Source of the DNA: Puniceibacterium sp.
Lineage (GTDB): Bacteria > Pseudomonadota > Alphaproteobacteria > Rhodobacterales > Rhodobacteraceae
Length of the DNA: 49,015 bases
Reading direction: 5' to 3'
NCBI GenBank assembly: GCA_024636635.1
Contig: JAGXGV010000004.1
Location: 1-49,015 of the forward strand
The notes under the pieces were generated by a model. That model made no database searches. It was not told the origin of the DNA and saw only the letters and a program-made list of their open reading frames with translations. The stretch's first letter is position 1, and each line of letters opens with the position of its first letter. The position numbers and the translations under genes are program-made. This document shows positions 1 through 49,015 of this stretch, in pieces.

Positions 1-2813
1 ATCTTGGCGGACGGGTTGTCGCCGTTCGCCTCCGGCAGGAAGTGTGCCGGATCTTCGCCGCCTTCGCCGCTGTCGGATTTCGCACCGATGCGGTTCATGG
101 CGACGTTCAGGGTCTTGTGCGCCTCTGGCGACAGCGCGCCAAGCGACATGCCGGGTGTGACGAACCGCTTGCGGATGCTGGTGATGGATTCGACCTGTTC
201 CAGCGGAACGGCGGGGCCGATGGGTTTCATCGCCAGAAGGTCGCGCAGGTGGATCGGCGGGTTGGCCTGGATCGCGCGCGAATAGGTCTTCCACATTTCA
301 TAGCTGGCCGAATTGCAGGCGGCCTGCAACAGGTGCATGTTCTGCGCGCCCCAGGCATGCGTCTCGCCCGACTTGCGCGCCTTGTAGAAGCCGCCGATAG
401 GCAGCACATCCTGCCCGCCCAAAAAGCCAAGGCGGTGGATCTGTTCAGCCTTGGTCTGGATGCCGCTGACCCCGATGCCGCTGATCCGGCTGATCATTCC
501 GGGGAAGAATTCGGCGCACATGGCGCGCGACAGGCCGACCGCCTCGAAGTTGAGACCGCCACGGTAGGACGATACCACCGAGATGCCCATCTTGGACATG
601 ATCTTGAGAAGACCCTGGTCGATCGCCTCGCGGTACTTGCGCACCGCCTGGGTCAGCGACATGTCCAGCAGGCCGCGCTCGACCCGGTCCGCCAGGCTGT
701 CTTCGGCCAGATAGGGGTTCACCACGGTCGCACCGGCACCGATCAGCACGGCAAAGTAGTGCGGATCGACACATTCCGCGGACCTGACGTTAAGCGAACA
801 GAAGGTCCGCAACCCCTTGCGCGTCAGATGGCTGTGCACCGCGCTGGTGGCCAGGATCATCGGCATCGCCACCGTGTCCTCACCGGCCAGATGATCGGTC
901 AGCGTCAGGTGCCCGGCGCCGGACCGCACGGCATCCTCGGCCTCGGCCCGGATCCGGTCCAGCCCCTTGCGCAGGGCGTCCTTGCCGGAACCGACGGGAA
1001 AGGTGCAGTCGATCTCGACGCTTGGCGCGTTGAAATGCCGCTTGAGGTCGTCAAACTGCGCATTGCCGACAAAGGGGCTGTCCAGAACAAGGATTTCTGT
1101 CTGCGCGCTGCTTTCGTCCAGCACGTTCTTGAGATTGCCAAACCGAGTCTTGAGCGACATGACCCGGAATTCCCGCAGGGAATCGATGGGCGGGTTGGTC
1201 ACCTGGCTGAAGTTCTGACGGAAGAAGTGGCTTAACGGACGGTACTTTTTCGACAGCACCGCGCTGGGGGTGTCGTCGCCCATGCTGATGACGGTTTCCT
1301 TGCCGTCCTCGGCCATCGGGGCCAGGATCTGTTCCAGTTCCTCGATGGTGTAGCCGGCCGCGATCTGGCGACGACGCAGTTCCGCACCCGAGAAAAGAGC
1401 CTTTTCGCTGACCTTGCCCAGCTCCTCGTCCAGTTCGTTGATCTTGCCGACCCATTCGCCGAACGGCTGGCTCGCGGCCAGCTTGTTCTTGATTTCGACG
1501 TCGTGGTAAAGCCTGCCCTCCTTGATGTCGACGGCCAGCAACTGGCCCGGCCCCAGCGCGCCCTTTTCGCGCACAGACCCTTCGTCGACCGGCACCATCC
1601 CGGCCTCGGACCCTGCGATCAGCAGGCCATCACCGGTCACGACATAGCGCATGGGGCGCAACCCGTTGCGGTCGAGCCCGGCACAGACCCAGCGGCCATC
1701 GGTCATGGCAAGGGCGGCAGGGCCGTCCCAGGGTTCCATCACCGAGTTGCAGTAGGAATACATGTCGCGCCAGGTCTCGGGCAATTCCAGCGCCTGCTTG
1801 GACCAGGATTCCGGCACCAGCATCGTTTTGGCCATCGGCGCGTTGCGCCCCGCACGCACCAGCACCTCGAACACCGCATCCAGTGCCGCCGAGTCGGACG
1901 CACCATTGGCGATGATCGGCTTGATGTCGTCCGCCATCTCTCCGAAGGTCGAGGATGCCATGCGGATCTCGTGGGATTTCATCCAGTTGATGTTACCCTT
2001 GAGCGTGTTGATCTCTCCGTTGTGGGCCAGCATGCGGAACGGCTGCGCCAGCCACCACTGCGGAAAGGTATTGGTGGAATAGCGCTGGTGATAGATCGCA
2101 AAGGCGGATTCAAAGCGTTCGTCCATCAGGTCGGGGTAGAATTCGGCCACGTCCTGCGCCAGCATCATGCCCTTGTAGATGATCGACCGGCAGGACAACG
2201 ATGCAATGTAAAGCTGCCCGACACCGGCGGCGGCAGCGGCCTTTTCGATGCGGCGGCGGATGACGTAAAGTTCACGCTCGAACGTCTCTTCGTCCACGCC
2301 ATTGGCGTTTGAAATCAGGATCTGTTCGATCTCGGGGCGGGTGGCATTGGCCTTTTCGCCCAGACATTCGACATTCACCGGCACATGCCGCCAGCCATAG
2401 ATGTAATGGCCCATGCGCAGCACTTCGGTTTCCACGATGGTCCGGCAGGTTTCCTGCGCGCCAAAATCCGTGCGCGGCAGGAACACCTGCCCCACGGCCA
2501 TCAGTTCGTCCTTGCGGGGGGTATGCCCGGTGCGGTCGATCTGGTCGTAAAAGAAGGCGACCGGGATCTGAACATGGATGCCCGCACCGTCGCCGGTCTT
2601 GCCATCCGCATCCACCGCGCCGCGGTGCCAGATTGCCTTGAGCGCGGAAATGCCGGCATCCACGACCCGGCGGCCGGCCTTGCCGTCGATGGACACCACA
2701 AGCCCCACGCCGCAGGAGGAATGTTCCTCCGCCTCGGAATACAGGCCATTTTCGGCCATCCACGTGCGCTTGGCTTCCTCGGCCCGTACCCAGTCTGCGT
2801 CATACTTGGTCAT
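1..2813 (-). CDS. gltB: Glutamate synthase (NADPH) large subunit, partial (C-terminus beyond window start)
   Basis: Reverse-strand reading from ATG at 2813 (MTKYDADWVRAEEAKRTWMAENGLYSEAEEHSSCGVGLVVSIDGK...) shows the N-terminal Cys glutamine amidotransferase region and continues open to position 1; gltD lies directly upstream. Confidence 0.95.
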   Translation of the reverse strand, partial: MTKYDADWVRAEEAKRTWMAENGLYSEAEEHSSCGVGLVVSIDGKAGRRVVDAGISALKAIWHRGAVDADGKTGDGAGIHVQIPVAFFYDQIDRTGHTPRKDELMAVGQVFLPRTDFGAQETCRTIVETEVLRMGHYIYGWRHVPVNVECLGEKANATRPEIEQILISNANGVDEETFERELYVIRRRIEKAAAAAGVGQLYIASLSCRSIIYKGMMLAQDVAEFYPDLMDERFESAFAIYHQRYSTNTFPQWWLAQPFRMLAHNGEINTLKGNINWMKSHEIRMASSTFGEMADDIKPIIANGASDSAALDAVFEVLVRAGRNAPMAKTMLVPESWSKQALELPETWRDMYSYCNSVMEPWDGPAALAMTDGRWVCAGLDRNGLRPMRYVVTGDGLLIAGSEAGMVPVDEGSVREKGALGPGQLLAVDIKEGRLYHDVEIKNKLAASQPFGEWVGKINELDEELGKVSEKALFSGAELRRRQIAAGYTIEELEQILAPMAEDGKETVISMGDDTPSAVLSKKYRPLSHFFRQNFSQVTNPPIDSLREFRVMSLKTRFGNLKNVLDESSAQTEILVLDSPFVGNAQFDDLKRHFNAPSVEIDCTFPVGSGKDALRKGLDRIRAEAEDAVRSGAGHLTLTDHLAGEDTVAMPMILATSAVHSHLTRKGLRTFCSLNVRSAECVDPHYFAVLIGAGATVVNPYLAEDSLADRVERGLLDMSLTQAVRKYREAIDQGLLKIMSKMGISVVSSYRGGLNFEAVGLSRAMCAEFFPGMISRISGIGVSGIQTKAEQIHRLGFLGGQDVLPIGGFYKARKSGETHAWGAQNMHLLQAACNSASYEMWKTYSRAIQANPPIHLRDLLAMKPIGPAVPLEQVESITSIRKRFVTPGMSLGALSPEAHKTLNVAMNRIGAKSDSGEGGEDPAHFLPEANGDNPSAK

Positions 2814-3070
2814 TTTCTGCGCTCCTTCCAGAAAGGCGGCGAAACCGGCTGCGATCTCGGCCTAGGTTTTTCTTTCGTGACCCCCGGCAAAATCAAAACC
2901 GTCCGGTCTCGCGTCAATATCATCTCGGCCCCAAGGGTCAGGCCCCGGCATCCCCGACCAGTCCGGCCGTGCCGTCTTTCACCAGCGGGGCCGGGCCGGT
3001 TCAGCGGCGGCAGGTCCTTCGCAGATGCCCGCCCAGCCGGATCGCACATCCGACCGGACCGGTTGCAGTG

Positions 3071-4504
3071 CTATTCGGCGGCGACGGCGCTCGCGCCGTT
3101 CAACTGCGTAAGGATCGCGTTGGCGCAATCGCGCCCGTCGCGGATCGCCCAGACGACAAGCGAGGCACCGCGCACGATGTCACCCACCGCATAGACCCCG
3201 GGCATGTCGGTCGCCCCTGTCGTGAACGCGGCCTTGACGGTGCCCCAGCGGGTCACACCCAGGTCGGGCTGGTCCCAGAGCGTGGGCAGATCCTCGGGCT
3301 CGAACCCCAGCGCCTTGATCACGATATCCGCATCTTCGACATAATCGGATCCATCGATCACCTCGGGGCTTTGCCGACCGGTGGCGTCCGGCAGGCCCAG
3401 ACGCATCTTTTCCACCACGACGCCGGTCACCGGGTCGCCATGGAACGCCTTTGGCGCGGACAGCCATTCAAAGACGACACCTTCTTCCTCGGCGTTCTGC
3501 ACTTCGCGCTGGCTGCCCGGCATGTTGGTCCGGTCGCGGCGATAAAGGCATTTGACCGAGGTGGCACCCTGCCGCACCGCCGTGCGCACGCAGTCCATCG
3601 CCGTGTCGCCGCCACCGACGACAACGATCTTCTTGCCTGCGGCGTCCAGTTCTCCGCTGTCGAACTCCGGCACATCGTCGCCAAAGCTCTTGCGGTTGCT
3701 GGCCGTCAGATAGTCGATCGCCCGCACGATGCCGCCGGCACCCGAACCCGGCCCCTGAAGGTCGCGGGTTTTGTAGACGCCGGTGGCGATGATCACCGCA
3801 TCATGTGACTCGCGGATCTCCTGGAACGAGATGTCTTCGCCCACGGCGCAGTTCAGCCTGAACGTGACGCCGCCTGCCGCAAGCTGTTCGTTGCGGCGCA
3901 TGACGATGGGCTTTTCCAGCTTGAAGCCGGGGATGCCGTAGGTCATCAGCCCGCCGGCGCGGTCGTAGCGGTCATAGACCGTGACCTGAACGCCCTGACG
4001 GCGCAGCACATCCGCCGCAGCCAGACCGCCCGGACCGGCGCCGATGATGCCGACGCTTTCGGTCCGCTCGACATGCGGCTTGATCGGCAGCACCCAGCCC
4101 TCCTCCCAGGCGGTGTCGGTGATGTATTTTTCGACCGCGCCGATTGTGACGGTGCCGTGACCGGACATCTCGATCACGCAATTGCCTTCGCACAGGCGGT
4201 CCTGCGGACAGATGCGCCCGCAAATTTCCGGAAAGGTGTTGGTCGCCTGGCTGACCTCGTAGGCTTCTTTCAGGCGGCCCTCGGCGGTCAGGCGCAGCCA
4301 GTCGGGAATGTTGTTGTGCAGCGGACAATGCGACTGACAATAGGGCACGCCACACTGGGAACAGCGCCCCGACTGCTCTTTCGCCTTTTCGTCGGCGTAT
4401 TCCGCATAAATCTCTTGAAAGTCCTTGTTGCGCGCATTTGCATCGCGCTTGGGTGGCATCACCCGCTCGACCTTCACGAACTTCAACATCGGCTGCTTCG
4501 CCAT
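3071..4504 (-). CDS. gltD: Glutamate synthase small subunit / NAD(P)-dependent oxidoreductase
   Basis: MAKQPMLKFVKVERVMPPKR...CSQCGVPYCQSHCPLHNNIPDWL and GxGxxG dinucleotide motifs; start could also be 4543. Confidence 0.95.
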   Translation of the reverse strand: MAKQPMLKFVKVERVMPPKRDANARNKDFQEIYAEYADEKAKEQSGRCSQCGVPYCQSHCPLHNNIPDWLRLTAEGRLKEAYEVSQATNTFPEICGRICPQDRLCEGNCVIEMSGHGTVTIGAVEKYITDTAWEEGWVLPIKPHVERTESVGIIGAGPGGLAAADVLRRQGVQVTVYDRYDRAGGLMTYGIPGFKLEKPIVMRRNEQLAAGGVTFRLNCAVGEDISFQEIRESHDAVIIATGVYKTRDLQGPGSGAGGIVRAIDYLTASNRKSFGDDVPEFDSGELDAAGKKIVVVGGGDTAMDCVRTAVRQGATSVKCLYRRDRTNMPGSQREVQNAEEEGVVFEWLSAPKAFHGDPVTGVVVEKMRLGLPDATGRQSPEVIDGSDYVEDADIVIKALGFEPEDLPTLWDQPDLGVTRWGTVKAAFTTGATDMPGVYAVGDIVRGASLVVWAIRDGRDCANAILTQLNGASAVAAE

Positions 4505-4719
4505 GAACCGCTCCCATCTCGTCTGGAATATCTCTTTACTCAACGGAAAAACGAATGAAAAGTCACAAGTGCTGACCTATATGTCGATTACTTTGTCAGC
4601 TCCACGCACTTTGTGGTCACACAAACGGTTTTTTAGGTATCAATCCGGACCCAATTTCGACCTTTTCTTTTGATCCTAGCGGGTTATACGAACGCACATC
4701 TTTACCGACGAGGGCTGTC

Positions 4720-5523
4720 ATGCCACTGACCCACCTGCTGATCCTCGCCCTGATTCAGGGCATCACCGAATTCTTGCCGATTTCGTCGTCCGGCCACCTG
4801 ATTCTTTTGCCCAAACTGACTGGAATCCCGGATCAGGGACAAGTTATCGACGTGGCGGCGCACATGGGCACCCTTCTGGCGGTGATCCTTTATTTCTGGG
4901 CCGATGTGCGCATCGCCGCCGTCGGGACGCTGCGCCTTTTGCAGGGCAAGGTGGACACCCAGGGCGCCTTTCTTGCGCTGTGCCTGCTGATCGCGACGGT
5001 TCCGGTTATGCTGGTCGGGCTTGCCCTGAAACTCAGCGGTCTTGATGACATGCTGCGGTCTGTCGCGGTGATCGGCTGGACCATGGTGATCTTCGGCATC
5101 GTGCTTTACTGGGCTGATCAGGTCGGGGCAGAGTCCAAGCGCGACACCGACTGGAGCCTCAAGGACGCGTTCAAGATGGGGCTCTGGCAGGCGGTCGCCC
5201 TGATCCCCGGCACATCGCGGTCGGGCATCACCATAACCGCCGCGCGCCAGTTGGGTTATGCCCGCCCGGATGCCGCGAAACTGTCGATGCTGATGTCGAT
5301 CCCGACCATCGTCGCTTCGGGCCTGCTGCTGGGGATCGAGGTGGTGCGCGACGCCGACATGGCCGCCGCCCGCGACGGCGGCATCGCGGCGGTGCTGGCC
5401 TTTTTCTCGGCGCTGCTGGCGCTGACTGTGATGATGCGCCTGCTGCGTTCGGTCAGCTTCACGCCCTACGTGATCTACCGGATCATTCTGGGCGTCGCTT
5501 TGCTGGTCTATGCCTATAGCTGA
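4720..5523 (+). CDS. uppP: Undecaprenyl-diphosphate phosphatase
   Basis: BacA/UppP signatures: ALIQGITEFLPISSSGHLIL and PGTSRSGITITAAR; multiple TM segments. Confidence 0.95.
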   Translation: MPLTHLLILALIQGITEFLPISSSGHLILLPKLTGIPDQGQVIDVAAHMGTLLAVILYFWADVRIAAVGTLRLLQGKVDTQGAFLALCLLIATVPVMLVGLALKLSGLDDMLRSVAVIGWTMVIFGIVLYWADQVGAESKRDTDWSLKDAFKMGLWQAVALIPGTSRSGITITAARQLGYARPDAAKLSMLMSIPTIVASGLLLGIEVVRDADMAAARDGGIAAVLAFFSALLALTVMMRLLRSVSFTPYVIYRIILGVALLVYAYS

Positions 5524-5546
5524 GCTTCGGGTCGGCCAGCCGTCTG

Positions 5547-6017
5547 TTAAACCCGGTGATAGGGGCTGCCGGCAAGAATGGACGCCGCGCGATACAACTG
5601 TTCGGCCAGCATAACGCGGGCCAGCATGTGCGGCCAGACCATCTTTCCGAAGGACAGGCTGGCCTGCGCCTGTTCTCGCAAGGCGGGGTCGATCCCGTCA
5701 GCGCCACCGATGACAAAGGCCAGGTCGCCGGTCCCGGCATCGCGCCATCCCGCCAGCTTTTCGGCAAATTCGGGCGACGATATCAGTGGCCCGCGTTCAT
5801 CCAGCACACAGATCAGCGCCCCGGCAGGCAGGGCCTTTTGCAAAAGAACGGCTTCGGCAGCCATGCCGCCGCCCTTGCGGTCCTCTACCTCGTGAACCGT
5901 GACGGGGCCAAGGCCCAGCCCGCGCCCGCCACGGTCAAACCGTTGCAGGTAGTCATCGACCAGTGCGCGTTCCGGGCCGGTCCGCAACCGGCCCACAGCG
6001 CAAAGATGGACCCGCAT
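5547..6017 (-). CDS. rlmH: 23S rRNA (pseudouridine-1915-N3)-methyltransferase
   Basis: SPOUT family reading: MRVHLCAVGRLRTGPE..., LDERGPLISSPEFAEKL, FVIGGADGID; adjacent to rsfS. Confidence 0.94.
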   Translation of the reverse strand: MRVHLCAVGRLRTGPERALVDDYLQRFDRGGRGLGLGPVTVHEVEDRKGGGMAAEAVLLQKALPAGALICVLDERGPLISSPEFAEKLAGWRDAGTGDLAFVIGGADGIDPALREQAQASLSFGKMVWPHMLARVMLAEQLYRAASILAGSPYHRV

Positions 6018-6398
6018 CTACTGGGTCTTGGCTTTGACCAAGTCGCCCGCGGGCAGCCACATCTTTTCGAGCTGGTAGAATTCGCGCACTTCCGGACGGA
6101 AGATGTGGACGATCACGTCGCCCGTGTCGATCAGCACCCAATCGCCGGTATCCTTGCCTTCGGTCTTGGAAAGCACGCCGAACTGTTCCTTCAGGTCATC
6201 GACGACCTTGTCGGACAGCGCCGCGACCTGACGCGACGAACGCCCCGAACAGATGACCATGTAATCGCCGATGGCGGTCTTGCCGCGCAGATCAATCTGC
6301 ACGACCTCTTCGGCCTTGTTGTCATCGAGGCTGGAAAGGATGCAGGCGAGGATCTTCTCGCTGGTTACATCCAGATGGGTTACGCCCGGCATGGGCAT
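6018..6398 (-). CDS. rsfS: Ribosome silencing factor
   Basis: DNKAEEVVQIDLRGKTAIGDYMVICSGRSSRQVAALSDKV...GDWVLIDTGDVIVHIFRPEVREFYQLEKMW is diagnostic. Start uncertain (ORF is open to 6539). Confidence 0.9.
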   Translation of the reverse strand: MPMPGVTHLDVTSEKILACILSSLDDNKAEEVVQIDLRGKTAIGDYMVICSGRSSRQVAALSDKVVDDLKEQFGVLSKTEGKDTGDWVLIDTGDVIVHIFRPEVREFYQLEKMWLPAGDLVKAKTQ

Positions 6399-6631
6399 CC
6401 CCGGACGAGCGGCACTGGCCGCTTCAGTATTGAATGACAGGACATTGTCCTCCTGGTTTGGCTGCGCGGACCAGATCCCCGGCACTGGGATACCCTTAAG
6501 ATAACACTGCGGATGTGAAATCTCAATGTCAGGCGACACCTCTGCGGCCCAAGAGGCTGCCCATAGGCTGATTCGCTCCGATCCGCCAGCACTGCCGCGC
6601 GGGGCAGGTCGCGGCCCGCGCCCCGTCCTGC

Positions 6632-8968
6632 TCAGGCGCCATAGGGTACCCAGACCGTCTTGACCTCGGTTGCGGCCTCAAGGAATGCCCGTCCTTCGCC
6701 TGCCGGGCCCATCCAGTCGCGCGCCAGGCCGTTGTTGACCCATGTGCGTTTCAGCGACCCCGCGGCCCCCCGTTCGATGTCCGCCGACAGATCGGCGGCC
6801 GAAAAGCTCCAGACCGCCGCCATGTCGGCATGGGCGGCCAGGGTGGGGGCCAGCTCCGCATGGCGGCCGGTCAGGATGTTGACCACACCTGCCGGCACGT
6901 CCGACGTGTCGAGCACCTGATAAAGATCCGCCGCCACCAGCGGATATGCCTCTGACGCCACCAGCACCACGCGATTGCCCATGGCGATGGCGGGTGCCAT
7001 CAGCGACACCAGCCCCAGAAGCGGTACTTCATCGGGACAGAGCGCGCCGATCACCCCGCAGGGTTCGCGCAGGGCCATGGCCACCGCCCGCATCGGCACC
7101 TGTGTCACCCGGCCCTCGTACTTGTCGGCCCAGGCGGCATAGGTGAACAGCCGGTTCACCGCCGCCCCGACCTCTTTCGCGCCGGTGCGCCCGCCGGTCA
7201 TGCGGTCGATGGACTGCGCCAGCCCGTCCGCCCGCGCCGACAGGTTTTCGCCCAGATAATACAGGATCTGCGCCCGCAGATGTGCCGTGGTCGCGGACCA
7301 GCCTTTCGCTGCCTGCGCGGCTTCGACCGCGTTGCGCACATCCTTGCGATTGGCCAGCGGCGCCTGCCCGATCAGCTTGCCCGTCTTGTCCCAGACATTG
7401 CGCGCATACCCGCCATCGGGGCGCGCCTGCTTGCCCCCGATAAAGAGCTTGGCCGTGCGGTCCACCGCCTGCGGATCCACCTCGGTCCCGGTGAAGGGCT
7501 TTACCGGCTTCAGCCGCTTGTGCGTGCCGACCTCGCGGGTATAGGCCAGCAATCCGTCCCAGCCGCCCTCGCGGCCAAAGCCGGATTCGCGCACGCCCCC
7601 GAACGGGGCCGAGGCGTCGAACATGTTGGTGCCGTTGATCCAGACCACCCCGGCGGCCAGCTTGGGCGCGATGTCGAGTGCGACGTTGATATTCTCGCTC
7701 CACACCGTCGCCGCAAGGCCATAGCGCGTGTTGTTGGCGATCTCGACCGCCTCTGACGGCGTGCGGAAAGTCGTCGCCACCAGCACCGGGCCAAAGATTT
7801 CCTCTTGCATCAGGGCCGATGCCGACGACAGGCCGGTGATCAGCGTCGGCGGATAGAAACACCCCTCCGGACAGGGGGTCGCGGCGGTGTAGACCGTGCC
7901 GTCGCTGCCCGACACCAGCGTCTTGATGCGGTCCAGTTGCACCGGATCGACGATGGCGCCCACATCAATGCACTTGTCCAGCGGATCACCGATGCGCAGC
8001 ACGTCCATCCGGTTGCGCAGCTTGGCATAAAACCGTTCGGCGATGCCTTCCTGCACCAGAAGGCGCGACCCGGCGCAGCAGACCTGCCCCTGATTGAACC
8101 AGATCGCATCCACCAGCCCTTCGACCGCAGAATCAAGATCGGCGTCCTCGAACACGATATACGGGCTCTTGCCCCCCAGCTCCAGCGTCAGCGCCTTGCC
8201 CGACCCCGCCGTTGCCGTGCGGATGCGGCGCCCGACTTCGGTCGAGCCGGTAAAGGCGACCTTGTCCACCTCTGCGCCCACGATCATTTCGCCCACCGCG
8301 CCGTCGCCGGTCACGATGTTCACCACCCCCCTGGGCAGCCCCGCCTGGCGACAGATGTCGGCAAACAGCAACGCGGTAAGCGAGGTATATTCCGCAGGTT
8401 TCAGCACCACGGTATTGCCCATCGCCAGCGCCGGTGCGACCTTCCAGGCCAGCATCAGCAGCGGAAAATTCCACGGGGTGATCTGCCCGCAGACGCCCAG
8501 CGCCTCGCGCCCGCGCAGTTCGCTCTCCATCAGTTGCGCCATACCGGCGTGATAATAGAAATGCCGCTGCGCCAAAGGCACGTCGATGTCGCGGCTTTCG
8601 CGGATCGGCTTGCCATTGTCGAGCGTTTCGAGAACCGCGAACAGCCGCGCGTGTTTCTGCAACAGCCGCGCGATGGCATACAGGAACCGCGCCCGCCCCG
8701 GCCCGCCCAGCGCCGCCCATTTGTTCTGCGCCCGCCGCGCCGCCGCGACGGCATTGTCCACATCGCCCTGCGTGGCCTGACTGACCAGCGCCAGCACCTC
8801 GCCCGTGGCGGGATTGCGGGATTCAAACGTGTCGCCGGGCGCGGTCATCGCACCGTCGATGAAATGGCCGAACCGGCTGCCCTGATCCACCAGCCATGCC
8901 AGCGCCTCGGCCGCGCTTTCGGGTGCGGGACCGTATTCCATGCTCTCGAAAATCTCGCTCACGCCCAT
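6632..8968 (-). CDS. Two-domain aldehyde dehydrogenase (ALDH16-like)
   Basis: First about 480 aa is a complete ALDH (LELGGKSPYIVFEDADLD, FNQGQVCCAGSRLLVQ); the remainder is a second, incomplete ALDH-like domain. Start at MGVSEIFESM; ORF is open to 9019. Confidence 0.9.
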   Translation of the reverse strand: MGVSEIFESMEYGPAPESAAEALAWLVDQGSRFGHFIDGAMTAPGDTFESRNPATGEVLALVSQATQGDVDNAVAAARRAQNKWAALGGPGRARFLYAIARLLQKHARLFAVLETLDNGKPIRESRDIDVPLAQRHFYYHAGMAQLMESELRGREALGVCGQITPWNFPLLMLAWKVAPALAMGNTVVLKPAEYTSLTALLFADICRQAGLPRGVVNIVTGDGAVGEMIVGAEVDKVAFTGSTEVGRRIRTATAGSGKALTLELGGKSPYIVFEDADLDSAVEGLVDAIWFNQGQVCCAGSRLLVQEGIAERFYAKLRNRMDVLRIGDPLDKCIDVGAIVDPVQLDRIKTLVSGSDGTVYTAATPCPEGCFYPPTLITGLSSASALMQEEIFGPVLVATTFRTPSEAVEIANNTRYGLAATVWSENINVALDIAPKLAAGVVWINGTNMFDASAPFGGVRESGFGREGGWDGLLAYTREVGTHKRLKPVKPFTGTEVDPQAVDRTAKLFIGGKQARPDGGYARNVWDKTGKLIGQAPLANRKDVRNAVEAAQAAKGWSATTAHLRAQILYYLGENLSARADGLAQSIDRMTGGRTGAKEVGAAVNRLFTYAAWADKYEGRVTQVPMRAVAMALREPCGVIGALCPDEVPLLGLVSLMAPAIAMGNRVVLVASEAYPLVAADLYQVLDTSDVPAGVVNILTGRHAELAPTLAAHADMAAVWSFSAADLSADIERGAAGSLKRTWVNNGLARDWMGPAGEGRAFLEAATEVKTVWVPYGA

Positions 8969-9005
8969 CTCTTCTTCTCTTTCCACAGTCACAATTCCGG
9001 ACGCC

Positions 9006-10010
9006 TCAGCCCATTGCATGGCGCCAGCTGGCCGAATAGCCGCCAGTCACGTGATGTTCGAGTTGCCGTTCAATATCGCCCAGCAGCGACGAGGCGCCAA
9101 AGCGGAACAGGTCAGGACGCAACCAGCGGTCGCCCAGTTCGTCCTTGATCAGCGCCAGATAGATCAGCGCATCCTTGGCCTTCGAGATGCCCCCGGCGGG
9201 TTTGTACCCGATGCGACTCCCCGTCGCCGCATGGTAGTCGCGGATCGCGCGCAACATCACCAGCGTCACCGGCAAGGTCGCATTGACCGGCTCTTTCCCG
9301 GTCGAGGTCTTGATGAAATCGGCCCCCGCCATCATGCACACCAGCGACGCGCGCGCGACATTCTGCAAGGTCCCCAGCTCTCCGGTCGCAAGGATTGCCT
9401 TGACATGCGCTGCACCGCAGGCGTCACGAAAGGCGCGCATCTCGTCATAAAGCGCCTGCCAGTTCCCGGTCAGCACATGCCGACGGGAAATCACGATGTC
9501 GATCTCGGCCGCCCCCGCCGCCACGCTTTCGCCAATCTCGGCCACCCGCAGATGGAACGGCGACAGTCCGGCGGGAAAGCCTGTGGACACCGCCGCCACC
9601 GGAATGCCCGATCCGTCCAGCGCCGCCACCGCAGGGGCGATCATGTCGTGATAGACGCAGACCGCCCCCACCGTCAGCCCCGGCAGGCCCAGCGCGTCCA
9701 GCAGATCCGCCCGGACCGGCTGGCGAGCCTTGGCGCACAGACGCTGAACCCGGCCCACCGTGTCATCCCCGGCCAGGGTCGTCAGGTCGATACAGGACAC
9801 GGCGCGGGCCAGCCAGGCCGCCTGCCAGTCCTTCTTGACCGACCGCCGTCCAGGCAGCGTCGCCGCCCGCCGCTCGATCGCCGACCGGTTGGCGGTGGCG
9901 CGCATTACCTGGTCAAGGTCCAGCGGCATCCCCAGATTGCGCGGCTCGACCGTCTGCGCAAGCATCCTGCCAGACGCGCGCCCCGTCTGCGCCATCCCGA
10001 CTTCGCGCAT
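9006..10010 (-). CDS. deoC: Deoxyribose-phosphate aldolase
   Basis: DeoC signatures CVYHDMI, EIDIVISR, HVKAILATGELG, DFIKTSTGKEPVNATLPV, GYKPAGGISKAKDAL. Confidence 0.95.
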   Translation of the reverse strand: MREVGMAQTGRASGRMLAQTVEPRNLGMPLDLDQVMRATANRSAIERRAATLPGRRSVKKDWQAAWLARAVSCIDLTTLAGDDTVGRVQRLCAKARQPVRADLLDALGLPGLTVGAVCVYHDMIAPAVAALDGSGIPVAAVSTGFPAGLSPFHLRVAEIGESVAAGAAEIDIVISRRHVLTGNWQALYDEMRAFRDACGAAHVKAILATGELGTLQNVARASLVCMMAGADFIKTSTGKEPVNATLPVTLVMLRAIRDYHAATGSRIGYKPAGGISKAKDALIYLALIKDELGDRWLRPDLFRFGASSLLGDIERQLEHHVTGGYSASWRHAMG

Positions 10011-10135
10011 GTCATTCCTCCGCCAATGGCACTGTTTGGGCTGACTGTGGCGGCGCAGGCCCGCAATTTCAAGCGCAACACCACGCCACCTGCTACCCGG
10101 ACGGGCAGGACGGCGCCTGATCCCCACCACGATAA

Positions 10136-10150
10136 TGCGAATTATTCGCA
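10136..10150. promoter_or_regulatory. Perfect inverted repeat TGCGAAT-T-ATTCGCA, candidate metalloregulator (Mur/Fur-type) operator
   Basis: 7-bp perfect arms around a single T, 62 bp upstream of the metal-binding protein start and in the divergent deoC/transporter intergenic region. Confidence 0.65.
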
Positions 10151-10165
10151 ATACACTTGACGTTT

Positions 10166-10180
10166 TGAGAATGCCTCGCA
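10166..10180. promoter_or_regulatory. Second, degenerate copy of the same operator-like motif (TGAGAATGCCTCGCA)
   Basis: 11/15 identical to TGCGAATTATTCGCA, with a 30-bp spacing start to start. Confidence 0.4.
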
Positions 10181-10211
10181 TATTCAACCCAAGACATCAG
10201 GACATTTACGT

Positions 10212-11171
10212 ATGCACACAGACCGCCGCTCGCTCCTCCTGGGCCTTGCCGGAACGGCCCTTCTGCCGCAGGCTGCGTTTGCGCAGGACATGCTCGCGGT
10301 CACCGCGACCACCGGCATGATTGCCGATGCGGCCCGCCACATCGGCGGTGACGCCGTAAAGGTGGTCGCGCTGATGGGGGCCGGCGTCGATCCGCACAGC
10401 TACCGGCAGACCCGCAGCGACATCGTATCGCTGCTGCGTGCCGATCTTGTGCTCTGGAACGGGCTCTATCTCGAGGCGCAAATGGAAGAGTTCCTGCTGC
10501 GCCTCGCCGACCGCTCCGCCGTGACCGCCATCGGCGAATCCATTCCCAAGGATCAGTTGCTGCACCACGCCGACTACGACGCCCGCCCCGATCCGCATAT
10601 CTGGATGGTGCCCGACATCTGGCGCCTCGCCGTCCTGTCCGCTCGCGACGCCATGACCGCTGTGCGCCCCGACCTTGCCGCCACCTTCGATACCAATACC
10701 ACGGCCTACCTGGCGCAGATCGACACGCTCGCGGTCTATGCGGACAACACCCTGTCGACGATCCCCGAAGACAGGCGCGTTCTGGTCACCGCCCATGATG
10801 CCTTTGGCTATTTTGGACGCCGCTACGGGTTCGAGGTGCTTGGAATCCAGGATATCTCGACCGAATCCGAAGCCGGGCTGCAACGCATCGGTGCCCTTGT
10901 CGATACCCTTGTCAGCCGCCGGATCGAGGCGGTTTTTGTCGAAACCTCGGTGTCAGACCGCAATATCCGCGCCCTGATCGAAGGCGCCGCCGCACAGGGC
11001 CACACGGTCCGGATCGGAGGCGAGCTCTACTCGGATGCCATGGGCGAACCGGGCACCTACGAAGGCACCTATGTCGGCATGATCGACCACAACGTGACCG
11101 TGATCGCGCGCGCCCTTGGTGCGGACATCCCCGCCACCGGCATGACGGGCCGACTGCGGGACATCACATGA
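10212..11171 (+). CDS. Metal (Mn/Zn-type) ABC transporter substrate-binding protein
   Basis: TAT/Sec-type N-terminus (DRRSLLLGLAGTALLPQAAFA) and TroA/ZnuA-type motifs (GVDPHSY, DPHIWM, TAHDAFGYFGRRYG); heads a 4-gene transporter operon. Confidence 0.92.
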   Translation: MHTDRRSLLLGLAGTALLPQAAFAQDMLAVTATTGMIADAARHIGGDAVKVVALMGAGVDPHSYRQTRSDIVSLLRADLVLWNGLYLEAQMEEFLLRLADRSAVTAIGESIPKDQLLHHADYDARPDPHIWMVPDIWRLAVLSARDAMTAVRPDLAATFDTNTTAYLAQIDTLAVYADNTLSTIPEDRRVLVTAHDAFGYFGRRYGFEVLGIQDISTESEAGLQRIGALVDTLVSRRIEAVFVETSVSDRNIRALIEGAAAQGHTVRIGGELYSDAMGEPGTYEGTYVGMIDHNVTVIARALGADIPATGMTGRLRDIT

Positions 11172-11947
11172 CCCTTGCCCTGCCCCGGACCGCCCCCGAT
11201 CAAAGCCCGCTTGCCATCCGCGGCCTTACCGTGTCCTACGGCGAACAACCGGTGGTGTTTTCCATCGACATGACCGTACAGGATGGCGCCATGACGGCCA
11301 TCATCGGCCCCAACGGCGCGGGCAAGTCCACCCTGCTCAAGGCCGCCCTGAACATCGTCAAACCGCTTTCGGGCCGCATCACCGTTTATGGCCAGCCGCT
11401 GGCGCAGCAGGCCCACCGCATCGCCTACGTGCCCCAGCGCGCCTCTGTCGACTGGGATTTCCCGACCGAGGTGCTGGATGTCGTGCTGATGGGTCTCTAC
11501 CGCGACCTCGGCCTGCTGGGCCGTGTCCGTGCCCATCACATACGGCAGGCCCGCGACTGCCTCGCCCGCGTCGGGATGGAGGATTTTGCCGACCGCCAGA
11601 TCGGCCAGCTTTCGGGCGGCCAGCAGCAGCGGGTTTTCCTCGCGCGCGCACTGGCGCAGAAGGCCGATCTCTACCTGCTTGATGAACCCTTTGCCGGGGT
11701 CGATGCCGCCACCGAAAGTGCCATCATCGACGTACTCAAAAGCCTGCGCGCCGAGGGCAAGACCGTGGTCGCCGTCCACCACGACCTGTCCACCGTCAGG
11801 GCCTATTTCGACAACGTCTTCCTGATCAACCGCCGCAAGATGGGCGAAGGCCCTATCGCGGCGGCCTTTACCCCCGAAACGGTGCAGGCCACCTATGGCG
11901 GACGCCTGGCGGACGGGCAGATCAGCCAGCTGACCATGGGCGCCTAG
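11168..11947 (+). CDS. Metal ABC transporter ATP-binding protein
   Basis: Walker A GPNGAGKSTL, signature LSGGQQQR, Walker B DLYLLDEPFAGVD; ATGA overlap with the upstream gene. Confidence 0.94.
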   Translation: MTLALPRTAPDQSPLAIRGLTVSYGEQPVVFSIDMTVQDGAMTAIIGPNGAGKSTLLKAALNIVKPLSGRITVYGQPLAQQAHRIAYVPQRASVDWDFPTEVLDVVLMGLYRDLGLLGRVRAHHIRQARDCLARVGMEDFADRQIGQLSGGQQQRVFLARALAQKADLYLLDEPFAGVDAATESAIIDVLKSLRAEGKTVVAVHHDLSTVRAYFDNVFLINRRKMGEGPIAAAFTPETVQATYGGRLADGQISQLTMGA

Positions 11948-13150
11948 ATGCTGCTTGACGCGCTGCTCCTCCAGATCGGCTACAACGCCACGCTGGTCAC
12001 CCTCGGCTCTGCCGCATTGGGACTGGCGGCAGGCGCGACGGGAACCTTCCTGTTCCTGCGCAAGCGATCGCTGGTCGCGGATGCCGTCAGCCATGCCACC
12101 CTGCCCGGCCTCGCGCTGGCCTTCATGCTCATGGTCGCGCTGGGGGGCGACGGGCGCAATCTGGCGGGCCTCATGGCCGGATCGGCGCTGTCCGCCTGGA
12201 TCGGCCTGCTCAGCGTCTCGTGGCTTACCCGGCGCACACGGCTGGCCGAGGATGCCGCAATCGGCGCCGTCCTGTCGGTCTTCTTCGGCTTCGGCATCGT
12301 GCTTCTGACCGTGGTGCAGACCCTGTCGGCGGGCCGTCAGGCGGGACTGGAAAGCTTCCTGCTCGGCTCGACCGCCGGGATGCTGTTCAGCGACGCCATC
12401 CTGATCGCGGCCGGAGGGCTGCTGGTGCTGGCCTCTGCCCTTGCCCTGCGCCGCCCGCTGCTGATGGTGGCCTTCGACCCCGGCTTTGCCGAAACGCAGG
12501 GCATCGACATCCACCGCATGGACCTGGCCATCATGACGCTGGTCATGGCAATCACGGTCGTGGGGCTCAAGGTCGTCGGCCTGATCCTGATCGTCGCCCT
12601 GTTGATCATCCCTGCCGCAACCGCGCGGTTCTGGTCCAATCGCGCCGACCGCGTCGTGCTGCTTGCCGGGCTCTTCGGCGGACTTTCGGGCTACATCGGC
12701 GCGGCCATATCCGCCACCGCGCCCGGCCTGCCCACCGGCCCGATCATCGTGCTCACCGGGTTTGCCGTCTTCACCGCCTCGCTGCTGCTCGCGCCAGGGC
12801 GCGGCGTGCTGTCGGCCGCCCTGCGCCACCGTTCCCACCAGCGCCAGGTCCACCTCCGCCAGGGCCTGCTCGCGCTCGCCCAGGATCAACCGGTGTACGA
12901 GGCACTGACCCGCCGCCTGCTGCGCCGCAACGGCCTGCAGCGTGCCGACGGCGTCCCCACCTCCGAAGGCCACAGCCGCGCCGCCGCCGCCCTGCGGGAC
13001 GAAACCCGCTGGCAGGCCCTGCGCTCCAGCGCGCATCTCTCGGAACTTTCGGCGCGCGATGACGGCCTCACGCTGATCCTCGACGTGCTCACCCCCGACC
13101 AGATCGCCGAACTCGACCGCCGCATCGCCACTGCGCCGGGGACCGCGTGA
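11948..13150 (+). CDS. Metal ABC transporter permease with about 110-aa C-terminal cytoplasmic extension
   Basis: ABC-3 family TM core (LVADAVSHATLPGLALAF, FDPGFAETQGI, VVGLILIVALLIIPAATARFW) followed by a charged non-TM tail. Confidence 0.92.
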   Translation: MLLDALLLQIGYNATLVTLGSAALGLAAGATGTFLFLRKRSLVADAVSHATLPGLALAFMLMVALGGDGRNLAGLMAGSALSAWIGLLSVSWLTRRTRLAEDAAIGAVLSVFFGFGIVLLTVVQTLSAGRQAGLESFLLGSTAGMLFSDAILIAAGGLLVLASALALRRPLLMVAFDPGFAETQGIDIHRMDLAIMTLVMAITVVGLKVVGLILIVALLIIPAATARFWSNRADRVVLLAGLFGGLSGYIGAAISATAPGLPTGPIIVLTGFAVFTASLLLAPGRGVLSAALRHRSHQRQVHLRQGLLALAQDQPVYEALTRRLLRRNGLQRADGVPTSEGHSRAAAALRDETRWQALRSSAHLSELSARDDGLTLILDVLTPDQIAELDRRIATAPGTA

Positions 13151-14055
13151 TGGGCGACGAATTCGTCATCCTCTCGCTTGCGCCGCTGCTGATCGGCATC
13201 TGTGCAGCCGTCGCCTGCGCCCTGCCCGGCAACTTCCTGCTGCTGCGCCGCCAGGCCCTGATCGGCGATGCCATCAGCCATGTCGTGCTGCCCGGGATCG
13301 TCGTCGCCTTCCTTGTGACAGGCCGGATCGCCGCCTGGCCGATGATGCTGGGGGCTGCCTGCGCCGCTCTCGTTGCCGTGCTCCTGATCGAGACGATCCG
13401 CCGCCTTGGCCGCGTCGACGCCGGCACCGCCATGGGCGTCATCTTCACCTCGATGTTCGCCGCCGGGGTTCTCCTGCTCGAACAATCCGACACCTCGTCG
13501 GTACATCTCGATGTGGAACACGCCCTCTACGGCAATCTCGAAAGCCTGATCTGGCTCGACGCAACGGGCTGGTCCTCGCTGCTCGACCCCCGGGCGCTTG
13601 CCGGCCTGCCACCCGAACTGCCCCGCATGGCGCTGACCCTGCTGGCGGTCTCCGTCGCCATCCGGATCTTCTGGCGGCCGCTGAAGCTTGCCACCTTCGA
13701 CGAAGGTTTTGCCCGCACGCTCGGCATCCCCGTGCAAGTGCTCAGCCTCGGCCTCGTCGTCACCGCCGCCATCGCCGCCGTCGCCGCCTTCGACGCGGTC
13801 GGCTCGATCATCGTGATCGCCATGTTCATCTGCCCGCCCGCAGCCGCGCGCATGATGACCAACCGCCTCTCGGCCCAGATCTGCTGGAGCGTGGCCTTCG
13901 CCACCCTCTCGGCCATCCTCGGCTATGTGCTGGCGGGCTACGGCCCGCTCTGGCTCGGCGGCACCGATGCGGTCTCGGCGGCCGGCATGATCGCCACGGT
14001 GTCCGGCCTCATCCTGGCCGGTGTCGCCGTCATCGGGCCGCACCGCACCGCCTGA
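13147..14055 (+). CDS. Metal ABC transporter permease
   Basis: ABC-3 family: RRQALIGDAISHVVLPGIVVAF, FDEGFARTLGIPV; overlaps the upstream permease by 4 nt. Confidence 0.93.
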   Translation: MMGDEFVILSLAPLLIGICAAVACALPGNFLLLRRQALIGDAISHVVLPGIVVAFLVTGRIAAWPMMLGAACAALVAVLLIETIRRLGRVDAGTAMGVIFTSMFAAGVLLLEQSDTSSVHLDVEHALYGNLESLIWLDATGWSSLLDPRALAGLPPELPRMALTLLAVSVAIRIFWRPLKLATFDEGFARTLGIPVQVLSLGLVVTAAIAAVAAFDAVGSIIVIAMFICPPAAARMMTNRLSAQICWSVAFATLSAILGYVLAGYGPLWLGGTDAVSAAGMIATVSGLILAGVAVIGPHRTA

Positions 14056-14058
14056 CCG

Positions 14059-14080
14059 CTTCTTCTTTTCACAAATACCC
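14059..14080 (-). repeat. 22-nt dispersed motif GGGTATTTGTGAAAAGAAGAAG (minus-strand orientation)
   Basis: Reverse complement of 14059-14080 matches 20979-21000 at 21/22 positions. Confidence 0.6.
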
Positions 14081-14163
14081 GTCTCCGGCCTCTCCCCGGG
14101 GACCGCCCTCCGCCGCCGCGACCCGACGGCGCAGCACGCAGCGACAGATGGGACTCAAATCCG

Positions 14164-14178
14164 GAACAAAAATGGAAC
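14164..14178. promoter_or_regulatory. LexA/SOS box GAAC-N7-GAAC
   Basis: GAACAAAAATGGAAC fits the alphaproteobacterial direct-repeat SOS box and lies 15 nt upstream of the dnaE2 start. Confidence 0.75.
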
Positions 14179-14193
14179 ATACTGCGACTCACC

Positions 14194-17130
14194 ATGACCG
14201 CAGAACTGTCCATCACCTCGAACTTCACCTTCCTCACCGGGGCCTCCCACCCCGAGGAATACATGCGCCGTGCCGCCATGCTCGACCTCTCGGCCATCGC
14301 CATCGCCGACGACAATTCCGTCGCCGGCATCGTGCGCGCCCACACCGCCGGGCGCGAGATTGCCCGCCAGGTGGCGGAACGGCGGGCCTTCGACGCCGAA
14401 TACGGCCTCATCGGCCCCCCGGCGCCGCCCCACCTGCCGAAACCGCCCTCGGCCCCGATCCGCAACGTGCCCCGCCTGATCCCCGCCGCCCGCCTCGTCT
14501 TTGCCGAAGGGATCGAACTCACCGCTCTCGCCGCCACCCGCACCGGCTGGGCGCGGCTCTGTCGGCTGATCTCGTGCGGGCGGTTGCGCGCGGCCAAGGG
14601 GCGCTGCGACCTGCACCTGTCCGACCTTCTGGAAGATGCGGACGGGCTCGAACTGCTCCTGCACGGCCCGCAACACCCACAGACGATGCCGCCCGGCGCG
14701 GATGGATGGCTGCAACAGGCGCAACGGCTGACGCGCCGCCTTGGCGGGCAGATGCACCTTGTGCTTGCGCCGCATTATGACGGACAGGACGGGGCCCGGT
14801 GCGACGCCCTTGCCGCGCTCGCCAGACGCCTGAACCTGCCCACCGTCGCCTCGGCCTGCCCGCGCATGCACCACGGGCGGCGGCGGCGGCTGGCCGATGT
14901 GCTCAGCGCCATCCGCCTTGGCTGCCGCGTCGAACAGCTGGGGCATGCCGCACTTGCCAACAGCGAACTGCGCCTGCGCAGTGGCGCAGAGATGCGCGCC
15001 CTTCTGGGCCCCCACGCCGATGCCGTTTCCCGCGCGCAGGCACTGGCCGACCGCTGCACCTTTGACCTTGGCAGCCTGCGTTACGAATACCCCAGCGAAA
15101 TAGCACCAGGCGAAAACGGACAGGGCGAAACCCCGCCGCAGCGTCTGGCCCGGCTCGCCCATGCGGGGCTGAAATGGCGCTATCCCTACGGCGCGCCCGA
15201 CAAGGTGCGCACCATGCTCGCCCATGAGCTCGACCTGATCGGCCGCCTGAAATACGAACCCTATTTCCTGACCGTGCGCGACATCGTCGCCTTTGCCCGT
15301 GACCGCGGCATCCTGTGCCAGGGGCGGGGATCAGCCGCCAATTCCGTGGTCTGCTACGCGCTTGGCGTCACCTCGGTCAGTCCGGAAATCGGCACCATGG
15401 TCTTTGAACGCTTCGTGTCCGAGGCGCGGGACGAGCCGCCCGATATCGACGTCGATTTCGAACACGAACGCCGCGAAGAGGTGATCCAGCATATCTATGA
15501 ACGCTATGGCCGCCACCGTGCGGGCCTGTGTGCGACGGTGATCCACTACCGCGGCAAACGCGCCATCCGCGAGGTGGGCGCGGCGATGGGCCTGTCGCGC
15601 GACACCATCGGCGCGCTGTCCTCGCAACTCTGGGGGTTCTTTTCCACCAACGGGCTCGAAGATCAGCGGATGCGCGAAATCGGCCTGGACCCGGCCGACC
15701 GCCGTCTGCAAATGACGATGCAGCTGATCCACGAGATCATCGGCTTTCCCCGCCACCTGTCCCAGCATGTCGGCGGCTTCATCATCACCGAAGGGCGGCT
15801 GGACGAACTTGTCCCGATCGAAAACGCCAGCATGGAGGACCGCACCGTCATCTGCTGGGACAAGGACGACATCGATTCCCTGGGCATCCTCAAGGTCGAT
15901 GTGCTGTCGCTGGGGATGCTGACCTGCATCCGCAAGGCATTCGATCTGATGACCCAACACCACGGCAAGACCTATACCCTGGCCACCCTGCCGCCCGAGG
16001 ATCCGGTGGTCTACGACATGCTCTGCCGCGCGGATTCCGTCGGGGTCTTTCAGGTTGAATCCCGCGCGCAGATGAATTTCCTGCCCCGGATGAAGCCACG
16101 CAACTTCTATGATCTGGTGATCGAGGTGGCGATCATCCGCCCCGGCCCCATCCAGGGCGACATGGTGCATCCCTACATCCGGCGCCGGAATGGCGAAGAG
16201 GCGGTGTCGTTCCCGTCCGACGCGCTGGGGGCGGTGCTGGGCAAGACGCTGGGCGTGCCGCTGTTTCAGGAGCAGGCCATGCAGATCGCCATCATCGGCG
16301 CGAATTTCACCCCGACCGAGGCGGACCGGTTGCGCCGCAGCCTCGCCACCTTCAAGAAACACGGAAATGTCAGCGAATTCCGCGACCGTTTCCTGCGGGG
16401 GATGCGCACCAACGGCTATGATTCCGATTTCGCCGAACGCTGTTTCAGCCAGATCGAGGGGTTCGGCTCTTACGGCTTTCCAGAAAGCCATGCGGCCAGC
16501 TTTGCGCTGCTGGTCTATGCCAGTGCCTGGATCAAATGCCACCATCCCGGCCTGTTCGCCTGTGCGCTGCTGAATTCCCAGCCGATGGGCTTCTATGCCC
16601 CGTCGCAGATCGTGCGCGATGCCCGCGAACACGGGGTCGAGGTGCGCGCCGTCAGCATCAATGCCAGCTACTGGGACAATGCGATGGAATCCGACGGGCG
16701 TGGCGGGCTGGCCCTGCGCCTTGGGTTTCGCCAGATCAAGGGGTTGCGCGACGAGGATGCCGCCTGGATCTCTGCCGCGCGCGGCAACGGATACCTCAGT
16801 GTGCGGGATGTCTGGCGCCGTGCGGGCCTTGCCCCGCCAGTCCTCGCCCGGCTGGCCGAGGCGGATGTGTTTGCCGACATCGGCCTGACCCGCCGCGAGG
16901 CCCTGTGGGAGGCAAAGGCGCTGGCGGGCGACGCCCCTCTGCCGCTGTTCGCGAACGATATCGGCGGCGAGATGATCCATGAGCCCGCCGCCTGTCTGCC
17001 CGAAATGACCGAGGGCGAACAGGTGGTCGAGGATTACGTCGCCATGCGCCTGACCCTGCGCCGCCACCCGCTTGCCCTGCTGCGGCACCTGCTCACGCCG
17101 ACCGACGGGTCGCCGCCGTGGGGTTCCTGA
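14194..17130 (+). CDS. dnaE2: Error-prone DNA polymerase DnaE2/ImuC, apparently C-terminally truncated
   Basis: PHP domain and DnaE2-type polymerase motifs (CQGRGSAANSVVCYALGVT, DIDVDFEHERREEVIQHIYERYG, GSYGFPESHAASFALLVYASAWIKCHHP); ends soon after VVEDYVAMRLTLRRHPLALLR. Confidence 0.93.
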   Translation: MTAELSITSNFTFLTGASHPEEYMRRAAMLDLSAIAIADDNSVAGIVRAHTAGREIARQVAERRAFDAEYGLIGPPAPPHLPKPPSAPIRNVPRLIPAARLVFAEGIELTALAATRTGWARLCRLISCGRLRAAKGRCDLHLSDLLEDADGLELLLHGPQHPQTMPPGADGWLQQAQRLTRRLGGQMHLVLAPHYDGQDGARCDALAALARRLNLPTVASACPRMHHGRRRRLADVLSAIRLGCRVEQLGHAALANSELRLRSGAEMRALLGPHADAVSRAQALADRCTFDLGSLRYEYPSEIAPGENGQGETPPQRLARLAHAGLKWRYPYGAPDKVRTMLAHELDLIGRLKYEPYFLTVRDIVAFARDRGILCQGRGSAANSVVCYALGVTSVSPEIGTMVFERFVSEARDEPPDIDVDFEHERREEVIQHIYERYGRHRAGLCATVIHYRGKRAIREVGAAMGLSRDTIGALSSQLWGFFSTNGLEDQRMREIGLDPADRRLQMTMQLIHEIIGFPRHLSQHVGGFIITEGRLDELVPIENASMEDRTVICWDKDDIDSLGILKVDVLSLGMLTCIRKAFDLMTQHHGKTYTLATLPPEDPVVYDMLCRADSVGVFQVESRAQMNFLPRMKPRNFYDLVIEVAIIRPGPIQGDMVHPYIRRRNGEEAVSFPSDALGAVLGKTLGVPLFQEQAMQIAIIGANFTPTEADRLRRSLATFKKHGNVSEFRDRFLRGMRTNGYDSDFAERCFSQIEGFGSYGFPESHAASFALLVYASAWIKCHHPGLFACALLNSQPMGFYAPSQIVRDAREHGVEVRAVSINASYWDNAMESDGRGGLALRLGFRQIKGLRDEDAAWISAARGNGYLSVRDVWRRAGLAPPVLARLAEADVFADIGLTRREALWEAKALAGDAPLPLFANDIGGEMIHEPAACLPEMTEGEQVVEDYVAMRLTLRRHPLALLRHLLTPTDGSPPWGS

Positions 17131-17218
17131 CTGCGGTCATGACCATTCCCGACACGCCAGGCGCGGGGCGCGGACGGTGCCCCTGTTCGCACCGACGGAT
17201 CAGTCTGCCCTGCGGGAT

Positions 17219-17236
17219 TTATGACCGCGGTCATAA
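17219..17236. repeat. 18-bp perfect palindrome TTATGACCGCGGTCATAA
   Basis: Read directly; a degenerate copy (12/14 of the core) occurs at 17127-17140. Confidence 0.8.
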
Positions 17237-17252
17237 CTGTCCGCGACCCCGA

Positions 17253-18068
17253 TCAGACCATGGCAAGAATACGTGCCGGACCGCCGCTGCCGCCCTTGTG
17301 CTTGGGTGCGCCGATGAACACGGTCGCCCCCGTGGCAGGCATCAGATCGAGGTTGGCGATACATTCGATCCCGAACCGGCCCTGCGGCAACCAGGCGTAA
17401 TGAGTGGCAAAATCGGGCGAGATTCCGGAGTCGAGCGACAGCGTATCCGATGCGATCGACGCCGCCCCGGTATCCAGCAGCATCTGGGCCGCTTCCACAT
17501 GGAACCCCGGAAAGTGCATCGCGGTGCCGTCGAAGTTGCGATAGCCGTCCGTCGTGACCTTTGCACCCCAGCCGGAATAGAGCGCAACACAGGCCTGATC
17601 GGGGATCGGGCCGTTGGCGTCGATCCAGGCTTGCAGGTCGTCCGGCGACAGCGTGGTGTCCGCATCCTCGGCCGCGCGGGCGGAAATGTCGATGACGCAG
17701 AGCGGCGCCATCAGCGACATGACCGGGATCTCGTCCACGGAAATCCCGTCTGCGGAAAAGTGCAGCGGCGCGTCCACATGGGTGCCGGTGTGTTCGTTCA
17801 CCGTCATGTTGAACAGGTTGAAGCCGTCGCTGTCGAACTGGTAAAGCTGTTCCGCCGCAAAGCCGGGCTCCCCGAAGAAAGTCGGGAAATCGCCCGAAAG
17901 GGTGTGGGTCAGATCGGTCAGACCGGCATGGGCGGCGGCCCGGGCGCCCGTGGGCAGCGCGGTGGCCCCAAGGGCAGCGGCGGCCCCGGCCATCCCCGCA
18001 GAGGCGAAAAAGCTGCGCCTCGACAGCATTCGGTCCTTCACGGCATTCATCACACAGGCATCACACAT
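17253..18068 (-). CDS. Cyclase family protein (kynurenine formamidase-like), TAT-type signal
   Basis: RRSFFASAG TAT-like signal; DLTHTLSGDFPTFFG, NEHTGTHVDAPLHF metal-binding motif; RBS GGAGGGAG before ATG at 18068. Confidence 0.9.
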   Translation of the reverse strand: MCDACVMNAVKDRMLSRRSFFASAGMAGAAAALGATALPTGARAAAHAGLTDLTHTLSGDFPTFFGEPGFAAEQLYQFDSDGFNLFNMTVNEHTGTHVDAPLHFSADGISVDEIPVMSLMAPLCVIDISARAAEDADTTLSPDDLQAWIDANGPIPDQACVALYSGWGAKVTTDGYRNFDGTAMHFPGFHVEAAQMLLDTGAASIASDTLSLDSGISPDFATHYAWLPQGRFGIECIANLDLMPATGATVFIGAPKHKGGSGGPARILAMV

Positions 18069-18095
18069 TGGAATCTCCCTCCGGTTCGCTGGCTG

Positions 18096-18452
18096 TTGCG
18101 TCCAGCGCTTGACCCGCTGGGGCTGACCTATCCGCAATATCTGGTGATGGTGACGCTTTGGGTTCAGGCGCCGCTTAGTGTCGGGCAGATCGGTCGGCGG
18201 TTGGGGCTGGAATCCAATACCCTTACCCCGATGCTCAAACGGCTGGAAGGCATGGGGTTGGTGCGGCGTGACCGTGACGGCGCCGACGAACGCCGCGTCT
18301 CTGTGGACCTCACGGACGCGGGCCGGTCGATGCAGGCGCGGGCGGCCCATGTGCCGGGCTGCGCCTCGGCCGCGACCGGGATGCGCCATGACGAGATACA
18401 GGCGCTCCGGACGCAATTGCGCAGGTTGCAGACCGCCCTGCGGACGGCCTGA
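18096..18452 (+). pseudogene. 5'-truncated MarR/OhrR-family regulator remnant
   Basis: LDPLGLTYPQYLVMVTLWVQAPLSVGQIGRRLGLESNTLTPMLKRLEGMGLVRRDRDGADERRVSVDLTDAGRS matches a MarR winged helix, but the usual N-terminal helix and an in-frame ATG are missing. Confidence 0.65.
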
Positions 18453-18658
18453 ACCGGGGACGCAGAACCAGCACCATCTGCCGGGGCGATCCATGGCCGG
18501 GCAGAGTGGAAATCAATTGCAGCGGCAATTTGTTTCGGGGCAGGATCGGGCAGATCTTTTTTGATCCACGATGGATGTAAATCAGTATAACATTACCCAT
18601 GTCCAGAGGACCGTGTCCGGCAGGACCACCCCGCTGGCCCGTCAAGGAGACCCCGAGC

Positions 18659-19735
18659 ATGTCCGATTTCGAAGCCCAGGTCCGCCAGAGCCAGGCCCAG
18701 GTAGCCGAGGCGCAGGCCAAGATTTCCGAACTCACCAGCCGGATCGAGACGACGCGCGCCAAGATAAAGGCCGGCGACGACGTCACCATCGACATCGAGA
18801 CTGCGACGCTTGACGACGTGAATACCCATACCGACGTGATGAACGCCAACATCGCCGAGCTGATCATGGGGCTGGACGATGTCACCTCGGCGTTTTCGCG
18901 TGACTTCGACGAGATGCGCAACAAGACCGGGTGGGAAAGCCTTGTCGGGGTCTTTTCCAAGGGCAAGTCGGATTCGATGCGGCACGAACGCATCAAGATG
19001 GCCAGCATCGACGACAAGTTGCAGGATCTGATCGGCAAGTCCGATGTGATCGTGAAACTGCTTGAGGGGCAATTGCTTCTTCTCAACGAGCAGAAGGACC
19101 GGGTTGAGACGAACCTGTCCGAAACGCTGGACGAACGCGAATTCACCGTGGGTGAGCTTGAGGCGGTGAAGGCCGAGGTTCTGAAGCTGGACCCCCGGAT
19201 CATCGACCTTGAACGGCGGATTTCCATGGAGCAGGACGCGGCAGCGCGCACCAAGCTGGAAACTGAACTGTCGGATCTGAACCGCGCCTATAATGCGCTG
19301 GTGCAGGACGAACAGGTGAAGCTTGCCAAATCGCAGACGCTGGAACGCTATATCGAGAAGGGCAAGACCTGGATAGATTCGCTCCAGAATCAGGCGGCGA
19401 CGCAGATGGTACTGATCAACAAGCTTCAGACCGATACGAAACAGCGGGTGGTGCTGTACGATGCCCTGTCCAAGTCGCTCAAGACCGCGCAGCAGCAGGA
19501 TGTGGCGCACCGGATCAACGAAATCGGCGTACAGAGCGATCAGGAGGCGCAGACCGCGATGGCCGCCATCGGCACAGCCACCAATCAGCGCATGGCCGAC
19601 ATGATGGAAAAGCACGAGGATCACATGGTCTTTGCCCGCGAGGTGCTGGAGGCCAAGGCCAGGGCGGACGAACGGTTTGCCCGACGTTTTGCGTCAATCG
19701 TCGAGAAGCACGACAAGAACCTGTACGGGTCGTGA
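18659..19735 (+). CDS. Coiled-coil protein, TelA/toxic-anion-resistance-like
   Basis: 358-aa largely helical, low-aromatic protein (MSDFEAQVRQSQAQVAEAQAKISELTSR...) with TelA-like organisation; RBS AAGGAGA. Family assignment by pattern only. Confidence 0.6.
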   Translation: MSDFEAQVRQSQAQVAEAQAKISELTSRIETTRAKIKAGDDVTIDIETATLDDVNTHTDVMNANIAELIMGLDDVTSAFSRDFDEMRNKTGWESLVGVFSKGKSDSMRHERIKMASIDDKLQDLIGKSDVIVKLLEGQLLLLNEQKDRVETNLSETLDEREFTVGELEAVKAEVLKLDPRIIDLERRISMEQDAAARTKLETELSDLNRAYNALVQDEQVKLAKSQTLERYIEKGKTWIDSLQNQAATQMVLINKLQTDTKQRVVLYDALSKSLKTAQQQDVAHRINEIGVQSDQEAQTAMAAIGTATNQRMADMMEKHEDHMVFAREVLEAKARADERFARRFASIVEKHDKNLYGS

Positions 19736-19833
19736 TGCAGGACGGTGGTCGCAGCAAAGCGGAACGGGGCGCCAGACTTCTGTCGGCCTTCCTTGACCGC
19801 TGCGCAGGGGCCGTGCGGGTGGCGTCGGCATGA
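19735..19833 (+). CDS. Putative 32-aa micro-ORF (MQDGGRSKAERGARLLSAFLDRCAGAVRVASA)
   Basis: Start overlaps the upstream stop (TGATG) and its stop overlaps the downstream start (ATGA). Absent from the supplied ORF track. Confidence 0.5.
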   Translation: MQDGGRSKAERGARLLSAFLDRCAGAVRVASA

Positions 19834-20948
19834 GCGATCTGACCAACGACCATGTGGGTCTGAGCGATACCTTTGCGTCGCGCCGCTATTTTGCCAAGTT
19901 CGAGGCGATCAGCGGGCATCTCGCACGCGTCGCCGCGGTGCTGCATTCCGAAGGCAGGCTGGGGCGCGAAGAGGTCGAGGTGCTGGCGCGCTATGTGCAG
20001 GGCATCGCCTTTACCTTCCGCGCGCTTGGCTACAAGTATCTGCTGGTCGGGCGGGACACCGGGCAGTTCTTTGGCTCTTTGACCATGGACAACCACGAAT
20101 CGGGGTTTCCGGTCGCTTCGGAATTGCTGGTGATGGCGAACGATGCGTTGCAGGCGTGCGGGCATCTGGACGCGATGCCGTCGGTCGCCGTGCTGAAGGA
20201 TCAGATGGTGGCGCAGATCATCGGCGAACGGAGCCTGCCGACGCGCCTGCAATATGCCCTGAGCCAGCGGCTGTATTACGAGGAGTTGTCGCGGGGCAAG
20301 CTGTTCTGGCCGCGTAACGATCCGGTGGCGGTCTGGCTGTCGGGGGCCGAGCCGCGGCGGCGTTACCTGATCCACTGGGCGGTCTACGATTCGGTCATCA
20401 ACCTGCCGGTGGTCTACCTGATGGAGGTCGAGGATTCGGGGCGCGAGGCGCTGCCGCGCGACCAGCGCCGCTGGCCCGAGGTTCAGACGCATCTCATGGG
20501 GCAGGCGCTGGGGGGTCTGAAGCTGCTGACCATCGCCAGGGGATTCGACGAGAGTTTCGCCGACCTGCATCCCAAGCGGCTGCGGCGCCTGCATCTGGGA
20601 CCGATGTATTCGCATGCCTTCACGCGCCAATCCGGCCCGATCCGCGAGGTGCTGGCCGAGGCACATGCCCCCGCCGGTCAGGACTGGGCGCTGGCCTGGA
20701 CGCTGGAAGAGCTGGAAAGCGAGCGGGTGCGCGAGGAACGCACCGGCTGGTTCGGCACGGTGGAACGCGAGATCTTTGCGCTCGACCCGTTTTCGGGGCG
20801 CGGAATCGAGACGGGGGCCACCCGCAGCGAACGCATGATCGTCCTGCCCGAACGGCCCTATCAGGTGCTCGCTGAAAAGGCGCCGCCGGGATTTTCCGCC
20901 GTGCGCAAGTTTGTGGTGAGTCCGGGGGGGCGGGTGCTCAGTTACTGA
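19830..20948 (+). CDS. Conserved-type hypothetical protein of the TelA/AAA operon
   Basis: 372-aa ORF, coupled to upstream; no family recognised with confidence. Confidence 0.8.
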   Translation: MSDLTNDHVGLSDTFASRRYFAKFEAISGHLARVAAVLHSEGRLGREEVEVLARYVQGIAFTFRALGYKYLLVGRDTGQFFGSLTMDNHESGFPVASELLVMANDALQACGHLDAMPSVAVLKDQMVAQIIGERSLPTRLQYALSQRLYYEELSRGKLFWPRNDPVAVWLSGAEPRRRYLIHWAVYDSVINLPVVYLMEVEDSGREALPRDQRRWPEVQTHLMGQALGGLKLLTIARGFDESFADLHPKRLRRLHLGPMYSHAFTRQSGPIREVLAEAHAPAGQDWALAWTLEELESERVREERTGWFGTVEREIFALDPFSGRGIETGATRSERMIVLPERPYQVLAEKAPPGFSAVRKFVVSPGGRVLSY

Positions 20949-20978
20949 GGGATGTCTTGTGCCCGAGGGGTGGATTCT

Positions 20979-21000
20979 GGGTATTTTTGAAAAGAAGAAG
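20979..21000 (+). repeat. 22-nt dispersed motif GGGTATTTTTGAAAAGAAGAAG
   Basis: 21/22 match to the reverse complement of 14059-14080. Confidence 0.6.
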
Positions 21001-21017
21001 CGGGAGAGCGCCAGGAC

Positions 21018-22958
21018 ATGAGCCAGACATCCGACCTTATGGAATTGCGCGAGGCAGACATCCGCAAGCATTACGCCGCTGCGGCGGCGCTGCTGGAAGG
21101 GTTTGACCACACGCCGCGGATCGCCCGGGCGCGGGTGTCAGGGCCGGCGCAAGAGCGGTCGCCGGGCATTGCCGCGGGGCGGCGGTTGCGCAGCACGACG
21201 CCCGGGCTGGTGACCCGCAGCACCGCGCGTCCCGAGGGCGTGCATCTGATCGCCCGGATCGAGGCGATGCATGGCGACGATCCGCTGCTGTCGCCCTTGC
21301 AGGCGACGGCGATCAGCCTTCTGCGCCGGGCGCTGTCCATTGCGCTTGCCGTCGGCGAGACGTTTTCGGACGCGACCGGGCTTGGCGCGCTCAAGCGCGT
21401 CAACCTGCAGGGGCCGATCGGCGACGATCGCCGCGCAGAGTTCACCGAACTGCTGGGTGCCGAGGCGCTGGCCGTTGCCCATGTGTTTGCCAATGCGCTG
21501 GCCTTCCTGCTGCGCCCGCATGGGCCGGACATTTCGGTGACGATCGGGGATGTGGACGAGGTGCTGACCGAAAATGCCGGATTGGCCCTGCACGGCGCGC
21601 TCTGGCAGCTTGATCAGGAGATCGCGACCCATGTCGGCGACGATGCGCATCTTGTCGCCACGCTGAGCGCCTATGCCGAGGCGCTGATGGCGCAGGTGGC
21701 GTTGCGGGCGCAGGGCGCCCCCCGGGTCGCCGCCTTTTCCGGGGCAAGCTGGCGTGTCGAGGCGGACGATTTCACCATCCGCGGCTTTCAGCCATCGACG
21801 CAGGCGCGCGGCACGACCCTGACCATGCAGTTCAAGAAACCCCAAGAGGTCGTCGGCAACCATATCGCCAAATATCAGGCCCTGCGTCTGTCCAAGATGC
21901 TGATGGCCTATGATTTTGACCGCCGCCTGAACCCGTTTGCGGACCTTGGCGGGTTCATTTTCACCTTCATGGGGGACGGCGCGCCCGGCACCGGCAAGAC
22001 GACGCTGATCCAGATGATGGCGGGCCTTTTGCACGGCTATTGCGAGGTGGCGGGCTATCCGTTCCGTTACCAGAATCTGAGCACCGAGAATATCGACAGC
22101 TATCAGGGCAAGTCGGGCCAGAATGCCAAGGCGTTCATCGACCACATCCTAGACCCTGCGGTGATCGGGTTCGGCACCATCGACGACATCGACCAGCTTG
22201 CGGGCAAGAGGGGCGACCGGCAATCCTCGGCCGGGCAGCTCGAGATTACCGCGGTGCTGATGGAATCGTTCGCGGGGGCAAATACGGTGGTCCGCGGCAA
22301 CTGTACCTTCGGGATGTTTTCGAACTTTCCCGAAAATGTCGACGATGCCCTGCGCCAGCGTGCCGGGGCGCGGTTTCTGGTGGACGGGCCGCAGACGCGC
22401 GAGGATTACATCGACATCCTTGCCTTGCTGTTGGGCAAGCGGCACAAGATTCCGCTGGGCGATCACGACCTGTTCGCCGCGCAGGAGGTCAAGCGGGCGG
22501 TGGCGGCAAGTTTTGAATCACATGCCCGCCCGCACGAGGCCGGGCTGATCGAGGTGTTCGAGCGGGTGCAGGGATCGGTCGGCGATCTGGACACGCTGGC
22601 CAAGCTGGGCACCTACCTCAAGGCGATCCAGATGGCGGATGCGCGGTTTACAGGCCGGGCGATCAAGAACATCACCGACGCGGTCAAGGTGCGGGCGATG
22701 GATTTCGAACTGCCGGACGACTGGATGGAACGGCCCGACGTCTTCCTGTTCCAGCCCTATGAGGTAAAGCTGGGCATGATTTCCGAACTGCGCCGCCCCA
22801 TCACCGTCGGGATGGTGATACAGGAAATCAATCGCTACGCGGATTCCGAGTTCCGCTATGCCGACAAGTCGGACGAGGCGGCTGTGGAGGCGATGGTGCG
22901 GGAGTATGAGCGGACTGAGGCCGCGAAGAAGCGGTATCTGGAGGGGAAGAATGGCTGA
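21018..22958 (+). CDS. AAA-family ATPase
   Basis: Walker A GDGAPGTGKTTLIQMMAG, Walker B-like VIGFGTIDDIDQLAG, downstream NCTFGMFSNFPENVDDALRQRAGARFLVDGP. Confidence 0.88.
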   Translation: MSQTSDLMELREADIRKHYAAAAALLEGFDHTPRIARARVSGPAQERSPGIAAGRRLRSTTPGLVTRSTARPEGVHLIARIEAMHGDDPLLSPLQATAISLLRRALSIALAVGETFSDATGLGALKRVNLQGPIGDDRRAEFTELLGAEALAVAHVFANALAFLLRPHGPDISVTIGDVDEVLTENAGLALHGALWQLDQEIATHVGDDAHLVATLSAYAEALMAQVALRAQGAPRVAAFSGASWRVEADDFTIRGFQPSTQARGTTLTMQFKKPQEVVGNHIAKYQALRLSKMLMAYDFDRRLNPFADLGGFIFTFMGDGAPGTGKTTLIQMMAGLLHGYCEVAGYPFRYQNLSTENIDSYQGKSGQNAKAFIDHILDPAVIGFGTIDDIDQLAGKRGDRQSSAGQLEITAVLMESFAGANTVVRGNCTFGMFSNFPENVDDALRQRAGARFLVDGPQTREDYIDILALLLGKRHKIPLGDHDLFAAQEVKRAVAASFESHARPHEAGLIEVFERVQGSVGDLDTLAKLGTYLKAIQMADARFTGRAIKNITDAVKVRAMDFELPDDWMERPDVFLFQPYEVKLGMISELRRPITVGMVIQEINRYADSEFRYADKSDEAAVEAMVREYERTEAAKKRYLEGKNG

Positions 22959-23005
22959 GGTCATCTCGATGACAGGACGGGCCGCGAGAGGTAAGGAGAT
23001 CCGAT

Positions 23006-23326
23006 TTGTTCACTAGGAAATTCAAGTATGTTGTCTATCAATTGACCTTCTCTAATGGCGAGATTTACGTGGGAAAAGACATTGGCTTTGGCGGACATTC
23101 CATCAGATACTTTGGTTCGTGGAATCGAGAAGTTGTCGAGCAAGAATTTTCGAAGAAGGCAGACTTTACGCTGCGCAAACTGATACATTTTGTAAATGAG
23201 AGTAAAGAAGAAGTCAGTCGAGTTAAAAACGAACTTATTTTATCGCTTGGAGCAAATTATCTCGAAATTGGCTACAATAATACGCCCAAACTTCGGAAGA
23301 CATTGAATCGGGATCGGGGCCATTGA
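23006..23326 (+). CDS. GIY-YIG-like nuclease family protein (TTG start)
   Basis: YVVYQLTFSNGEIYVGKDI resembles the GIY-YIG core; SIRYFGSWNREVVE... NELILSLGANYLEIGYN; RBS-like AAGGAG before TTG; strikingly AT-rich against surroundings. Confidence 0.65.
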   Translation: MFTRKFKYVVYQLTFSNGEIYVGKDIGFGGHSIRYFGSWNREVVEQEFSKKADFTLRKLIHFVNESKEEVSRVKNELILSLGANYLEIGYNNTPKLRKTLNRDRGH

Positions 23327-24651
23327 AACGCCTCATCCAAACCGGCCTGATGTTCGGCAATCTGATCCGCGTCGACTCGCCTGCGCTGGTCGAGCGGTAT
23401 AACCGCGCGCTGAAACACCTCACCACCCACACAACCAACCTTAAAGAATTCCATATCGACATCTCCGGCTTTTCGCCCGAGATCGGGGCGGAACTGGGCG
23501 ATCCGCTTTACCTCAACCCCAGAGGCGTGAACCGGATGTTCATCCTGCTGTCCACGCAGCAGAAGACCGCGCCGTTGCTTGATGCCAAATTCTCGACCTC
23601 GCGCGGGATCCTGCGGCAATTCATCGAGACCAACGAGGCGCAGCTTTTCGCGCTGACCGCAAAGGATGCCGTAGGCGGAGAGCTGGTGAATTCGGTCCAT
23701 GACGTCAGCGACCCGGCGCGCCTGCTGGACATCCGAAAGATCCGGATCGAGGCGGATACCTCCAGCGGCACCCTGCGCGATGCCGACAAACTGGCGCAGA
23801 TGGTCGACACGTTCCAGACCAAAGACGACGCCTGGTATGACGATGTGCTGATCGCCGACATGATCACGCTGGCGAAACGCACAGGGGATGTGGTGCGCAA
23901 TCCGGTGCGGCTGAGCCATATGGAATTTACACAGGGCAATTTCTGGACTGCGCATTTCGGCGGGATCTACATCTTTCGCGACGTGCCCGAACCGGCGGCG
24001 ATCCTGGCCGGGCCGCCGCTGGTCCTGCCCATCGACACCGTGCTGCGCACGGAGAACCGCAACCGCATCGCCGCCTTTCTGGACACCAACCGGCTGGTCG
24101 AGCCCATCGTTCAGGCGCGCGGGGTCGATGCCGCGGCCGTGCTGCGCCAGAAGATGGATTTCATAACCGTGGACGCGGCGCAGGATGCGGAAATCGACCT
24201 GTCCGGCGCGACGCGGCGCGACATCCGACTGCTGGCGCGGCGTCATTCCGGCGACCTGCCGGCCGAATGGCACGGTCTGAACGCGCTTGTCGCCTGGGCC
24301 GAGGGCGAAGGCACCTGGCCGCATCTTACGTCAGAGCATCCGGCGTATTTCTACACACTGCGGGGGGCGGACACGCCCGACCGGGATCTGGTCAACATGC
24401 TGCTGGCGGAACTGGCGCCCAAGGACATCCGCCAGTTGTTCATCTGTCACAAGGATCTGTTCTATCGGCTTTACCAGGACTGGGGCGAGACAAAGAAAAC
24501 CTACGTGATCGATTTCCTGACCCGGGAGTATCAGGTGGACAAGGCAGGCGCGCGCCACGCCCTGTTCGGTCACGACGCCCCGATGCAGGAAGAACCGCAA
24601 GGCGCCCCCGCCAGCGTGCCACGCGTCGGTCCCTGGGGGCCGGCACGATGA
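23323..24651 (+). CDS. Uncharacterised protein (possibly a DUF6638-type family; from memory, unverified)
   Basis: 442-aa ORF, TTG start overlapping the upstream TGA, stop overlapping the downstream ATG. Confidence 0.8.
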   Translation: MKRLIQTGLMFGNLIRVDSPALVERYNRALKHLTTHTTNLKEFHIDISGFSPEIGAELGDPLYLNPRGVNRMFILLSTQQKTAPLLDAKFSTSRGILRQFIETNEAQLFALTAKDAVGGELVNSVHDVSDPARLLDIRKIRIEADTSSGTLRDADKLAQMVDTFQTKDDAWYDDVLIADMITLAKRTGDVVRNPVRLSHMEFTQGNFWTAHFGGIYIFRDVPEPAAILAGPPLVLPIDTVLRTENRNRIAAFLDTNRLVEPIVQARGVDAAAVLRQKMDFITVDAAQDAEIDLSGATRRDIRLLARRHSGDLPAEWHGLNALVAWAEGEGTWPHLTSEHPAYFYTLRGADTPDRDLVNMLLAELAPKDIRQLFICHKDLFYRLYQDWGETKKTYVIDFLTREYQVDKAGARHALFGHDAPMQEEPQGAPASVPRVGPWGPAR

Positions 24652-24914
24652 TCGCCCTGCTGCAACTGATGGTCGGCGGTTTCATCGTGCTGACACTGGT
24701 CTATATCGCCCTTTCGTTCTATTCACGCTCCGTACGACGCGGCAAACTAAAAGCCGAGTGGGACGAAGAAGGCATGACCGGCGATCGGGAAGCCTTTGTG
24801 CGGCAGGGGCTGAAGGACTATGATGGATCATTGCGGCGCAAGCTGATCCTCGGGGTCTATGTGGTGCCGGTCGTGCTGATCGGGGTGATCATCTACCTCG
24901 TCAATTTCTACTGA
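24648..24914 (+). CDS. Small two-TM membrane protein
   Basis: MIALLQLMVGGFIVLTLVYIALSFYSRSVRRGKLKAEWDEEG...LILGVYVVPVVLIGVIIYLVNFY; ATGA overlap. Confidence 0.8.
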   Translation: MIALLQLMVGGFIVLTLVYIALSFYSRSVRRGKLKAEWDEEGMTGDREAFVRQGLKDYDGSLRRKLILGVYVVPVVLIGVIIYLVNFY

Positions 24915-24927
24915 GAAGGGGGCCGCA

Positions 24928-25572
24928 ATGGTCTACGTCAAATGGGTGATCATCCTGCTGTTCTGGGCCTGTGTCGGGGCCTTCCTGCATTATACCCTGC
25001 CACAGCACGATATCGTGCGCGTCACGGACACCTATACGCGGCGCGTGGACCCGGGAGAGAACCGGTGGTTCTGGGCGCAGGCGGATGTGGGCACGGATGG
25101 CACGCTGGTCAACCGCGACGTCTTTTTCATCCAGACGCGGCGGGCCGGGGAGGACGTGATGGTCTACCGGAACGAGGATACCGGCTGGGGCTGGCCGCCG
25201 TATTTCAAGTTTGACACCTCGAACCTCCAGGCCGAGGCGTCGGACCTGCGCTCCACGTCCGAGGCGCCGCGATGGGCGGTGCTGACGCACTACGGCTGGC
25301 GCAACGAATTCTTCACGATCTTTCCCAACGCTGTGGGTATCCGACCCGTGGACGGGCCGGATGTGCGCATCATCCCGTGGGTGAACATCTTCATTCTCAC
25401 GATTCTGGCCGCCTTTATCTGGGCCTTCTGGGTGCGCTGGCGCCGGTTCAAACGCAACCGGATCAACCCGGTGCTTGCCGACATGAACGAAGGATTCGAG
25501 GCGGCGGGTGATTCCTTTGCCGAACGGCGTGGCCGCTTCGGGCGCTGGCGGGACAGCTGGAAATCGAAGTGA
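24928..25572 (+). CDS. DUF1523-like membrane protein
   Basis: FLHYTLPQHDIVRVTDTYTRRVD, VYRNEDTGWGWPPYFKFDTSNLQAEASDL, HYGWR; N- and C-terminal TM segments. Confidence 0.8.
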   Translation: MVYVKWVIILLFWACVGAFLHYTLPQHDIVRVTDTYTRRVDPGENRWFWAQADVGTDGTLVNRDVFFIQTRRAGEDVMVYRNEDTGWGWPPYFKFDTSNLQAEASDLRSTSEAPRWAVLTHYGWRNEFFTIFPNAVGIRPVDGPDVRIIPWVNIFILTILAAFIWAFWVRWRRFKRNRINPVLADMNEGFEAAGDSFAERRGRFGRWRDSWKSK

Positions 25573-25586
25573 TCCCTGGACCTGCG

Positions 25587-27002
25587 TCAGCGGTTCATGT
25601 CGGGCAGCAGTCGCTGGTGGCGGCGCATCGCATTCACGGCATCGCGCAGCGTGTGGACGCCGCGCGCCTCAAGGATCGGCAGTAGCCGCAGCAGGACCGA
25701 GGCGGTGGCGCGCGCATCCCCCATCGCTGTATGCCGCGCCGCGCCTTCGATCCGGATCCCCAGGCGTTCGGCAATGGCATCCAGCGTATGCTCTTCGGTT
25801 TCGCCGAACACTGCCGCCGACAGCAACACCGTATCCAGCACCGGATTGTCAAAGGAAACACCGGTCACGTCCGCATGGCGCCGGAGAAAGGCCAGATCGA
25901 ACGGCGCGTTATGCGCCACCAGCACCGCGTCGCGGGCAAAATCATGAAACCGCCGCGCGGCGATGCGGATATCGGGGGCCCCGGTTACCATCGCATCGGT
26001 GATGCCGTGGATGCGCGCCGAGGCCGGGGGGATCGGGCGGCCGGGATCGACAAGCGTCTCGAATGTCTCGCCGGGGATCATCCGGCCCTTCATCGCACGG
26101 ACCGCACCAATCTGCACGATTTCGTCGCGCGTGGTGTCCAGCCCTGTCGTTTCCGTATCGAAGATCACAAAGGTCAGCGCCGAAAGCGGCGTATCGGCCA
26201 CATCGCCGTTCCCGGCGCGGTCGATCAGATCGAAATCGAAGACAAGCGGCCGTTCGGCCATCACGGCGTCATCCACCTCGATCGCAAGGACATAGCCGCG
26301 CGCCTGACCGATCAGCCGGATGCGCGCCCGCACGCTGCCCAGCCCGTCGGCCGTGGGCAGGTCCACATCGGCAAAGCGGCGGTCGGTGGCGGTTTGCAGG
26401 CGCGTGACCGCCTCGGTCAACGGAGCGCGCTCGAAGTACTCGAACACCGACCGGTCAAGACCCAGGGTCGCGACCTGCCCCAGCGCGTGTACGCATTGCC
26501 GGTCATACAGGGTGATCCGGTCGCGCGCATCCACCACCATGACGGCCACCGGAATCTCTGACAGGATCGCGGCAAGCTGGGCCTTTTCGGCCTCTAGATC
26601 CGCAGTCGCCAGTGCCAGGCGGGATTCGACTTCGTTTCTTTCTGTGGTCAGACGCTCGCACAGCGCGGCGGCGGCGGGGCCAAGGTCGCCCAGGTGGCGC
26701 GCCGAGGCGATATCCAGCCCGTCAGAGACGCCGCCATGGGCGCGGGCCCGTAGCCCGGCGGCAATCCTGTCGATCACGCGCGCGACATTCTCGTCAAAAA
26801 GCCGCCAGATCAGGACGATGGTCAGGCCCGTTGCGAACAGGGAAACCACGGCCGCCACGGTCAACGCCGGCATCGCCTCGGGTGCACGGCGCCATCCCAG
26901 CCAGACACCTGCCAGAGTGGCCGCAACCGCACCCCCGACGATGGCGGCGAACAGCAAAAGCACGCGCAGCCGGAGCGAGGCGCGCATCTCAGATCGCCTC
27001 AC
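25587..27002 (-). CDS. Membrane-anchored PAS-like/3'-5' exonuclease (DnaQ-like DEDDh) protein
   Basis: Two N-terminal TM segments, PAS-like middle, and FVIFDTETTGLD / VAHNAPFDLAFL / HTAMGDARATA exonuclease motifs. Confidence 0.88.
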   Translation of the reverse strand: MRRSEMRASLRLRVLLLFAAIVGGAVAATLAGVWLGWRRAPEAMPALTVAAVVSLFATGLTIVLIWRLFDENVARVIDRIAAGLRARAHGGVSDGLDIASARHLGDLGPAAAALCERLTTERNEVESRLALATADLEAEKAQLAAILSEIPVAVMVVDARDRITLYDRQCVHALGQVATLGLDRSVFEYFERAPLTEAVTRLQTATDRRFADVDLPTADGLGSVRARIRLIGQARGYVLAIEVDDAVMAERPLVFDFDLIDRAGNGDVADTPLSALTFVIFDTETTGLDTTRDEIVQIGAVRAMKGRMIPGETFETLVDPGRPIPPASARIHGITDAMVTGAPDIRIAARRFHDFARDAVLVAHNAPFDLAFLRRHADVTGVSFDNPVLDTVLLSAAVFGETEEHTLDAIAERLGIRIEGAARHTAMGDARATASVLLRLLPILEARGVHTLRDAVNAMRRHQRLLPDMNR

Positions 27003-27507
27003 AGGCCGTTTGTGTCACCGGGTCACCGGGATCTGTGGCGATCCAGTTCGCCTCTGGCACGCTGCCGTCCCCGGACAATTCGACGCCGCCCCGCAGGTCG
27101 GCGCGCCGCCCTTGCAGGCAGTCGAAAACCGATGTCACGCGCACTGTCGGCGTCCAGCGGCCAAAGAGATAGACATCCACCATTTTCTGCCCCTCGACAT
27201 CGGCATGGGTCCGGGCCGATCGGTGATCGACCGCGACAAAGCGGTCGACGTAGCGCACCACATAGGTCCAGGGCCGCCAGATCGCCCGGCTTTCATGCGT
27301 CGAGGCCACCTCGACCTGATCCGGCAACCCGGCCGCCGTGCGACCATACCAGGAATATTCCAGCGAGATCGCAACCACCAGCATCGCGCCGCCTGCCGCA
27401 ACGGGAACGATCCAGCCCGGCAGGGTGCGGATTGTCCGGCGAGCCAAGGCACCAACGCCCCCTGCGGCAAAGCCCGCGACGATGACGGCGATCAGTTCAA
27501 ACAGCAT
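26989..27507 (-). CDS. Hypothetical membrane protein
   Basis: 172-aa ORF with two N-terminal TM segments between the exonuclease and DUF294 genes; overlaps the exonuclease gene start. Confidence 0.75.
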   Translation of the reverse strand: MLFELIAVIVAGFAAGGVGALARRTIRTLPGWIVPVAAGGAMLVVAISLEYSWYGRTAAGLPDQVEVASTHESRAIWRPWTYVVRYVDRFVAVDHRSARTHADVEGQKMVDVYLFGRWTPTVRVTSVFDCLQGRRADLRGGVELSGDGSVPEANWIATDPGDPVTQTACEAI

Positions 27508-27537
27508 GGGGTCATCCTTTTGCGGCCCTTGGGTGCG

Positions 27538-29403
27538 TCACGGCAGACTCCGGCCCTGACCGGCAGCCGATTGCATACGGCGGACCACGACAAAGGCGTC
27601 GCGCAGGTGGCTGCGTTCGAATTCGCTCAGATCTGCGGGCGCCATGAAATTGTCGGGCTTCTGACCGCGCCGCACCTGTTTCGCCTGATGATCAAGCCGG
27701 GTCTGCGCGATCAGGTCGTAGGCGTCCAGCAGATCGCGCCCGCCACCGTCAGAAATCACGCCCGCATCGCGTGCCGCCTCGATCCGGGCGCGGGTCCGCA
27801 CCGGGGCAAGCCGACCACGCAGCGCATAGATCCGTCCCAGATCGACAACCGGCACCACGCCGCTCAGCTTGAGGTCGAGGCGGTCGCGATGTTCGCCCGC
27901 GCGTAGTGTGGTCAGCCCCCGCCACAGTCCCAGCGGCGGCGCGTGGGTCAGCGCGTTTGACACCATATGTGCAACAAATATCGAGTTTTTCGACGCGGCT
28001 TTCAGCGTTTCGGAATGCAACCCATCGTAAAGTGTGTGGTCGCCGCCGATCGGGCGCAGGTCGAACATGACGGAGGCCAGCATCTGCGCCATAGGGTCGG
28101 GTCGGTCGATCCAGCCGCGGAAGTATTTTCGCCAGACGCGGACCGGCTGGCGCCAGCGCGGCGTGGTCGCCATCATTTCACCCGGGCAGAAGACATAGCC
28201 GCATTCGTCCAGTCCGTTCGAGACATATGCTGCCAGAGCCCCAAAATAGGCATCGTGTTCGGGGCGCGCGTCGTCGGACAGCATCATCGCATTGTCCTGA
28301 TCCGACACGCCGGTCTGTTCCTGCCGACCCTGACTGCCGCAGGCAAGCCAGAGATAGGGCACTGGCGGCGAGCCGAGATCCGCCTCGGCCAGCGTCAGCA
28401 GACGCCGCGTGACCGCATCGGCGATGTCGGTGATCAGCCTTGTGACCACATCGTGGCGGTTGCCCGCCCCGACAAGCTGGGCCAGCAACTGGGGAATGCG
28501 CGCCGTGGCTCGCGCAAGCGCCGCACCATCCGGTGCCCGCGCCACATCGCCGATCACTCCGGCCGAGCTTTCGGCCTGGAACCGGGTCAGGTCGGTCTGG
28601 GTGACGATGCCGACAAGCCCGGTATTTCCCGCGCCAGTGTTGCCCAGGCCAGTGCTGCCCAGGCCAGTGTTGCCCAGGCCAGTGTTGCCCAGGATCGGCA
28701 CATGACCGATACCCCGTTCCATCATAAGATGCAGCACGTCAGAGCCGATGGCATCAGCGGGCAGGCTGACCGGATCGGGAGTCATGGCGCGTGTCACCGG
28801 CGCATCCGGCGACAGTCCTTCGGCCACGACGCGCCCCGATATGTCGCGGATGGTCAGAATGCCCAGCAGGAGGCCGCGCTCTGCGACCATCAATGACGAG
28901 ATGTGCCGGTCGCGCATGATCCGCGCGGCATCGGCAATGGTCGTTTCCGGGCCGATGGTGGCCGGATCAGGCGTCATCAACTGATCTACGCGCAGTGTGG
29001 CCAGCCCGGGCGGTTGCGCCCGGGGCGGGCGGGCGCGGGCAAAGAAATCGCGCAATTCGGCGTTGCCGTCGATCAGCGCGCGGAATTGCCCGGCAGGCAG
29101 CATCAAAAGCTCGGTTGCGGCCAGCGCGCGGGCGGTGGTGGCCGCACGCCCGTCGCGCATCAGCCCGCGTTCGCCGAACACGTTGCGCGGACCCAGAGTC
29201 GACAGCGTCCCGCCGTCCTGGTCCGTCACCTCGACGCTGCCTGAACGCAGGATGTACAAACCTTCAAGAAGGTCACCCACGCGGTAGACTGTGTCGCCCG
29301 CGTCAACCCGCCGCATCCGGAAATCGCCTGACAGGGCGTCCAGCGCCTCGAACGTCAGCGTGCTCCACGGATGGATCGTGGCAAGGAATTCGGTATCGTT
29401 CAT
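27538..29403 (-). CDS. Cyclic-nucleotide-binding / CBS / DUF294 nucleotidyltransferase-like protein
   Basis: From MNDTEFLATIHPWSTL: CNMP domain (GLYILRSGSVEVTDQDGG), CBS pair, GSQGRQEQTGVSDQDNAMM nucleotidyltransferase-like motif. Confidence 0.9.
   Translation of the reverse strand: MNDTEFLATIHPWSTLTFEALDALSGDFRMRRVDAGDTVYRVGDLLEGLYILRSGSVEVTDQDGGTLSTLGPRNVFGERGLMRDGRAATTARALAATELLMLPAGQFRALIDGNAELRDFFARARPPRAQPPGLATLRVDQLMTPDPATIGPETTIADAARIMRDRHISSLMVAERGLLLGILTIRDISGRVVAEGLSPDAPVTRAMTPDPVSLPADAIGSDVLHLMMERGIGHVPILGNTGLGNTGLGSTGLGNTGAGNTGLVGIVTQTDLTRFQAESSAGVIGDVARAPDGAALARATARIPQLLAQLVGAGNRHDVVTRLITDIADAVTRRLLTLAEADLGSPPVPYLWLACGSQGRQEQTGVSDQDNAMMLSDDARPEHDAYFGALAAYVSNGLDECGYVFCPGEMMATTPRWRQPVRVWRKYFRGWIDRPDPMAQMLASVMFDLRPIGGDHTLYDGLHSETLKAASKNSIFVAHMVSNALTHAPPLGLWRGLTTLRAGEHRDRLDLKLSGVVPVVDLGRIYALRGRLAPVRTRARIEAARDAGVISDGGGRDLLDAYDLIAQTRLDHQAKQVRRGQKPDNFMAPADLSEFERSHLRDAFVVVRRMQSAAGQGRSLP
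28619..28693. repeat. 15-bp tandem repeat (four clear units plus one degenerate) inside a CBS domain
   Basis: ccagtgttgcccagg x4 at 28634-28693 (one T/C variant) plus ccggtatttcccgcg at 28619; encodes NTGLG pentapeptides. Confidence 0.9.
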
Positions 29404-29425
29404 CAAAGGCCCCAGAGAAGCGAAT

Positions 29426-29452
29426 GCCCCGACCGCGCATTGCGGACGGGGC
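29426..29452. terminator. Hairpin GCCCCGACCGC-gcatt-GCGGACGGGGC between symporter and DUF294 genes
   Basis: 11-bp stem with one mismatch; no clear U tract. Confidence 0.4.
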
Positions 29453-29467
29453 AGGCGCAGTATGTCT

Positions 29468-29493
29468 GGCGGGCACCGCGCGCGATGCCCGCC
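29468..29493. terminator. Second hairpin GGCGGGCA...TGCCCGCC, possible attenuator
   Basis: 8-bp perfect stem read directly; no clear U tract. Confidence 0.4.
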
Positions 29494-29500
29494 CCTGTCA

Positions 29501-31267
29501 TCAGTGGTCTGTCGCAGTGCCAGCGCCGCGCGGCACCCGGACGCTTTCGACCAGCTGCTTGATGTGGTCGGGCGTTTCGGCCGTCGATTTCGACACGAAA
29601 TAAGCCACCGCAAAGTTAAGCATGGCGCCCACCGCACCGATGGCCGTCGACTGGATCCCGAACAGCGAGCCCGAGATCGTATCCTCGAACTGGTTGGTAC
29701 CGGGAACAAAGAACCAGCCCTTGTGCAGGAAGATGTAGACCACGGTAAAGACCAGACCTGCAAGCATGCCCGCAACCGCTCCCTTGTCATTGATGGTCTT
29801 TGTGAAGATGCCCATCATCAGCGCCGGGAAGATCGTTGCCGCCGCAAGTCCGAAGGCCAGCGCCACCGTCTGGGCCGCAAAGCCCGGAGGGTTGAGGCCC
29901 AGCCAGGTGGCCACAGCAATCGCCACTGCCATCGAGATCCGCGCCGCCATAAGCTCTCCGCGTTCCGAGATGTTCGGGTTGAACCGACCCTTGATCAAAT
30001 CGTGGCTGACCGCGCCCGAAATCGCCAGCAGAAGACCCGCCGCCGTAGACAGTGCCGCCGCAAGGCCGCCGGCAGCGACAAGGGCGATCACCCAGCTGGG
30101 CAGGTTGGCGATTTCCGGGTTGGCAAGGACCAGAATGTCGTTGTTGACGGTCAGTTCATTGCCTTCCCAGCCACGCTCCTGTGCGATCGCGGCGCCTTCG
30201 CTGTAATACTGGATGCGACCGTCGCCGTTCAGATCATCGAACGATATCAGACCGGTGACTTCCCAGTTGCGGATCCAGTCGGCGCGATCTTCGTATGCGA
30301 TCGGCTCTTCTGCGGTTCCGTTGGGATAGATCGTGTCCAGCAGGTTCAGACGCGCCATCGCAGCCACGGCCGGGGCCGTGAGGTAGAGCAGTGCAATGAA
30401 AACAAGCGCCCAGCCCGCCGAAATCCGCGCGTCCGACACCCGCGGCACGGTGAAGAAACGGATGATGACATGCGGCAGGCCCGCGGTGCCGATCATCAGC
30501 GACAGGGTGAACAGCGTCATGTTGATGACGGCCGAAGGCGCCGGATCCTGCGAGGTGTATTCGCGGAAGCCAAGGTCGGTGACGACTTCGTTCAGGCGTG
30601 CAAGCAGCGGTTCACCCGTCGGCGTGTAGTTCGAGAACAGGCCCAGACCGGGGATCGGGTTTCCGGTCAGTTGCAGCGAGATGAAGATTGCGGGGATGGT
30701 ATAGGCCGTGATCAGCACGATGTATTGCGCCACCTGTGTGTAGGTGATGCCCTTCATCCCGCCCAGGACGGCATAGAGAAAGACCACTGCCGCACCGATG
30801 TACAGGCCGGTCGAAACCTCGACCTCGAGAAAGCGTGAAAAGGCCACGCCCACTCCGGTCATCTGGCCAATGACATAGGTGACAGAGGCCACGATCAGGC
30901 AAATTACCGCGACAAGCCGCGCGGTCGGGCTGTAGAACCGGTCACCGATGAACTCGGGCACGGTGAACTTGCCGAATTTGCGCAGGTAAGGCGCAAGCAA
31001 CAGCGCCAGCAGCACATAGCCCCCAGTCCAACCCATCAGATAGGCCGAGCCGTCATAGCCCAATACGGCAATCAGGCCGGCCATCGAGATGAAAGAGGCA
31101 GCCGACATCCAGTCCGCCGCCGTTGCCATGCCGTTTGTGATCGGGTGAACACCCCGGTTGGCGGCATAGAACTCGGCAGTCGATCCGGCGCGGGCCCAGA
31201 TTGCGATCCCGATATACAGCGCGAACGTGGCGCCTACCACAATCAGGTTGAGTGTGTATTGATCCAT
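29501..31267 (-). CDS. Sodium:solute symporter (ActP-like, VC_2705-type)
   Basis: 12+ TM SSS-family protein (GMATAADWMSAASFISMAGLIAVLGYDG, RFFTVPRVSDARISAGWALVF), adjacent small DUF4212-like subunit. Confidence 0.9.
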   Translation of the reverse strand: MDQYTLNLIVVGATFALYIGIAIWARAGSTAEFYAANRGVHPITNGMATAADWMSAASFISMAGLIAVLGYDGSAYLMGWTGGYVLLALLLAPYLRKFGKFTVPEFIGDRFYSPTARLVAVICLIVASVTYVIGQMTGVGVAFSRFLEVEVSTGLYIGAAVVFLYAVLGGMKGITYTQVAQYIVLITAYTIPAIFISLQLTGNPIPGLGLFSNYTPTGEPLLARLNEVVTDLGFREYTSQDPAPSAVINMTLFTLSLMIGTAGLPHVIIRFFTVPRVSDARISAGWALVFIALLYLTAPAVAAMARLNLLDTIYPNGTAEEPIAYEDRADWIRNWEVTGLISFDDLNGDGRIQYYSEGAAIAQERGWEGNELTVNNDILVLANPEIANLPSWVIALVAAGGLAAALSTAAGLLLAISGAVSHDLIKGRFNPNISERGELMAARISMAVAIAVATWLGLNPPGFAAQTVALAFGLAAATIFPALMMGIFTKTINDKGAVAGMLAGLVFTVVYIFLHKGWFFVPGTNQFEDTISGSLFGIQSTAIGAVGAMLNFAVAYFVSKSTAETPDHIKQLVESVRVPRGAGTATDH

Positions 31268-31273
31268 CTGTTC

Positions 31274-31561
31274 TTACTCCTCGTCGACGCCATATTGACT
31301 GTCGAGTTTGTTCATGCGCCAGGCGTAAAAGAATATCAGCACGATGAAGACCAGGATGGATCCCTGCTGGGCAAACCAGAACCCCAGATCGGTCCCGCCG
31401 ATCGTGATCCCCTGAAGCAACGGGCGAAGCAGGATGCCGAAGCCGAAGCTGACGATGCCCCAGATGATCAAGCAGCCGATGATGGTGCGAACGTTGGCTT
31501 TCCAGTACCCCGCCCCGTCGCTGTCTGCACGACGGGCCGTGCGGGTGGTTCGATCGGCCAT
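31274..31561 (-). CDS. DUF4212-like symporter small subunit
   Basis: YWKANVRTIIGCLIIWGIVSFGFGILL...FWFAQQGSILVFIVLIFFYAWRMNKLD, two TM segments, directly upstream of the symporter. Confidence 0.9.
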   Translation of the reverse strand: MADRTTRTARRADSDGAGYWKANVRTIIGCLIIWGIVSFGFGILLRPLLQGITIGGTDLGFWFAQQGSILVFIVLIFFYAWRMNKLDSQYGVDEE

Positions 31562-31960
31562 GGGCCTTCCTCCTTGGTTGTGCCGGTTTTCCGACTTTAT
31601 GTATTTAATATCAAAAGATTGCGTTGTTTCTGTGTGTCACATGGGGCGCGGAACTTTGTGGATGAGCCGAATGCTTCGGTCTGCGCCACAGAAAGGCTTG
31701 CGTGATGATTATGATGGCAGACGAACTGATCGCGTTGCCCATGCCAAAGCTCCCCCTTTGCGAATCAGCCTTTGCTGATCTTGCCACAAGCTTAGGCGCT
31801 GAGTAGCAATCCAGCTATGGGATGATGCAAAACCAGAAGAACAGTTGTCAATTTCTTTACTGTGCTGGTATTCGGCGGTTTACCCGGCTTTGCTGCGTGA
31901 CCGCCGCGAGCGATTCACCTCGTGAATCCAGCGCGGTAGTTGTGGTGCAAGAGCTGACCC

Positions 31961-32095
31961 ATGCCACCGGGCACCACGAATCCCTGACGCTGCGTGGCTC
32001 TGTGACGAACTGGTTCGATCCGGAAATGGATTGGGTACCGCCACTGCCGGGCAAGCGGGGCCGAAAGCCTTAGTTTTGCGATACTGCGAGCCAGC
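31961..32095 (+). pseudogene. IS5-family transposase remnant
   Basis: SLTLRGSVTNWFDPEMDWVPPLPGKRGRKP*FCDTASQ resembles IS5-type transposase N-termini; in-frame stop and no downstream catalytic region. Confidence 0.65.
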
Positions 32096-32097
32096 CA

Positions 32098-33156
32098 TCA
32101 GCGTAGCTTGAAGGACACCTCGACCTTGATACTCTCGGTGTCGAAAAAGTCGACGGTGGACTGATTTGATCGCCATGTTGCAGACAAGACCGCGCTGTCA
32201 TTGAGTTGGAGCAGACCGCCGATTCCGATTGTGACATCCTGGCGCTGCAATCCCAGAAACGGTACTTCGGACGAACGCGACGCCGACAGGGACAGGCCGG
32301 CGATCCGGCCCTTCATGTTCCAGCGCAATTCGCTCAGAAGCGAAACATTGGCGCCTGTCCCATCAGGGGACGGTGTGCCGATACGAAGCAGCAACCGCGT
32401 CGCCATGTTTCGGGATGCCGACTCGAGGCCGAGGGAAAGAAAGCTGTCGAGCGATCCGGCGCCGAAGCCGCGACCGGCTGAAACCGTGACTTCATGCGTC
32501 CTTCCGATGGCCTCGAACAGATGCGCCATAGAGAATTCCGCTTCGCGTCGGTTGGAGTCGTTCAGATCCTGCCAGATCCTGCTCTGACGGAGGCAGAGAT
32601 CGGCGAATGTCCAGCCTGTGACGTGATTGCGCGCACAGAGCGCGGCGCGATCCTCAGTCTGCAACAGCTTGATTCCAGGCGCATAGATGCTTTCAGCCTG
32701 GTATCGTGCTTCGATGTACCGCCCCTGGCTCCAGCCCAGACGCAAGCTCCCGTCATATCCGCCGCCCAGAGCCAGCCCCCCCCGTGCCACCTGGTCCTCG
32801 TTCAACTCAAAGGTCAATCCCCCCACCTTGAGGGTTGTGTTCTCAAGACCACCGTTCAGATTCGGCACGTAGGACAATAGCGGGTAAAGCGCATGGCGCT
32901 TCAGCAGCACGGCAGTTGAGCCTTCTTCAAGATAAAAGCCCTGATCGATCAGAAGCGACTTGAGATCCTGCGCCACTCCGATGCCTGCGGCACCGGGGTC
33001 CAGCCCGCGTGCCAGGGTGAAAGTGCGCAGCCTTTCGGATCCGATCAGCCGCGCGGAGTCGCGCAAATCGTTCTGGGTCTGCTGGGCCTGCCCCGGGGCG
33101 GCTGAAAAAGCCAGTGTCAGTATCGACAGCGCGACACTGACCAGCCTAATCGGCAT
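32098..33156 (-). CDS. Exported beta-strand-rich protein, candidate outer-membrane component of cellulose locus
   Basis: Signal peptide (SILTLAFSAAPGQAQ), alternating amphipathic strands, last gene of the bcs-type operon. Confidence 0.7.
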   Translation of the reverse strand: MPIRLVSVALSILTLAFSAAPGQAQQTQNDLRDSARLIGSERLRTFTLARGLDPGAAGIGVAQDLKSLLIDQGFYLEEGSTAVLLKRHALYPLLSYVPNLNGGLENTTLKVGGLTFELNEDQVARGGLALGGGYDGSLRLGWSQGRYIEARYQAESIYAPGIKLLQTEDRAALCARNHVTGWTFADLCLRQSRIWQDLNDSNRREAEFSMAHLFEAIGRTHEVTVSAGRGFGAGSLDSFLSLGLESASRNMATRLLLRIGTPSPDGTGANVSLLSELRWNMKGRIAGLSLSASRSSEVPFLGLQRQDVTIGIGGLLQLNDSAVLSATWRSNQSTVDFFDTESIKVEVSFKLR

Positions 33157-34012
33157 TGTTCAGTTGACTGCCCCAGAACACACCATCGGCGGTGAACCGG
33201 TCGCCCGGAACGCCGACGGTGAACAGGCCAGAGGTTGTCATGTTTTCGACCAGTCGGGACAGGCCGTCAGCGTCGCCGTTCAGATTACCGCGCAGGACGC
33301 CATCCGATACAAGGGTCTCGCCTGTATCGGCGGACCGGGTCGACAGGCTGACCGGACCGCCAAACGCGCCGGTTCTGATGTTCAGGGGGATCTGGGCCGA
33401 AAGCATCTCGGTTTCGATCTCGGAACCGCCCTCTGGATTAAACGGCGTGCGCAGGTTGATCGAAACCGTTTCGGTGTCGAAGTTCACGACCATGTTTTCA
33501 AGCGTGCCCACCCCACGCTTCAATTCGCCGCCGTCGACAATGGCATAGACCTCGGCGGAGCCGCGAAAGAAGAATTCACCCTTGGCGATGAGTTTCCCGT
33601 CCGCGCCGACATTGTCGAACGGAGCCTGGTCTGCGGTCAGGCGCAGCACGCGGATCACCTTTTCGCCGCCATCAATCGCGGTTATCTCGGCAATGACCTC
33701 GATCTGCATGGTGTCGAGATACCGCTGTTCGGTCTGTGTGATCAGGTTGCGATACCCGGCCGGGCCGGTGGCATCGGCATCGTCGAATTGTGCGAGGATC
33801 GAACTGTCCTCGACCGAGTCGGCCCTGTCGATGCGGGCGCGGGAATAGCCGTTGTGCGCGGTGACATATGTCTCGATTCCCGGAGTGTCGATCTCGGTTC
33901 CTGGGGGAAGCGTTGCCCGGCCCCCGCCAATGCCTGTACAGGAAGCCAGCGCGATACAAGCGGACAGTACAAGACCAGCAAAAGCGGTGCGGTGTGATCG
34001 GAAAAGGGTCAT
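33146..34012 (-). CDS. Putative lipoprotein of cellulose locus
   Basis: Lipobox-like LSACIALASC; start at MTLFRSH or 34030 (MQALPEM). Confidence 0.75.
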   Translation of the reverse strand: MTLFRSHRTAFAGLVLSACIALASCTGIGGGRATLPPGTEIDTPGIETYVTAHNGYSRARIDRADSVEDSSILAQFDDADATGPAGYRNLITQTEQRYLDTMQIEVIAEITAIDGGEKVIRVLRLTADQAPFDNVGADGKLIAKGEFFFRGSAEVYAIVDGGELKRGVGTLENMVVNFDTETVSINLRTPFNPEGGSEIETEMLSAQIPLNIRTGAFGGPVSLSTRSADTGETLVSDGVLRGNLNGDADGLSRLVENMTTSGLFTVGVPGDRFTADGVFWGSQLNNAD

Positions 34013-34091
34013 CTCAGGGAGAGCTTGCATACAGGATTCTCACCGCTTTGCGTGTTTCCGGAGTCGCCAGGGCATTGTGCAGCGGCAGGAT

Positions 34092-35495
34092 CTAAGTACG
34101 GGCGGCGGAGTAATTCTTGAGGTTGAGGTAGGCATAGCCCCGCAGAAGCGCGAGGTCACGCGGAAGACCGTTGGTGAGTTTTTCAAGCGCATCGAGATAG
34201 TTGACCGCCTTCTGATATTCCTTGAGCTGATAGGCCTGCACGGCTCGCTGATTCAGAATGATCGCTTCGATTTCGCGGCGCTGTGTGTCGGTGTAGTTCG
34301 TCGCGGCGGCAAGCCGCGCGGCGTCTTCGGTCATGTTCAGTTTGAGGTAGGACAGGGCCAGCCCGAAGCGCGCGTCGCGTTTCACCTCCCCGCTCAGACT
34401 GCTGCGGGATGTCGCATCGAAATACGCCATCGCTTCCAGCGGGCGTTCCAGGTTGTAGGCGCACCATGCACGTTCATAGGCGATATCGATGGACCGTGGC
34501 TGTTCGGAATTGGCGAGGCAAGCGCGGTAGTTGTCAATCTGGGCCGCAGCACGCGTCGCCCCGAGCCTGCCGTCCCCGCGAGCTGGCAACCTCGACAGAC
34601 TTGGTGTGCCGGAGCCTGTATCTGCGGTGGACGGCGCGGCGCGTGGCGCGGTGTTTCGGGGCGGTGCCTGTGGCACGGGTGATTTCGGCGACCGGGCCTT
34701 TGGTGCGGGCGTGACCGGAGTCGGGCTGTTGATCCGGGCTGTCGCGGCGGGTTGCTGCGTGGTTTCACCCCGGCCGCTCAGAAGACGCTGTTCAAGTGTT
34801 TCAAAGGTATTTGCTTCGGTCAGAAACCGCGCCTTTGCGGTTTCGACCAGACTGGTCAACTGCGGGGTGTCCGCTACAGCCTCGGCTTTCTCGATGGTGG
34901 AAATGATATCCGGAACCGTGTTGCAGGTGTTGACGATCTGCCGGTATGCCGCGAGTGCGCCACTGGAATTGCCATTGCTCGCCTGTAACTCTGCCAGGCT
35001 CCAGGTGTTGTTGATCCGGTCGCAGCGCAACAGCGATGGAGTCTTAGAGGCAACGCGCACGGCTTCGGCGGCGTCCCGGGCATTCACCGCGCGGTCGAAC
35101 GCAACCTGTCCGTCGGCCAGAGCAATCTGATTGCGCAGATCGGCGGGCACCTCCCATGAGGGATAGGAGGCCGAGGTCTGCTGAAGGAGGCGCCGCGCTC
35201 CCTCGACGTCGCCGCGTGCAAGACGGGCGTATATGTCGGCGATCTCCGTTGTCGGTCCGGTCCTGAGCAGGTCCGAAAGATTGGCTGGCGGGGTCCAGCC
35301 CGGGAATTCTGATTGCAGACGCTGGATTTCAGCTTGAACAGCAGCCTGTTCATTCTGCTCGATGTAAAAGCGCAGCGCGCGCAGGTCATCGGTCCCAGGG
35401 CCGTTCTGCGCGGAAACCGGGCTGCTGAACAAAAGGCTGACGGCCAGCGTTGCAGCCAGCGTCACAAGCTGGAGAAGGTGAAGACGTGGTTTCAT
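34092..35495 (-). CDS. TPR-repeat periplasmic protein of cellulose locus (BcsK-like)
   Basis: Signal peptide MKPRLHLLQLVTLAATLAVSLLFSSPVSAQ, helical repeats, Pro/Ala-rich linker; 4-nt overlap with GH8 gene. Confidence 0.7.
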   Translation of the reverse strand: MKPRLHLLQLVTLAATLAVSLLFSSPVSAQNGPGTDDLRALRFYIEQNEQAAVQAEIQRLQSEFPGWTPPANLSDLLRTGPTTEIADIYARLARGDVEGARRLLQQTSASYPSWEVPADLRNQIALADGQVAFDRAVNARDAAEAVRVASKTPSLLRCDRINNTWSLAELQASNGNSSGALAAYRQIVNTCNTVPDIISTIEKAEAVADTPQLTSLVETAKARFLTEANTFETLEQRLLSGRGETTQQPAATARINSPTPVTPAPKARSPKSPVPQAPPRNTAPRAAPSTADTGSGTPSLSRLPARGDGRLGATRAAAQIDNYRACLANSEQPRSIDIAYERAWCAYNLERPLEAMAYFDATSRSSLSGEVKRDARFGLALSYLKLNMTEDAARLAAATNYTDTQRREIEAIILNQRAVQAYQLKEYQKAVNYLDALEKLTNGLPRDLALLRGYAYLNLKNYSAART

Positions 35496-36601
35496 ATCGG
35501 CACACACTCGGGGAGGGAAAGAACCTGCGCGATCAGGGTCATGAGATGCAGAGTCGCAGGATAGTAGGGCTGACCGGAGGTCTGGAAAAACGGTATCGCG
35601 CTTCCGATTTCGGATCTCGATGCACAGCCGACCATGGCGGCGACGGCACCATAGCCGACGCTGTCGCTGGATTCCAGGACACGCCCCGTGAACCTGTCCA
35701 TCACGACAGGATAGAGCCCGGGCGGCACGGCCGCGCTGTCTTTGGCCAGACTGTAGGCCCTGGCCTGGCGTTCAACAGCGGGATGCGCGGCATTCCCTGA
35801 CCAGCTGAGGAACAGTGCCACGCGCACAGCCTCGTAACCGTTGCGGTCGGACATATCCTTGACGGGGCTGATGCCATTTTCGCCAATCTGGATCCAGTCG
35901 GGCATCAATCCCAAACTGGCAAGCTCTGCCATGATTGTCTCGCCGTCCGAGGCGCAGACGGCAAGGTTCGAGGCGCCGGTGGCACGGGCCACTTCACGCA
36001 TCGCGCGCGGCATGTAGTACGACGGATTGATGATCCGCGACCCATCCCGGTCAAAGCCCCGGGCGGCTGGCGCAAACAACAGCCGACCGGATCCGTCCGG
36101 CGCGGGCACAATGCATTTCGCAACCAGAGCCTGGGCGATCGCGCTGGCCCGGTCGAGCAATTCCGGCATAGCGTCCCGCTGGCCGCGGATCACGAGCGCC
36201 CATGCGTAGAAAAGGTCGCCGTCGCTGGCGTTATTGCTGTCGGGGACACGACCGGTCCCGTCCGGCAGCCAGCGCCAGGCCAGAAGCGCGTCGGAGCGCA
36301 CCGCAAGATTGGCTTCGGTCCATCTGTAAATGCTGTCAAAGACCGGGGCATCTGCAAAGAGCGCAGCCAGGAGCAATCCGTATCCCTGGCTTTCGGAATG
36401 GCTGGCCCCTTGCTGGAGCTGGTCGATGACGCGCCCGTTGTCATCGAGGAATGCGGCCTTCCAGGCCGCCCAGGGCGCTGCAAGAGGGTTGCGGGGTCCT
36501 GTCAGGATCTCGGCTGAAACCTGCGCTTCTGCCACCGTGACGGCAAAGGCGTGGGCAAGTCCGGCTCCCATCATGCCGCTCAAGACGCTCCTGCGGTTCA
36601 T
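35492..36601 (-). CDS. bcsZ: Glycosyl hydrolase family 8 (endoglucanase, BcsZ-like)
   Basis: SHSESQGYGLLLAALFADAPVFDSIYRWTEANL, NASDGDLFYAWAL, NPSYYMPRAMREVA GH8 motifs; TAT-like/Sec signal. Confidence 0.88.
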   Translation of the reverse strand: MNRRSVLSGMMGAGLAHAFAVTVAEAQVSAEILTGPRNPLAAPWAAWKAAFLDDNGRVIDQLQQGASHSESQGYGLLLAALFADAPVFDSIYRWTEANLAVRSDALLAWRWLPDGTGRVPDSNNASDGDLFYAWALVIRGQRDAMPELLDRASAIAQALVAKCIVPAPDGSGRLLFAPAARGFDRDGSRIINPSYYMPRAMREVARATGASNLAVCASDGETIMAELASLGLMPDWIQIGENGISPVKDMSDRNGYEAVRVALFLSWSGNAAHPAVERQARAYSLAKDSAAVPPGLYPVVMDRFTGRVLESSDSVGYGAVAAMVGCASRSEIGSAIPFFQTSGQPYYPATLHLMTLIAQVLSLPECVPI

Positions 36602-38814
36602 CTTTTGCGTTTTCCTCTGGTTGAGATCACGAAAATCAATGCCAGCATCACAGACGATACCGTGAAGACGAACAAAATTGCGACAAAGTACAACGGCGAC
36701 CACGACGCGTAGTTGCCCGCCACGGCGCGAAAGTTGCCAAAAGTCAGGGGCTCACGCAGAACCGGAGGTGTGCTGGTGTCCTGCCAACTCTGCCATTCGC
36801 CCTCGTCCGTCAGAAGGGACAAACGTCCGCGCGGCCCGAACGGGGAAAACCGCGCTGCCGCCACAGTTTCGGAGATTTCAACCGGATCGCTGTCGGCAGA
36901 GATGACAAGCCACAGATCGTCCGGGGTCTGCGGGTCGGGCAATAGCAGCAGGGCGCGGCCATGACGTCCTTCAATCCAAGAATCGATTGGGCCGGATCCG
37001 GGTTTGGCCAGATCGACGATACCTGCGGCCACTGCGCGCGCACCCTCTTCTATCGCTTTGAGCGGAAGAAGCTGGAACATCGAGGGCGCTTCCTCGATTT
37101 CGGTCGCTGGCGTGGCAGCCATCAGGACACCTTCGAGTTGGCGCCGCGACAAACCAAGCCATTCGGTCGGAACGTTTTCGAAGTCGCCGCTACCAGAGAC
37201 GGACAAGCGCCCGCCGTCTTTCTGTGTCCGTGCCTCGATCGGCCGCAACGACGACGCCAGTGCCAGGGCCAGTTGGTCTGTCTCCTCGCGCGCGGCTCCG
37301 CTTGTGGACACTACCTGCTCAGGGCGCATTGATGTCAGCGCTCCGCGCAACCCGACGAAGGACATGTGCGGCGTGGACGGCACCAGAAGCGTCGAATCCT
37401 CCGATATTGTCAGGAATGGATTCTCGTTCGGTGGGCATGGCAGATCGACGGGGTCGCCGGGAACAAGTGTCACGAAGTTGATCTCGTTGGGGCCGGGATT
37501 GAGCAAATTCGCGGCAAACCCAATGTCGAGCGGGGCAAGAACCTCGCCGCCTCCTGTATCCAGGGGAAGCAGGCGCACCGTGGTCTCGTTGACTTTGACC
37601 AGCATGAGAGCACCTTCCGGCAGCCCTTCCGCAAAACCGTAGGTCAACCGCAAAGTGGCCTTGGCCGAGGAGAGCATGAGCCAGTCGTCGGGAAGTCGGA
37701 ACGGCAAGCGCTGTTCCGAGTAACGGTTGTAAGATTCCGTGTCCGTGAATTTCATATCCCGAAGGCTTGTCGGGACCCCTGGTTGCAGCAGCCCGATATC
37801 CGCGACGGGGGTGGCCCCAGAGGCAACGGAGTCCAGATCCGGAAAGGCCCCCGTGTCCGCTGGATCAAGCACCAGAACCAGAACCAGCGCGCCGTCGGCG
37901 CCGCGTTCCACCCGAACTGGTTCCGGCGGCCCGGCGAGCACGGTGACCCGGGCAATCGGCGGCACCGTATCGGCAATCGCATAGTGACTTTCGGGTCTCA
38001 CGATGAAAGAGCCGGTGCTTCCCACACCCGACAAACGCAGGTTGATCTGCCGGATGATCGGTTCCGACCCTTCGGGCGCGATGCGGACCGGAACACTTCC
38101 TCTGAGAGCAAGCTGCGCCGCCAAGGCTATCGAAAAACTCTCTTCACTTGTCGGGACCGAGTCCTGCGATAGGCGGACGCCGCTTTGCGAGAGGTCGAAT
38201 TCGGTCCAGATCTGGAAGGTCGCCTCGGGGCCGCAAAAGATGCGGTGGGACTGATTGACCGACACCAGGATTTCGTTGCGACCTTCAACCAGCAGGTTGC
38301 GCGGCAGTTCAACGCTTTCGAAACCTTCGAAGGCGGCAAGCGTGACCGGCGCGATCTCGGTGCCATTCACGCTGATCAGTAACTCTGACCGGCCGGGAAG
38401 CACGTTGATGCTATTGCGAAAATAAAGCGCGAAGGCCTCGACCGTGTCAGGCGCGGCGATGTCGACTGAAAGAACGGCAGTCCGTTGCTCTCCGGAAAGG
38501 CGCAGGATGCGGTCGCGACCGACACCGTCGCCCACCAACGGCAACAACAAGCTGTTCGGCGCCGATGGTGGGGTGGCCGTGGCGGCGCGTGCGTATTCGG
38601 GTACTGTCACCGGTTGGTCCGAAGCGGTGCTGGTTTCCGGTTCCTCGGGCTCCAACGTTTCGAGCAGCGGCCGCAGATCAATGATCGGGACATTCTCGTC
38701 AGAGGTCCCAGCTTGTGGCAGCTCACCAGTTTGTGCGCCCGCGAGTCCCGGCAGTAGGCCGATCAGAAAGCCGACGCAGCACAGTGTCTTTGGAACAAGC
38801 CGCGCCACGCTCAT
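36598..38814 (-). CDS. bcsB: Cellulose synthase regulatory/periplasmic subunit BcsB
   Basis: Signal peptide, CBM-like beta-rich periplasmic protein, C-terminal TM, between bcsA and bcsZ with 4-nt overlaps. Confidence 0.88.
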   Translation of the reverse strand: MSVARLVPKTLCCVGFLIGLLPGLAGAQTGELPQAGTSDENVPIIDLRPLLETLEPEEPETSTASDQPVTVPEYARAATATPPSAPNSLLLPLVGDGVGRDRILRLSGEQRTAVLSVDIAAPDTVEAFALYFRNSINVLPGRSELLISVNGTEIAPVTLAAFEGFESVELPRNLLVEGRNEILVSVNQSHRIFCGPEATFQIWTEFDLSQSGVRLSQDSVPTSEESFSIALAAQLALRGSVPVRIAPEGSEPIIRQINLRLSGVGSTGSFIVRPESHYAIADTVPPIARVTVLAGPPEPVRVERGADGALVLVLVLDPADTGAFPDLDSVASGATPVADIGLLQPGVPTSLRDMKFTDTESYNRYSEQRLPFRLPDDWLMLSSAKATLRLTYGFAEGLPEGALMLVKVNETTVRLLPLDTGGGEVLAPLDIGFAANLLNPGPNEINFVTLVPGDPVDLPCPPNENPFLTISEDSTLLVPSTPHMSFVGLRGALTSMRPEQVVSTSGAAREETDQLALALASSLRPIEARTQKDGGRLSVSGSGDFENVPTEWLGLSRRQLEGVLMAATPATEIEEAPSMFQLLPLKAIEEGARAVAAGIVDLAKPGSGPIDSWIEGRHGRALLLLPDPQTPDDLWLVISADSDPVEISETVAAARFSPFGPRGRLSLLTDEGEWQSWQDTSTPPVLREPLTFGNFRAVAGNYASWSPLYFVAILFVFTVSSVMLALIFVISTRGKRKR

Positions 38815-41159
38815 GATGCGCGCTCCTCGACCTGGGGCTCTGCTGCCAGGGCCCGCTTGCGTTCTTCGCGCTCATGCGCATCCAGATCCACGCCAAAGGC
38901 GAGAAGGTGCGCGGGTTTGCGCGCGACCTGCGGGGCAGACTCCATCGCGACCTTGCGTCCTGGCCAGCGGGCGAGATCGCGAATCAGCGGCGGCAGTCCA
39001 CGCACGAACAACGACCCGATGTACAGAAAACCCATGATGATGCCTTTGCCCGACTGCGTTGACGTTCGCACCCGGTACCAGTTCTCACTGTCTCCGAAGA
39101 TCAGGAAGGCCACAGCCTCCTGCACCCTTTGTGGCTGCCCGGCTTCGAACAGAAGTCCGAGAAGCGTGCCCTTCTGAGTCGTCTGGACGGACATGACGCG
39201 CGCCAGAACCGGCGCCTCTAGATGTGGCGACTCAGCGAACTTCGGCTGGAAATAGACCTTGCTGCCTTTGAGATCCGGGCCGGAGTGTCCTGACGGTTGA
39301 AACAGCAGCCGTGCGCCGGTGGTCGAGGCATCGGTGATATAAATCGGCTGTTCTGCTCTTGGTTCTGCTTTCGGACCTTCGGCCAGCCACATCCGGCCCG
39401 GCACGTTCATGTTCACCCGAGGCGAGGAACGCCGCTGCTGCTGTTCGGCAACCGCACGATAAGCGATCGAGACAAGCACAAAGTTGAATACGGCCCATCC
39501 CCCGACGACCCCCAGAACCGGCCGGTCGCCCGGATACAAGTTCCAGCGTACGATCAGCGCGATGACCCCCGCCAGCATCGCCAGCCATTGAAAGGTCAGC
39601 GGCCAGTGGATCGGAGAGATATAATCCTCGGCCAGAGTTTCGTCCTTGGCGGTGACGTTGAACTTGGCGCTCCTGGGACTGAGCACGGTTCGAAGCACCG
39701 CACCCGCCAGATAGGGAGCCTGGGCTATTTCATAGATTTCCGAGATAAGCGGCCACCGATACTTGCTGAAAAGGGCGCTTTGCACCATGAAAGAGATGGC
39801 CAGATAGCTCAGCATATAGGCCATGACTTCGGGAAAGGTCGCCACAAAGATCTCGATCCCGAAGAACAGATACACCAATGGCACATAGAGATAGGTCAGC
39901 CGGATCAGCGGAAACAGCCAGAAACTCATCGAATTGATGTAGCACAACCTTTGCGGCATGCGCAGACCCTTGCGGAACAGCGGGTTCTTCAGCATCAGCA
40001 TCTGCATCATGCCCGCCGCCCAGCGTCCGCGCTGCTGGATGAACGAGGCAAAGGTTTCCGGCTGCAAGCCGGCAATCATCGCGCGGTTGAGATAAACGCT
40101 TTTCCAGCCCGCAGAATGGATTTCAAGCGCGGTTTCGGCGTCTTCGGTAATTGTCTCACCAGCAAAGCCGCCAACGCTGTCCAGCGCGGCGCGGCGCAGC
40201 ACGGCGGCAGAACCACAGAAGAATGCCCCACCCCACCGGTCGAGCCCGCGGTGAATCTGGGAATAGAACATCTCATTTTCCGGCGGGCATTTCCGGGAAA
40301 TCCGCAAGTTCCGTTCGATCGGATCCGGGTTGATGAAAAAGTGCGGCGTCTGCACCAGGAACAGCTTCGCGTCATCCATGAAATAGCCGACGGTGCGCGC
40401 AAGGAAATCGCGGGAAGGCACGTGATCGGCATCGAAGACCACGACCAGATCACCGTTCAGATCCTCGAGTGCGGCGCTCATGTTGCCGGCCTTGGCGTTC
40501 TCATTGCGGGCCCGTGTCGAATATTTCACACCAAGATCCCGGCAGAGCTGCTGTAGATCATGTCGACGCTGCCGGGCACGCGCTGCCAGTTCCAGGTCCG
40601 AAGAGTTGCACCGCTGATCAGTGCCGCCATCGTCGCACAGCACCACCGTGCGTTTCTCTGAGGGGTAGATCATGTTCTTTGCCGCAGACAGAGTAATGCT
40701 CAGCATTTCGATGGGTTCGTTGTAGGACGGAACCAAAATGTCGACGGTGGGCAACTTGTCTGGCGCAACCTGCGGCGGAAACGGTCGCATGGTCGGATCG
40801 GCCGAGACAAACGCATTAAGCAGGAACACGAGAATCGAATAAGTCTCGACGAGCAGCAGGAGGGCAGCGACGAGGAAGGACAAAGAGAAAGACGGTTCTG
40901 GCACTGTCTCTGTCAAGCGCCAGAGCCAGTAGCGCAGGACAATCGCCGTTGACATTGCCAGCAGCAGAAACCGGGGAACCAGGTGCCGGGCAAAAGGCTT
41001 TAGAATCGCGACAACTCCAACCGCGAAGATGCCCAGAAATGCCTGGCCCGAGATCGAGGTCGGTACGCTGACCAGAACGGCGATCGGGATCAGCAGCAGC
41101 GCCCAGAGAATAAACACTGGCGCGTTCTTTGTGGCACCGCGTGATGTCAGGAATTTCAT
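38811..41159 (-). CDS. bcsA: Cellulose synthase catalytic subunit (GT2, UDP-forming) with PilZ domain
   Basis: DDGGTDQR, FDADHVPSRDF, TEDAETALEIHSAGWKSVY, QQRGRWAAGMMQ; PilZ RRSSPRVNMN...DASTTGARL. Confidence 0.95.
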   Translation of the reverse strand: MKFLTSRGATKNAPVFILWALLLIPIAVLVSVPTSISGQAFLGIFAVGVVAILKPFARHLVPRFLLLAMSTAIVLRYWLWRLTETVPEPSFSLSFLVAALLLLVETYSILVFLLNAFVSADPTMRPFPPQVAPDKLPTVDILVPSYNEPIEMLSITLSAAKNMIYPSEKRTVVLCDDGGTDQRCNSSDLELAARARQRRHDLQQLCRDLGVKYSTRARNENAKAGNMSAALEDLNGDLVVVFDADHVPSRDFLARTVGYFMDDAKLFLVQTPHFFINPDPIERNLRISRKCPPENEMFYSQIHRGLDRWGGAFFCGSAAVLRRAALDSVGGFAGETITEDAETALEIHSAGWKSVYLNRAMIAGLQPETFASFIQQRGRWAAGMMQMLMLKNPLFRKGLRMPQRLCYINSMSFWLFPLIRLTYLYVPLVYLFFGIEIFVATFPEVMAYMLSYLAISFMVQSALFSKYRWPLISEIYEIAQAPYLAGAVLRTVLSPRSAKFNVTAKDETLAEDYISPIHWPLTFQWLAMLAGVIALIVRWNLYPGDRPVLGVVGGWAVFNFVLVSIAYRAVAEQQQRRSSPRVNMNVPGRMWLAEGPKAEPRAEQPIYITDASTTGARLLFQPSGHSGPDLKGSKVYFQPKFAESPHLEAPVLARVMSVQTTQKGTLLGLLFEAGQPQRVQEAVAFLIFGDSENWYRVRTSTQSGKGIIMGFLYIGSLFVRGLPPLIRDLARWPGRKVAMESAPQVARKPAHLLAFGVDLDAHEREERKRALAAEPQVEERAS

Positions 41160-41193
41160 GACCGGGCACCGTCCTTTTGATTGTATTGCCCAA

Positions 41194-41901
41194 TCATTGC
41201 AGGGGTGCCGCAAGAGGCGAGAGCATGCGATTGCCGCCGTTCGGAGCGCTTGTGTTCGCAATTGCACCAAGGCTGATCTGCGGTTCGCGAATTGGCGCAA
41301 GCGCCTCGTCGACCGTCCCGATCACGCAGTTGCGCAGAAGCACTTCCATGGCGTTGGTGCCGCGCGGCAAGACACGGGAATTTCCCTGCATACGGCGAAA
41401 CGCGAGCACGCAGTTGACTTGGCTGCCGGCGCTGTATTCCAGCCAGAAATACGTCCCGACACCATCGGTAGCACTACGCAGACTGTTGTCGTTTACCCTG
41501 GTGAACGGCGATGGCGGACCGCCCACCCGGTCAAGGAGCCTGTCGAGCGTGAAGCGGCCCGCCGACAAGCCCTCGGGCACACGCGCGATCAGCAGTAACA
41601 GATTGTCGCCTTCCAGCGTCGTTGAATTCTCAAGGCCGATCATCTGTTCGCTTGCACCACCGACCTTGCGTTGAACCATGACCAGCGCCTTGGATGGTGT
41701 GGACCAGAGCCGGTCTAGGCGACCAAGAGAGTATTGCGTCGCGGATTTCAGAGCATCGGAACCAACGCTAAGCAGCGAGGGAGCGGAGGTGCAGGCCACC
41801 AAAGTGAGCATCATGCAAAAGCCGGATATTCTCAGCCTTCTGGAAGAAAATTCGAACTTGTTCCTCTGTGCCACAAGGTGCCCTTCAGGTAGACGCTTCA
41901 T
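41194..41901 (-). CDS. BcsN-like lipoprotein
   Basis: Lipobox LTLVACTS, position directly upstream of bcsA as in alphaproteobacterial bcs operons. Confidence 0.6.
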   Translation of the reverse strand: MKRLPEGHLVAQRNKFEFSSRRLRISGFCMMLTLVACTSAPSLLSVGSDALKSATQYSLGRLDRLWSTPSKALVMVQRKVGGASEQMIGLENSTTLEGDNLLLLIARVPEGLSAGRFTLDRLLDRVGGPPSPFTRVNDNSLRSATDGVGTYFWLEYSAGSQVNCVLAFRRMQGNSRVLPRGTNAMEVLLRNCVIGTVDEALAPIREPQISLGAIANTSAPNGGNRMLSPLAAPLQ

Positions 41902-42069
41902 TCATCTAAAGGTTGTTTACCCCATTGGGCATTTCCCGGCATCCGGCCGTTGCGTATTTAAAGATTGTTTCAGAGATCAGTTGTTTTTTTGTCGCGTGTT
42001 CAACGGCACGTTGCGCGCCGCAAGAGCAGGTTTGCTTGCAAGCATGCCTTCGCTTTGGCCACAGTCCCT

Positions 42070-42960
42070 TCACTTACTCTTTTCTGCGTCGAGAAGCGCT
42101 CGCATCATGGACCGCGTTTGCGCCCCGTATTCGGGGTGCGCAAGGGCGTGGGCCATGGTCGCTTCGATGAACCCAATCTTTGAACCGCAGTCATACCGGT
42201 GCCCCTTGAATCGGTAGGCATCGACGCCGGGGCCATCAATAAGCTTCGAAATGGCATCGGTCAGCAGAACCTCGCCGCCGCTTCCCGGCGCCTGATCCTT
42301 CAGCATGTCCATGATCCGCCCGTCCAGAATGTAGCGCCCGACAACTGCCAGATTGGACGGCGCGCTACCCTCGGCAGGCTTTTCGACCATGCCACGAACC
42401 CGGCTCAACTCGCCTTCGGGCGGCAGGTCGGCATCCACGATGCCATAACTGCCGGTCTCGCTCGGTGCGACTTCCTTGACTGCAAGCATGCTGCGCCCGG
42501 AGGATTCGAACTGCTGCGCCATCTGCGCAAGGACAGGTACAGTGCCATCCATCAGGTCGTCGGCCAGCAGGACCGCAAAGGGTTCGTCCGCGTCGATGAC
42601 CGGAGCGGCACAAGCTACTGCATGACCAAGGCCAAGCGCTTCGGCCTGACGAAAGTAGATGCAGCAACAACTGGGAGGCACGATGGCACGCAGGTAGTCG
42701 GCCATCTTGTCTTTGCCCTTGGAGCGCAGCAGCATGTCGAGTTCCGGATTTGCATCGAAATGATCCGCAATGCTGCGCTTCGTGCGCCCAATGACAAAGA
42801 TCAGACGCGTGATCCCGGCGCTTACGGCCTCTTCGACCGCAAACTGTATCAAGGGCTTGTCGATGACCGTCAGCATCTCTTTTGGCTGTGCCTTGGTTGC
42901 TGGCAGAAAACGGGTTCCCAATCCAGCCACGGGGAAAATCGCCGTTCGAAGAGGCCGCAT
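42070..42960 (-). CDS. galU: UTP-glucose-1-phosphate uridylyltransferase
   Basis: IFPVAGLGTRFLPATKAQPKEMLTVIDKPLIQFAVEEA, AVLLADDLMDG, YDCGSKIGFIEATMAHAL. Confidence 0.95.
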   Translation of the reverse strand: MRPLRTAIFPVAGLGTRFLPATKAQPKEMLTVIDKPLIQFAVEEAVSAGITRLIFVIGRTKRSIADHFDANPELDMLLRSKGKDKMADYLRAIVPPSCCCIYFRQAEALGLGHAVACAAPVIDADEPFAVLLADDLMDGTVPVLAQMAQQFESSGRSMLAVKEVAPSETGSYGIVDADLPPEGELSRVRGMVEKPAEGSAPSNLAVVGRYILDGRIMDMLKDQAPGSGGEVLLTDAISKLIDGPGVDAYRFKGHRYDCGSKIGFIEATMAHALAHPEYGAQTRSMMRALLDAEKSK

Positions 42961-43451
42961 GTCAATCTCCTATGTTCTTGCAGCGATCGGTGATCCTGCA
43001 TTGGCTCGGGCTGTTAATATCAAGATCAGGCGACAGTTTAACCCCTCTCTCCATACCCGAAAATCGATGAAAGGTGCTACAAAACTTATTGATTCGCCTA
43101 GACTCTCTCCCTAAGGTAGCAGACTATCGCGGTGTAGCATCATCTGTGAACCTTTCTATCGGCAAGGACCCTTTCCGACTGTGTATTTGTAACCGTGCCG
43201 ATGCGTCTGCGTGCAAAGACTGTCAAATTCGGGTCATTAAACAGTTTCGCCACAGTCACGATGTTCCTGATTGTTCTTTCCAGCCGACGATTTGACGCGT
43301 CGGGCTTGGGGGGGCGATGTGATGGCTTCGCAGCATGTGCTGCAGTATTGCGGCAGCGCCCGAAACTCGGAAATGTCTTGATGTATGATACACACAGCCA
43401 GAGCGACGTGGTTCGCAAACAGACTGGCGCCCGGTTTCAGGCATCGCTGGC

Positions 43452-45119
43452 ATGATTGCCGACTGCTTCCGCTTTGAATACCCTGGAGTCGTGGGGGCAA
43501 TTATCCTTGCCCTCATCACAGGGCTGATTCTCCTGAATGTCTGGATGCAATTCAAACCCGCTTTCCAGGGTCGGGTCCTGTTCATCGCCTGCACATTTTC
43601 GATGGTCGGCTGGCTTGTCTCTGTTCTGGCCGAGGTACTGACTCCTACCTTGAACTGCAAGATTTTCTGGGCCTCTGCGGCCTGGCCTGCAATCGCTTTA
43701 CTGCCCAGCTGCTGGGCAGTATTCTTGCGGCACTACGCCTTCAACATCCGCAGACCGCTGAACTGGCCTGAAATCGCTTTTCTCCTCACTGGTCCGGCAA
43801 TTATCAGTATCATGGCGTTTTCCAACCCATGGCACAGGTTGTTCTATGATTCGGCGACCATACTTGTCGACGTCGGAAACCAGCCTGTTGCAGTGTATGC
43901 TCACGGTCCGCTCTTTTACATTTCCGCCGGATATCTGTATCTCGTTATGGTTGCCGCCATATCGGTGGTGGTCCTTGGTATCCGACAGGCCCGGCAGACC
44001 CATCAGGCCTATTTCCTGTTCCTGCTCATGCTTTCGGTCTTTCCGCTGTTGGCGAATGCAGCCTATATCCTGTTCGGCGTCACGATAGCCGGGTTGGACC
44101 CAACACCCTTTGCCTTTGCAGTGGTGCTTGGATTGATCAGTTGGCTGATCTATACCAACCGTCTGTTCGACATCAGGGCCATAGCCCGGGACTTGCTGTA
44201 CTATGATTTCGACAAGTACGTGATCATCGTGAACGCAGAAGGCGCGGTGGTCGGTGCAAATCCACTTGCGCGGCTGATGTTCGGCATTCGCGAGCGTGTA
44301 ATTTGCGCAAGGATCGAAAAGCTTCCGCATCTGGATGGCTTTTCGGAAATCGCCAGCAAGTATCACCCCTATCAGCTTCCGGCGGACATGACCATCGACG
44401 GGCGCTTTCTTACCGTGAAAGTCATGCCAATCCATCGCCCCTTTGCGGATGAAGCGGCCCCGATGGGCTTTGCCATTATGCTCACCGATATGACGGATCT
44501 GCGAAATGCCAATCTGAAGCTCCAGACGGCGCTCGCCGTCAATCTAAAGCGGCTTCAGGAGATATCGGATCTGCGCGACGATCTGGAACGCCAGCTAACC
44601 ATCGACCCGCTTACCGGCGTCCAGAACCGGCGAGGGATCGAACAGGCTTTTGACGATATGTGCGCGCATACCGCTTCTGGTGAAAAAGGGCTGGTCCTCG
44701 CGCTGCTGGACATAGACCATTTCAAGAAGATCAATGACAATTTCGGACACGCCGTCGGCGATCGCATCCTCAAGGATTTCTCGCGTTTGCTACGCGCGCG
44801 CATCAAGGCTGAATGGCCGATATACCGGGTGGGAGGAGAGGAATTCGTGGTCTTCTTTCCCGCGGCCAATTTGAAAAATATAGCTGATATGTTGGACCGG
44901 TTCCGGGACGATCTGCAGAAAGATTCGTTTACCCGGCTGAGCGACCCTGTAGCGCTTAATTTTTCGGCAGGGCTAGCCCGGGCTCCGTCAGATGGCGCGA
45001 CATTCACCGACGTGTTCAAGATTGCAGATGAACGTCTCTATCATGCCAAGTTGGGTGGACGCGGAACGACAATATACGAAGCAGAGACCGAAAGAAAAAA
45101 TGCGCTTGGCTCAGCCTGA
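43452..45119 (+). CDS. Diguanylate cyclase with 7TM histidine-kinase-like sensor and PAS region
   Basis: Multi-TM N-terminus, PAS-like YVIIVNAEGAVVGANPLA, GGDEF domain with intact signature (YRVGGEEFVVFF). Confidence 0.9.
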   Translation: MIADCFRFEYPGVVGAIILALITGLILLNVWMQFKPAFQGRVLFIACTFSMVGWLVSVLAEVLTPTLNCKIFWASAAWPAIALLPSCWAVFLRHYAFNIRRPLNWPEIAFLLTGPAIISIMAFSNPWHRLFYDSATILVDVGNQPVAVYAHGPLFYISAGYLYLVMVAAISVVVLGIRQARQTHQAYFLFLLMLSVFPLLANAAYILFGVTIAGLDPTPFAFAVVLGLISWLIYTNRLFDIRAIARDLLYYDFDKYVIIVNAEGAVVGANPLARLMFGIRERVICARIEKLPHLDGFSEIASKYHPYQLPADMTIDGRFLTVKVMPIHRPFADEAAPMGFAIMLTDMTDLRNANLKLQTALAVNLKRLQEISDLRDDLERQLTIDPLTGVQNRRGIEQAFDDMCAHTASGEKGLVLALLDIDHFKKINDNFGHAVGDRILKDFSRLLRARIKAEWPIYRVGGEEFVVFFPAANLKNIADMLDRFRDDLQKDSFTRLSDPVALNFSAGLARAPSDGATFTDVFKIADERLYHAKLGGRGTTIYEAETERKNALGSA

Positions 45120-45198
45120 CATGCCAATCGCGACAACCGACGAAACAGTGGGGGGGGTGTCCAAGAACATCTCCACGGGAAGAGCAGAGTAAGGTCCA

Positions 45199-47862
45199 TT
45201 GGCACTGATCCTTAATAAGAAAGTTGCTCAGGCGCGGCAGGACTATCTTGCCACGATGATGCGTCTGTCGCTCAGCACGACGAACGACAATTTCCACCGT
45301 TCTGTCGAAACAGCATTGCGCAGAACCGGTGAGTACTTTGGCGCCGACCGCGTTTACGCTCTTCAAGCCCATCGCGACGGCAGCTTTCATCTGGTTACAG
45401 AGTGGACCCGGATCGACATTCCAAGCCTGGACGCCTCGGTGGCCGTCATACCTGCTGGCAAACTCCGGCAATGGAGCGACACGCTGGAAGACGGATTCAG
45501 CGTAAGCATGCCGCAGGGCAAGCGCTTTCCGCAAATTCCCACGGGTGTCGCCTTCCTTATCCCCATGAACGGAGAAGATGGCCTGACCGGGCTCATCGGA
45601 ATCGAAAACGTCAGTCCCGTCCTTCTGGACGACGAAAAGGAACAACAATTTCTAGGCATTGTCGCTTATCTGATCCAGACGACGATGCGTCGACTGGACG
45701 GCGATACAGACCAGAACAAGGATGTCCCGACAGACACTCAGCTCGACGGGGTGGATGAAACAAGGCACCTTGGGCGGATCGTCGAGATGATGACCAACCT
45801 TGTCGAGATCGTCGATACCGAACAGCGAATTGTCTGGACCAACAAGGCGTTCGAGGATGAGACGGGCCATGCGCTAAACAACATCCGCGGTCTTGATCTG
45901 AGCGATCTGCTGTTGGGTGAGGCCAGCAACCGGGAGGTGGCAGACGAGGTCCGGCTGGCAATTTCCGAAGGCCGGGGCCTCGAAGCCGAAAACATCAATT
46001 ACAGAAAGGATGGAACACCTTACTGGGTGACATTCAACATGCAGCCCCTCAACGACACCACAGGTCGTTTGACGGGCTTTGTCTTTGTCGAAACGGTCAT
46101 CACCGAAAGACGCGAACTGGAAAGCATCCTGCGCGCCGAACGCGACTTTCTTGGCGCGCTTACCGAAACCAGTGTTTCAGCCGTCGTCGCCTGCGATGTG
46201 GCCGGTAACTGTGTCTTTGCCAACAGCGAGGCGGAAAGACTTCTGAGGCGCCCGGCACATAAAACGTTTCCCCGCGCCACGGTCTGGCCCCTGTCATCGC
46301 TTTCCGAAAGCGTAGCTTCAGCATTTGAAACGCCCTTTCGCCACGTCATGAAAACCGGGGTAAAGATCCGTGCAATGAATGTCGCGCTGACCCACCCCGA
46401 CGAAACGCGTCGCATTCTTTCGGTAAATGCTGCACCACTCACGGACGTCTCGACCAGGGCCAGGGTCATTATCACCCTCACCGACATCACCGCCCAATAC
46501 GAAGCCGAGGATGCTATTCGCGAAGCCACCCTCCAGGCGCTTCGCAACGCCGAATACGAGCAGGTGACAGGACTGCCCAATCGCTATCAGTTGACACGTC
46601 ATCTTGCCGCCGCGATCAAGGAATATCCGCAGCCCCAAGCCAAGCTTTACGTGGCGATAATCGACCTCGACGGGTTCAAGACGATCAAGACAGTCCTGGG
46701 GCATGATATCGGCGACGATCTTCTGAGTTCGGTCGCCAACCGCCTCAGCGAAGCCGCAGGAACCGCGGTTATGATCGCCTGCATTGGCGGCGATTCCTTC
46801 GTTGCTTCTGTCCGGGCCGACATCAAAGAAATCGACGACCTGATGATGACGCTCCTCAAGGCCATCGCAAAACCATACGATCTCCACCAGACAAACATTT
46901 TTATAACGGCCAGCATCGGTGTCGCCTGCCAGCAAAGCCCCGACGACACGGCCGAGACGCTGATTCAGAAGGCCGAAGTGGCAAGCTATGCCTCCAACAC
47001 ACAGGGCGGCAACAAACACTCGTACCATGACACTGATATAGAGGTTCAGTTCACGCGCCGCAGCGATATATTACAGGCGTTGCGCGATGCTCTGCAAAGC
47101 GATCAGTTCGAACTTGCCTTCCAGCCGAAATATGCCCTGACAAGCGGGTTTCCCCATATAGGAGCCGAAGCGCTTTTGCGCTGGACGTCGCCGACACTCG
47201 GCCGGGTCGGACCGGCCGAGTTCATCCCCGTCGCCGAAGCCGCCGGGGTAATTTCCGAGATAGATTTCCACGTAATGGACATCTTCGCGCGACAGCTCGG
47301 CATCTGGCAGCAGGCAGGACTCGTTATACCTTCCAGCATGAACTTGTCCCCGCGCAGCTTTGAAAATGTGGACCTTGCGCCCCATCTCCTCGCCCGTCTC
47401 GCAGCAGAAAATGTGCCCTGTGGAAATGTCACGATCGAGATCACGGAAACAAGCCTTGTGTCGTCATCCCGCACTGCCCTCGAAAATATCGAGTGCTTCA
47501 AACGCGCAGGGATCACTCTTGCTGTTGACGATTTCGGCACCGGCTACTCTTCGCTCAGTTATTTGCAAAGGCTGATCGTATCCGAGGTGAAGATCGACAA
47601 GAGCTTCGTTCAAAAGATCGGCAGGAGTCAGGGAACCGAAAACTCAGAAGCAATCGTGCGTACGATCCTCATGCTGGCAAAGAATTTCGGTCTGCGTAGC
47701 GTTGCAGAAGGGGTAGAGACCCTTGATCAACTGACTTGGCTTAGACAGGAAGGTTGCGATGCAATCCAAGGCTACCTTGGAGGCAAGGCAATGAGCGCGG
47801 AAAAGTACGAAGCAATCTTCCTCACTCGCGGAACATTATTCGGCAGTCCGCAAGAAAACTAA
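45199..47862 (+). CDS. GAF-PAS-GGDEF-EAL protein, probable c-di-GMP phosphodiesterase (TTG start)
   Basis: GAF-like N-terminus, two PAS-like regions, degenerate GGDEF (GGDSF), EAL motifs EALLRW, EITETSL, DDFGTGYSSL, IDKSFV, EGVE. Confidence 0.9.
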   Translation: MALILNKKVAQARQDYLATMMRLSLSTTNDNFHRSVETALRRTGEYFGADRVYALQAHRDGSFHLVTEWTRIDIPSLDASVAVIPAGKLRQWSDTLEDGFSVSMPQGKRFPQIPTGVAFLIPMNGEDGLTGLIGIENVSPVLLDDEKEQQFLGIVAYLIQTTMRRLDGDTDQNKDVPTDTQLDGVDETRHLGRIVEMMTNLVEIVDTEQRIVWTNKAFEDETGHALNNIRGLDLSDLLLGEASNREVADEVRLAISEGRGLEAENINYRKDGTPYWVTFNMQPLNDTTGRLTGFVFVETVITERRELESILRAERDFLGALTETSVSAVVACDVAGNCVFANSEAERLLRRPAHKTFPRATVWPLSSLSESVASAFETPFRHVMKTGVKIRAMNVALTHPDETRRILSVNAAPLTDVSTRARVIITLTDITAQYEAEDAIREATLQALRNAEYEQVTGLPNRYQLTRHLAAAIKEYPQPQAKLYVAIIDLDGFKTIKTVLGHDIGDDLLSSVANRLSEAAGTAVMIACIGGDSFVASVRADIKEIDDLMMTLLKAIAKPYDLHQTNIFITASIGVACQQSPDDTAETLIQKAEVASYASNTQGGNKHSYHDTDIEVQFTRRSDILQALRDALQSDQFELAFQPKYALTSGFPHIGAEALLRWTSPTLGRVGPAEFIPVAEAAGVISEIDFHVMDIFARQLGIWQQAGLVIPSSMNLSPRSFENVDLAPHLLARLAAENVPCGNVTIEITETSLVSSSRTALENIECFKRAGITLAVDDFGTGYSSLSYLQRLIVSEVKIDKSFVQKIGRSQGTENSEAIVRTILMLAKNFGLRSVAEGVETLDQLTWLRQEGCDAIQGYLGGKAMSAEKYEAIFLTRGTLFGSPQEN

Positions 47863-48019
47863 GGCGGAGCGTCAAGCGGCAGCTTGCCCGCGGCTGCTGA
47901 AGGCAGTCTGAACCGTGCCTTCGGGCTTTGGACCGGACCGAATTGGCCCGGAGCATGTATCCCGATCACCCCTCAGCCCTCGCAGGCTTGGTGCGTTTGA
48001 AACCCAATATCTCAAACAT

Positions 48020-48063
48020 CCCGGGGGGAGTCGCGCAACGCGCGACCGGGGGGCAGCGCCCCC
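48020..48063. repeat. GC-rich double-hairpin REP-like element
   Basis: GTCGCGC-AAC-GCGCGAC followed by GGGGGC-AGC-GCCCCC in the GGDEF-EAL/scoB convergent intergenic region. Confidence 0.6.
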
Positions 48064-48176
48064 TGACTGCGTGAACGCAATACATGAAAATGCGTGCGCG
48101 GCACGCGCACTCCGCAAGATCGGGCGCGGCACCGGCTCAGACGCTGAAAACGTCCACCTCTGGCCGGATGTCGAAC

Positions 48177-48806
48177 TCAGTTGACAATCGTGCCGTCCGT
48201 CGCGGCGCGCAGTTCGTCCTCGGTCACACCTTCTGCACATTCCACGATCTTCAAACCGCCTTCGACCACATCAAGCACACCCAGATTGGTGATGATCCGG
48301 TTTACCACGCCGGTGCCGGTCAGTGGCAGCGTGCAGTGCTTCAGCAACTTCGACTCTCCGGCCTTGTTGGTGTGGTCCATCACGACGACAACCCGCTGCA
48401 CCCCTGCAACCAGGTCCATCGCGCCGCCCATGCCCTTGACCAGCTTGCCCGGGATCATCCAGTTGGCCAGATCGCCGTTGTCTGCCACTTCCATCGCGCC
48501 GAGGATCGCCATGGCGATCTTGCCGCCGCGGATCATGCCAAACGACGTGGCGCTGTCGAAATACGAGGTATGGGGCAGTTCGGTGATGGTCTGCTTGCCC
48601 GCGTTTATGAGGTCGGGATCCTCTTCGCCCTCATAGGGGAACGGTCCCATGCCCAGCATGCCGTTTTCGGATTGCAGCGTCACCTCGACGCCTTCGGGGA
48701 TGTAGTTGGACACCAGCGTCGGGATGCCGATGCCAAGGTTCACATAGGTGCCGTCTTCCAGTTCCTGCGCCGCACGGGCGGCCATCTGATCGCGATCCCA
48801 AGGCAT
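48177..48806 (-). CDS. scoB: 3-oxoacid CoA-transferase subunit B
   Basis: [69 protein letters not shown] family. Confidence 0.92.
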
Positions 48807-48864
48807 TATGCGGCTCCTTTTTCAGTTTGGTAACAGATCGGGGATAAAAACCGATGTCCGCTTT

Positions 48865-49015
48865 TCATTGATCTGCTCCCCGCTTCCGGGTGGTGACTTT
48901 CTCGATGCGCTTTTCGTGTTCGCCCTGGATGATGCGGTGCACGTAAACGCCGGGCAGGTGAATCTTGTCGGGGTCCAGTTCGCCCGGCTGCACGATCTCT
49001 TCGACCTCGACCACG
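48865..49015 (-). CDS. scoA: 3-oxoacid CoA-transferase subunit A, partial (C-terminus)
   Basis: Reverse reading [49 protein letters not shown]; adjacent to scoB. Confidence 0.85.

Follow-up and report, generated by a model that had tools for sequence, protein, structure and literature searches.

A conserved AAA ATPase operon of Puniceibacterium sp. and its relatives with a site of rapid, gene-exact exchange of accessory genes

The window analysed here (the whole stretch of 49,015 nucleotides from Puniceibacterium sp., contig JAGXGV010000004.1) contains eight open reading frames (ORFs) on the same (+) strand between positions 18,659 and 25,572. The first gene, A (18,659–19,735, +), encodes a coiled-coil protein of 358 amino acids and is followed by a micro-ORF of 32 amino acids (19,735–19,833, +) and by C (19,830–20,948, +), which encodes a core protein of 372 residues. 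Gene D (21,018–22,958, +) encodes a predicted AAA motor protein of 646 residues, with the AAA domain in its C-terminal half. The interval between D and F (22,959–23,322, +), hereafter the D–F slot, is occupied in the window by E (23,006–23,326, +), a 106-residue GIY-YIG-related cargo protein with a TTG start codon after an AAGGAG motif. F (23,323–24,651, +; 442 residues, DUF6638), also with a TTG start, overlaps the stop codon of the cargo, and is followed by G (24,648–24,914, +), encoding an 88-residue protein with two membrane spans predicted by eye, and by H (24,928–25,572, +), encoding a DUF1523 membrane protein. The stop codon of A and the start codon of the micro-ORF share the sequence TGATG (19,733–19,737, overlapping at 19,735), and further overlaps are found at 19,830 (ATGA), 23,323 (TTGA), and 24,648 (ATGA); C and D, D and E, and G and H are separated by 69, 47, and 13 nt, respectively. 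All eight ORFs and the four overlaps are present as described in an earlier reading of the DNA made from its letters alone (the sequence-only reading). No Pfam family was detected above the cut-off for A, C, E, or G, and a scan for promoters and terminators gave matches no commoner than chance. The micro-ORF, previously counted as a member of the operon, has no detectable counterpart in the A–C intervals of other loci; it is probably no gene and represents the short form of a variable interval.

Protein A is the most conserved of the core, with a mean column identity of 86% over 46 loci, and shows 39% identity to its homologue in Sinorhizobium, 34% to that in Vibrio, and about 46–47% to that on a viral contig described below. 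It had been called TelA-like, and as a coiled coil of roughly the size of TelA it could point to a toxic-anion (tellurite) resistance operon of the TelA type. This assignment did not hold: hmmscan gave no match to Pfam TelA (PF05816) in three lineages, hhalign aligned A with TelA with a probability of 2.7% over 41 columns, and a genuine TelA is encoded on a separate contig (C70) of the same genome, so that a tellurite resistance operon is scarcely credible here. Protein D matches PF00004 (E, 3.7e-11; 44 bits against a cut-off of 21.2) downstream of an unassigned domain of about 290 residues, and also gives a weak match to TRIP13 (2.4e-5). In a seven-row alignment ranging from Rhodobacterales to Vibrio and including the viral contig, the Walker A motif, DDxDQ, the sensor-1 Asn, the arginines, and a YQGK pore loop are invariant; because of these motifs, and from established knowledge of AAA proteins, D should be a working AAA motor.

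The remaining proteins of the operon belong to families named without a function or to none. Protein F is a whole-length member of PF20343 (DUF6638; E, 5e-220; 731 bits; residues 10–440) which corrects its earlier listing as an unknown protein; no characterised homologue was detected for A, C, or F. Structure prediction, proposed earlier as a check, was carried out for C (mean column identity, 72%; model pLDDT, 88) and F (model pLDDT, 83.5), and fold searches at E ≤ 0.001 gave no match, in the PDB and BFVD for C and in the PDB for F. The top weak PDB matches of C are T-fold enzymes (QueF-like and GTP cyclohydrolase; probability, 0.57 over 92 columns), which serve as a lead only, and the order of strands and helices in C is compatible with a T-fold. 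Searching the PDB by sequence with the four core proteins revealed nothing convincing. Protein H, described before as DUF1523-like, is indeed a member of PF07509 (E, 9e-72; 240 bits, above the curated cut-off), with a membrane span, assigned by eye, at either end of a middle domain.

A scan of genome contigs for relatives of D yielded at least 579 stretches, the best 80 of which were retained and combined with 13 loci from kin genomes; these 93 loci include a few contigs counted twice and some that stop inside the operon, and the 80 are those nearest to the window and not a random sample. Of the 93 loci, 92 have C in the vicinity of D; the counts are 90 for F, 89 for each of G and H, and 87 for A, and the order A-C-D-[gap]-F-G-H is kept in nearly all. 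Such conservation is far beyond chance. A separate search for DUF6638 in 398 Pseudomonadota genomes gave 26 positives, including the window's own genome, and D adjoins F in all the loci fetched, which come from Rhodobacteraceae, Rhizobiaceae-type kin, and two further families. Among 72,556 plasmid records searched with tblastn, A, C, and D match the same ten records (from Sinorhizobium, Shinella, Rhizobium, and Vibrio), with one weak extra match for A. In the three genomes in which D is not followed by F, the break lies at the D–F junction and F is found elsewhere in the genome, adjoining G and H in one case and without G or H in the fetched stretch of the other two. The Sinorhizobium locus reads A-C-D-[DUF559 gene, IS]-F-DUF2333, and the Vibrio plasmids carry A-C-D-F without cargo. 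The constant core is thus composed of A, C, D, and F, and its genes are not scattered among genomes but linked almost absolutely in the loci, the plasmids, and the DUF6638-positive genomes. The sequence-only reading had proposed one machine with membrane anchors; a coupled and co-inherited unit in which an AAA protein is joined by membrane partners is confirmed, and its products may assemble into one complex.

The strongest feature of the operon, absent from that reading, is the D–F slot, whose occupant differs from genome to genome, as is evident from its length, strand bias, and turnover. The median intergenic distances over 80 loci are 3 (F–G), 11 (G–H), 75 (C–D), 210 (A–C), and 788 nt (D–F), the last with an interquartile range of 401–1,011 nt. 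The slot ORFs, called by our own heuristic ORF caller, lie on the strand of the operon in 92 cases and on the other strand in 4 (binomial p, 9e-23). The GC content of these ORFs averages 0.51, compared with 0.60 in the core; of 86 ORFs, 60 are more than 3 points lower and 9 higher. Cargo is commonly coupled to its neighbours by an ATGA overlap: the start of the first cargo ORF overlaps the D stop by four bases in 28 of 66 loci, and the end of the last overlaps the F start by four bases in 38 of 66. In two cargo-free loci (L024 and L058), D and F themselves overlap directly by four bases. In 27 pairs of loci the D proteins have an identity of 90% or more; cargo is shared (≥50% identity) in 7 of these pairs and differs in 18, and in the other 2 both slots are empty. 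Operons 97–99% identical were found to carry unrelated cargo, with homology restarting at the start codon of F. For example, the core proteins of L032 and L048 are 95–99% identical and their cargo is unrelated; their DNA is completely identical for 60 bases beginning at the start codon of F, and just upstream of it there is no identity above chance. Whole genes are exchanged at gene-exact borders, and the operon that frames them stays. We regard this anatomy of operon and slot as almost certain. A second, smaller slot lies in the A–C interval; its ORFs encode very small membrane proteins, and in one instance a Phd antitoxin gene precedes a gene that may encode a toxin. A same-genus comparison with an empty site gave no result, since the downstream exonuclease gene was unusable as an anchor.

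The window's own cargo, E, shows 37% identity over 84% of its length (E, 1e-11) to plasmid proteins annotated as GIY-YIG nucleases, with no Pfam match of its own. Its GC content is 0.40 and its GC3 0.43, compared with 0.56–0.65 and 0.73–0.84 in the conserved genes, marking E as a foreign gene for a GIY-YIG-related putative nuclease. No homologues of E were found in phages. Puniceibacterium confluentis L030, the nearest relative (D, 86%), has a gene for a DnaQ-like exonuclease in the slot instead.

The cargo of the fetched loci falls into 40 clusters at E 1e-4. The members of one family, 17 in all, are coiled-coil proteins anchored in the membrane whose C-termini vary; four of them match putAbiC (Pfam) and four AbiP (PADLOC). 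Other named cargo includes AbiJ_NTD4 (two), Mrr_N with Mrr_cat, DUF559, an RNase_T exonuclease, DUF2971/PDC-S31, PIN_10, HATPase proteins with a DrmA match, DUF4145, and thioredoxin-like proteins; a large share is made up of small membrane proteins without a family. The slot might be no more than a landing site for selfish nucleases (homing-type GIY-YIG, DUF559, and HNH), with the core as a bystander, and both the relationship of E to GIY-YIG proteins and the recurrence of DUF559 genes in the slots of Rhizobiaceae are in keeping with this. Most cargo in Rhodobacterales, however, is not nucleases, and AbiJ, putAbiC, and the membrane proteins are not homing genes. The activity of E is itself uncertain, since in its alignment (inspected by eye) the Tyr and Gly of the first motifs are kept but Lys stands where its three homologues have Glu. 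We consider this explanation improbable.

The core also occurs on a 359,044-bp IMG/VR contig, in the order DUF2333-like gene, A (about 46–47% identity), C (33%), three small ORFs, D (47%), and F (34%). The operon is surrounded there by genes for an Rz-like spanin and a DNA polymerase exonuclease subunit and by genes that read, by eye, like SmpB, peptide deformylase, ClpA, and DnaJ. The contig gives a short match to the Gp23 capsid protein above the Pfam cut-off, and searches with Terminase_6N and phrog_2 found no match. We take it, tentatively, for that of a giant phage. A search for further viral copies found D on this contig only, and a homologue of A near the end of a second.

With the variable slot in view, the likeliest role of the operon moves closer to a conflict with phages or other mobile elements. 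We tentatively propose, at what we judge to be nearly even chances, that the operon encodes a membrane-anchored AAA machine, probably directed against phages or other mobile genetic elements, that serves as a chassis for swappable defence genes. The defence role is suggested by the identifiable cargo, in which abortive-infection, restriction, and toxin families are prominent, together with the known embedding of defence genes in defence loci; the patchy presence of F, in 129 of 298 genomes of the family (~43%; nearly all of different genera, a few copies being fragmentary), also counts in its favour. Only the named cargo families are counted for this argument, and not the numbers of PADLOC matches, because 51 conserved neighbouring genes taken as controls match PADLOC models as well; by named family, in contrast to the cargo, these controls are metabolic, transport, and regulatory among the 25 listed. 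That PADLOC counts fail to separate cargo from controls tells against the defence role, as does the circumstance that about half of the cargo consists of small membrane proteins or of proteins without a link to defence. The resident look of the core and its lack of a strong match to a known defence family also weigh against it. Its D tree runs mostly by genus (Marivita, Ruegeria, Tateyamaria, and most Roseovarius, with one halomonad nested within).

Such a tree would suit a resident envelope or protein-homeostasis machine, one that remodels membrane or protein assemblies under stress, for instance, with the D–F junction as no more than a permissive, well-expressed spot for stand-alone defence and other accessory genes. 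Besides the genus-wise tree, an upstream neighbourhood common to about 35 of the 80 loci, the membrane partners (G/H or DUF2333), and the mutual unrelatedness of the cargo families agree with this possibility; the D–F gap is shorter than 150 nt in 8 of 77 loci, implying that the core needs no cargo. On the other hand, absence from more than half of the sampled genera is unusual for housekeeping, the exchange is so fast that operons 97–99% identical differ in cargo, and the core is present on a viral contig. A homeostasis machine is a serious contender, which we nevertheless hold to be somewhat improbable.

In the proposed defence machine, D would assemble into a ring powered by ATP whose aromatic pore loop serves to thread or remodel a protein substrate, A would probably be an oligomeric scaffold, and C and F may act as adaptors at the membrane. 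G and H would tie the core to the inner membrane in Rhodobacterales, and a DUF2333-type membrane protein, found in the cluster in their stead in Sinorhizobium and on the viral contig, may do so there. The whole system would guard against phages or other mobile elements, with one to four translationally coupled accessory effectors carried in the D–F slot, which presumably work together with the core and not independently of it. The rapid swapping of cargo would probably proceed through recombination in the conserved genes on either side, and the occupant in the window's genome would be a recently acquired GIY-YIG gene. A further-reaching version, in which the four core proteins form a membrane-anchored AAA immune machine of an undescribed class that fires the effector plugged into the slot, and in which a giant phage has the same chassis for purposes of its own, appears doubtful to us.

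If the core is an immune machine, it would be a new class. Known here from marine and soil bacteria, it is present, with F as its marker, in ~43% of the genera sampled from the family, and it extends to Rhizobiaceae, plasmids of Vibrio, and the 359-kb viral contig; despite this spread, no description of it was found. No paper on DUF6638 was found, the few papers that name DUF1523 mention it once or twice and have titles on other subjects, and nothing on this operon was met in the literature on DUF6638/DUF1523, roseobacter defence, or exchangeable effectors, the material covered being mostly other than subscription papers and preprints. The slot is a natural recorder of small effectors exchanged among bacteria: sequence taken from the AAA stop codon to the DUF6638 start codon across genomes would yield a catalogue of candidate defence genes. 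Natural swap experiments are provided by near-identical operons that differ in cargo, namely L032/L048, L065/L106, and those of Marivita species.

Compared with TelA operons (PF05816), the present operon has a coiled-coil partner of similar size, but one without detectable TelA homology. F and H are clear members of DUF6638 and DUF1523, and DUF2333, likewise a name without a function, supplies the protein that follows F in Sinorhizobium and the DUF2333-like gene that precedes A on the viral contig. CBASS with TRIP13 is an operon combining an AAA protein with exchangeable effectors; the present operon resembles it in having an AAA protein, here with a weak TRIP13 match, and exchangeable genes, but differs in that neither a CD-NTase (nucleotidyltransferase) nor a HORMA gene was detected among the operon proteins of the window (Pfam, NCBIfam, and PADLOC). 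The closest parallel is the embedding of defence genes in defence loci, an established pattern known as 'guilt by embedding', with DarTG2 within a type I restriction-modification locus and Septu within Hma as examples (PMC12255303). What was found here, unrelated and exchangeable defence-type genes that vary from genome to genome and share the strand of the conserved multi-gene locus in which they sit, is what characterises such loci. In contrast to them, the host locus is no known defence system; whole genes are exchanged with exact borders at a single fixed junction, which has ATGA coupling on both sides, and turnover is very fast. Loci with embedded defence genes are already known; new here are a widespread uncharacterised core and an unusually fast, gene-exact exchange.

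The loci L032 and L048 carry operons in which the AAA ATPase (D) is 98.6% identical, yet the cargo genes lying between D and the DUF6638 gene (F) are unrelated. In a comparison of the two D|F intervals (11932–12770 in L032 and 2980–3910 in L048), DNA identity returns with the initial nucleotide of F's start codon. Among the exchangeable genes of this slot, a cargo family of 17 members (L032, L039, L045, L050, L051, and others) is characterized by a common N-terminal membrane segment (PNExGDTLAGxAGxLAFxWIIxTV) and a coiled coil, with C-termini that differ among the members, four of which also gave a putAbiC match. In Rhizobiaceae, a recurrent occupant of the slot is a DUF559 endonuclease gene, found in L110 (11106–11510), L131, L132, L134, L136, L139, and L140, the assignment having been made by eye for some of these genes.

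The operon is split in three genomes (L046, L049, and L087; G436–G438), in each case exactly at the D|F junction and with F located elsewhere in the genome. A second variable interval, between the coiled-coil gene (A) and the 372-aa protein gene (C), contains mostly tiny membrane proteins with one or two spans, and in L090 a Phd antitoxin gene with a possible toxin (8034–8685).

As read by eye, the operon in the window is flanked on one side by a metal ABC transporter cluster and a DnaE-type polymerase gene (10212–17130, with the polymerase at 14194–17130), and on the other by a DnaQ-like exonuclease gene and an acetate-permease-like gene (25587–31267). The true TelA gene of the same genome (G000) is far from the operon, on contig C70 (5801–6790; L001).

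Broken or partial DUF6638 matches in G537, G545, G699, G561, and G483, some on small contigs, may represent either operon decay or assembly gaps. Outside Alphaproteobacteria, Billgrantia antri (L058) and genome G088 (L127) possess operons close to the roseobacter copies, which points to horizontal transfer. The whole core, comprising a DUF2333-like gene, A, C, D, and F, is also present on a 359-kb viral contig (IMGVR_UViG_3300035698_035310, 126603–146522; L195/L196), where it is adjoined by an Rz-like spanin gene and genes reading like those for SmpB, deformylase, ClpA, and DnaJ.
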